Origin: Patescibacteria group bacterium
GTDB taxonomy: Bacteria > Patescibacteriota > Patescibacteriia > JAHJFT01
Length of the DNA stretch: 36,246 nucleotides
Assembly (NCBI GenBank): GCA_018824325.1
Contig: JAHJFT010000043.1
Span: 1-36,246, forward strand
Reading direction: 5' to 3'
A model generated the notes under the pieces. That model was not told the origin of the DNA. It made no database searches and saw only the letters and a program-made list of their open reading frames with translations. The position numbers and the translations under genes were made by a program. Shown here piece after piece: positions 1 to 36,246 of this stretch. Position 1 is the stretch's first letter. Every line of letters begins with the position of its first letter.

Positions 1-112
1 CGAAAAGCGCGGCTAAAACAACCACGCGCAAAATAATCCGAACGCCCTTTTTTGACTTGGACGAATCCAAGACTCCCCTTTGCTCATTTTTTTTGTCGTC
101 TTCGTTTTCCAT
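1..112 (-). CDS. Partial hypothetical membrane protein (N-terminus only)
   Basis: The frame begins at the ATG on 110-112 and runs off the left edge, so only about 37 residues are visible. They form a charged head (MENEDDKKNEQ), a basic patch (SKSKKGVR) and the start of a hydrophobic stretch (IILRVVVLAALF), which suggests a cytoplasmic N-terminus followed by a membrane segment. It is too short to assign to a family. It points the same way as the four genes upstream of it but is separated from them by the fold-back at 127-244. Confidence 0.55.
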   Translation of the reverse strand, partial: MENEDDKKNEQRGVLDSSKSKKGVRIILRVVVLAALF

Positions 113-126
113 GAATATATTACTTT

Positions 127-244
127 AATCTACGAAATTACGAATACGGTACGAATCTACGAATTCATGATGAATGTTCAATGCCCGTATGCGTGTCCGA
201 AAAAATATTCGTATATTCGTAAAAAATTCGTAATTTCGTAGATT
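127..244. repeat. AT-rich fold-back (word TACGAAT)
   Basis: AATCTACGAAATTACGAAT at 127-145 is repeated as a perfect 19-bp inverted copy at 226-244. Further ACGAAT/ATTCGT words lie between the arms. The transcript could fold into one long hairpin. It fills most of the gap between the cut-off gene and the membrane gene at 278. No coding capacity is seen. Confidence 0.8.
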
Positions 245-277
245 ATTTATAATTTCGTAGATTTTGTTTTTATAATT

Positions 278-1039
278 TCACGTCCACCGCGCCGTTGCCA
301 CCACCGAAATAAGAATGATCAAACCGATAACCAAATGCCGCCTGATTACCGCGAACTCCAAACGCTGTAAAAAATGATAGCGAATCATGCCCAGAGCGAA
401 ATAATAAAGCACCGCCATGATGGCGCCGTTCACGGCGAACGAAGTGGGCAAAAAAGTCATCACGTAAAAAGTCTCAAAACTGGCAAGCGAAAGCACGGCG
501 ATAAAAGGCAGGCTTTCCCAAAAATTTATTCTTAGAATCCAAAAAATATAATAATTCAGCGCGATGTTCAACGCCAAAATGCCGACGAGCAGGAGAGAAC
601 GCGGCGCGTGCAAAAAAATGTAAAACCCGAACAGGCTGGACGAAACAAAAAACGTAATGATAATCGCCAGATAAAGACTCAAATTCTCAAGCGCCTTGGC
701 CTGATATCTTTCATACATGAATCGGTAAAAAAACAGCTGGTCCAAATAAACCGTTATTAAAAAGCTTGAAACCAGGGCCACGCCCAGCCTGGCGAACGGA
801 TTTTCCAAGAACAGAAAAAACAAAAAAACCGACCAGAACAATAAAAAAGGCGTGAGAAAATATTTTAATATTTCGGTATCAAACTGCTGGTCGGAAAATA
901 ACACGACCGTCAAAACCAAGTAAAGATTCACCAAGGCGAACAAAAACCAAATAAGCGGCGGAAAAAACGCCATCAATAAAAAACAAACGAAAACCAACGC
1001 GCCAGTAAGGTATGGACTGAATCGTTTGATTAAAAGCAT
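278..1039 (-). CDS. Hypothetical polytopic membrane protein
   Basis: This 253-residue protein is almost entirely hydrophobic, with about eight or nine predicted transmembrane helices separated by short charged loops (for example FSDQQFDTE near 50 and RYHFLQRLEFAVIRRH near 220). It has no signal peptide, nucleotide-binding motif or catalytic signature that I recognise, so the function is unknown. It is the last of four minus-strand genes (2280, 1774, 1051, 278) with gaps of 41, 6 and 11 bp, and is probably co-transcribed from the promoter at 3348-3377. The start is the ATG at 1037-1039. That it is a real gene is fairly secure; its role is open. Confidence 0.75.
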   Translation of the reverse strand: MLLIKRFSPYLTGALVFVCFLLMAFFPPLIWFLFALVNLYLVLTVVLFSDQQFDTEILKYFLTPFLLFWSVFLFFLFLENPFARLGVALVSSFLITVYLDQLFFYRFMYERYQAKALENLSLYLAIIITFFVSSSLFGFYIFLHAPRSLLLVGILALNIALNYYIFWILRINFWESLPFIAVLSLASFETFYVMTFLPTSFAVNGAIMAVLYYFALGMIRYHFLQRLEFAVIRRHLVIGLIILISVVATARWT

Positions 1040-1050
1040 ATTTCAAAAAC

Positions 1051-1767
1051 CTATTCCCCCTGCAAAACAATTTCCCCGTAATTAAGTTTGATTTCTTTAA
1101 GCTCCATGAGGCCAACCATGGGCAGCTCCAGCGCGCCGAGCGCCGAGCCCAGAAAAGAGCTGATAACCGGCCCGGCAATAAAATCAGGGATACCGAGATT
1201 GCCCAAACGCACGCTCACGACATCAAAGCCGATGCGGTTGCCGTCTATTTTGGGCATGGCAATAATTGATAAATAAATATTCACTTTTTCGTCCCGCGCC
1301 AGATGAAGAAAAATCTCCATTCCCTCGGACTCAACTGCGATCTGTGCCCGCTCCACGTCAAGACCGGTCTCACTAAGCGGCTGAATCAATTGATCGAGTA
1401 ACAGCGCGTTCAGCATCTCTTCCTTAATGCTTATTTGGGACTGAGCGTGGCCAAGCGTCGCCCCAAAATCTTCAAATGAACTCGCGCCGTCATAAGATTT
1501 GGGCACGACCACCTCGTGCAGCGACTCGGGCGCTTTAAACGCCCAGCTTGAAACATAAGGAACCTCGCACAAACCGGTTTTTGCCACGACCCAAGCCGCG
1601 CCAAAAACAAGCGCGCCGATAAAAGCGATAAAAATTATAAAACACGAACAGCAACGAAAAAGCTTCTTCTTTCTCGCGCTGCGGCGTATATCAACCTCAA
1701 CCTGCTGCTTAATTTCTTTCTTTAAAGCCTCCTGGCTTTCTTGTTTATCTTGCTCAACTTTTGTCAT
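1051..1767 (-). CDS. Hypothetical single-pass membrane protein, YpmS-like ectodomain
   Basis: The 238-residue product has a charged coiled N-terminus (residues 1-35), a basic stop sequence (RRSARKKKLFR), one membrane helix at about 40-63, and an extracytoplasmic domain. A run near 110-125 (ISIKEEMLNALLLDQL) and the later pattern of beta strands ending in RLGNLGIPDFIAG resemble the YpmS (DUF2140)/DUF2993 kind of lipid-binding-like fold. That resemblance is inferred by eye. It sits between two other membrane genes in what looks like one operon. The N-terminus is cytoplasmic by the positive-inside rule. No enzyme motif is seen. Confidence 0.7.
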   Translation of the reverse strand: MTKVEQDKQESQEALKKEIKQQVEVDIRRSARKKKLFRCCSCFIIFIAFIGALVFGAAWVVAKTGLCEVPYVSSWAFKAPESLHEVVVPKSYDGASSFEDFGATLGHAQSQISIKEEMLNALLLDQLIQPLSETGLDVERAQIAVESEGMEIFLHLARDEKVNIYLSIIAMPKIDGNRIGFDVVSVRLGNLGIPDFIAGPVISSFLGSALGALELPMVGLMELKEIKLNYGEIVLQGE

Positions 1768-1773
1768 AAAAAA

Positions 1774-2238
1774 CTATTTATTTAATAACCATGAATTTTT
1801 ATCAAATATTTCTTTCAAACCCAATTTGCCAAGCTCTAATTTCTGTTCATCTCCGGCAAACCCGGCTTCCAAATAATTCAGCGAAACAACAATATCCAGA
1901 TGAATATCCTTTAAGTCCGCGGAAACAAAAAGTTCCAAGGCTTGATTTTTGGTTTGCGTCGTGAGCTCAACCAGTGAAACATCCGCAACTAATTCGTCCA
2001 AATCCCCTATCTCGCGCAAATAATCGTTCAATAATTCTTTTATATCATGCTTGTACCTTGCTTCAACTACCTGCTTGTTTAATTCGTCCGAACCTCCGGT
2101 CTGAATATTGATTCCCGATTCCGGCGGCATGAGAACGATGAACATCAGCAGAAGCAAAATAAAACTGGCGCCGGAAAACACAAGCCAGAATATAAGCCTT
2201 GAAAAATCAAAATTAAATCCCTTTTGTTTCTTTCTCAT
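1774..2238 (-). CDS. Hypothetical anchored protein
   Basis: This 154-residue protein has a basic N-terminus (MRKKQKGFNF), one membrane helix at about 15-37 and a mainly acidic outer domain. The segment ARYKHDIKELLNDYLREIGDLDELVADVSLVEL looks like helix then strand. Its layout resembles the next gene (1051-1767), separated by 6 bp, so the two may form a pair of related outer-facing proteins; this is inference. The start is the ATG at 2236-2238 and the stop is TAA. No family is recognised. Confidence 0.7.
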   Translation of the reverse strand: MRKKQKGFNFDFSRLIFWLVFSGASFILLLLMFIVLMPPESGINIQTGGSDELNKQVVEARYKHDIKELLNDYLREIGDLDELVADVSLVELTTQTKNQALELFVSADLKDIHLDIVVSLNYLEAGFAGDEQKLELGKLGLKEIFDKNSWLLNK

Positions 2239-2279
2239 AAATTGTAGTAGAAACGATATTCTTCTACGGTCTCAAGTTA

Positions 2280-3314
2280 CTAAACCGTCTTTTCCTGACG
2301 ATATATTTCCCGCCAAACAAGACTTATGACAATGGCCACCGGTATTGCCAGAATGGCTCCGACCAGACCGGCCAGCTTCACTCCAACCAAAAGAGCGATA
2401 ATGCTGGCAACCGGATTAAGCCCTACCGTCTTCTGCATTATCTTTGGCACCAACAGATTATTTTCAACCTGCTGAATAACTATATATATAATCAAAACCA
2501 GAAACGCTTTGAACGGCGATTGAATCAGGGCCAAAAAAATTGCCGGGATGGCCGCGAGCACCGGCCCAAGATACGGAATAAATTCGGTAAAGGCCGCGAA
2601 CAGCGCCAGAACCAAAGCATATTCAACGCCAAGTATTTTTAAGGCGATATAAGTAAATACGCCCACGATAAGGCTTAATATAATCTGCCCCCTGAGCCAC
2701 AAACCGATCTTTCCCTTAATCTTTGCCGCGAGCTCGGTAAAAAACGGCTGGTATTTTTCCGAAGCAAGCGATTTAATCATACGCTTAATCGAATCCTCTT
2801 CAGCAACCATGTAAAAAGTTATCACCAGCACAATGATCATTGCCGCGAGCCCGCCAAACAAGCCGGCGACCGTTCCGAATACGCGACCGACCGCGCCGGA
2901 CAAGCCGGTTTGCAGCGCCTCAACGCCTCTTTCAAAAGCCGTGGGAATGCCCTGGGAGACGGTAAAGCCCTTGATATTATGAAGTCCGATAGTCAATTGC
3001 TCCCAATAATACCCCACGTTCTGCGCCAACTTGCCCAATTCCTCCACTATCGGAGGTATAAGCAAAAACAAAATAAGCGCCACAAGAGCAAGTAAAATAA
3101 CATAAATAATCAAAACCGAAAACGCTCGGGGAATCTTATGCCTTTGCATCCAATCGGCAAAAGGATCAATTAGCGCGACGAGAATCACCGAGACAAACAA
3201 CATCAAAATCACGTCTCTGATCAACCACAGAAAAATAAGAGCTAATAAAATTAAAATCACCTTTAAAATAGTGGTGGTGGAAATACTAATATTTTGCACA
3301 TTTTTATTAAACAT
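2280..3314 (-). CDS. AI-2E family transporter (UPF0118/PerM-like)
   Basis: The 344-residue protein matches the AI-2E exporter family (PF01594) in length and layout. Paired N-terminal membrane helices (about 15-60) are followed by helices near 65-90, a long central amphipathic region (110-145), then a conserved C-terminal block with LYFTAFTEFIPYLGP-like sequence (here FAAFTEFIPYLGPVLAAIPA near 240-260) and VEN..LVPKIM...VGLNPV near 280-300. Members export small molecules or ions; substrates are usually unknown, and a signalling role should not be assumed. It is the first gene of the four-gene minus operon, with a near-consensus promoter just upstream. Confidence 0.9.
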   Translation of the reverse strand: MFNKNVQNISISTTTILKVILILLALIFLWLIRDVILMLFVSVILVALIDPFADWMQRHKIPRAFSVLIIYVILLALVALILFLLIPPIVEELGKLAQNVGYYWEQLTIGLHNIKGFTVSQGIPTAFERGVEALQTGLSGAVGRVFGTVAGLFGGLAAMIIVLVITFYMVAEEDSIKRMIKSLASEKYQPFFTELAAKIKGKIGLWLRGQIILSLIVGVFTYIALKILGVEYALVLALFAAFTEFIPYLGPVLAAIPAIFLALIQSPFKAFLVLIIYIVIQQVENNLLVPKIMQKTVGLNPVASIIALLVGVKLAGLVGAILAIPVAIVISLVWREIYRQEKTV

Positions 3315-3347
3315 GGCATTTAGCTATATTCAGTTATATTTGCTTCT

Positions 3348-3377
3348 ATTATATCAAGCTTACCCCCCCATGGTCAA
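3348..3377 (-). promoter_or_regulatory. Sigma70-like promoter for the AI-2E transporter operon
   Basis: On the minus strand TTGACC (3377-3372) and a perfect TATAAT (3353-3348) are separated by 18 bp. They lie about 35 bp before the ATG at 3314, which gives a short leader. This is the best promoter match noticed in the window. Confidence 0.65.
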
Positions 3378-3434
3378 ACACTAGACGCCGCAATCATTCA
3401 TCTATATAATTAAAGATAACTCATACCCAGAAGG

Positions 3435-3542
3435 CTACAAATTACAAATGATTATAAATATACAAATTCTTGATTCACGCTCAACATTCTATTGCCTGTC
3501 TTAACAGGTATTTGTATATTTGTACCTATTTGTAATTCGTAG
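3435..3542. repeat. AT-rich fold-back (word TACAAAT) before smpB
   Basis: CTACAAATTACAAAT (3435-3449) pairs with ATTTGTAATTCGTAG (3528-3542, one mismatch). Inner ATATACAAAT/ATTTGTATAT words also pair, and a central CCTGT..ACAGG stem lies at 3495-3508. It occupies the divergent gap and ends 8 bp before the smpB ATG, so it could cover the smpB leader. Confidence 0.75.
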
Positions 3543-3550
3543 ACTCAAAT

Positions 3551-3997
3551 ATGACCGTGATTGCCAAAAATAAAAAAGCCCTGCATAATTACGAAATACT
3601 GGAAAAACTGGAGGCCGGCATCGTGCTCACGGGCCAAGAAGTAAAATCCACAAAACAGGGGCACATTCGCCTTCAGGGTTCTCATGTTAGAATACAGGGC
3701 GGCGAAGCATGGCTCCATCACGCCCATATCTCAAAATATCGCCATGCCGGCAATCTCCCGGATTATGACCCGGAAAGGAAAAGAAAGCTGCTCCTGCATA
3801 AAAAAGAACTAAAATACCTTATTGGGAAAACAAAGGAGAAGGGATTGACAATCACGCCGATTTCAGTGTATACTAAACGCAACAAAATCAAGATAGAGAT
3901 TGCCGTTGCCCGAGGGCGAAAGACCCAAGACAAACGCGAGGTTATAAAAAAACGCGAAACCCAGAGAAAAATCCATCGCGCCTTGCGAATAAAATAA
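3551..3997 (+). CDS. smpB: SsrA-binding protein SmpB
   Basis: This 148-residue protein is a standard-length SmpB, the partner of tmRNA in rescue of stalled ribosomes. Family signatures are plain: N-terminal NKKALHNYEILEKLEAGIVL, TGQEVKS, GHIRLQGSHV with the GEAWLHHAHIS segment, and the Lys/Arg-rich tail (KKRETQRKIHRALRIK) that mimics the tRNA anticodon arm in the empty A site. No Shine-Dalgarno is evident before the ATG at 3551. Its stop codon is only 3 nt before the mature tmRNA start, so both partners are presumably made from one transcript. Confidence 0.97.
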   Translation: MTVIAKNKKALHNYEILEKLEAGIVLTGQEVKSTKQGHIRLQGSHVRIQGGEAWLHHAHISKYRHAGNLPDYDPERKRKLLLHKKELKYLIGKTKEKGLTITPISVYTKRNKIKIEIAVARGRKTQDKREVIKKRETQRKIHRALRIK

Positions 3998-4000
3998 CAC

Positions 4001-4381
4001 GGGGATGACAAGAATCGATAGGAGTCTTCTTCTTTGGATGCAGACCGAGCATGACCATGTCTCGCAAATCCAGGTCAAACAACATAAATGCCAATTTAAT
4101 GGCGAAGGTGAAGTACGCTTTCAGCGTTCCATCACTTTCAATGGCGATTGCATAATCAATTGCCCATTCCAACCACTAAGGCTTGCCTCGTGGATTGGGG
4201 TGTCAAAACAGCAAGCTAAGCCCGCCTCTCCGCTCATGAGACGGGACAAAAATCCAAGAGCTGGCTTCACGGTTTTTTGCCGGGTTTCATAGCCGCGAAG
4301 CGAGATGCCAAACCCAGCTAAGTTTGTAGAAATCCAAAAAAGATACTTACCTACACAGGGGTGCAATTCCCCTCATCTCCA
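4001..4381 (+). ncRNA. ssrA: Transfer-messenger RNA
   Basis: The 5' end GGGGATGACAAGAATCGAT and the 3' end form a tRNA-like acceptor stem: GGGGATG (4001-4007) pairs with CATCTCC (4374-4380) with one G-U. The discriminator A is at 4381. A T-arm (AGGGG..CCCCT with loop TGCAATT) lies just inside. CCA is not encoded. A tag frame ends at TAA 4153-4155 with the C-terminus ...FSVPSLSMAIA, a hydrophobic AxA-type degron end. The resume codon cannot be fixed by eye; GCC at 4090 or the AAC codons at 4078-4083 are candidates, giving a tag of about 21-25 residues. The length (381 nt) and position after smpB support the call. Confidence 0.93.
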
Positions 4382-4383
4382 TT

Positions 4384-4415
4384 CTTCGCTCTGCTTCGCA
4401 GAGCTTCGAATGGCA
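4384..4415 (+). repeat. Palindromic direct repeat, copy 1
   Basis: This 32-bp block recurs exactly at 4790-4821. It holds the hairpin CTCTGC-TTC-GCAGAG and is followed by a second hairpin AATGGC-ACA-GCCATT (4409-4423). It starts 3 nt after the tmRNA discriminator base, so it may also act in 3' processing or as a transcription barrier. Confidence 0.85.
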
Positions 4416-4455
4416 CAGCCATTCTTTGAATAATTAATATTACAAATACACAAGC

Positions 4456-4503
4456 CGAAGAATGTCCTTCGAAGCTCGAACGCTAGTGAGAGCGAAGAAG
4501 GAC
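4456..4503 (-). repeat. Diverged inverted copy of the palindromic repeat
   Basis: Read on the minus strand this block contains CTTCGCTCT then GAGCTTCGAAGG and ACATTCTT, the same order as the copy at 4384-4425 but with a changed central loop. Together with the copy at 4790 it brackets the GIY-YIG gene as a pair of inverted ends. Confidence 0.65.
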
Positions 4504-4509
4504 TCAAAT

Positions 4510-4770
4510 ATGAATATTGTCAGTTATATGCATTACGTTTATATTATAAAGAGTAAAAAATATCCTAAGGAATTATATAAGGGTTATGCAAAAGATTTAA
4601 AAGAAAGAATCAGGCGCCATAATTCGGGGTCGTCAAAATATACGGCTCAATTCAAACCATGGGAAATTATATTCTATTGTGCGTTTAAAGATAAAAAGCA
4701 GGCTCTGGGATTTGAAAAATATCTAAAAACAGCCTCGGGCATTGCTTTCATGCGTAAACGATTAATTTAA
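4510..4770 (+). CDS. Single-domain GIY-YIG nuclease
   Basis: This 86-residue protein is a bare GIY-YIG domain (PF01541, UvrC/homing-endonuclease superfamily). It has the YVYI strand at the start, then LYKGYAKDLKERIRRHN holding the second motif tyrosine and the catalytic arginine helix, a YTAQFKPWEIIFY strand, and the metal-binding Glu in FEKYLK. The family cuts DNA with one divalent metal. The frame is open from 4462, but those first codons lie in the palindromic repeat. I chose ATG 4510 because the bases before it (GACTCAAAT) match those before the smpB ATG; ATG 4528 (MHYVYI) is also possible. It lies between inverted repeats at 4456-4503 and 4790-4821. Confidence 0.85.
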   Translation: MNIVSYMHYVYIIKSKKYPKELYKGYAKDLKERIRRHNSGSSKYTAQFKPWEIIFYCAFKDKKQALGFEKYLKTASGIAFMRKRLI

Positions 4771-4789
4771 TAGCCAAGGCAGTTTCCGC

Positions 4790-4821
4790 CTTCGCTCTGC
4801 TTCGCAGAGCTTCGAATGGCA
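4790..4821 (+). repeat. Palindromic direct repeat, copy 2
   Basis: Exact 32-bp match to 4384-4415, followed by a related hairpin (ATGGC-ATAA-CCAT). It sits between the GIY-YIG stop and the infC start region and is inverted relative to the copy at 4456-4503. Confidence 0.85.
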
Positions 4822-4869
4822 TAACCATGCATAATGTATTTAGTAAAACAAATAAACATAAATAAAATA

Positions 4870-5421
4870 ATGCGAGTCTCCAGAAAAAAACATAGAAAAC
4901 CACAAATAACCGGACCGGTGTACCGATGCAATGAACGAATCAGAGCGCCCGAGGTCAGGGTGATTGACCAGGAAGAAGGGCACCTCGGCGCCATGCCCAC
5001 GGCCCAGGCGCTGAAGTTGGCCGAGGAAAAAAAACTTGACCTGGTCGAAGTGGACCCCAAGGCCCAGCCGCCCATCGCCAAACTGATGGACTTCGGCCAA
5101 TTTAAATATCAAAAAGAAAAAGAAGCCAGAAAACTAAAAGCCAAGCAGCACAAAGTAGACCTCAAGGGAATCCGTCTTTCGGTCAGGATCAGCCAACACG
5201 ATCAGAGAATCAGGCTGGATAAGACAAAAAAATTCCTTGAAGACGGCGATAAAGTAAAGATTGAAATCATCCTGCGCGGCCGGGAAAAACGCCACCCCGA
5301 ATTGGCCAGAGAAAAAATTGAAAGTTTTATCAAAACGCTTGAGCAGGAAAAAAAATTTAGAATTGAACAACCCATAACAAGGCAAGGGGGTACGGTAACC
5401 GCCATAGTTGCTAAAGAATAA
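4870..5421 (+). CDS. infC: Translation initiation factor IF-3
   Basis: The 183-residue product is a full IF-3, which binds the 30S subunit and proofreads start codon and initiator tRNA choice. The N-domain has NERIRAPEVRVIDQEEGHLGAMPTAQAL..A....LDLVEV, then LMDFGQFKYQKEKEARKLK leading into the linker helix. The C-domain has KGIRLSVRISQHDQRIRLDKTKKFLEDGDKVKIEIILRGRE. ATG 4870 is preferred because it leaves the usual short basic lead; ATG 4834 adds 12 residues that begin right after the repeat. No Shine-Dalgarno precedes either. It heads the classic infC-rpmI-rplT operon. Confidence 0.96.
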   Translation: MRVSRKKHRKPQITGPVYRCNERIRAPEVRVIDQEEGHLGAMPTAQALKLAEEKKLDLVEVDPKAQPPIAKLMDFGQFKYQKEKEARKLKAKQHKVDLKGIRLSVRISQHDQRIRLDKTKKFLEDGDKVKIEIILRGREKRHPELAREKIESFIKTLEQEKKFRIEQPITRQGGTVTAIVAKE

Positions 5422-5432
5422 ATTCAACGTAT

Positions 5433-5624
5433 ATGAAACAAAAAACCATAAAATCATATTCCAAACGCTTTCACCTGACAAAGAGTAAAAAAATCTTGAA
5501 ACGCGCTTGCGGCCAAGATCATTTTAATACGCGCGACACCGGAAAAGTAACGCGGAAAAAAAGAAGGGATACCAGCATTCATAAAGGCTACGAAAGGTTA
5601 ATTAAAAATTCCATAACCAAGTAA
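5433..5624 (+). CDS. rpmI: 50S ribosomal protein bL35
   Basis: This 63-residue, very basic protein has the bL35 pattern: KSYSKRFHLTKSKKILKRACGQDHFNT and a C-terminal KKRRDTSIHKGYERLIKNSI block. It is the expected length. It lies 11 bp after infC and 5 bp before rplT, the conserved order of this operon. Confidence 0.95.
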   Translation: MKQKTIKSYSKRFHLTKSKKILKRACGQDHFNTRDTGKVTRKKRRDTSIHKGYERLIKNSITK

Positions 5625-5629
5625 TATTT

Positions 5630-5974
5630 ATGCCAAGAGTAAAAAGAGGCAAGGCCCATCTTGCCAAAAGAAAAAAATTATTGAAAAAAACAAAGGGCTA
5701 CAAGTGGGGAAGAAAAAAACTCATAAAAATCGCCAAAACCGCCGTTACCAAGGCCGGTGCCCACGCCTACAGCGACCGACGAAAAAAGAAAAGAACCCGG
5801 CGCGCTCTCTGGCTTATTAAAATCAACGCCGGCCTAAGAAAGCACGGCCTGACCTACAGCAAGTTCATGGGCGCCCTGAAAAAGAAAAATATTGAAATAG
5901 ACAGGAAAATTCTGGCCCAGCTCGCGGAAAACGAACCCAAGGTATTTAAAGCCCTGATTGAAAAGGTAAAATAA
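5630..5974 (+). CDS. rplT: 50S ribosomal protein bL20
   Basis: This 114-residue protein starts MPRVKRGKAHLAKRKKLLKKTKGYKWGRKK, followed by DRRKKKRTRRALWLIKINAG and LRKHGLTYSKFMGALKKKNIEIDRKILAQLA. All of these are bL20 hallmarks, with the long N-terminal helix that threads 23S rRNA and an early assembly role. In several bacteria bL20 represses its own operon at the leader. I see no clear mimic here, because the palindromic repeat and the GIY-YIG gene sit upstream of infC. A terminator follows at 6006. Confidence 0.97.
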   Translation: MPRVKRGKAHLAKRKKLLKKTKGYKWGRKKLIKIAKTAVTKAGAHAYSDRRKKKRTRRALWLIKINAGLRKHGLTYSKFMGALKKKNIEIDRKILAQLAENEPKVFKALIEKVK

Positions 5975-6005
5975 TACCCACTAACCAAAATTTGCAGTTT
6001 CAAGT

Positions 6006-6027
6006 CCCGCCAACCAGCGGGGCTTTT
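6006..6027 (+). terminator. Intrinsic terminator after rplT
   Basis: CCCGC (6006-6010) and GCGGG (6017-6021) form a stem with loop CAACCA, followed by GCTTTTG. The U-tract is short, so this is a moderate terminator closing the infC operon. Confidence 0.6.
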
Positions 6028-6041
6028 GTTATTATAACTTT

Positions 6042-6115
6042 GATTCAATCCGAAATTCTTAATTCTAAATTTAAAATTGAATCGAAACTCAAAATTGGAA
6101 ATTCGAAATTCTAAT
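6042..6115. repeat. AT-rich degenerate repeat block
   Basis: GATTCAAT (6042-6049) and ATTGAATC (6076-6083) form an 8-bp palindrome around repeats of AAATTCTAAATTT-like words. More AAATTG/GAAATTC words follow to about 6115. It is of the same general kind as the other AT-rich intergenic blocks but less clearly folded. Confidence 0.5.
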
Positions 6116-6221
6116 ACCGCGCCTTGACGAAAATACACTAATATGGTAATTAAATTAATAAGAACTTAGTTTTTAAGCAACATGAACGTTGACAACCGCA
6201 CCCCATATTCAGGAGGTAAAA

Positions 6222-6965
6222 ATGCCAAACACGCGAACAAAACCGCCTCCTCCGGGAAGCGCGGTTTATGAGCTGACCGATCTTGAAGGAGATACCTACA
6301 TCGTTGAGCAAGACTACCTGCGAGAAGGCCGACCCGGCGAAATTGCGAACTTCAATATCCGACTCTGGTCAAAAGAAAAAACAAATATCCAAGGGTCTAG
6401 CCTGCCGCATAGCCAAGTCCTCCCGCTTGACTTCCAATTTACGATTGAAGTGCAAGGCGAGGGCGAGCTTCAGTCCACGTCCGGCGGCCAGGCGTCAGAA
6501 TGGACGCATATCGCTTTTTTACTGCCCAACCAGCCCGACAAAACCACGACCATTAAGATAGCGATAGTGCTAGAACAAAAAGGCGGGTTTAAAACGCTTC
6601 CCGTACCCATCTACTGCGTTGCTAAAAGCGTGAACCGAACAAAGCGCCGGCAGACAAGCACGCAACAGCAAAAACCGCGAACACACGACAAAACACGAAT
6701 GTTATACAACATTCCGCAAGGAAAAAAATCCTTAACCAAGGAGGATGTAATGGCTAGTATAAAAACCCACAAAGCACTTCTGATCGTCCTGCTTGTCTGG
6801 GTAGTACTCGTCGTTCTTACGGTCGGCGGGATTGGCTACCTCATCCACAGCACATATTTCTCAGTGCCAATTCCCAAAAAAGTCATCTGCGACGAAGAAG
6901 CTTCAGCCGAAAGAACACCCGACGGCAAGCATATATTGTTCAAAGACTGCGAGCTTGAGTTTTAA
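6222..6965 (+). CDS. Hypothetical C-terminally anchored protein with strong RBS
   Basis: This 247-residue protein has an N-terminal beta-rich domain (about 10-130: YELTDLEGDTYIVEQDYL, then a long strand-rich stretch to IAIVLEQKGGFKTLPVPIYC), a basic low-complexity linker (about 135-170), a membrane helix near 185-207 and a 40-residue outer tail. The start is set by AGGAGG (6211-6216), five bases before ATG 6222; an upstream ATG at 6189 lacks this. Most genes around it have no such site. A second AGGAGG plus five-base spacer precedes an in-frame ATG at 6750. It is closed by its own terminator. The family is not recognised. Confidence 0.75.
   Translation: MPNTRTKPPPPGSAVYELTDLEGDTYIVEQDYLREGRPGEIANFNIRLWSKEKTNIQGSSLPHSQVLPLDFQFTIEVQGEGELQSTSGGQASEWTHIAFLLPNQPDKTTTIKIAIVLEQKGGFKTLPVPIYCVAKSVNRTKRRQTSTQQQKPRTHDKTRMLYNIPQGKKSLTKEDVMASIKTHKALLIVLLVWVVLVVLTVGGIGYLIHSTYFSVPIPKKVICDEEASAERTPDGKHILFKDCELEF
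6750..6965 (+). CDS. Possible internal translation product (71 aa, membrane helix plus tail)
   Basis: Inside the 6222 gene, AGGAGG (6739-6744) lies five bases before an in-frame ATG at 6750, the same geometry as the gene's own start. A ribosome starting here would make only the membrane helix (LLIVLLVWVVLVVLTVGGIGYLI) and the tail ending KDCELEF. Whether it is used cannot be told from sequence. It could instead be a chance Lys-Glu-Asp codon run. Confidence 0.4.
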   Translation: MASIKTHKALLIVLLVWVVLVVLTVGGIGYLIHSTYFSVPIPKKVICDEEASAERTPDGKHILFKDCELEF

Positions 6966-6998
6966 GCTCAAGCCCTAAGCCCCAAGCCCAACTCTTGA

Positions 6999-7028
6999 GC
7001 GAGGACCAACTCCGGCCCTCGCTTTTTT
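6999..7028 (+). terminator. Intrinsic terminator after the 6222 gene
   Basis: GCGAGG (6999-7004) pairs with CCTCGC (7017-7022) and is followed directly by six Ts. Confidence 0.8.
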
Positions 7029-7042
7029 GATTAACCTGCCCC

Positions 7043-7071
7043 TTGTCTTGTAAAGCATCTTATGATAATAT
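7043..7071 (+). promoter_or_regulatory. Candidate promoter for tRNA-Asp
   Basis: TTGTCT (7043-7048) and TAATAT (7066-7071) are 17 bp apart, each matching consensus at four of six positions. The spacing is ideal and the tRNA starts 57 bp downstream, after a terminator. The call is weak to moderate. Confidence 0.4.
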
Positions 7072-7112
7072 ATCCCCATAAATCCAAAATTACACAACTA
7101 TTCCGTGATATA

Positions 7113-7221
7113 TTCTGTAATCACGTCTGGGTCCGTGGTGTAGCCTGGTTAACATGCCTCCCTGTCACGGAGGAGATCGCCGGTTCAAATCCGGTCGGAC
7201 CCGCCAGACGTGATTACAGAA
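7113..7221. repeat. Perfect 18-bp inverted repeat enclosing tRNA-Asp
   Basis: TTCTGTAATCACGTCTGG (7113-7130) and its exact reverse complement (7204-7221) flank the tRNA. The left arm takes in the first two bases of the tRNA and the right arm begins with the encoded CCA. The primary transcript would carry a stem of about 16 bp stacked on the acceptor stem, with only a small GCC bulge. Confidence 0.9.
7129..7206 (+). tRNA. tRNA-Asp (GTC)
   Basis: Acceptor GGGTCCG/CGGACCC, D-arm GTGTAGCCTGGTTAACAT, anticodon stem CCTCC/GGAGG with loop CTGTCAC (anticodon GTC at 7164-7166), T-arm CCGG-TTCAAAT-CCGG, discriminator G. The CCA is encoded at 7204-7206. The cloverleaf is complete and looks functional. 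Confidence 0.97.
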
Positions 7222-7376
7222 GCCTCCCTGCCTGCCCCGCATTTGCGAGCACAGCGAGCATAGTGCGGGGTCACGGAGGAGATCGCCGGCCTCTCAAGCG
7301 CCTGCCCTCCGTAGCTTCGGCGAAGGATGGGAAGCGAGGGCGTAGGCGGATTCAAATCCGGCCTGCCCCGACCGGA
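7222..7376 (+). pseudogene. 3' half copy of tRNA-Asp split by palindromic insertions
   Basis: The block reuses the tRNA's 3' half in order. GCCTCCCTG is at 7222-7230, TCACGGAGGAGATCGCCGG at 7271-7289 and TTCAAATCCGG at 7351-7361. They are interrupted after the G of the anticodon by 40 bp (7231-7270, ends CCCCGCA/TGCGGGG) and at the T-stem/loop border by 61 bp (7290-7350, stem GCCCTC/GAGGGC). CCTGCCCCG starts insert 1 and recurs right after the last tRNA piece (7362). No 5' half exists, so it cannot fold as a tRNA. Confidence 0.8.
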
Positions 7377-7402
7377 CGATAGATAGAATAATCATCAAAC
7401 AA

Positions 7403-7437
7403 AAAATAAGATGCCTAAATTGCGTCTTATTTTTTTA
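7403..7437. terminator. Bidirectional terminator between tRNA-Asp and ppsA
   Basis: AATAAGATGC (7405-7414) pairs with GCGTCTTATT (7422-7431) around a short loop, with T-runs on both strands. It can end the tRNA transcript (plus) and the pyk-ppsA transcript (minus). Confidence 0.75.
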
Positions 7438-7442
7438 TTAAA

Positions 7443-9839
7443 TTATTTCTTTCTCTTTCTTGCCCGGTTCTTCTCTTTATCCGCCACCAAGCGTATGGTT
7501 TTTAAAACCGTGTCCGGATTCAAAGAAATGCTGTCAATACCCTGTTCCACCAAAAACTCGGCAAACTCGGGATAATCCGACGGCGCCTGCCCGCAAATAC
7601 CTACTTTTCTTTTTGCCCGATGCGCTTCCTTGATAACCGTGGCCACAAGATCTTTGACCGCTTGATTGCGCTCGTCATAAATATGGCTCACCAGTTCGGA
7701 ATCTCGGTCCACGCCAAGGATCAGTTGCGTCAAGTCGTTGGAACCGATGCTGAATCCGTCAAAAATCTCGGCAAACTCACGCGCCAAAATAACATTGGAA
7801 GGAATCTCGCACATTACATAAACCTCAAGCCCGTCCCGGCCGCGCTTGAGCCCGGCCTCGGCCATGGCCGCGAGAACTCGCTTGCCCTCTGCCACGGTGC
7901 GGCAAAACGGAACCATCACGATAATATTCTTCAAACCCCATTTTTCACGCGCCTTGCGAAGCGCCAGGCATTCCAGTCTAAAAGCTCGCTTATACTTAAC
8001 GTCATAATAACGGCTCGCCCCGCGCCAGCCGAGCATTGGATTGTTCTCTTTGGGTTCATAATATTTGCCCCCGATCAAGGTGGCGTATTCATTGGTTTTG
8101 AAATCCGACAACCGCACGATCACCGGCTTGGGATAAAAAGCCGCGGCAATTCTGGCAATGCCCTCGGCCAATTTATCAACCATGTAATCCCCTTTCTTGG
8201 CCCAGCCGCGAGTCAATTTTCTGATTTTTTTCTGCGTACTCCGGTCGTGTATCTTGCCATGCTCAAGAAGCGCCATGGGATGAATTTTAATAAAATTCGT
8301 AAAAATAAATTCCTCGCGCGCCAAACCCACGCCGTCGTTCGGAATGGCCGAAAATTCAAACGCCAGCTCGGGTTCGCCCACGTTCATCATAATTTTAGTG
8401 CGGGTACGCGGAATATTTCTAATAACTATCTTTTTTACGGAGAAAGGCAACAGCCCGGAATAAACATTGCCCGTCTCTCCCTGAGCGCAGCTTGCCGTAA
8501 CCGGTCGGCCGCTTCGGATGACCTTGGTCGCGTTGCCCGTTCCGACCACGCAGGGAATGCCCAGCTCGCGCGAAACGATTGCCGCGTGCGAAGTCTTGCC
8601 GCCCTGTTCGGTCACGATCGCGCCGGCAATGCGCATCAGCGGCTCCCAGTCCGGGTCAGTAATGCGGGTCACCAACACTTCGCCTTTTTTAAATTTTCTC
8701 ATTTCCTTGGGATCGCGAATGATTCTCGCTTTTCCTTGTCCGATCTTCGTGCCCACACTCACCCCGGAAACGAGAAGCTTGCCCTTTCTTTTAAGCTTGA
8801 ACTCACGAATAACATTTCGCTCACGCTGCGCCACCACGGTCTCGGGCCTTGCTTGAACGATAAATAATTCTCCGGTCATACCGTCCTTGGCCCACTCAAT
8901 ATCCTGCGGCCGCTTGTAATGCCGTTCAATAATCATCCCCCATTTAGCCAGCTTTAAAATATCTTTTTCATTCAAAACCATTTTATCGCGCATTGAGGCT
9001 GAAATTTTAACCTGTTTAGTGCCGCCTTTTGAATAAACCAGCTTAACATCTTTGGTGCCCACAATCCGGCTGATGACCGCCGGGTATCCCTGTTCAAGCA
9101 AGGGCTTGAAAACATAATACTGGTCCGGCGTGACCCGCCCCTTTACCACGTATTCTCCCAGACCCCAAGACGCGTTAATCAGAATGACGTCCGGAAATCC
9201 GCTCTCCGTGTCCAACGTGAACAAGACGCCGGCCGAGCCCTTATCGCTCCTTACCATTTTTTGCACGCCCACCGAAAGATATGTCCCCATATGGCTAAAA
9301 CCTTGGTCCTCGCGATAACATATTGCCCGATTCGTAAAAAGCGAAGCAAAACAGTGCTTGCACGATTCAACCAGCTGGCGCTCACCGCGAATATTTAAAA
9401 ATGTCTCCTGCTGTCCGGCAAAAGACGCCGTCGGAAGATCCTCGGCCGTGGCCGAAGAGCGCACCGCCACGTCCGTGGCCCGGCTCCCGTATTCCTCAGA
9501 AAGAACGACATACGCTTTTTTAATTTCATTAATCACTTGCTCGGGCATTTCCGCGTCAAGAATCAACTGACGAACTTTCGCGCCCCTTTTCTCAAGATCC
9601 TTTATATTTTTTCTATCCAATCCTTCTAAAGCCTTCCTAATCGCGGCTTCCAGCTTGTTCTGCTTTAAAAAATATTTATAAGCATAAGCAGTCAGGGCAA
9701 AACCGTTTGGGATTTTTACTCTCTGCTTTGTCAGCTTGCCGTACATCTCGCCAAGCGACGCGTTTTTCCCGCCCACAAAATGAACATCTCTTGCCGAGAC
9801 GTCGCTGAACCAAAGAATGAATTGTTTGCTTTTACTCAT
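7443..9839 (-). CDS. ppsA: Phosphoenolpyruvate synthase
   Basis: The 798-residue enzyme converts pyruvate, ATP and water to PEP, AMP and phosphate in the cytoplasm. The N-terminal ATP-grasp domain (1-340) has VGGKNASLGEM, RSSATAEDLPTASFAGQQET and IEWA.DG..GELFIVQARPETV. The swivelling phosphohistidine domain has GGKTSHAAIVSRELGIPCVVG with the carrier His at 418. The C-terminal PEP/pyruvate barrel has GSNDLTQLILGVDRD and VGICGQAP with the acid Cys at 749. The length fits E. coli PpsA. It is the last gene of a three-gene run with pyk, so both directions of the step are encoded together. Pyruvate phosphate dikinase is less likely because of the length and signatures. Confidence 0.96.
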   Translation of the reverse strand: MSKSKQFILWFSDVSARDVHFVGGKNASLGEMYGKLTKQRVKIPNGFALTAYAYKYFLKQNKLEAAIRKALEGLDRKNIKDLEKRGAKVRQLILDAEMPEQVINEIKKAYVVLSEEYGSRATDVAVRSSATAEDLPTASFAGQQETFLNIRGERQLVESCKHCFASLFTNRAICYREDQGFSHMGTYLSVGVQKMVRSDKGSAGVLFTLDTESGFPDVILINASWGLGEYVVKGRVTPDQYYVFKPLLEQGYPAVISRIVGTKDVKLVYSKGGTKQVKISASMRDKMVLNEKDILKLAKWGMIIERHYKRPQDIEWAKDGMTGELFIVQARPETVVAQRERNVIREFKLKRKGKLLVSGVSVGTKIGQGKARIIRDPKEMRKFKKGEVLVTRITDPDWEPLMRIAGAIVTEQGGKTSHAAIVSRELGIPCVVGTGNATKVIRSGRPVTASCAQGETGNVYSGLLPFSVKKIVIRNIPRTRTKIMMNVGEPELAFEFSAIPNDGVGLAREEFIFTNFIKIHPMALLEHGKIHDRSTQKKIRKLTRGWAKKGDYMVDKLAEGIARIAAAFYPKPVIVRLSDFKTNEYATLIGGKYYEPKENNPMLGWRGASRYYDVKYKRAFRLECLALRKAREKWGLKNIIVMVPFCRTVAEGKRVLAAMAEAGLKRGRDGLEVYVMCEIPSNVILAREFAEIFDGFSIGSNDLTQLILGVDRDSELVSHIYDERNQAVKDLVATVIKEAHRAKRKVGICGQAPSDYPEFAEFLVEQGIDSISLNPDTVLKTIRLVADKEKNRARKRKK

Positions 9840-9850
9840 AAAATGATACT

Positions 9851-10513
9851 CTACAAATCGTCTTCTAGAAAAACGAAGGAATTTATTAAATTTTCAAAGT
9901 CAACTTTTAACTCTTGGTAATCACTGTAATCGCCTCTCAAACCGAGGAAATAATAGTCATTATTTTTATTAAAAATTGCGCTTGACATAAAACCATCACC
10001 TTCAGATTCTTTGGCGCTAAAAAAATTAACTTTTACTCCACTATTTAATTCTAATTGCCTTTCTTCAATCAATTCATCATACATTTCATAGCCTATGCCT
10101 GCGGGATTTACATTCACGAATAAACCGGCGTTTTGAATTGGAGCATAAACAAAATTATATGTCGAAGAAAAACCCTCATCATCATAATCAACCCCGGTTG
10201 CCTTCCATCTATTATCAAGTCTAAAACCTATGCATTTATTTAAATCAACAAAATAATCCTTATTTTTTCTATATTCACTATAATAACAACTTGGCCGAGC
10301 TTCACCCCTTATTTCGTCCTGCTCGGCGCCCAATTCTGGTTCCTCCGGTTCATCAGGCTCATCCATCTTGCATGCATTGGCTTCTCTGCATTCTTGCAAT
10401 TTTTCCGCAGTCTCGCTTTTCTGCCAATAAAATACGCTTATGGCGCTTATGATAACTGCCATAATTAAAATAATTATCGCCCAAATTGTAAAAAATCCTT
10501 TATCTTTATTCAT
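9851..10513 (-). CDS. Hypothetical anchored protein with PsbP-like C-terminal domain
   Basis: This 220-residue protein has a short basic lead, one N-terminal membrane helix (about 8-30), a Cys pair (LQECREANACKMD), an acidic Glu/Pro stretch (about 50-68) and an outer domain from about 75. The outer domain (CIGFRLDNRWKATG ... LFVNVNPAG ... ENLINSFVFLEDDL) has the strand order and closing helix-strand of PsbP/Mog1-like folds and resembles the C-terminus of the 18616-19680 protein; this is inference by eye. It lies 5 bp after pyk and 11 bp before ppsA, so it is co-transcribed with them, yet it shows no enzymatic link to them. Confidence 0.75.
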   Translation of the reverse strand: MNKDKGFFTIWAIIILIMAVIISAISVFYWQKSETAEKLQECREANACKMDEPDEPEEPELGAEQDEIRGEARPSCYYSEYRKNKDYFVDLNKCIGFRLDNRWKATGVDYDDEGFSSTYNFVYAPIQNAGLFVNVNPAGIGYEMYDELIEERQLELNSGVKVNFFSAKESEGDGFMSSAIFNKNNDYYFLGLRGDYSDYQELKVDFENLINSFVFLEDDL

Positions 10514-10518
10514 ATTTT

Positions 10519-11964
10519 TTATAATACCTCCCTAATCTCCACCAGATTTACCCGGCCCGAACGGCCGACCGGCTCGCCCGCGATAATAATTATCTTGTCC
10601 CGTGTTTTAACGAATTTATATTTTTTAAGATAACCCAAAGACCGGTCAACCAGCTCTTCAATACTGCGGCACTGGGGAAGAATAAACGGCCGAACCGCCC
10701 ATGAAAGATTTAGCTGATGAAGCACGCGCTTGCCGTCGGTCGTCACGAAAATCGGCAATTCGGGCCGGTACCGGCTAATCATCCGGCCGGCGTTGCCCGA
10801 AAGCGAGGCCGTTAAAATAAGCCGGGCATCCACGGCCGCGGCCAAAAGACGCGCGCTGCGGGATATGGCCTCGTCAATTGACTGAAATTTTTTAAGGTAT
10901 TCCCGAAAAACAAGGTCATCATAGTGCGAGCGCTCCGCTTCTTTGATAATTTTTGACATGGTCTCAACCGTCTTGACCGGATATTTTCCGCTCGCCGTCT
11001 CAGCCGAAAGCATGACCGCGTCGGTGTGGTCAATGATCGCGTTAGCCACGTCCGAAACCTCGGCCCGGGTCGGCCGCGGTTTTTTTGTCATCGACTCAAG
11101 CATCTGCGTGGCCACAATTACCGGCTTGGCCGCCTCAAGGCACTTTTCAATAATATTTTTCTGCGCCAGAGGCACATCCTCGGCCGGTATCTCAATACCG
11201 AGATCGCCCCGCGCCACCATAATTCCGTCGGTCGCCTCAAGTATTTCTTTAAAATTTTTAATGGCTTCGTGCTTCTCAATCTTGGCGATAATTTTTATCG
11301 GGTCCGGATTTTTTTTCTTGTATTTTTTTTCAACCGCCTTGATTATATATCTAAGATCATAAATGTCATTGGCGCTTTTCACGAAAGACAAAGCCACAAA
11401 ATCAACGCCCAGGGAAACCGCGAATTTTAAATCTTTTTTATCCTTTTTCGTAATCGCCGGCACGCTCAAAACCGTGGTCGGAAGATTTATGCCTTTATGC
11501 GAAGTCAATATGCCGCCGACCGCGACCTTGGCATGGATATCCCCGCCCTTCACACGGCTCACCTTAAGCTCAATCAGCCCGTCGTCAAGCAAGATAATAT
11601 CACCTTGCTTCACGTCACGGTGCATCATTTTATAAGTCACCGGAATAATTTCATCCTTATATTTGTCTCGGGCCGTGGATAAAACAATCTCTTCGCCCGG
11701 CTTGAGCTTCACGCCGCGCGCCGGCAAAACGCCCACTCTGATTTTCGGCCCCTGCAAATCCGCGATAATCGCCACCGGCTCGTCCAGCGCTTTGGCCGCG
11801 GCGCGGATATTTTTATAACAATTTCTGTGCTCCGCGTAGGTACCGTGGGAAAAATTAAGCCGCGCCACGTTCATCCCCGCGCCGATCATCTGCCGCAAAA
11901 CATCCGTCTTTGCCGAAGACGGACCAATGGTGCAGACAATCTTTGTTCTCTTTTCTAGTTTCAT
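10519..11964 (-). CDS. pyk: Pyruvate kinase
   Basis: The 481-residue enzyme transfers phosphate from PEP to ADP at the end of glycolysis. It starts KLEKRTKIVCTIGPSS, then NFSHGTYAEH, a beta-barrel B domain, the active-site segment IIAKIEKHEAIKNF with catalytic Lys, the metal-binding MVARGDLGIEI, and TRAEVSDVANAIIDHTDAVMLSAETA. The C-terminal allosteric domain includes PIFVTTDGKRVLHQLNLSWAV. The open frame extends to 12009, but ATG 11964 gives the family's normal N-terminus. It heads a run with the 9851 gene and ppsA. Confidence 0.96.
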   Translation of the reverse strand: MKLEKRTKIVCTIGPSSAKTDVLRQMIGAGMNVARLNFSHGTYAEHRNCYKNIRAAAKALDEPVAIIADLQGPKIRVGVLPARGVKLKPGEEIVLSTARDKYKDEIIPVTYKMMHRDVKQGDIILLDDGLIELKVSRVKGGDIHAKVAVGGILTSHKGINLPTTVLSVPAITKKDKKDLKFAVSLGVDFVALSFVKSANDIYDLRYIIKAVEKKYKKKNPDPIKIIAKIEKHEAIKNFKEILEATDGIMVARGDLGIEIPAEDVPLAQKNIIEKCLEAAKPVIVATQMLESMTKKPRPTRAEVSDVANAIIDHTDAVMLSAETASGKYPVKTVETMSKIIKEAERSHYDDLVFREYLKKFQSIDEAISRSARLLAAAVDARLILTASLSGNAGRMISRYRPELPIFVTTDGKRVLHQLNLSWAVRPFILPQCRSIEELVDRSLGYLKKYKFVKTRDKIIIIAGEPVGRSGRVNLVEIREVL

Positions 11965-12013
11965 TAAATTATTTAAATAATTAATCAAAACTGAACTGAA
12001 AATTTTCACCTTG

Positions 12014-12174
12014 AAAAATCCAAAATCCTAATATCTAAATCCAAAACAAATCCAAAATTCAAATGTTCAAAATTCAAAACAACTTAATTGACCGCTTGGA
12101 CTGTCTTGTTTTGTATTTTGGATTTTGAGCATTTAATATTGTTTGGGATTTATAATTTTGTGCTTTGAATTTTT
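12014..12174. repeat. AT-rich fold-back (word TCCAAAAT)
   Basis: The left arm (about 12014-12083) repeats CCAAAAT/TTCAAAAT words. The right arm (about 12104-12174) carries their reverse complements (TTTTGGATTTTGA and similar). The loop is about 20 bp. It fills the gap between the protease stop and the pyk start and may end the protease transcript. Confidence 0.7.
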
Positions 12175-12177
12175 TTA

Positions 12178-13431
12178 TTATTCTCCATATTCCTCCAAAA
12201 CAACATCCACCTCCTTTTCCTCTCCTTTGTGCAAAATCTTGAGCTTCACTGTGTCGCCCGGACTGTACGCGGCAATCAGCTTGGCCAACGCGTTGTCCTG
12301 GTCAACGCGCGTCCCATCCACTTCTAGTATTATATCATTTTCCTGAAGTCCGACCTTGTCCGCCGGCCCGCCCGGCACCACCGCCAGTTCAAGCTCGCCT
12401 GAACCGCGCAAAATCAGCGCGCCGTAATCCACCGGAAGCTTATTCTCCTTGGCCGCCGGCTCGGTAATAATCACGTAGCGCACGCCAAGCCACGGCCGCA
12501 CTATCCGGCCGTATTCACGCACGCTCTGAACGATTTTTTTGGCCGAATTTATGGGAATGGCAAACCCAACCAGCTGGCCTTCGCGGCTTACCGCCGTGTT
12601 CACGCCAATGACCTGGCCCGACAAATCAAGAAGCGGACCGCCCGAATTGCCCGGATTAATGGCCGCGTCGGTCTGAATCGCCTCTTCAATCACTTCGCTT
12701 CGGCCGTACCCATCAGCCGCCTCCACCCGGCGGTTGATTCCGGAAATCACGCCCTTGGTCACCGTGTTCTGATATTCGGAAAGCGCGTAACCGATAGCAA
12801 TCACGGTTTGGCCGATTCTCAAATTATCCGAATCACCCAATTCCAAGGCCGGAAGATTTTCCGCCTCTATCTTCACGATCGCCAAATCCAAAAACGCATC
12901 CTGGCCAACCACCTCGGCCTTATAGCTGGTGCCGTCATTCATCACCACCGTGTATTCGGCTTCCTCGTCTTCAACCACGTGATTATTGGTAAGAATCAGA
13001 CCGTCCGAAGAAACAACGAAACCAGTGCCGCCGCCAATCTCCTGCACTCCGGATTCGCCCTCGCTTCCCCAAAAAGACGGCCAGCTAAACCCAAAAAAAT
13101 CAAAAGGAAAAATGTCCGGACCGGTTGAACTGTAATATTTGCTTAAATCTTTGGAAATAACAATGCTCACGACCGCCGGGCTGGCCTGCTCCACCACGCC
13201 GATGGTGGCTGATTCTTCTTCAACCTGCAATGTCTGAACCCAGTCGGTCAAATCCTGCGACAATATCTTAAGGCCGATATTTTGCTCAAGCCAGGGCAAT
13301 ATATGGCTCTGACCAAAAATACCGGTAACCGCGCCGGCCGCGCCGCCGAAAATCGTTCCAAAAACAAATGCGATAAAGCAGGTTATGATAATAAGTTTTG
13401 CGGTTTTAGACGTCTTTTTTTCTTCTGACAT
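12178..13431 (-). CDS. HtrA/DegP-type serine protease with PDZ domain
   Basis: The 417-residue protein has an N-terminal membrane anchor (about 11-40), a trypsin-like domain and one C-terminal PDZ domain (about 310-410). The catalytic triad is visible: His151 in TNNHVVEDE, Asp182 in LDLAIVKI and Ser263 in GNSGGPLLD. The PDZ part has GGPADKVGLQENDIILEVDG. Such proteins degrade or refold damaged proteins outside the membrane, and with a large disulfide-rich surface locus nearby a quality-control role is plausible (inference). A Phe/Trp-rich insertion (DIFPFDFFGFSWPSFWG, about 106-122) precedes the protease core. DegS/DegP subtypes cannot be separated here. Confidence 0.95.
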   Translation of the reverse strand: MSEEKKTSKTAKLIIITCFIAFVFGTIFGGAAGAVTGIFGQSHILPWLEQNIGLKILSQDLTDWVQTLQVEEESATIGVVEQASPAVVSIVISKDLSKYYSSTGPDIFPFDFFGFSWPSFWGSEGESGVQEIGGGTGFVVSSDGLILTNNHVVEDEEAEYTVVMNDGTSYKAEVVGQDAFLDLAIVKIEAENLPALELGDSDNLRIGQTVIAIGYALSEYQNTVTKGVISGINRRVEAADGYGRSEVIEEAIQTDAAINPGNSGGPLLDLSGQVIGVNTAVSREGQLVGFAIPINSAKKIVQSVREYGRIVRPWLGVRYVIITEPAAKENKLPVDYGALILRGSGELELAVVPGGPADKVGLQENDIILEVDGTRVDQDNALAKLIAAYSPGDTVKLKILHKGEEKEVDVVLEEYGE

Positions 13432-13450
13432 ATTATCCTGCTTGGCAAAA

Positions 13451-13598
13451 TTAAATATTAAAAATAAAAGACTAAAAACAAAAACTAAAAATTAAAAACC
13501 ATTCTATTTGGGAACGTACGCTCAAGACTTAATAGTATTGTCTCCATTTTTAATTTTTAATATTTGTTTTTTATTTTTGGTTTTTCATTTTTCATTTT
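13451..13598. repeat. AT-rich fold-back (word CTAAAAA)
   Basis: The left arm (13451-13501) is built of TAAAAA/ACTAAAAA words. The right arm (13547-13598) is their reverse complement and runs into the last codons of the alkyltransferase gene. The centre holds about 45 bp of ordinary sequence. Confidence 0.65.
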
Positions 13599-13914
13599 TC
13601 ACTCCCCTAAACTCATATAAATGTTCCGAATAACCGGTCACTCTCCCCTTTCTTACTTCTACACCTTCTTTCCTAAGAAGTTTCACTTTTTCGCGCGTAC
13701 CCAGCTTATAGCCGCCCACACACCCGCAAGAACGCACCACGCGATGACACGGAATCTTACCGAGCTTTAAATTCTTGCCAAGCACCCGGCCCACGGCCCG
13801 CGCCCCTCCGGACGCGCCGAGCCGCCGCGCCATAATCCCATAAGTCGTCACCCGACCCTTGGGTATTTTCGCGCAAAGCGCCAAAACCCTTTTTGAAAAA
13901 TTTCTATCGGCCAT
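13585..13914 (-). CDS. O6-alkylguanine-DNA alkyltransferase-type protein, single domain
   Basis: The 109-residue protein is only the DNA-binding/active domain of the MGMT family (PF01035). It has IPKGRVTTYGIMAR (wing and Tyr), ARAVGRVLGKN with the Arg finger, and the active site PCHRVV with acceptor Cys56. Cys retention means it could repair alkylguanine, unlike ATL proteins, which have Trp at this place. The N-terminal domain of Ada/Ogt is absent. It overlaps the 13904 gene by 11 bp, downstream of nrdR. Its last codons fall in a fold-back repeat. Confidence 0.9.
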   Translation of the reverse strand: MADRNFSKRVLALCAKIPKGRVTTYGIMARRLGASGGARAVGRVLGKNLKLGKIPCHRVVRSCGCVGGYKLGTREKVKLLRKEGVEVRKGRVTGYSEHLYEFRGVKNEK

Positions 13915-14212
13915 TCTGTATCTGGTCTAGAATCTTGAACGGCGACATATCTCCGAGAATATCTTGATAAGCGCCGATCAATTTTTGCAAAAGCGGGGGC
14001 ACGTAAATCAGCGCGAAAACAAGCGGAATGATAATCAAAAGCAACTTTATCGCGTTTGTCACGCGGATAAAATTTATGTAACGCCGCATCTTGCTCGTGG
14101 CTTCATAAATCTTTTTGCTGTATTCCAAGTTCTCTTCAAGCAAGCGCTCAATGCGGGAACCATGAGGAGACGCTTGATTATTATTTTCTTGATTTTTACT
14201 ATCTTGGCTCAT
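13904..14212 (-). CDS. Hypothetical small membrane protein
   Basis: This 102-residue protein has a polar N-terminus (1-20), a likely coiled helix (IERLLEENLEYSKKIYEATSKMRRYINFI, about 20-48), a membrane helix near 55-73 and a short outer tail. The layout (coiled coil next to one helix) recalls small divisome or scaffold proteins, but no family is recognised. It lies 5 bp after nrdR and overlaps the alkyltransferase by 11 bp, so the three form one transcript. Confidence 0.7.
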   Translation of the reverse strand: MSQDSKNQENNNQASPHGSRIERLLEENLEYSKKIYEATSKMRRYINFIRVTNAIKLLLIIIPLVFALIYVPPLLQKLIGAYQDILGDMSPFKILDQIQNGR

Positions 14213-14217
14213 TGTTT

Positions 14218-14685
14218 TTATTTCTTTTTCTTATCCTTTTTTAAAAGCTTGTTCAGCTCTTTTTGAAAGGTCTTCACATCCTCAAAAGAGCGGTAAACCG
14301 AGGCAAACCTGATATATGCCACCTTGTCAAAGCCCTTCAGGCGCTTCATCACGATTTCGCCGATCTGCTGGCTGGTCAGCTCGGCTCTTTTCTTTTTTTG
14401 AATGTCGCGCTCAATATTATGCACCAGCTTTTTAAAACCCGCCTCGGTATAGGAACGTTTTTCCAGAGCCTTTTTGAGCCCGTTCACGATATTGTCGCGC
14501 GAATACGCCTCGCGCCGGCCGTCTCTTTTTACCACCATAAGATCCAAAAGCTCCACTTCTTCAATGGTAGAAAAACGAAAAGCGCACTTATTGCATTCAC
14601 GCCTTCTTCTAATACTCAAACCGTCCGTGGAAATGCGCGAATCCACCACTTTTGTGTCCTTTGAATTACAAACCGGACAATTCAT
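14218..14685 (-). CDS. nrdR: Transcriptional repressor NrdR
   Basis: The 155-residue protein is a full-length NrdR, the ATP/dATP-sensing repressor of ribonucleotide reductase genes. The zinc ribbon uses Cys3, Cys6, Cys31 and Cys34 (MNCPVCNSKDTKVVDSR and RRRRECNKCAFRFST). The ATP-cone follows (VVKRDGRREAYSRDNI ... RYRSFEDV-type end YRSFEDVKTF). ATG 14685 is used because it gives the conserved MNCP start; the open frame continues six codons upstream. No ribonucleotide reductase gene is in the window, so its targets lie elsewhere. Confidence 0.95.
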   Translation of the reverse strand: MNCPVCNSKDTKVVDSRISTDGLSIRRRRECNKCAFRFSTIEEVELLDLMVVKRDGRREAYSRDNIVNGLKKALEKRSYTEAGFKKLVHNIERDIQKKKRAELTSQQIGEIVMKRLKGFDKVAYIRFASVYRSFEDVKTFQKELNKLLKKDKKKK

Positions 14686-14770
14686 ATATACATATTTTAG
14701 CAAAATTCAGCAAAATAAAAAAGGCCTTCGCACGCAACGTGAACCCCAGCCGCACTAAGGGTTTAGAAAA

Positions 14771-14797
14771 TTAAAAAAACGCCCTTACGGGCGTTTT
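14771..14797 (-). terminator. Intrinsic terminator after ftsZ
   Basis: AAAACGCCC (14776-14784) pairs with GGGCGTTTT (14789-14797) around a 4-nt loop. On the minus strand seven Ts follow. It lies about 40 bp past the ftsZ stop and before nrdR. Confidence 0.85.
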
Positions 14798-14837
14798 GCT
14801 TTTTTGATTTTTTGTTTTTTTGATTTCTTGAAGAAAA

Positions 14838-16028
14838 CTACATCTTCTTCCTGATAAACGCCGGGATGTCCAGGTCTTCTTTATCATCCGTCGCGCTAAT
14901 CTCGGTCGCGATCGGCTGTTCTTGAGCCTTTTTTGAAAATAATGACTTTGCCCTTGCCTTGACCGTTATCGCTTCCTTTCTATCAGCTTGGTCAAATTCC
15001 CTTTGCTCGGTTTTAACAAAAGGCGTTGGCTCATAAGCCGTGGCCTTTTGCGGCTGACTCGGCGAACTCTTTAAACGCTTCTCAAATCCGGTGGCAATGA
15101 CCGTAACTTTTAATTCGTCTTTTAATGTCTCGTCAATGTTCGCGCCAAATATAACCCGCGAATCCGGGTCGGCCGGCGCCGTAATCACTTCGGCCGCCTC
15201 GGCCACTTCGTTCATGCTAAGACTCGGCCCGCCGGTCACGGTAAAGAGGATGCCTTTTGCCCCGTCTATGGAAAGTTCAAGCAATGGACTGGAGATGGCC
15301 GCCTTGGCCGCGTCAATTGCTCGCGTTTCACCGCTTGCCTTGCCGATTCCCATCAAAGCCGAGCCCGTGCCGCCCATAATTGACTTGATATCCGCGAAAT
15401 CCAAATTTATAAGGCCGGGAATGGTAATCACCTCGGTAATGCCTTGCACGCCCTGCTGAAGCACGTCATCAACAATATTAAATGCCTCAAGCAAGCCGGT
15501 CTTTTTATCAATAATTTGCAGAATCCGATCATTCGGTATGGTGATTACCGTGTCCACGCGGTCAATCAGCTTGTCCAAAGCCTCTTCGGCAATTGCCATG
15601 CGCTGCGAGCCCTCAAAACTAAACGGTTTGGTGGCCACCGCGATTGTCAGCGCGCCCATCTCTTTGGCGATTTCCGCGATCAACGGCACGGCGCCCGAAC
15701 CCGTGCCTCCACCCATGCCGCATGTTATAAAAACCATGTCCGAACCCTTGAGCGCCTCTCTGATTTCGTTCTGACTCTCTTCGGCGCTGCGCAGCCCCAA
15801 ATCCGGATTCATGCCCGCGCCCAAACCGCGCGTGGTTGTTTTTCCAATATGCAGTTTGGTCGGGGCCAGTGAATAGTGAAGCGCCTGAACATCGGTATTG
15901 ATTGTAATAAAATCAACGCCTTTTATTTTCGATTGAATCATGCGGTTGACCGCGGCGCCGCCGCCGCCGCCAACGCCGACAACTTTTATCTTGGCAAAGG
16001 TTTCCACCTCTGGTTTTATCTCGGGCAT
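14838..16028 (-). CDS. ftsZ: Cell division protein FtsZ
   Basis: The 396-residue tubulin-like GTPase builds the division ring. Motifs are FAKIKVVGVGGGGGAAVNRM at the N-terminus, the tubulin signature GGGTGSG at 106-112, PNDRILQIIDKKTG, and the T7 segment INLDFADIKSIM with the catalytic Asp. A variable linker (about 320-380) ends in the conserved tail DLDIPAFIRKKM, which binds FtsA. FtsA is the next gene upstream but is set apart by 236 bp with a terminator and a promoter, so ftsZ appears to be transcribed on its own. Confidence 0.98.
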   Translation of the reverse strand: MPEIKPEVETFAKIKVVGVGGGGGAAVNRMIQSKIKGVDFITINTDVQALHYSLAPTKLHIGKTTTRGLGAGMNPDLGLRSAEESQNEIREALKGSDMVFITCGMGGGTGSGAVPLIAEIAKEMGALTIAVATKPFSFEGSQRMAIAEEALDKLIDRVDTVITIPNDRILQIIDKKTGLLEAFNIVDDVLQQGVQGITEVITIPGLINLDFADIKSIMGGTGSALMGIGKASGETRAIDAAKAAISSPLLELSIDGAKGILFTVTGGPSLSMNEVAEAAEVITAPADPDSRVIFGANIDETLKDELKVTVIATGFEKRLKSSPSQPQKATAYEPTPFVKTEQREFDQADRKEAITVKARAKSLFSKKAQEQPIATEISATDDKEDLDIPAFIRKKM

Positions 16029-16081
16029 ATAATTTTTTTATTTGAACAAATTATGTATTCAAAAGAAGTATGCTTTATAAT

Positions 16082-16110
16082 AGTTTATTATACTTACCAT
16101 ATACTGTCAA
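16082..16110 (-). promoter_or_regulatory. Candidate ftsZ promoter
   Basis: On the minus strand a perfect TTGACA (16110-16105) is followed after 17 bp by TAAACT (16087-16082, four of six). It lies about 55 bp before the ftsZ ATG and after the ftsA terminator. The -35 is strong and the -10 is weak. Confidence 0.5.
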
Positions 16111-16222
16111 GCAAATTTATAGACAGAATAAAAAGTTGATAACAACGGATTAAAACGTATTTATCTGAATATTATTCCGTCAGAATCAGTTTACAAATCT
16201 GCGTGAATCCATTGTTTAAATC

Positions 16223-16253
16223 AAAAAAGACAATCCATTTTATCTAGATTGTC
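16223..16253 (-). terminator. Intrinsic terminator after ftsA
   Basis: On the minus strand GACAATC (16253-16247) and GATTGTC (16235-16229) form a stem, followed by six Ts. It sits 12 bp past the ftsA stop. Confidence 0.75.
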
Positions 16254-16264
16254 CTTTTAAAAAT

Positions 16265-17518
16265 CTACGGTATCAGCGACTTAAACCATTTTTTAACCTG
16301 CGTGGCCGCCTTGCCCACGGATTTGTATTTTCCAAAAAACTTACCCAATGGCTGGCCTTTTTGCCCGGTAATTTCCGAACCCCACATCACCAAACCAACG
16401 GCCGTGGAAAAAGCAAGGTCCTGCGTTTTATCGGTCACGCTGGTCACGCCCATGGGATAACCGAGCGATGCCGGCAGTCTAAGCTTCTTCTTGCAAACAT
16501 CAATCATGCCTTTTAATTTTGCCGCGCCGCCGGTCAAAACAACGCCGGCCGGCAACATGCCGCTTCGGTCAATTTTCTTAAGCTCTGAATCCACTTTTTC
16601 CATAATTTCTTCCACGCGCGCCTCAATTATCTCGGCAATATATTTTAATGAAACCATCTCCTCTTCATCAGCGCCAAATTCGGCCAGATTAATCTGATCT
16701 CGCTTGGCCAAGCCCGTGGTAACGGCCGTACCCTGTTCAATCTTGATAGCCTCGGCAATATCAATTGAAGTTCTGAGCCCGATGGCAATATCCGAAGTGA
16801 TATGGTCGCCGCCGATTGGAATTACTACGGTATGCAGAACATCACCCTCTTCAAAAACTATCAAACTCGTGGTCGTCGCGCCGATATTAACCATGGCCAC
16901 GCCAAGCTCTTTTTGCCGGCCGCTTAAAACCGTTTCCGCGCCGGCTAAAGCCGAAAGCACCAAATCGTTAATATCCAAGCCGGTGCGATAAACGCACTTG
17001 GTAATATTTTTTATTTGCGAGGACAAGCCCTGAATAATCTCGGCGTCCACTTCAAGCCTGATGCCGGTCATGCCGACCGGATCTTTTATGCCGCCCTGGC
17101 CGTCAATGGTGAAACTCTTGGGCAATACGTGCAAAATCTCATAATTGGACGGCGTGGCCACGGTGCGGGCCGCCTCAATCGCCCTTTCCACGTCTTCTTC
17201 TTTAATCTCGCCGTCGGACCGCGAAACCCCGACCACGCCCTTGCTTTCCTGGGCGATAACATGACTGCCCGAAATACCCACCCAAGCGCTGTTTATCGGC
17301 ACGCCGGTAATGCGCTCGGCCTGCTCAAGCGCCGCCGAAACCGAAGAAACCGCGTCCTCAATTGAAGTAATCGCGCCCTTAGAAATGCCTTCGGCCGGTA
17401 CTTCCACCGCCCCAATTATGTGCACTTCTTTTTTTTCGGCCGAAGGAATGAACTGGCCCACCGCGATGCGCACGTGCGAAGAACCGATATCAAGTCCGGT
17501 TGTTATCTCGTCTGACAT
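16265..17518 (-). CDS. ftsA: Cell division protein FtsA
   Basis: The 417-residue actin-like protein tethers FtsZ to the membrane. It starts EITTGLDIGSSHVRIAVGQ (phosphate 1). It then has the 1C-domain region with VGISGSHV near 82-88, MVNIGATTTSLIVFEEGDVLH (phosphate 2), the adenosine-motif-like GVVLTGGAAKLKGM near 325-338, and a C-terminal amphipathic helix (VKKWFKSLIP) that serves as membrane anchor. It is normal length. A terminator follows directly, separating it from ftsZ. Confidence 0.97.
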   Translation of the reverse strand: MSDEITTGLDIGSSHVRIAVGQFIPSAEKKEVHIIGAVEVPAEGISKGAITSIEDAVSSVSAALEQAERITGVPINSAWVGISGSHVIAQESKGVVGVSRSDGEIKEEDVERAIEAARTVATPSNYEILHVLPKSFTIDGQGGIKDPVGMTGIRLEVDAEIIQGLSSQIKNITKCVYRTGLDINDLVLSALAGAETVLSGRQKELGVAMVNIGATTTSLIVFEEGDVLHTVVIPIGGDHITSDIAIGLRTSIDIAEAIKIEQGTAVTTGLAKRDQINLAEFGADEEEMVSLKYIAEIIEARVEEIMEKVDSELKKIDRSGMLPAGVVLTGGAAKLKGMIDVCKKKLRLPASLGYPMGVTSVTDKTQDLAFSTAVGLVMWGSEITGQKGQPLGKFFGKYKSVGKAATQVKKWFKSLIP

Positions 17519-17592
17519 AGAAATGATTGATTCGATGGTTAATAGATACTTATACTATAAATATTAAATCACGATCTTCTTTAATAACTCGT

Positions 17593-17665
17593 GAAATTGG
17601 AAAATAGAAACTGGAGATTGAGGATGGGCCTTGCCCTAATTTCCAGTTTCCATTTTCCAGTTTCC
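17593..17665. repeat. AT-rich fold-back (word TGGAAAC)
   Basis: The left arm (17593-17623) contains TTGGAAAATAGAAACTGGAG. The right arm (17634-17665) contains its near reverse complement CCAGTTTCCATTTTCCAG. The loop is about 10 bp. It lies between ftsA and dagK. Confidence 0.75.
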
Positions 17666-17772
17666 AAAACTATCTTTTAAAGAGACTAACATCAATTTCA
17701 GACAAACGTCCTGCCCAGCTCCCCGAGAGCTAGTATTCTTACATTATAAACCAAAAAACGATTTTTGAAAAT

Positions 17773-18135
17773 TCATGGCCAAAGATTGCGAAGATACGGA
17801 ATGAAAATAATCAAGCCAATGGCCAGCGCGCCCAAAGAAGCGATCAAAACAGCCGCGGCCATCATGTCCTTAATATCCCGCACGTACGGATCGAGCCGGG
17901 GCTTGTAAATATCAACCAAACGCTCAAAAATACTGTTGATTATCTCCAAAACCAAAACCGCGCAAATCACCAGCACCAAAATAAGCCGTTCAATGGTCCG
18001 GAGCGGCAGCGCAAGCATGAGCGCAAATACGATAATTGCCGTACCAAGCTGTACGCGAAAACTCATTTCTTCATGCGCCGTGCGCCACAATCCCTTGCCC
18101 GCATTAACGAAACTCTGTTTTAATCGTTTGAACAT
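17773..18135 (-). CDS. dagK: Diacylglycerol/undecaprenol kinase family protein
   Basis: The 120-residue integral membrane kinase matches the DagK family (PF01219) in length and its three-helix layout. The N-terminal amphipathic part has FVNAGKGLWRTAHEEMSFRVQ with the conserved Glu. Helix 2 runs into EIINSIFERLVDIYKPRLDPYVRDIKDMMAAAVL, which holds the Glu/Asp/Lys active-site residues (the usual form is NTAIE..VD......A...KD..AGAV). Gram-positive homologues phosphorylate undecaprenol, supporting cell wall lipid recycling. It lies 4 bp after ybeY. Confidence 0.88.
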   Translation of the reverse strand: MFKRLKQSFVNAGKGLWRTAHEEMSFRVQLGTAIIVFALMLALPLRTIERLILVLVICAVLVLEIINSIFERLVDIYKPRLDPYVRDIKDMMAAAVLIASLGALAIGLIIFIPYLRNLWP

Positions 18136-18139
18136 AAAA

Positions 18140-18619
18140 TTACGAAAAACTGTTTTTTATTTTTATATTTTTATATTCTTGTATTTTTATTATTCTTTTC
18201 TCCAACATCACCATCCTCTTCCGACCCTTCGCACTCCTATGCTCATGACCAAAAAGATGCAAAAGGCCGTGAATAAATAAACGTTGTAGCTCTTGGGTCA
18301 GAGTACATCCCCCGGCCCCGGCCTGTCGGCTCGCCACCTTGGGACAGATAATTATTTCTCCTAAAAAAACTTTCTTTTCTTTTGGCGAAATGAAGCCGTC
18401 TACCTCTTTTGCCGCCGGGAACGACAATACGTCGGTCGCCCCCGACTTGGCACGGTACTTCTCATTAAGGCTCCTCATTCTGGCCTCGCCGACCAAGGCG
18501 ACTGAAACATAATAATTTTTCTTTTTGCCGATTTTCTTGTTTGCCGCGCCGAGCGCTCGCCTTAACCACAAATCCCCTAATTTAAATTTTACCCTCGCGT
18601 TCAACTCAGCTTTTATCAT
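18140..18619 (-). CDS. ybeY: Endoribonuclease/rRNA maturation factor YbeY
   Basis: The 159-residue metalloenzyme has the zinc-binding signature HGLLHLFGHEH near the C-terminus and the conserved core LNEKYRAKSGATDVLSFPA and FLGEIIICP. YbeY acts in 16S rRNA 3' maturation and late 30S quality control. Its start overlaps the stop of the 18616 gene by 4 bp (ATGA), so translation is likely coupled to a surface protein gene, an unexpected partner. dagK follows 4 bp later, a common ybeY neighbour. Confidence 0.94.
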   Translation of the reverse strand: MIKAELNARVKFKLGDLWLRRALGAANKKIGKKKNYYVSVALVGEARMRSLNEKYRAKSGATDVLSFPAAKEVDGFISPKEKKVFLGEIIICPKVASRQAGAGGCTLTQELQRLFIHGLLHLFGHEHRSAKGRKRMVMLEKRIIKIQEYKNIKIKNSFS

Positions 18620-19680
18620 TCCAAAAATTTAAAACTGTTTAATATCATCTCGTATGTCCGGCGATATTCAATCACCATCTCTCCGCCAAGTTCCAAATTA
18701 ATCACGAAAATAAGGCTATCTTTTTGAAAATACGCGGTCAAACGGTCCGGGCTTTGCAATCCGTCAAGCCCGGCCTTGTTTTTAAATTCTTTCAGCTCAT
18801 CTTGGTCAACGCCCGGCGCCAGCGCCAAATACCAATCTTTAAGATTCAGGCCCTGGGGATTTTGCTCCACCAAGACCTGAACAAAACCGCCGGCCGGAAT
18901 TAAAAATTGTACGGCCTCGGGATCATCTCCGCCAATTGTCCAGGGGGCGGGGCGATATATCTCATATTTATAAGATTCACTGACAAAGCTCCTGACCAAT
19001 CCGGCCTCCAGAAGCGTCACCGGCGCCGTGCCTCCGGGATTGTAAAGATGATAAACTTCATTGCCGTCAAGATACCCGTCGTCATCCGTGTCCGGCTTGG
19101 CCGAATTTGTCGCGAAAAGCTCTTCCTCAACATCGGTCAAGCCGTCGCTGTCCGCGTCAACCCCGCCAATGAGCTCTACTGGCCGCGTGGGCACGCTCAC
19201 CTCGGGCGTTGCCACTTCCTCCTCTTCCGGAATCTCAACCGGAATTGTCACTTCCGTGGTGGCCGGCAGAACTTCCTCGCTCGTGGCGACCGGAATCTCT
19301 ACCTCTTCTTCCGGCTCCGGCTCGCGAGCCGGTTGCGCTGGCTGCTGAACAACTTTTTCTTCGGCCGCCGGTGCGGGCGCTTCTCCACGCATGCCCTGCA
19401 AAACAAAAAATATTGACGCCCCTAAAGCGAGCAAAATAATAAAAATCAAACCCACCCAAAACCAGGGAAACTTTTTTTGGGGCTTGGAAGAAGCCGCGGC
19501 CATCTTTGGGGCCGACGGCTGGCTCGGCGGCACGGGCGCGCTAAACTTGGGAATCTTTGCTTCCCGGGTCACGCCCCCGAATTTTTCCGGCATCACATAA
19601 ATCTCCGGCTCTACCGAATCCTGTTTCAAGCCCTTTGGTTTTTCAAACTCTACTTCTTTTGGTTCCCTTAGTGATTCCAT
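18616..19680 (-). CDS. Anchored surface protein with TSP3 repeats and PsbP-like domain
   Basis: In this 354-residue protein residues 1-70 are cytoplasmic and Pro/Lys-rich, and a membrane helix lies at about 75-95. A Glu/Pro/Val/Thr stalk spans about 100-170. Calcium-binding thrombospondin type 3-like repeats follow (DADSDGLTDVEEELFATN and DTDDDGYLDGNEVYHLYN, about 175-210). A C-terminal domain of about 125 residues (YKYEIYRPAPW ... YEMILNSFKFLE) resembles PsbP-like folds. Its stalk and repeats are like those of the 19884 gene, so the two look like paralogues. It overlaps ybeY by 4 bp and is cut off from the genes upstream by 203 bp of palindromic DNA. The function is unknown; a cell-surface role is inferred. 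Confidence 0.82.
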   Translation of the reverse strand: MESLREPKEVEFEKPKGLKQDSVEPEIYVMPEKFGGVTREAKIPKFSAPVPPSQPSAPKMAAASSKPQKKFPWFWVGLIFIILLALGASIFFVLQGMRGEAPAPAAEEKVVQQPAQPAREPEPEEEVEIPVATSEEVLPATTEVTIPVEIPEEEEVATPEVSVPTRPVELIGGVDADSDGLTDVEEELFATNSAKPDTDDDGYLDGNEVYHLYNPGGTAPVTLLEAGLVRSFVSESYKYEIYRPAPWTIGGDDPEAVQFLIPAGGFVQVLVEQNPQGLNLKDWYLALAPGVDQDELKEFKNKAGLDGLQSPDRLTAYFQKDSLIFVINLELGGEMVIEYRRTYEMILNSFKFLE

Positions 19681-19740
19681 ATCCGTAAAATCAAGTACAA
19701 AATATTAAATAATATACAAAATGTTTTTAAATCCTAACCA

Positions 19741-19798
19741 CCGCCTATGGGCGCCACCGCGTCCCGCAGAATGCGGTGAGGGTCCCGCCATAGGCGGG
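19741..19798. repeat. GC-rich nested palindrome
   Basis: CCGCCTATGG (19741-19750) pairs with CCATAGGCGG (19788-19797). Inside, CACCGC pairs with GCGGTG. It lies in the 203-bp gap between the two TSP3 genes. Confidence 0.8.
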
Positions 19799-19815
19799 AA
19801 AAGCTAAGAAGTTTA

Positions 19816-19871
19816 CCCTCCGACCTGTCCCCCGAAGCCTTAGCGTAGGGGGAAGCTTTAGCGAAGGAGGG
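19816..19871. repeat. GC-rich nested palindrome
   Basis: CCCTCC (19816-19821) pairs with GGAGGG (19866-19871), and an inner run of Cs pairs with a run of Gs around GAAGCCTTAGCGTA. The CGTAG/GCTTC/GCGAAGG words recall the insert at 7290-7350, so they may belong to one family. Confidence 0.75.
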
Positions 19872-19883
19872 CTAAAAAGCTAG

Positions 19884-20513
19884 TTAGGTTTCCGGAAAAG
19901 TCGGCAACTTGCCCGGTCCAATGGGGTCATAACCTCCGTCTATCTCGGTCTTGTCATCATAACCGTCCCCGTCCGTGTCAATATCCAGGGCATTGGTTTT
20001 CCAGACGCGAATCTCTTCCCGATCGGATAAGCCGTCCCCGTCCGTGTCAACCAAATTGGGATTGGTCCCCAGGGCTAACTCTTCTTCGTCAGTCAAGCCG
20101 TCTCCGTCAGTATCTTTGCCAAGCTCCGGCTCTGGTTCAGTTGGCAAAATCAAGACCTCTTCTTCTTCAGGTTCTTCTTGGGGAATGGCCGGAGGCGTGG
20201 TTTCTTCTTCCTCAATTTCAGACGGCTCCTCGGTCACTACTGGAACCACAATCTGCTCTTGCGCCGGACCCCAATATAAAAAGTAAAACACCGCTCCGCC
20301 GGCTCCGAGAATTAATATCATTACCAAAAATATTCCCAAAATTTTTCCCAAGCCGCCTCGCTTTGGCCGGGCCGGCGGCATGGCCCCGCCCGGCGCCACC
20401 TCGCGCAAAACCGGCCTAGGCGCCGGAACACCCGGCGGCGCTTGGCTCGGCGCGGCCGGCTCAACCCCCTCAAATATATCTTCGGGTTGATTTTTTGAAT
20501 CGTCAAAAATCAT
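19884..20513 (-). CDS. Anchored surface protein with three TSP3-type calcium repeats
   Basis: In this 209-residue protein a Pro/Ala-rich cytoplasmic part (1-55) is followed by a membrane helix (about 58-80) and an acidic Glu/Pro stalk (about 90-130). Three repeats follow: DTDGDGLTDEEELALGTNP, DTDGDGLSDREEIRVWKTN and DTDGDGYDDKTEIDGGYDP. Each has the DxDxDGxxDxxE calcium-ligand spacing of thrombospondin type 3/dockerin-like loops. ATG 20513 is chosen because the longer open frame would overlap the gene upstream by about 90 bp. It lies 19 bp after the Cys-loop protein gene. The role is unknown; a calcium-stiffened stalk is inferred. Confidence 0.82.
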   Translation of the reverse strand: MIFDDSKNQPEDIFEGVEPAAPSQAPPGVPAPRPVLREVAPGGAMPPARPKRGGLGKILGIFLVMILILGAGGAVFYFLYWGPAQEQIVVPVVTEEPSEIEEEETTPPAIPQEEPEEEEVLILPTEPEPELGKDTDGDGLTDEEELALGTNPNLVDTDGDGLSDREEIRVWKTNALDIDTDGDGYDDKTEIDGGYDPIGPGKLPTFPET

Positions 20514-20532
20514 ATTTGTATAATTTAAAAAA

Positions 20533-21147
20533 TTATTCAAAAATTTGTTCGCAAAATTGTTTAAAATCAATATTGGAAATCGTGGCGCATTGAGCGATAT
20601 CCGTAAATCCGCCGATGACGTCATACCGACATTTATCCTTCAAGTTGTCAATTAGATTATCACACTTGGAAATATCTCCAGACAGAACAACTTCATTTAT
20701 AAGCCGACTGCCAAGGCATGATTCAGCCGCCTGCGCGCCGCTCAAATACGAACAATAATCAATCCCCAATTTCGCTCCAAGATTCATATAGCAGGTATCT
20801 CTAATGTCCGTCCCAAATATCGCTCGGCAAATATTGATATCATCATCTTGATAAGCAATGAGCAAATTAATTTTATCCTGACAATCTCTTTTTACCGCCG
20901 CGTCAACGATCACGCTGCACTTATCCGGGTCCATGGCCGCGCGCGCCTGGCCAAAAGCTTCGTCCCAATCCGCCGTATATATTACCGCTGAACCCTGCCC
21001 CGCTTCTTGAGGCTGGGACGAAAAACCGTTGTTTTCCGGCGATAAAGTCTGTGAACGCTTATAAAAATAAAAACCAACGCTAAACGCGAGAAAACCAAGC
21101 GCCAGTATTAGAACGACTATTAAAATTATATTTTTATAATTTGTCAT
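20533..21147 (-). CDS. Anchored protein with five evenly spaced Cys-pair loops
   Basis: This 204-residue protein has a membrane helix at about 8-30 and a linker to about 60. Five repeats of C-x10/11-C then occur at residues 77/89, 107/119, 132/144, 162/173 and 187/199, with repeat spacing alternating at about 30 and 25. The intervals look helical, so each pair could clip a helix or helical hairpin. I know no named family with this pattern. ATG 21147 overlaps the giant gene's TGA as ATGA; the longer frame is less likely. The pattern points to an oxidising outer location. Confidence 0.8.
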   Translation of the reverse strand: MTNYKNIILIVVLILALGFLAFSVGFYFYKRSQTLSPENNGFSSQPQEAGQGSAVIYTADWDEAFGQARAAMDPDKCSVIVDAAVKRDCQDKINLLIAYQDDDINICRAIFGTDIRDTCYMNLGAKLGIDYCSYLSGAQAAESCLGSRLINEVVLSGDISKCDNLIDNLKDKCRYDVIGGFTDIAQCATISNIDFKQFCEQIFE

Positions 21148-24100
21148 AAACAGGTTGCGGCAAGACAGGAACAATCCGTGTCGCCGTCATTGTCAATGTC
21201 GCAAAAAATGGAACGGAAAACGTTGCGCAGCATATTCTCCACGCTTGTGTCATCGCCGCCCCAGGCGTACGAATAATCCAATATTGCCGAACCTCGGCCC
21301 ACCCAATTGCCCGGAGATTGAAAATAATAAATGGAATCAAGGCCGTCCTGTGTTTTTACATTGTCGGCGTGCGTGATGCAATCATCGCCCGTCTCTCTGT
21401 TGTCATAAGCGCTGTTGTCATAAGCGATAATCAACCGCGGCTTTTCCTCCAAGTTGGCAAATTCCGCGCCATAAAAATTATTCATCAAAGTGAACCAGAC
21501 CTGTGAAGACCTCAACCATTGGCCGCTAAAGGCATCCCAGAAAGGCACGGTGTTATCCAAAGCCAATATAAGCTTTAAACTGCCTTCACGCCACACATGA
21601 TTGGCCGCCACGTCAACAAAAGCGTTGTTCCATTTCGGACTTCCGCTCGCCGGCGTAAACAAGCCGTTGCTGCAGTTGCCCAAATTTCCGGCCAATCCGT
21701 AAGCCGCGTCGCACATCTCATCCGAGTGCCGCGGAGTCAAGCCCGTATAACTCTTAATCACGCTGCCATCCGACGCCGTGAGCTCAAGCTCGCCCTGGCC
21801 GTTTATTATGTTGTCAACGCATTCGCCGAATAAAGTTTTATCGGCATCCAAAACCTTTTTATATTCCTCGTTTATCAAATAAAAAGTTTTTTCAATATCA
21901 TAGCCGTAAAGGCCGCTGAATTCGCCGATTATGCCGTTGATATTATCGCACACGCCTTTCACACTGTCATAGGTATGGCACTTGGAGCTGGCGCTTGAAA
22001 TAATTACCAAATCCACTTTTTTATTATAATCGGCAAATCCCCAGTCGCATTTTTCTCCCCGGCCCGTGTCCGTCTTGCCGTCGCCGCAATAAGGCGCCAG
22101 GGCCGTGCAGGTCGCGTTGCAATTTGCCGCGGTCGCGCCGTACTCGCCATTGCTCGCGCCCGAATCGCAAACCTCGCCCGTTGACTCAATCACCGAACCC
22201 TCGCCCGCGCCTACGAAACAATAATATTTTCCACCCTTCCCTAACTGACAGATCTGGTCGCCCGGACAACTTTTTCTGTTCGGATCGCATGATTCATACG
22301 ACGTTTCCGGATAATCCCACGGTAACGGCGGATAAGGTCTTGACTGCACAATGCCGTCGCCGCATCTTGGGCCCTCGCGCCGCGCGATATGGCACGTGCT
22401 GTCGCAATATTCCGCGTTATAACCATAATCCAAAGGCGCCTCCGGCGGTATGGCCGGCGTATGCGCCAAGGAAATGCCTTGGCCTTGGCATACGCCCGCA
22501 TATTCATCACACGTACCCTGCGTGCATTCCGTAGACACGCCCAACAAGCACCTTTCACATTTGAATAATATAGGACAAGCATGCTCCTCATACGGATTAC
22601 AGGGCTCGGGCCCAGTAAATGGATTATATTTACCAACGCCGCTCCACAAATTAGGATGTTGATACCAGCACGCCACCGGCCCCTCGTCGCACTCTTCGCC
22701 CGCGTTTAGTGTACTATCTCCGCAATAAGAACCCGTCACCGTGGCCCAATTGCAAGTATGCGTGCAATAGGTGCACGACTCGCCGTAACGCGGCGTGCAT
22801 GGCATACCGTTTGCCGAACCGGCATCACAGCTTTCTATACCCGCATATCTATATCCATCGTCACAATAAGCAATTTTACAAGAAACATTGAGATCGCCTT
22901 CTCTGCCCGGAACAATCACGCAGCCGTCCGCATTGTCCGTGTTGCCGTCATCGCATTCTTCGGCTCCCTCCCGCATGCCGTTGCCGCAGATATTGTCCGT
23001 CACACAGGCGCCCCACGCGCCCCATTCGCAAACCCCCGGATCGCAAGTCCGCACACGCTTGAGTTCATAGCCCGTATCCGGATCCGTGCCGCAAACGGTA
23101 AGGCATGGATTTTTTGTGTCATAAGATTCGCAAGTACCCCCAAAATCACCGCACGCCTTGCGGTCTCCGGGAACGCATGCCTCTCGGGAAATGGAACAAT
23201 AATTCCCCGCCTTGCGATATCCGGGACAATCCCCGTTGGCCGCGCACTGTACTTCGGCCGTATCGCGGCAAATACCTGACGTCATCTCTTCAAAATCGCC
23301 CTCTTCGCATTGCTCCTCGGACTGAATAATTGCATCACCGCACATTGGGCCGGGCGCGCGGCAATCCCAACTGCAGCCGCTCGCGTATTGTCCGTTCTCG
23401 TCTTCCAAGTCGCACTGCTCGGCGCCGGCTAAAACTCCGTCGCCGCAATAAGCTCCTGAACCGGTGCAGTCCAAATTACAATGCCCGTATTTGCCGTTAT
23501 TCGCGCCATCGTCGCATACCTCGCCAAGCTTTAAACTACACACGCCCTCGGGACAATCATAATCATTCTGGCACAAGAGCGCGTCATAATCTCCGCCCAC
23601 GCAAAAACCCTCGCGCACGCCGTTGCCGCAAGCCGGAGCGCGCAAAACGCACTCCCCATATTCGGCGTCGCCCCGAGTCGCCCAGCGGCAGCTTGGCCCG
23701 TCGGCCACGCAGCCGACCTGGCGGCGCTCGTCGCCCGAACATCCCCGGCTCTCCAATTTCGTCTCGCCGAGCTCGCAAATTTCATCCGGACCGTGGAGCC
23801 CATCGCCGCATAAATCATTATTTGAAAATATCGTGTTGTCGCACCAATCTCTTTCAAATCCAATGTGCTCGTCAAAAGAAAACGGGTCCCAAAGATTCTC
23901 AAATTCAAGCTGGGCGTTAATTTGATAATTTTCCGCTCCAATTGAATGGTATTGATAAACAAGCGAACCGCGTGGGCACATTGCCTCAAGCGCGTCGCTG
24001 TCAAAACAAGTTGACGCGTCGTATCCATTGCCGCAGCCGGCAAATTGATTTACCGGGTCAACTGCCACGCTCTCGCCCAGGGCGTTACCCAAAACCGATT

Positions 24101-27100
24101 GCCATGAAGGCCACAAACTCGTTGTATATGCCCGAAGATACGAACCCGACTCCAAGCTCGGTACACTGCCGCCTACTACCTTGCACTCGGTCGTCTCGTC
24201 AATTAGCTTGCATACCGCGTCGCTCTCGCATGAAATACCCGTGTCCACGCCGTCTTTGACGCAGGTACGTTTTCCGCCGGTTATCAAACGATAGGTATCA
24301 AGACTTTTAGCCAACTGCCCGAAATCGGCGATTCTTTTTACGTCGCGCGTCAATTTGTCCTTGTCCGCGTCGCAATGCGCGCCGTCTTCGTGGGCCGAGC
24401 ATTCCAAATCATGGGTGCAGGAAATTAGTTTGCCCGGCTCATCAACTAAAGCTAAGTACTCGCCAAACCGGTCTCGGCAAACGCGCTCATTGGTCACATT
24501 GTCGTAATTAAATACGAAATTTTCCAAAAATTGATTGTAAATATTAACCGTTATTTCATTTGCCCCTTCGCTATGAGACAAAATATAAATATTGGTATAA
24601 ATCGGATCCCCCACCTTGTTGGCCGCGCCAACATAAGTGCTCGTGCCGTACTGCACCGCCGCGTACCCGTCAACTTCCATGCTTTGCGGCGCGCCGCCAA
24701 AACCTTGAGCCGCATACCATTCTTCGGGCGAAAGATGCTCCGGATTGGCCATTATCCTAAGGCCGATCGCGTCGCGCGCCCAAGCCGCGCCCGCTGGCGC
24801 GTCCGCGTAAGTTAACAAATATTCTTTAGGCACACTCTCGGGCGGCGTCGCCACCTCGACCACTGCAAGCTCGGGTAAAAGATTGGGCACATTGTCACGG
24901 CAATACATGCTCGCAAAATGCCATATATCCGGATCGGAAAATTCCATCCACGGATTTTCGCAAAGAAGCACGGTCACGCTCGCCGAATCTGACACAACCT
25001 CTCCGGCGCAACGGCCCGTCTCCTCGCCCTCCGGAATCACGCACAGATTGCGCGCGCAGTCGCTGTCCCGCTCACACGCCCGGCCGAACATATTGTCTAA
25101 AGTTATCTTGGCTTGCGCGCTAACTGCCTCCTGGCCGTTGAGCCCGGCCGGCGCAATCATGGATTCGGTTCTGTCGCCCGGCTCAACCGAAACAATATTA
25201 TCCCCTGAATCATCGGCCGCGCTGCTCGACCAGCCCCACTCCCACTCATAAAGCCCGGCAATCTCTTCTATTGCCTGCGGCGACAAACCCGCTCGCCTTG
25301 ACATGGCGTGGGCCGTGAAACTGCGCTGACCGTACACTTCGCCCTCGCGCGCCGTGTTGAAAAAGAAATAATCCGACGGATCCTTAATCTCAACATAATC
25401 CAATTTGCAAATCTCCGTGCCCGTGCCGAAAAAGCTGGCATAATACTCATCCAAAGCCACCCCGCGCGCGCTCTTAAGCCCGGGCAAAATCCTTATTTGA
25501 TACCATGTATTCGCGTCAAGAACCTGCTTTATTTTATAACTCGCCGTCTGTCCGCTTATCCGGACATCTCCGGCCACCAGCCCGCTTCGGCCGCAATAAT
25601 GCAGCCCTCGCCAATCAATGGTATCATCCGCCTTGGCCCAGGCAAGACCGGCCACCAGACGGCTAAAAAATCTTTTTATTCCGCGCCAAGCTCTCTGCCA
25701 CCAAGACAGACCGTCATCCGGCGCGTAGCTTATTTTATAATCCATCTCATCACCGGCGCACTCTTCGGTTTGACCGGCGATCAGCAAAATCCTGTCTTTC
25801 ATCTCCCCGCCCTCTTCATACCTTATTGACACCTGGTCAATCGGTTCGTTGAACGTAATCTCAATCCGGGCGTTTAGGCAAATATCGTTGGCATCGCCCG
25901 GCGGAATAATTGACTGAACGCGCGGCATTGAATAACAGCATGAATTTTCCGCAAGACCAAGACCCGGGTCAATGGCCTTGCATTCGGCGTCAAATATAAA
26001 ACCGCACTCAAGCCCGAAAGTCGCTTCCCCGATCACCGTCTCGGCCGTGGCTCGAACAAGCGTTGATTGCAATCCGTCCTCATCCACCGCGCCCGCGCCC
26101 ACGGCTTCGGCAACCTGGAGCGCGTCACCGCGCCCGTCGCCCGTACCGATCTCGCACCCCGCTTCCTCGCCAATCCCCACTATTCCGTCGCCGCAATATG
26201 AAGCCGCTGTATAAAAATAAGACGAGCCAAGATTAAGGCAGGCCAAACCGCAGCCTTCTTGGCCATCGCAATCCTCGCCCGTCTCTCGAATACCGTTGCC
26301 GCAACAACCCAAATCGGTCAGTCCCAAGCACGGATAGGTTCCTTCGTTCAGGCACTTTTCCGAACAGCCGTCGCCCGAACGCGGACGACACTGTTCGTCG
26401 CCAATGCCCGCGCAATCAATATTTGAAAGACAGATACTCCCATCCGAACAATCGCGTCCGTCATCGCAGTCCTCACCCAGCCTGATCTCGGCCGTGCCAT
26501 TGCCGCAAATCGCCATGGGCCCGGGATTGGAACCTTCTAAAAGACACTCGGCGCTGCAGCCGTCGCCCGAACGCCGATTTCCGTCGTCGCAGTCCTCGCC
26601 GTCGCCCAAACTGCTGTTCCCGCAAATGGAACCGCCCAGGGTTGAGCCTTCGTTCTGGCAACCCCGACTGCAGCCGTCGCCATTCAAGTCATTACCGTCA
26701 TCGCATTCCTCAACCCCTTCAATCCATGGATTCCGCCACGGAGAAAGATAACTTTCATTCTCCACGTCCGCGTTGCCGCAAGTTCCATCATCCACCACTT
26801 GCTTTACCGGCTCAATAAGACATCGGCCGCTACAGCCATCGCCATCTAAAATATTTGAGTCATCGCATTCTTCACCCAACGAGGCTTCAACCACTCCGTT
26901 TCCGCAAACCGCAATATTCGTAACCGAACCCAAATGAAGACATAATTCTTTATTACACCACGCCGACACGCTATCCGAACTCGTATCAACCGCGCCCCCC
27001 CCAAGCAGTCTCGCCACCAAACTATCATCAACGCTCCAACCCCAATCATATTCCGAACCGTCCAAAACCTGGCCTCGCGTACTGCACTCGTCAGCCTCGC

Positions 27101-30100
27101 CATAGGCAATGGCGCGAAACGCCTGGCGCTCTCCCTGAGACTGGACAATACCTAACGTCGGCCTAAGCTCAACATGGTCAATCATGCAAAGCGCCTCTTT
27201 GGTTCTGAATGTCCATGAAAAATTATCTCCATAATTTAATTCTGTGAGATTTGTCAGCGTATAACTCTTGATTTCATCACTTAAAATAACTCTATAATAT
27301 TCTCTGGGCTCAAAATCAGGATGCGAAATCTCTATCTCTTGCCAAGTTTCGGGATCCTGTCCGGACGCATTTATATTTGTCACCAAATTAGCGCCGGAAA
27401 AATAACGACAATTTTCATTATCACATTTCAGAAGCTGAATATTGCCCGGCTCAAGTATTGAAGCCGAATCCATCAAAGTGTTAAAACGCACATAAATATT
27501 GGCGTTAAGACACGCATCAAGGCAATTGGGTTCATATTCCAAAACCGCCGGATCCGTAAAATCAATCTCCAAAAGCCCAGCGTCCCGCAGGCCGGCCGTC
27601 TGGGCCGCGATTTCCGCAGGCTCGCCCCGCGTTTCGGAAATCGGCTGCGCCTGGGCCAGGTGCGGAGATTCTCCATCCGGCACCGAAACCTGGGCTTTCA
27701 AAATATCGCTTGACGACCAAACCCAATCATAAGAACTCGCGTCAATCGCCAGGCAAATATCTTCACCCGCGATCGCCGCCGCGTTATAATCCACCGGACT
27801 AAAATCACGCGCAATCTTATATCCGGGCTGGACTGCCACATCTCCCAAAGTACACAAATCCGAACTCTCGCTCGTCTTCCACCTGAAACAATAGGCATAG
27901 CCTTCGCCGCATTCCTCGGCCCGTTCTTCCATTTCCAAGCCGCCAACGCTATCGTCGCCGCGCAGTCTCGTGCTGAGCTTTACCTCGTACCAGCTGGCCG
28001 TATCAAAATTTGTAGTCCGAAGCTGAAAGCCTCTATTATCATTAATCGCGTCAATGCCCGATACCGCGGCATCAACCGTGGCCGCGCAAGGCTCCTCGTC
28101 TAAACCAACGCATTTTTTAATCTGGATGTTGTCGGTGGTGAATCGACTCGTATCCATCGGCGCGTTAAAGCGCACCGTGGCCACCGCATTCACGCATACA
28201 TCCTCGCCGCCGCTTCGCTCGCTCCACGGAGAAGGACTGGCCGGCAAATCTTCGGCCATACAAGATTCAACAACCTGCGGAGTAATCGGAATGATACCTG
28301 TGCTAAATCTCCAGACAAACGAAGGTTGGCTCGGCGCGATGGCGCATTCCTCGTCCAAGCCGACGCAAGAACCGTCGGCGCAGCACTGCTGATCCACTTC
28401 GCACGCGCCCGGCTCCTCAAGACAGTTTTCTACCTTGAAATTCAAACCATTACTTAAAGCGTCCTCAGCCGACGCCGCGGTCACCGGGCCGGTTTCGGCC
28501 TCAAGCGGCGCTTCGGTTAAAATTTCTTTGTCCGCCCAGGCAATAATTTCCGCAAGCTTTGAATTATAAAAAGTAACTATTCCTGGAGAAGTACCTAAAC
28601 GTTCTCCAAAAATAGTTACTCCGGTTCCGGCCGGCCCCACATTGGGAAACAGCCGACAAATGCCGGGCGAGAGCGAATCATTATTTACCGTAAAATCAAC
28701 CGGCTCACTCATCCTTCCGTCCGAACGCGTCACCCTGACTTCGTGAATGCCCAAACTAAGCGACTCCCCGTCATTATATTCTCGCGGAACTTTAAATGTT
28801 ATGTTGTCGCGAAACCAGAAATCATCGCCGCAATCTTCCGGAAAATCAAAGCTCGCCAAAGCCGACTGGCCGGTCGAAGAATTGGTAAGCGTCACTCGGC
28901 CCACGCTTGAACCGAAATTTGAGCCGCGCAAAGTCACGTATTCGCCCACCGGCCCGTCCGAAGGGTCAATCTCCACGATAATCGGTTGTCCGGCCAAACC
29001 CGCTTCAACCACTTCAAAATTCACTCCGTTACTGAAATTGCCGTCAACGCTCACGCGCGTCGCGTAATCTCCGGCCGCGAGCGGCGGCACGACCGCGGAT
29101 ATTTCCCCATCATGCCAACTGGCGATTCTTCCGGCCTCTATTTCGCCGAATAAAACCTGGTCCGGTTCCTCGCCAAAACCGACGCCCGAAATATCAACCG
29201 TGATGCCAACCTCGCCCTCGTCCGGCAAAATGCGACAAATGCCCGGCCTTGATACCGCGTTCACCCAAAAATCGGCAATCACCGGACCGCGCGCGTCATT
29301 TGTTAAATCCAGTTCCGCGTCCGCCGTGCCAACCTCAATCGGCCCGCTCACCGCGCCCTGGGGCACGGTAATAATAATTTGATCATTGCTCCACGCGCCG
29401 TCGCATGACGCCAGCTCGGCCGACATCTCGTCGCCCTCGGCCGAAATTCCTAAGAATCTAACCGTGCCCACGCGCGCGCCAAAATATTGGCCGCCTATGG
29501 TCACAAAAGTGCCGAACGCTCCGTCAAGCGGATCAACCGACTCAATAATGGGCAAAGAAACGCACACTCCGTCCTCGCAATAACCAAAAGCACAATCTTC
29601 ATTGCCCGAGCAAGACTGCCCGGAGCAAGCGCCGCACCAATCCGGGTCATCCGGCGAAACGCCGCCGCAATCAATTCCGGTCTCGCCCGCGTCTTGCGCG
29701 CCGTTAAAACAATGCTCGGCCCGGATAATCACGCCCACCGCGCCGGAAAGAGTGTCATTATCATCAATATCGTAAGCGCGCGCTCGTATCTCGTGGCGCG
29801 AGCCAAGCACATAGCCGCTCGTCTCCCATTCAGCCTGGGCCGTAAAGCTTGTCGGCGTAGGTGCTGGCGGACCGTCGCTTCCGATAAGTTCATTATCTAT
29901 CTCAAAATCAACCAATGACACGCCGGCGTCGTCTTCAGCGTAGGCCTGGAGCGCGATAAACGAATTCACGGGCACACCTTGACCTGAATCCGGATAAGTG
30001 ATACTGACGCTCGGCCCCTGCACGTCCACCAGATTGCCAGTGGTAAACAAACCTTCGCAAATTGCGCCAAAACCACTGCAACTTATAAACATGCCGCTGC

Positions 30101-30815
30101 TGCTCCTCACGCCCTCAAAAATTTTAATATTATATTCCGTGTCCGCGTCAAAGCATTTTCTGTCTTGATTAGGTTCGGGACAAGACGCGTCCGGTACAAA
30201 ACTGACCTTGGCGCCCGAAACCGCGTAATCGCCACTCACCTCGGCTCCGTCGCTCGCTCGAGAAACGGAAATATTTTTTTCCGCCGTAGTCGGGTCAACC
30301 GAAGCGTTAAACAAAATTCTTACAGTAACGTTCCTGATTGGAATCGCCCCCTGCGGACTCATGCTCTTTACCTGAAAAACCCTGGCTCCGGACCCGCCAA
30401 CGCCCGGTCCGCCCCCACCGCCCGGTCCGCCCGGCCCTACCCCGGTCGCTTCAAGCAAAGAATTTAAAACAAATTGCGTAATGGCGAAAGAAGTAAGTAT
30501 TATCGCCAGACCAATTACCGCGTTTATCAAAATCTTTTTTGCCTTTTCCACTTTTTCCTCGTCGCCGCCGGCCGTCATCCAAACAAAGCCGCCATATAAA
30601 ATTAAAACCACGGCAGTTATACCAAGAAGCGTAAGGAATGACCTTATTATCCGGGCGACAACCACTCTGATATCACCGCCACCCAAACCGATTTCTTCGG
30701 CCACTTGGGCCAGCCCCACGTCAATGGCAAATGCCTGGTTTACAAAAATTAAAAAACTGACAAAAAATATCAACCCAAATCCGATTATTAAAATTGTACG
30801 CGCTCTCTTTTGCAT
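21144..30815 (-). CDS. Giant cysteine-rich surface protein with VirB2-like pilin N-terminus
   Basis: The 3223-residue frame is uninterrupted. A signal peptide (1-30, ending AFA) is followed by a T4SS-pilin/VirB2-like domain (about 35-125: two hydrophobic helices around LYGGFVWMTAGGDEEKVEKAK) and a Gly/Pro linker. Next come Big_5-like Ig folds (one at about 148-270, three more later), a Cys cluster (about 367-418), about four IPT/TIG-like domains (about 415-795) and two clusters of DUF4215-like motifs (CGNG...GEECDDGN...GDGCS..C). The first cluster spans about 1300-1530 and the second about 2330-2930. The C-terminal part (about 2935-3223) looks like a degenerate von Willebrand A-type domain. 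It starts in a TGATG overlap with the 595-residue paralogue. Adhesion or host contact is inferred, not shown. Confidence 0.9.
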   Translation of the reverse strand: MQKRARTILIIGFGLIFFVSFLIFVNQAFAIDVGLAQVAEEIGLGGGDIRVVVARIIRSFLTLLGITAVVLILYGGFVWMTAGGDEEKVEKAKKILINAVIGLAIILTSFAITQFVLNSLLEATGVGPGGPGGGGGPGVGGSGARVFQVKSMSPQGAIPIRNVTVRILFNASVDPTTAEKNISVSRASDGAEVSGDYAVSGAKVSFVPDASCPEPNQDRKCFDADTEYNIKIFEGVRSSSGMFISCSGFGAICEGLFTTGNLVDVQGPSVSITYPDSGQGVPVNSFIALQAYAEDDAGVSLVDFEIDNELIGSDGPPAPTPTSFTAQAEWETSGYVLGSRHEIRARAYDIDDNDTLSGAVGVIIRAEHCFNGAQDAGETGIDCGGVSPDDPDWCGACSGQSCSGNEDCAFGYCEDGVCVSLPIIESVDPLDGAFGTFVTIGGQYFGARVGTVRFLGISAEGDEMSAELASCDGAWSNDQIIITVPQGAVSGPIEVGTADAELDLTNDARGPVIADFWVNAVSRPGICRILPDEGEVGITVDISGVGFGEEPDQVLFGEIEAGRIASWHDGEISAVVPPLAAGDYATRVSVDGNFSNGVNFEVVEAGLAGQPIIVEIDPSDGPVGEYVTLRGSNFGSSVGRVTLTNSSTGQSALASFDFPEDCGDDFWFRDNITFKVPREYNDGESLSLGIHEVRVTRSDGRMSEPVDFTVNNDSLSPGICRLFPNVGPAGTGVTIFGERLGTSPGIVTFYNSKLAEIIAWADKEILTEAPLEAETGPVTAASAEDALSNGLNFKVENCLEEPGACEVDQQCCADGSCVGLDEECAIAPSQPSFVWRFSTGIIPITPQVVESCMAEDLPASPSPWSERSGGEDVCVNAVATVRFNAPMDTSRFTTDNIQIKKCVGLDEEPCAATVDAAVSGIDAINDNRGFQLRTTNFDTASWYEVKLSTRLRGDDSVGGLEMEERAEECGEGYAYCFRWKTSESSDLCTLGDVAVQPGYKIARDFSPVDYNAAAIAGEDICLAIDASSYDWVWSSSDILKAQVSVPDGESPHLAQAQPISETRGEPAEIAAQTAGLRDAGLLEIDFTDPAVLEYEPNCLDACLNANIYVRFNTLMDSASILEPGNIQLLKCDNENCRYFSGANLVTNINASGQDPETWQEIEISHPDFEPREYYRVILSDEIKSYTLTNLTELNYGDNFSWTFRTKEALCMIDHVELRPTLGIVQSQGERQAFRAIAYGEADECSTRGQVLDGSEYDWGWSVDDSLVARLLGGGAVDTSSDSVSAWCNKELCLHLGSVTNIAVCGNGVVEASLGEECDDSNILDGDGCSGRCLIEPVKQVVDDGTCGNADVENESYLSPWRNPWIEGVEECDDGNDLNGDGCSRGCQNEGSTLGGSICGNSSLGDGEDCDDGNRRSGDGCSAECLLEGSNPGPMAICGNGTAEIRLGEDCDDGRDCSDGSICLSNIDCAGIGDEQCRPRSGDGCSEKCLNEGTYPCLGLTDLGCCGNGIRETGEDCDGQEGCGLACLNLGSSYFYTAASYCGDGIVGIGEEAGCEIGTGDGRGDALQVAEAVGAGAVDEDGLQSTLVRATAETVIGEATFGLECGFIFDAECKAIDPGLGLAENSCCYSMPRVQSIIPPGDANDICLNARIEITFNEPIDQVSIRYEEGGEMKDRILLIAGQTEECAGDEMDYKISYAPDDGLSWWQRAWRGIKRFFSRLVAGLAWAKADDTIDWRGLHYCGRSGLVAGDVRISGQTASYKIKQVLDANTWYQIRILPGLKSARGVALDEYYASFFGTGTEICKLDYVEIKDPSDYFFFNTAREGEVYGQRSFTAHAMSRRAGLSPQAIEEIAGLYEWEWGWSSSAADDSGDNIVSVEPGDRTESMIAPAGLNGQEAVSAQAKITLDNMFGRACERDSDCARNLCVIPEGEETGRCAGEVVSDSASVTVLLCENPWMEFSDPDIWHFASMYCRDNVPNLLPELAVVEVATPPESVPKEYLLTYADAPAGAAWARDAIGLRIMANPEHLSPEEWYAAQGFGGAPQSMEVDGYAAVQYGTSTYVGAANKVGDPIYTNIYILSHSEGANEITVNIYNQFLENFVFNYDNVTNERVCRDRFGEYLALVDEPGKLISCTHDLECSAHEDGAHCDADKDKLTRDVKRIADFGQLAKSLDTYRLITGGKRTCVKDGVDTGISCESDAVCKLIDETTECKVVGGSVPSLESGSYLRAYTTSLWPSWQSVLGNALGESVAVDPVNQFAGCGNGYDASTCFDSDALEAMCPRGSLVYQYHSIGAENYQINAQLEFENLWDPFSFDEHIGFERDWCDNTIFSNNDLCGDGLHGPDEICELGETKLESRGCSGDERRQVGCVADGPSCRWATRGDAEYGECVLRAPACGNGVREGFCVGGDYDALLCQNDYDCPEGVCSLKLGEVCDDGANNGKYGHCNLDCTGSGAYCGDGVLAGAEQCDLEDENGQYASGCSWDCRAPGPMCGDAIIQSEEQCEEGDFEEMTSGICRDTAEVQCAANGDCPGYRKAGNYCSISREACVPGDRKACGDFGGTCESYDTKNPCLTVCGTDPDTGYELKRVRTCDPGVCEWGAWGACVTDNICGNGMREGAEECDDGNTDNADGCVIVPGREGDLNVSCKIAYCDDGYRYAGIESCDAGSANGMPCTPRYGESCTYCTHTCNWATVTGSYCGDSTLNAGEECDEGPVACWYQHPNLWSGVGKYNPFTGPEPCNPYEEHACPILFKCERCLLGVSTECTQGTCDEYAGVCQGQGISLAHTPAIPPEAPLDYGYNAEYCDSTCHIARREGPRCGDGIVQSRPYPPLPWDYPETSYESCDPNRKSCPGDQICQLGKGGKYYCFVGAGEGSVIESTGEVCDSGASNGEYGATAANCNATCTALAPYCGDGKTDTGRGEKCDWGFADYNKKVDLVIISSASSKCHTYDSVKGVCDNINGIIGEFSGLYGYDIEKTFYLINEEYKKVLDADKTLFGECVDNIINGQGELELTASDGSVIKSYTGLTPRHSDEMCDAAYGLAGNLGNCSNGLFTPASGSPKWNNAFVDVAANHVWREGSLKLILALDNTVPFWDAFSGQWLRSSQVWFTLMNNFYGAEFANLEEKPRLIIAYDNSAYDNRETGDDCITHADNVKTQDGLDSIYYFQSPGNWVGRGSAILDYSYAWGGDDTSVENMLRNVFRSIFCDIDNDGDTDCSCLAATCL

Positions 30816-32602
30816 CAGCGTTCTTTAATTGGTATGCCGGCGCACGGCCCGCTTGTTCTTGAGGTTGACGCCTCCCGATCACAACACCAGGGCGCGAACT
30901 CCCTATCCTTGGGGCAATTTCTTGTTGCCGCCGGATTAAAACAATTTTGATAGACGTCTTTTACCGCAAAGAAAATCTCCGGATAATAGGCCGTTTCCTC
31001 CAAAAACAAACCGTGGCTCATTTCAGCTATACTATGGTGCGGCGCCAGGCCCTCTTCCACCGGCTGACCGTCAACCGTGTAGTTATCCGAGGAAATAGTA
31101 AACCAAACCGGAAACTCTTCATTTCCGCTGCCCAGCATTATATTGGACGTATTCAAACTTGAAAAACTCATCAACGTATCCCAGGTTATCTTAACCGGCA
31201 GGTCCGGGGAAACCCCGCTCTCGCCCGGCTCTGGGCTTGCCGCGTCTACTCCGGGCGGCTCAAGAAATATATCGTCGGACGTGGAAAAAGCCCAAGTATA
31301 ATTATCATCAGGCGGTCCCTGGGTCGCACTGTCGCGATTGCCGTCCAAAGAATTTCCCGCCATGTCAACCACTCCGTTATACGGAAATATTGCCAGCGGT
31401 TCTTCGCCCGCCGGCATGGTCGCCGCTCTTACCACCACGTCAATATCCACCCTGCCCGGCAGGCAATAAACATCCCCGCCGCACGAATTTCTGCCGCAAA
31501 GCTCGTCGGTCATAAACTCCACCGTCTTGTACTGATTGGCAATGGAAAACGTGCCCATAATCACGCCGCCGTTTTGCGCGATAATATTGGTAAACCGACT
31601 CGCGTGTCCGGTAGCCGAAGTCGGGTCAATCGCTTCATTAAAATTAATCTGCACGATAACGTTTCTTGGGTATTCCGCTCCGGCCTGCGGAAATACGCTG
31701 CGCACTTGAGGCGGCGTAACATCAACAAACGTACCCACTTCAAATTCCCAGCGATAGCCGTCCGAATATGCCCCGTCAAAAGCCTTCTCCCCGTCGGCCC
31801 GCAAAATGCCGGCGCCCAGTTTAACCGTATAAGAAACGTCCTCGCTCGCCGAACCAAGCCACTCCACCGGCTGGAAAACAATCGTCTTCAAGTCATCGGT
31901 AAATCTCACGCGTGCCTCATCCACGGCAAAAGCCGCGCCTTCTCCGTCCGATGTTTTAAAAATCTTTACATTATCCTGATTTAATAAATCGCTCATTGTG
32001 TCATCACTCGTGTCAAGCGGCGTGCCGTTATCATCATATCCCTCAATAAAAGAAGGTAAGAACATTTCGGTTTTAAAAGTAACGAGTATCTTGGTATTTC
32101 GCGGAACATCGGTCGCGCCCCTTGCCGGATAGTGATAATCGATTATCCCGTTACCCAAAGCACCGCTAAAACCCTCGTAGGTCGGCGGTGCGGGCGGCGT
32201 GGGCGGTCCAAACAAATCCTGGCCCAAAAACGCGCGGAAAATAAAATAAGTAATCGCCCAGGCCGAAAGTACGATCGCCAAGCCGATGGCCGCGTTTATC
32301 AATACTTTTTTCGCCTTATCCACCTTTTCCGCCTCGCCCCCGGATGTCATCCACAAAAACCCGCCATACAGCACTAAGACAAGCGCGATCACCGCCAAAA
32401 GACCCAAGAACACATTGATTATCCTGGCGACGATCACCCGAATATCGGTTCCGGCCAAGCCGATCTCCTCTCCAACTGCTTCCACGCCCACTTCAATCGC
32501 GCCGGCTTGCGCCGCCAAAATAAAAAAGAATACCGCGCAAAATAAAAAAAACAAAACCAATAGAGCGGTATTCCGTTTTAATATTTTTCCTCCAACTCGC
32601 AT
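30815..32602 (-). CDS. VirB2-like pilin domain plus Big_5 surface protein
   Basis: This 595-residue protein has the same start as the giant: a signal peptide or first helix (about 10-36), then a two-helix pilin-type domain (about 45-130) with LYGGFLWMTSGGEAEKVDKAKK, nearly identical to the giant's segment. A Pro-rich linker leads to three Big_5-like domains, recognised by RGATDVPRNTKILVTFK, FPQAGAEYPRNVIVQINFNEAID and PEPGESGVSPDLPVKITWD. The tail has several Cys (NCPKDREFAPWCCDR). It is the first gene of the surface run and overlaps the giant by 1 nt (TGATG), so the two are made together, possibly as minor and major parts of one structure (inference). No Shine-Dalgarno is clear at ATG 32602. 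Confidence 0.88.
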   Translation of the reverse strand: MRVGGKILKRNTALLVLFFLFCAVFFFILAAQAGAIEVGVEAVGEEIGLAGTDIRVIVARIINVFLGLLAVIALVLVLYGGFLWMTSGGEAEKVDKAKKVLINAAIGLAIVLSAWAITYFIFRAFLGQDLFGPPTPPAPPTYEGFSGALGNGIIDYHYPARGATDVPRNTKILVTFKTEMFLPSFIEGYDDNGTPLDTSDDTMSDLLNQDNVKIFKTSDGEGAAFAVDEARVRFTDDLKTIVFQPVEWLGSASEDVSYTVKLGAGILRADGEKAFDGAYSDGYRWEFEVGTFVDVTPPQVRSVFPQAGAEYPRNVIVQINFNEAIDPTSATGHASRFTNIIAQNGGVIMGTFSIANQYKTVEFMTDELCGRNSCGGDVYCLPGRVDIDVVVRAATMPAGEEPLAIFPYNGVVDMAGNSLDGNRDSATQGPPDDNYTWAFSTSDDIFLEPPGVDAASPEPGESGVSPDLPVKITWDTLMSFSSLNTSNIMLGSGNEEFPVWFTISSDNYTVDGQPVEEGLAPHHSIAEMSHGLFLEETAYYPEIFFAVKDVYQNCFNPAATRNCPKDREFAPWCCDREASTSRTSGPCAGIPIKER

Positions 32603-32736
32603 GGGGCTTAATTAATGATTTTTTATTCTGAAAAAAATAGAAGCTTCGGCGAAAATCAACTTTTTAGGCAACAAGAAATATCTTTTTAAAACTGATTTCT
32701 ATTGCGTATTTATTTTATAAAGCTCAAAATACACTT

Positions 32737-33201
32737 TTACCGAGCTCCCAATAGAATCCTCTGCACCATTTCCCGAACCCGCGCGCCATCGGCTCGATCG
32801 CCCACTTCTTTCATGACCGCGCCCATCACTTTACCAAGGTCGCCGACGGCCGCTTTGCCGAATTGTTCAATCTGTTTTCTGATAATGGCCTCTATCTCTC
32901 GCTCACTCATTTCCTCGGGCAAGTATTGCCTAAGTATTTCCGCTTCCCGCTCATGCTGTTTTTTTAACTCCAACCTTTCTCCTTTTTCAAATTCTTCAAT
33001 CGATTCTTTTATCTGCTTGAGTTGCGTTTTAATAATACGGATTACTTCGTCATCCGGCAAAAACTTACTTTTTTCTAATTTCTTTTCTATGGCCTTATTT
33101 TTTAAAGCGGAAATTAAAAACCTGAGCGTTGAAACCTTTTCCCTCTCTCTCTGTTTCAAGGCCATGATCAATTCCTTGTTTATTTTTTCTTGAAGAGACA
33201 T
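32737..33201 (-). CDS. yqeY: GatB/YqeY domain protein
   Basis: The 154-residue helical protein is a stand-alone YqeY (PF09424), related to the tail domain of amidotransferase subunit GatB. Signatures are MSLQEKINKELIMALKQREREKVSTLRFLISALKN near the start, EILRQYLPEEMSEREIEAIIRKQI in the middle, and DLGKVMGAVMKEVGDRADGARVREMVQRIL at the end. Its exact role is not settled; binding to tRNA or charged tRNA is suggested by the GatB link. It follows rpsU by 10 bp, an arrangement seen widely. Confidence 0.94.
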   Translation of the reverse strand: MSLQEKINKELIMALKQREREKVSTLRFLISALKNKAIEKKLEKSKFLPDDEVIRIIKTQLKQIKESIEEFEKGERLELKKQHEREAEILRQYLPEEMSEREIEAIIRKQIEQFGKAAVGDLGKVMGAVMKEVGDRADGARVREMVQRILLGAR

Positions 33202-33211
33202 CGAAAAAAAT

Positions 33212-33463
33212 TTAACCCCAGTAGCGGCGATATGCCTTTTCCAAATCTTCTTTTATCTTTCCAGTCTTTATCAAATATTCCCTTTTGCTCTTTAGCGTTT
33301 CACGGCGAAGCGCGCTTTCCTTGGTCTTGTTTTTACTCTGCGCGTCTTTCCTGTATCTCACCTTTTTCGCCTGAAGCATTTTGCCACTCTGCTGCACGCG
33401 TTTGTTAAAACGCCTTAAAAACCCCTCAAAACCTTCTCCTCTCTTACGTTTTACTTCGGTCAC
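33212..33463 (-). CDS. rpsU: 30S ribosomal protein bS21
   Basis: This 83-residue basic protein fits bS21: TEVKRKRGEGFEGFLRRFNKRVQQSGKMLQAKKVRYRKDAQSKNK. The open frame begins at 33502, but the family start aligns with GTG 33463, which has AGGAAGG about 10 bases upstream, so I call the GTG start. The C-terminal part (SALRRETLKSKREYLIKTGKIKEDLEKAYRRYWG) is longer than in E. coli and lysine/arginine-rich. yqeY follows directly. Confidence 0.88.
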   Translation of the reverse strand: MTEVKRKRGEGFEGFLRRFNKRVQQSGKMLQAKKVRYRKDAQSKNKTKESALRRETLKSKREYLIKTGKIKEDLEKAYRRYWG

Positions 33464-33539
33464 AATTTTTTCACCTTCCTTTCTTAAATCGGGATTACCC
33501 AATAATTTTACTAATTTTAGCCAAAAACGTCAAAAAATT

Positions 33540-34928
33540 TTATTTATTATTAAAACCGACTTCTCCTTGGTCCAGCTTTTTTTTCACCTCTTTGATAATC
33601 TTTCTTTGATCAACGATCTCTTGTATACCCGCCTCCATGTCCCTAATCAATACCGTTCCGTCAAGCACTTCTTTTTGCCCCAAAACCAAAGTAAATTTAA
33701 CGCCGAGAGAATCAGCTATTTCAAGCTGAGCCTTTAACGAATCCTTGGAAAAGGCTTCAGCTACCGGAATATCCGCCGCTCTAAATTCTTCAAAAATACT
33801 CAACGCCCTGGTTCTGGCTGCTTCGCCGAGCTGAGCCAAAAAAATCTTGGGTTTTTTGACCGGCGGCAAAGTCACCTCTTTTGCTTTCATCGCATTTACT
33901 ATCCTTTCAATGCCCACGGCAAAACCGCCGGCTGGCGTCGGCCTTCCGCCAAGAAGCTCGGTCAAAAGATCATATCGGCCGCCTCCACCAAGCGAGTTCT
34001 GTCGCGCTTCCTCATCGTCGCCCTCGGGCCAAATTTCAAACACCGTCCTTGTATAATAATCAAGCCCGCGCACCAAAAACGGATTAAGCACGTACGGGAC
34101 TTCAACCTCATCCAAATATTCCAAAACTTTCATAAAATGATTTTTGCTGTCCTCGTCCAACCAATCCACAATCTGCGGCGCCTCATTTCTTATTTCCCGG
34201 CATTGGGCTTCTTTGCAATCCAAAAGCCTCAACGGATTTTTGTTTAACCTTTTTTTGCAGTCATCGCAAAGCTGCCCCCGCCTGCTTCGATAATAAGCCA
34301 CCAGCTCAACTTTAAAAACCTGGCACGATTCGGGCGTACCCAAACTGTTTATCTGTATAGTGACCGGCAAGCCTATCTCTTTAAAAAAGTCATGCGCAAT
34401 AATTATAAGCTGAGCATCAACGATTGCCCCCTCGTCGCCCAAGGCCTCAAAACCGAACTGAAAAAACTGCCGATAGCGCCCGCTCTGCGGCCGGTCGTAT
34501 CTAAACATCGGCCCCCAATACCACAATTTAACCGGCTGCGGAAGATTAAGCATGCCGTGATTAATATAGGCTCTGACCACGCCGGCGGTCGCCTCCGGCC
34601 GCATAGAAACCGTATCCCCACCCCTATCTTCAAATGTGTACATTTCTTTTTCAATAATATCCGTATCCCGTCCAACCGAACGGACGAAAAGATTTGTTTC
34701 TTCAAGTATCGGCACTTCAATCCTCCCGTAATTAAAGTCCTTGGCCAAACCCGCGACCTTATTGTAAACAAACTCCCAATAAGGCTCACTGTTCGGCAGA
34801 ATATCTTTCATGCCGCGAACGAGCTGCGGAAGACGCGCGGTTTTTTTTACCGGCTTGGGTTTTTGTTCAACTGTCTTTTTTTCCCTTGTCGGTTTAGACA
34901 CTTTTCTTGTAATTTTCTTAGGACTCAT
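33540..34928 (-). CDS. hisS: Histidyl-tRNA synthetase
   Basis: This 462-residue class II synthetase charges tRNA-His. It has RGMKDILP at the domain start, motif 2 with MFRYDRPQSGRYRQFFQFGFEALG, the histidine-binding LVRGLDYYTRTVFE, motif 3-type GGGGRYD and GGFAVGIERI, and an anticodon-binding domain from about 365 (PKIFLAQLG...). Unusual is a Lys/Pro-rich extension of about 35 residues (MSPKKITRKVSKPTREKK...) before the normal start. ATG 34928 is preferred to a TTG at 34952, which lies in a long fold-back. It has no Shine-Dalgarno. Confidence 0.96.
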   Translation of the reverse strand: MSPKKITRKVSKPTREKKTVEQKPKPVKKTARLPQLVRGMKDILPNSEPYWEFVYNKVAGLAKDFNYGRIEVPILEETNLFVRSVGRDTDIIEKEMYTFEDRGGDTVSMRPEATAGVVRAYINHGMLNLPQPVKLWYWGPMFRYDRPQSGRYRQFFQFGFEALGDEGAIVDAQLIIIAHDFFKEIGLPVTIQINSLGTPESCQVFKVELVAYYRSRRGQLCDDCKKRLNKNPLRLLDCKEAQCREIRNEAPQIVDWLDEDSKNHFMKVLEYLDEVEVPYVLNPFLVRGLDYYTRTVFEIWPEGDDEEARQNSLGGGGRYDLLTELLGGRPTPAGGFAVGIERIVNAMKAKEVTLPPVKKPKIFLAQLGEAARTRALSIFEEFRAADIPVAEAFSKDSLKAQLEIADSLGVKFTLVLGQKEVLDGTVLIRDMEAGIQEIVDQRKIIKEVKKKLDQGEVGFNNK

Positions 34929-34934
34929 AATTAA

Positions 34935-35084
34935 GGAATCTCTGATAAACAAATATTTAGGTATAGAATAAAAGATTTTTTAGATAAAATTCTTGAAAAA
35001 ATTTTGAGTGTAGAGATAAATTTTTTAAAGAATTTTAGCAAAAAAGATTTATTTTTAACAAATACTTGGTTTATCAGAGGTTTC
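34935..35084. repeat. Very long AT-rich fold-back between lepB and hisS
   Basis: The arms are about 68 bp (34935-35005 and 35018-35084) around a 12-bp loop. The outer ends read TCTCTGATAAAC and GTTTATCAGAG, and the inner ends AAAATTCTTGAAAAAATT and AATTTTTTAAAGAATTTT. It fills the whole gap between the lepB stop and the hisS start, so the hisS leader would be a single giant hairpin. Confidence 0.85.
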
Positions 35085-35690
35085 TTAGATATCATATTCC
35101 GGCGACTGGAACATCTTTATTTTTGTTACCGGCCATCCCCGAAGCCAAACCTTGCCCACGATATAATCCTGATTCACCGGGCCAAACGTTCTGGAATCCA
35201 GGCTTGAACTCCTATTGTCGCCGAGCACGAAATATTCATCAGATCTAAGCTTGACCTTTTTACTGCCCAAGGTCTGGTCTTGCTCAAGATATTTTTCTTC
35301 AATAATAATTCCGTCGGGGCTGTCTTGATTGTACACAACCACATTGCCGTCTCTTACCTCAATGGTCTCGTCCGGCAATCCGACTATTCTCTTAATAAAA
35401 TATTGCTTTGGATCGTTCGGATATCTGAAGACAATAATATCTCCTCTTTCCGGTTCGGAAAAACGATAGCTGATTTCATCAATGATTAAATATTCATGGT
35501 CGTAAAAATTCGGCTCCATGGACGCGCCATTAACATAAAACGGCTGAATCAAAAAATATCTGATCGGGATAATTATGGCTAAAGAGATGACCACGACCTG
35601 AATAATCTCAAAAACAAAACCAATCATCACCGCGGCCGTGCCTTTTTCCTTAATCTCTTCGGCTTTTTTGTTTCTTCCAAATAATGACAT
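35085..35690 (-). CDS. lepB: Signal peptidase I
   Basis: The 201-residue membrane protease removes signal peptides from exported proteins. An N-terminal cytoplasmic head and one helix (about 20-48) lead to the catalytic Ser57 in NGASMEPN and Lys100 in YFIKRIVGLP. Box E is GDNRSSSLDSRTFGPV. ATG 35690 is used; the open frame extends upstream through palindromic DNA. It could process the signal peptides of the surface proteins in this window, among others (inference). It lies downstream of tRNA-Val on the same strand. Confidence 0.95.
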   Translation of the reverse strand: MSLFGRNKKAEEIKEKGTAAVMIGFVFEIIQVVVISLAIIIPIRYFLIQPFYVNGASMEPNFYDHEYLIIDEISYRFSEPERGDIIVFRYPNDPKQYFIKRIVGLPDETIEVRDGNVVVYNQDSPDGIIIEEKYLEQDQTLGSKKVKLRSDEYFVLGDNRSSSLDSRTFGPVNQDYIVGKVWLRGWPVTKIKMFQSPEYDI

Positions 35691-35705
35691 AATTTTTTTT
35701 ATCCG

Positions 35706-35739
35706 CCCGCCCCATAGTAGGCATTTAATGGGGCGCGGG
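35706..35739. repeat. GC-rich palindrome upstream of lepB
   Basis: CCCGCCCCAT (35706-35715) pairs with ATGGGGCGCGGG (35728-35739) with a small bulge. It lies just before the lepB start. Confidence 0.7.
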
Positions 35740-35761
35740 AATATATCCCTTCGTGGCTGCG

Positions 35762-35822
35762 CCATGAAGTTTTGCCGAACGACTGAGCCGTCAGGCGAAG
35801 GAGTGAAGTAAATACTTCATGG
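35762..35822. repeat. Inverted repeat abutting the tRNA-Val 3' end
   Basis: CCATGAAGT (35762-35770) and ACTTCATGG (35814-35822) are exact inverted copies. The right arm includes the last three bases of tRNA-Val (35820-35822), so the repeat begins exactly at the tRNA 3' end. Confidence 0.7.
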
Positions 35823-35893
35823 GCGGCACAAGATTCGAACTTGTGACCTCTCCGATGTGAACGGAGCGCTCTAACCAACTGAGCTAGCCGCCC
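35820..35893 (-). tRNA. tRNA-Val (CAC)
   Basis: Minus-strand cloverleaf: acceptor GGGCGGC/GCCGCCC, D-arm GCTCAGTTGGTTAGAGC, anticodon stem CTCCG/CGGAG with loop TTCACAT (anticodon CAC at 35859-35857), T-arm ACAAG-TTCGAAT-CTTGT, discriminator A. CCA is not encoded, unlike tRNA-Asp in this window. Confidence 0.95.
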
Positions 35894-35946
35894 ACCGATT
35901 GGCGTCCGCCACGTCTATCTCTGGTCAGCGGGTAACCAATTACCTG

Positions 35947-35982
35947 CTCGCCATCGCTTGCGCTCAGGCGTAAGCGGGCGAG
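35947..35982. repeat. GC-rich palindrome upstream of tRNA-Val
   Basis: CTCGCC (35947-35952) pairs with GGCGAG (35977-35982), and inside it GCTTGCGC pairs imperfectly with GGCGTAAGC. It lies about 55 bp before the tRNA 5' end. Confidence 0.7.
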
Positions 35983-36069
35983 AGCCAAGTGGCCCGGATT
36001 AATCACTTAATCCTTTTTAACCATATTTTAAGGTCAACCCTTAAATATTAAAAAATGTTGATTGCTAAA

Positions 36070-36098
36070 AGTATATCATATATATATTAAGAAATCAA
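36070..36098 (-). promoter_or_regulatory. Candidate promoter for tRNA-Val/lepB
   Basis: On the minus strand TTGATT (36098-36093) and TATACT (36075-36070) are exactly 17 bp apart, matching four and five of six consensus positions. It lies about 175 bp before tRNA-Val with no gene between. Confidence 0.45.
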
Positions 36099-36246
36099 AT
36101 ACTTTTTTAGCTAAAACTAGCCAAAAACTTCAGGAAAAAACACCACCTATCCCCAAAACGCCATTTTTTACAAAAAATCCAAATCTTGTCAAATGCCTCA
36201 ATCGCTATAAGGCATCTGGAAATCTTGGCTAAAATATATTATAATC

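Follow-up and report, generated by a model that had tools for sequence, protein, structure and literature searches.

A Split Half-tRNA Gene as the Probable Remnant of a tRNA-Asp Gene Displaced by a Homing-Type Element in a Patescibacteria Genome

In a contig of a Patescibacteria group bacterium (36,246 nucleotides, analysed as a whole and called the window below), an intact tRNA-Asp gene is followed by the 3′ part of another tRNA-Asp, split by hairpin-forming inserts. In our opinion, this split half-tRNA is probably a displaced remnant of an older tRNA-Asp gene, made by an element of the homing type that resupplies its own target. A mobile element would have entered the old gene at a point between its D arm and its anticodon stem, bringing or regenerating a complete tRNA-Asp, so that the cell kept a working gene, and the useless remnant would later have been split by hairpin elements in its anticodon and T loops. 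Elements of this kind generally carry the gene of a GIY-YIG endonuclease of about 90 aa, which presumably cuts a loop of the cognate tRNA gene, and repair would then copy in the element with a replacement tRNA, either whole or only as the part that was cut off.

Genomes as small as these have a single copy of most of their tRNA genes, and the genes are essential; many of them nevertheless bear the scars of invasion. When a complete working copy is left in place, an essential gene can be invaded repeatedly without killing the cell, and the nested remnants form a readable fossil record of successive insertions.

The tRNA-Asp Locus

The features of the locus and of the tmRNA region are listed in Table 1. 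The preliminary description of this DNA had reported that the 3′ half of tRNA-Asp recurs downstream of the intact gene in three perfect pieces, that palindromic inserts of 40 and 61 bp separate them at the anticodon loop and at the border of the T stem and loop without the loss of a base, and that one word is shared by the start of the first insert and the sequence behind the last piece. All these observations were reproduced, the recurring part being nt 28–66 and both inserts being hairpin-forming; the second copy of the shared word is possibly the stub of a third insert. The remnant region folds far more stably than its shuffled versions (z −6.2), and a 20-nt piece of the remnant is recognisable on its own with an E value of 7e-8.

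Table 1. Coordinates of the features of the tmRNA region and the tRNA-Asp locus in the window.
Feature	Position	Strand	Remarks
tmRNA	4001..4384	+	Rfam
Double-hairpin copy, left of endonuclease ORF	4384..4424	+	38/41 identical to right copy
GIY-YIG endonuclease ORF, tRNA-linked family, just after tmRNA	4462..4770	+	
Double-hairpin copy, right of endonuclease ORF	4790..4830	+	
Inverted repeat around intact tRNA-Asp, 5′ arm, 15 nt, perfect	7113..7127	+	
Intact tRNA-Asp(gtc)	7129..7206	+	ARAGORN; Rfam at 7129-7203, 63 bits; read as replacement copy
Inverted repeat around intact tRNA-Asp, 3′ arm, 15 nt, perfect	7207..7221	+	
Displaced old tRNA-Asp, nt 28-36 (GCCTCCCTG)	7222..7230	+	Exact match
Insert 1, 40-bp hairpin CCTGCCCCGCA...TGCGGGG, in anticodon loop after G34	7231..7270	+	MFE -21.3
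Displaced old tRNA-Asp, nt 37-55 (TCACGGAGGAGATCGCCGG)	7271..7289	+	Exact match
Insert 2, 61 bp, hairpin-forming, at T-stem/loop border	7290..7350	+	MFE -24.7
Displaced old tRNA-Asp, nt 56-66 (TTCAAATCCGG)	7351..7361	+	Exact match
Second copy of CCTGCCCCG	7362..7370	+	First copy opens insert 1 (7231-7239)

The perfect inverted repeat lengthens the acceptor stem of the intact tRNA-Asp, and its 3′ arm directly abuts the first piece of the remnant. An assembly error, which had been named as a possible refutation, is ruled out, because other families of the class have the same type of hairpin at the same anticodon position of a displaced tRNA-Asp, and because a tRNA-Asp nest with both halves kept is found at the corresponding, syntenic position in the family-mate G001. 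The order rplT – small ORF – tRNA-Asp nest is syntenic in both genera in opposite orientation (7129–7206 in the window; 101301–101560 in contig C1 of G001).

The clean splitting in loops is intron-like and the region is strongly structured, so that the interrupted copy might be taken for a functional intron-containing tRNA or a regulatory RNA. We regard this as highly improbable: the Rfam scan of the window gave matches to the tmRNA and two tRNAs only, with no structure of a group I or group II intron; the Asp remnant lacks the 5′ third and the acceptor end; the extent of the remnant differs from locus to locus, and an intact copy of the anticodon is always adjacent. A tRNA-Pro called by ARAGORN at 17669–17761 is considered a false call because it has no support in Rfam. 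An integrase attachment site at the 3′ end of the tRNA was also considered and rejected, as the spacing between tRNA and remnant is only 15 nt and the latter is interrupted and does not extend beyond nt 66.

Intact tRNA Genes Inside Their Own Broken Copies

Such nests were searched for as exact same-strand pieces of a tRNA, at least 12 nt long, within its 700-nt flanks. They were found for 19 of the 44 tRNAs of this genome and for 14 of the 38 on the 744-kb contig C1 of G001. The corresponding controls gave means of 1.2 and 0.85 with the flanks of other tRNAs, 0 and 2 on the opposite strand, and 0 and 0 with the reversed sequence. Where pieces lie on both sides, they are in order in 29 out of 34 nests of the pooled set, 5′ parts upstream and 3′ parts downstream, which means that the broken copy encloses the intact tRNA. 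Particularly, the tRNA-Phe nest contains nt 1–12, 13–33 and 34–51 upstream and nt 45–54 and 55–72 downstream, the tRNA-Ser(gct) nest nt 1–36 and 35–76 upstream and nt 76–95 downstream, and the tRNA-Asn nest nt 1–13 and 13–28 upstream and nt 29–44 downstream. When the displaced pieces are rejoined, Phe and Ser of this genome and Tyr of locus L160 give complete tRNAs recognised by ARAGORN.

The frequency of nests was compared with the presence of small GIY-YIG genes. Without such genes, genome G017 has nests at 0 of 36 tRNAs and G063 at 5 of 38, while GIY-YIG-rich G028 has them at 11 of 35; thus, nests correlate with the enzyme, yet can exist without it. The nests of G063 count against the proposed explanation: either endonucleases get lost or another agent also makes nests. 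In a sister comparison of the tRNA-Glu nest of G028 with G095, no alignable ortholog was found.

Small GIY-YIG Endonucleases Linked to the Nests

Five nests of this genome (Phe, Asn, Tyr, Ser-gct and Arg-cct) contain small GIY-YIG genes, that of Arg-cct with an internal stop. The endonucleases have a size of about 90 aa and their genes often stand beside the intact tRNA of the nest. Assignment to the GIY-YIG domain (PF01541) rests on scores of 52–63 bits with a cut-off of 22.6 and on the presence of the catalytic residues; Y, Y, R, H and E are conserved in at least 104 of 105 enzymes.

The linkage to tRNA genes extends beyond this genome. In 20 relatives, 30 high-scoring GIY-YIG loci were considered, of which two are UvrC; a same-strand tRNA is found within about 300 nt of 10 of the 30. 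On the unselected 744-kb contig of G001, 6 of the 8 GIY-YIG genes are within 120 nt of a same-strand tRNA, the simulated mean being 0.09 and the maximum 3 in 20,000 simulations. When 84,980 named genomes were scanned with an alignment of three of the enzymes, 80 loci were obtained; in 69 of them a same-strand tRNA lies no more than 300 nt away, and no locus has only an opposite-strand tRNA nearby, the local background predicting about 5%. These 80 loci were chosen by similarity to tRNA-linked enzymes, so the count in G001 is the unbiased one. Hosts of the relatives belong to Patescibacteria, Bacteroidota (including Terrimonas ferruginea, Pontibacter and Aequorivita), Ignavibacteria, Omnitrophota (the complete genome of Velamenicoccus archaeovorus), Neomarinimicrobiota, Armatimonadota and Acidobacteriota. 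No relative of the enzymes was found in viral contigs.

The endonuclease tree follows the tRNA isotype: on a quick tree of 105 enzymes built from about 80 columns, 38 changes of isotype are needed, compared with a minimum of 56 in 300 shuffles. This clustering indirectly suggests that the enzymes may cleave the uninterrupted allele in a sequence-specific manner.

No endonuclease gene is present at the Asp nest of the window; this, together with the survival of only the 3′ part of the old copy, speaks against the proposed explanation. For the class of nests an endonuclease ORF in the target gene was found, as were a displaced native part and a resupplied part that keeps the gene whole. The view that an element made this nest is drawn from its relatives, including the enzyme-bearing tRNA-Asp nests L178 (Velamenicoccus), L182 and L232 (both Ignavibacteria).

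In four loci (L186, L210, L219 and L223), an endonuclease of the Ala lineage was observed in a TCCCGAT...ATCGAGGATCC hairpin with no tRNA nearby, the genes apparently sitting between or within protein genes. In L212 and L214 (Chitinophagaceae), a tRNA-Pro array with several tandem remnants was observed, and a distance of about 7 kb separates two endonuclease genes on a single contig.

Anatomy of the Elements and Replacement of tRNA Genes

The clearest elements were found in tRNA-Ala genes of L229 (Patescibacteria) and L113 (genome G035), where the element stands in the anticodon loop between two anticodon bases, with no base lost. Its layout, TCCCGATTTA – endonuclease – TAAATCGAGGA / TCCTCGG... 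– complete tRNA-Ala – ...CGGGA, is that of two hairpins in a row, the first of which has the endonuclease in its loop, while the loop of the second is occupied by the replacement tRNA. Such a layout would explain the inverted repeats around inner tRNAs, including that around the tRNA-Asp of the window, which is comparable to the arms of the second hairpin around the inner tRNA-Ala in both loci. L113 also has an older, more diverged piece of tRNA-Ala cut at the identical site, which indicates repeated invasion. It is a point against the homing explanation that the intact copy keeps the same site and would be expected to be cut again; the repeated nesting in L113 suggests that recutting sometimes happens. 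In other lineages (e.g., L111 and L114), the element resupplies only the 5′ part of the tRNA and its flank, and in L109 the endonuclease is downstream, with the 3′ remnant.

The displaced tRNA differs from its replacement in two cases. In L098, the displaced tRNA-Val rejoins to a tRNA-Val(CAC) with a body clearly different from that of the inner tRNA-Val(CAC). In G013, the displaced 3′ piece CGAATCCCTCCCGGCCCACCA is unlike the tRNA-Tyr of the same genome and identical to the end of the intact tRNA-Tyr of its congener G054. The interval between tRNA-Thr and tRNA-Tyr contains an endonuclease and displaced Tyr pieces in G054 and is only 49 bp long in G013; one genus thus shows both the empty and the filled state of the site, with direct signs that one allele replaced another.

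The majority of the displaced pieces do not differ from the intact copy, and for this reason most nests are no proof of foreign replacement, as local duplication or gene conversion also fits. According to one alternative, the tRNA genes underwent partial tandem duplication, hairpins gathered in the dispensable copy, and the endonucleases settled in neutral sequence. This identity of the pieces agrees with it, as do flanks shared in some nests (Glu-CTC repeats 9 nt of its 3′ flank, and Leu-TAA its 5′ flank). We nevertheless consider such duplication unlikely, because it leaves unexplained the complete copy inside the broken one, the linkage of the endonucleases to one strand (69 to 0), their clustering by isotype and the displaced tRNAs that are unlike their replacements. 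Replacement by a resupplying element is preferred.

Hairpin Inserts in tRNA Loops

The pooled set contains 58 exact splits with inserts of 12–130 bp, and 46 of these are in D, anticodon or T loops (44% would be expected under uniform distribution; p 4e-8). At the junctions, 34 splits have no gap, one base is duplicated in 15 and two bases in 5, and in 4 one base is lost. Many inserts are two hairpins in tandem. Those of the Asp remnant are irregular and not perfect double hairpins; within the window, the only perfect one is that to the left of the GIY-YIG ORF.

Some of the inserts have sequences characteristic of particular tRNAs. The insert in the anticodon loop of tRNA-Tyr is CCACCGCC...GGCGGGG-TGCCGCC...GGCGGCA in most loci, in several CPR phyla. 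The type found in the anticodon loop of tRNA-Asp, CCTGCCCCG...CGGGG-like, occurs at the same place in displaced tRNA-Asp of other families; of the 381 genomes of the class, 5 contain an exact pattern of it, each belonging to a different family, the reversed control giving 0 matches, and similar inserts are present in L010 and L017. A stretch 95% similar to insert 2 was found in the displaced tRNA-Glu nest of this genome (contig C93).

Rickettsia palindromic elements are short palindromes that lie within genes without destroying their function; they form a dispersed family of similar sequences, many of them in frame in protein genes. The likeness to them drawn in the preliminary description proved loose, and membership in this class was rejected: a search of the genome for the pattern of insert 1 gave a single occurrence, so there is no dispersed family, the inserts being single or double hairpins typical of the tRNA that was hit, and the host tRNA copy was destroyed and replaced. 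The accompanying idea that palindromes entered a dispensable copy holds as regards clean insertion of hairpins into tRNA loops; as for the copy itself, it is read here as the displaced remnant and the intact gene as the replacement.

Transposition of hairpins as single-strand DNA could by itself be proposed, with hairpins, including an intact tRNA with an extended stem, entering the loops of other hairpins and GIY-YIG genes as mere passengers. The clean inserts in loops, the many double hairpins, the 15-nt perfect inverted repeat around the tRNA of the window and the carriage of endonuclease and tRNA in two hairpin loops in L113 and L229 agree with such a process. However, long arms are found in a minority of nested tRNAs (arms of at least 10 nt surround 7–11% of tRNAs, well above the control), and the enzyme so far linked to the nests is an endonuclease; we consider this explanation quite improbable, even more so than tandem duplication. 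Inverted arms around the endonuclease are not put forward as a general feature, as arms of at least 9 nt were found in 11 of 88 cases with 4% expected, a modest excess that is clear mainly in the Ala lineage.

Comparison with Known Systems

Endonuclease ORFs of fungal mitochondria resupply the end of the host gene (Allomyces atp6; Glomus atp6, atp9, cox2 and nad3) and share with the tRNA nests an endonuclease in an essential gene, a replacement part that is carried along and partly foreign, and a native part displaced as a remnant (PMC3630166). In contrast to these ORFs, the system considered here is found in bacterial chromosomes, affects the genes of tRNAs of almost all isotypes and probably those of tmRNA, uses GIY-YIG enzymes of about 90 aa, often supplies a complete replacement copy, and shows repeated nesting and hairpin inserts. 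We judge it to be the known fungal-mitochondrial logic in a new domain, target and scale.

Fungal mitochondria also contain double-hairpin elements, and repetitive hairpin elements have reportedly been described in the mitochondria of sponges. Like the inserts studied here, they are short hairpins that invade genomes and are apparently mobile; those considered here differ in being bacterial and in their position within loops of tRNAs. Their sequences are typical of the tRNA that was hit (Tyr, Asp), and those of the Ala lineage carry an endonuclease and a tRNA in their own loops.

In CPR bacteria, insertions with homing endonucleases are known in rRNA genes, and GIY-YIG proteins occur in those that are not introns (PMC11270868). 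The bacterial group is the same, but the targets are rRNA genes, and most of the insertions are LAGLIDADG genes and group I introns removed from the RNA; tRNA is not mentioned in that paper (PMC11270868). Searches of the open-access literature did not turn up any description of GIY-YIG genes residing in tRNA nests of bacteria.

Taking the loci together, we lean, with some reserve, towards a wider view: minimal elements of about 0.4–0.5 kb, consisting of an endonuclease and a tRNA, may be widespread in bacteria, their isotype-specific GIY-YIG enzymes repeatedly splitting and replacing tRNA genes and causing a selfish, sometimes horizontal turnover of these genes in several phyla, with double hairpins as the cargo-free form. 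Should this model be correct, bacteria are hosts to a class of selfish elements that inhabit tRNA genes and replace what they break. Then tRNA genes would not always be vertically inherited, which bears on tRNA phylogeny and on odd tRNA identities, and the enzymes of about 90 aa would be very small nucleases specific to tRNA genes and directly assayable.

The tmRNA Region and Other Observations

The tmRNA of the window is closely followed by an ORF of the tRNA-linked GIY-YIG family, flanked by two double-hairpin copies (Table 1). G001 keeps the order smpB–tmRNA–IF3 without a GIY-YIG ORF between tmRNA and IF3. In the same genome (L120, C1 99080–99290), the tmRNA is followed by a GC-rich structured insert and then by a displaced duplicate of the tmRNA 3′ end (CGATTCCCCTCATCTCCACCA); owing to this displaced piece, it seems that the elements also target the tRNA-like domain of tmRNA. 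In the genome of the window, an insert of the same type stands before the 3′ remnants of both tRNA-Ser(gct) and tRNA-Glu. Elsewhere in the window, a very long ORF of 3223 aa occupies positions 21144–30815 of the minus strand.

Follow-up and report, generated by a model that had tools for sequence, protein, structure and literature searches.

The window, the whole stretch of 36,246 nucleotides that was analysed, carries a block of surface-protein genes that looks like an undescribed attachment machine. The organism is a member of class ABY1 of Patescibacteria, and we give about even chances to the proposal that the block is the surface attachment apparatus of this class. Its products would form a surface fibre stiffened by calcium, with a pair of transmembrane proteins as partners, and would probably serve attachment together with type IV pili. 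This reading draws on a gene order found in 94 of 94 testable genomes, on the presence of a core module of the giant protein in about 90% of ABY1 genomes and on the absence of strong matches in other classes. It draws as well on the homology of part of this module to type IV pilin headgroups, on a PsbP-like domain common to two of the proteins, on short motifs in cytosolic tails, on a one-gene version in the outgroup L223 and on VWA domains in some giants. Published work points in the same direction: episymbionts need type IV pili for adhesion and Patescibacteria were found to have no PrgB-like T4SS adhesin (PMC12102498), and giant membrane proteins have been proposed to attach another CPR predator to its host (PMC8080830).

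Layout of the locus

All five consecutive same-strand genes described in the sequence-only reading were found as open reading frames on the minus strand, and the tight junctions it had listed hold. P1 and the giant gene overlap by 1 nt (TGATG), the giant gene and CysL by 4 nt (ATGA), and 19 bp separate CysL from TSP3a. The spacing between TSP3a and TSP3b is 203 bp. Since TSP3b shares 4 nt (18616-18619) with ybeY, the packed unit extends beyond the fifth gene into ybeY-dagK. Every gene of the window from lepB through ftsZ lies on the same strand; a promoter/terminator scan was uninformative. The genes and their parts are:

30815..32602, minus strand: P1, ORF of 595 aa; signal peptide, then a T4SS_pilin two-helix domain (residues 54-121, DNA 32240-32443), then a Big_5 Ig-like ectodomain
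21144..30815, minus strand: giant, ORF of 3223 aa
30471-30647, minus strand: N-terminal T4SS_pilin membrane domain of the giant
24486..24803, minus strand: PsbP-like domain of the giant (about residues 2005-2110)
23880..24377, minus strand: type IV pilin headgroup of the giant (alphaC and globular part, about residues 2147-2312), without the prepilin N-terminus
21147..23888, minus strand: C-terminal extension of the giant, rich in Cys and variable between lineages
20533..21147, minus strand: CysL, 204 aa counted from its own ATG; single-pass protein with C-x10/11-C repeats, whose relatives also bear TSP3 repeats
19884..20513, minus strand: TSP3a, ORF of 209 aa; cytosolic tail with PEDIF (20472-20486), one TM helix, a Glu/Pro linker and TSP3 calcium repeats
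18616..19680, minus strand: TSP3b, ORF of 354 aa; cytosolic VMPEKF tail (MPEKF at 19579-19593), a single TM helix followed by two TSP3 repeats, and a PsbP-like domain at the C-terminus

The pilin, Big_5, Cys-rich and TSP3 signatures of the earlier domain list were recovered, whereas the PsbP-like domain, the type IV pilin headgroup and the cytosolic motifs had been overlooked.

Conservation and chromosomal place

Public records name Uhrbacteria, Falkowbacteria, Magasanikbacteria, Komeilibacteria and Buchananbacteria as relatives. A sample of the phylum (287 genomes, 23 of ABY1 and 264 of other classes) gave strong giant-core scores for 21 of the 23 ABY1 genomes. The exceptions are G136, which has P1 and the start of the giant followed by an N stretch, and G263, which has a prepilin match only. 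An apparent giant of 14,266 residues in G136 was discarded because its frame crosses the 40-kb N stretch. None of the 264 genomes of other classes matched the giant-core profile better than E 1.6e-9. In a larger set of 124 ABY1 genomes, each with a completeness of 90% or more, the giant core module was present in 114, TSP3b in 116 and both in 113. Whenever the two were on one contig they had the same strand, with TSP3b 0.4-8 kb downstream of the giant core (94/94); the remaining 19 of the 113 genomes have them on different contigs, and no other one-contig arrangement was seen among the 113.

Comparison of 43 loci of relatives gave the order lepB-hisS-S21-yqeY-[P1]-giant-(extra TSP3/Cys protein)-TSP3a-TSP3b-ybeY-dagK-ftsA-ftsZ. 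Immediately upstream, 38 of 42 loci have one or more of lepB, hisS, S21 and yqeY, and ybeY/dagK/ftsA follow downstream in 24 of 27. The median spacing among P1, giant, TSP3a, TSP3b and ybeY is 2-27 bp, which suggests that these genes are co-transcribed. The refuting condition named in the sequence-only reading, scattering of the genes in neighbouring genomes, was checked and did not hold, which supports the claim of one functional unit. As for the five members assigned to this unit, the giant, TSP3a and TSP3b are class-wide but P1 and CysL are not. P1 is missing in part of ABY1 (e.g. L061, L064, L066, L068-L072). A separate, TSP3-free CysL occurs in the window's own family only, the relatives having its Cys repeats fused to TSP3.

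Inspection of the ybeY surroundings in 18 genomes of other classes showed yqeY adjoining ybeY in many and ftsA-ftsZ coming next in several. Since these classes have yqeY-ybeY-dagK-ftsA-ftsZ without the block, the arrangement is older, and the block was either inserted there or lost. At exactly that spot, two outgroup genomes have a single TSP3 gene.

Domains of the giant and its partners

P1 matches Pfam T4SS_pilin (PF18895, E 5e-9) and Big_5. The giant matches T4SS_pilin (3e-8), Big_5, Big_7, TIG and five myxo_disulf_rpt/DUF4215 repeats. In both proteins the PF18895 two-helix domain scores above the Pfam cut-off (36.6 bits for P1 and 34.1 for the giant, against 26.6). A pilin domain is thus present as proposed at first reading, where it had been called VirB2/TrbC-like; its kind is Pfam T4SS_pilin/Mbov_0395. 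The P1 and giant domains are 55% identical to each other and about 50% identical to the small pilins of an array on contig C57. Judged from these sequences, P1 and the giant are held in the membrane by a VirB2-like two-helix pilin domain, and the very long Ig/TIG/Cys-rich part of the giant is predicted to lie outside the cell. With their 595 and 3223 aa they differ from small T4SS pilin subunits, whose genes lie beside virB4 or within a pilin array. Full-length P1 relatives occur in many ABY1 genomes, and each of the 57 relatives searched yielded a P1 relative or a pilin domain. Outside ABY1, a T4SS_pilin domain also stands at the N-terminus of proteins 1100-1670 aa long, so the idea of such an anchor is not unique to this class.

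The giant ranges from 1453 to 4675 aa across relatives. What stays constant is the pilin domain at the N-terminus, the TIG region and a core module around residues 1985-2325. Directly after this module the short giants stop, and the long ones gain the Cys-rich tail. In 4 of 15 relatives the C-terminus carries a Pfam VWA/VWA_2 domain. For the window's giant, profile and hhalign tests gave no VWA match, and no binding domain was detected at its C-terminus. In L091, a strong ABY1 match, the core module is a separate secreted protein.

An AlphaFold2 model built with 41 sequences (pLDDT 89.8) divides the core module into two parts. The first is a homologue of the domain that ends TSP3b (97.9% probability in hhalign, E 4e-13, against less than 1% for the other two pairings), and at the level of sequence the giant and TSP3b have this PsbP-like domain in common. 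The name comes from a weak match of TSP3b to the PSBP profile (E 0.028). PsbP/Mog1-like domains differ in context, since this locus has no photosynthetic or import surroundings, and the fold match is not significant. The product of hyp220 (9851-10513) was rejected as a further PsbP-like protein (E 0.05).

Profile searches in both directions identify the second part of the module as a type IV pilin headgroup. Run over other classes, the core-module profile matched short ORFs, and all 14 distinct weak-match ORFs that were fetched start with a GFTLIELLVVIAIIGLL-type prepilin motif. Conversely, a profile made only from prepilin headgroups recovered most giants, 18 of them at E below 1e-5, together with the L223 protein and one P1 carrying two headgroups. 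Among 2000 shuffled decoys it had no match at E up to 1, and it matched no other protein of the window. The window's own giant scores weakly with it (E 0.003), and its headgroup is assigned from the alignment with relatives. The alphaC helix, an LPxDPxN loop and the final strands align with type IV pilins and GspG (T2SSG) pseudopilins over the whole domain. Unlike these, the giant's headgroup is embedded in a giant protein and lacks a cleavage site and the N-terminal hydrophobic helix: the prepilin signal GFTLIE and the N-terminal alpha helix are absent from the module in the window and in relatives. The headgroup therefore cannot enter a pilus by the usual assembly.

Modelling predicted an alphaC helix and a final beta hairpin (pLDDT 75.6 for the headgroup alone, 89.8 in the two-domain model). 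Searched against PDB by sequence, the core module gave no match. In Foldseek the two-domain model had no significant match among PsbP or pilin structures, and the isolated headgroup, with its modest pLDDT, matched no solved pilin. The predicted structures give no independent confirmation of the PsbP-like or pilin folds.

In the outgroup L223, the single gene at the yqeY-ybeY spot encodes a cytosolic VMPSEYRG tail, a TM helix, TSP3 repeats and, at the C-terminus, a pilin headgroup. This headgroup is recovered by the prepilin profile at E 1e-11, lies just above the Pfam T2SSG cut-off (21.1 vs 21 bits) and has GspG pseudopilins as its top PDB relatives, at weak E values of 0.01-0.5. Such a single gene resembles a simplified form of what ABY1 has.

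Both small proteins had been claimed to carry TSP3 repeats. Pfam confirmed this for TSP3a (TSP3_bac, E 3e-16) and missed TSP3b, which qualifies through two DxDxDGxxDxxE repeats that are fully or almost fully conserved in 28 relatives, with invariant Asp; by this pattern TSP3a and TSP3b both classify as TSP3 calcium-repeat proteins. Their sequences indicate a single membrane crossing, with the TSP3 rod outside and a short conserved motif in the cytosol. TSP3 calcium repeats also occur in CglD/MtsD of Myxococcus, surface proteins with VWA and TSP3, and TSP3a has NCBIfam matches to these at E about 1e-8; the matches span the repeats only and remain far below the family cut-offs (34/400 bits, 33/800 bits).

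The N-terminal tails preceding the TM helices are low-complexity and Pro-rich, with one conserved spot each. In TSP3b this spot reads [VT]MP-x-[KR]-[FY], the M and P being invariant in an alignment of 28 sequences, and the strict pattern MP.[KERS][FY] occurs in 23 of 28 tails against 0.13 expected by shuffling. For TSP3a the pattern [ED]D[IML][FYL] was found in 15 of 23 tails (0.09 expected by shuffling), and further copies read VDIF, VDIY or QDIF. Each motif is specific to its gene: that of TSP3b is absent from TSP3a and vice versa. Such distinct conserved motifs strongly suggest that the two tails make two different cytosolic contacts. MPEKF was discarded as a genome-wide motif, since the other matches in G000/G001 lie at the N-termini of proteins without relation to these, including a PrgI-like one. 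Those EDIF matches in other genes that were inspected look unrelated. The INLLP motif of PilN binds PilM; a likeness of IxVMPxKF to this motif was set aside as too weak, the PilN proteins of ABY1 beginning MITLNLIS, MIDLNFVP or MLILNLIP.

Proposed function and alternatives

Type IV pili are required for episymbiont adhesion (PMC12102498). In the proposed apparatus, calcium-loaded TSP3 rods and the Ig/Cys-rich stalk would form a stiff fibre, the stalk being stiffened by Ig folds and disulfides. The paired PsbP-like domains would connect TSP3b to the giant, whose pilin headgroup would dock type IV pili or pilin-like subunits, while the VWA or Cys-rich end would hold the partner cell. The cytosolic motifs of TSP3a and TSP3b may relay load or signal to a cytosolic partner. 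A more specific version is possible but doubtful: the membrane-held, non-assembling headgroup would dock retracting type IV pili, and PsbP-like pairs and calcium rods would pass the load to TSP3a and TSP3b, whose VMPEKF and EDIF tails would bind a cytosolic protein, so that the partner cell is drawn in and locked on.

The block might instead belong to the envelope or division machinery, as a wall- or S-layer-like scaffold with cytosolic tails touching FtsA/FtsZ. Its position next to ftsA-ftsZ is constant in ABY1, and conserved cytosolic motifs require a cytosolic partner. However, the neighbourhood is ancestral, being found in other classes without the block, and location alone is no evidence of joint function; we consider a division scaffold rather unlikely. 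The T4SS_pilin domains of P1 and the giant, with their 55% identity to each other and about 50% to the C57 small pilins, raise the thought that the two are specialised subunits of the T4SS pilus that act as its adhesive tip. They would then supply the missing PrgB-type adhesin, Patescibacteria having VirB2-like pilins and pilin arrays and no PrgB homologue (PMC12102498). This, too, seems rather unlikely: the locus lies away from the C57 array, the window contains no T4SS genes, a 3223-residue ectodomain would prevent ordinary pilin packing, and the T4SS_pilin domain may serve merely as a membrane anchor. The published arrays share with P1 and the giant a two-helix membrane domain above the family cut-off, whereas in the latter it is fused to ectodomains of 470-3100 residues, outside any T4SS locus here.

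A surface-sensing receptor would account for a displaced headgroup accompanied by transmembrane proteins with near-invariant tail motifs, and L223 has tail motif and headgroup in one chain. The headgroup would sense pilus binding or retraction, and TSP3a and TSP3b would signal to the cytosol. Their tails have no fused signalling domain, however, and we hold a sensor to be quite unlikely. That the site is a hotspot collecting unrelated surface genes with no joint function is very improbable. Ectodomain content and length (1453-4675 aa) do vary widely, but core modules, order and strand are alike in 94 of 94 testable genomes, so that synteny already disfavours a hotspot, and the PsbP-like domain common to two genes and the gene-specific motifs also speak against it.

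Under the attachment reading, the locus bears on how Patescibacteria hold other cells, and it supplies named parts that can be tested, namely the giant with its displaced pilin headgroup, the pair of TSP3 partners and the short motif in each of their cytosolic tails. In the giant, building blocks of type IV pilins and of T4SS pilins are united in a single chain. Despite the small size of ABY1 genomes, about nine in ten retain the locus (up to 14 kb) at one fixed place, which makes it likely to be important to the ABY1 way of life. The open-access literature contained no description of the block, of a headgroup within a giant or of the tail motifs; subscription papers and preprints were outside the scope of the search. 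In a comparison with PilY1-like VWA tip adhesins, a VWA domain was seen in 4 of 15 giant relatives and had no match in the window copy. Among very long CPR surface proteins, giant membrane proteins of the predator Vampirococcus lugosii (PMC8080830) and large FhaB/DUF2341 proteins of an ABY1 Patescibacterium (PMC11809585) have been proposed for host attachment; the parts of these reports consulted describe no conserved gene block, pilin headgroup or TSP3 partners. According to the part of PMC11809585 consulted, the FhaB proteins are not conserved even within their own genus, whereas the present locus is class-wide.

Pilin-domain genes inside and outside ABY1

The genome from which the window derives carries an array of T4SS_pilin genes on another stretch:
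L075 (G000:C57), 2123-6915: seven genes
Two of the seven are near-identical and encode 127 aa each; three specify Cys-rich ectodomains.

Outside the class ABY1, large proteins (approximately 1100-1670 aa) with an N-terminal T4SS_pilin domain are encoded at loci L206, L207, L208, L210 and L212. Most of these are adjoined by proteins of 300-370 aa, several of which share the T4SS_pilin domain. Possibly, the large proteins and their smaller neighbours constitute a parallel system.

Variants of P1 and the giant

At locus L042 (genome G027), P1, the T4SS_pilin and Big_5 protein, is 831 aa long, with a C-terminal pair of type IV pilin headgroups. The module of PsbP-like domain and pilin headgroup, part of the 3223-residue giant in the window, forms a stand-alone secreted protein of 341 aa at L091 (G014), outside the surface-protein locus. 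In G136 (L203-L205), P1 and the start of the giant occupy the usual place and are followed by about 40 kb of withheld sequence, given as N.

Intergenic repeats and the tmRNA gene

Two further features lie within the window:
19681-19883: intergenic gap between the calcium-repeat genes TSP3a and TSP3b, 203 bp
4001-4384, plus strand: tmRNA gene (Rfam E 3e-40)
Near-copies of CTTCGCTAAAGCTTC occur twice in the gap, against an expectation of 0.1 for the window. They may represent a small repeat element; the interval yielded no inverted repeat. The tmRNA gene, absent from the ARAGORN output, encompasses a 95-aa ORF (4005-4292) and is immediately preceded by smpB.
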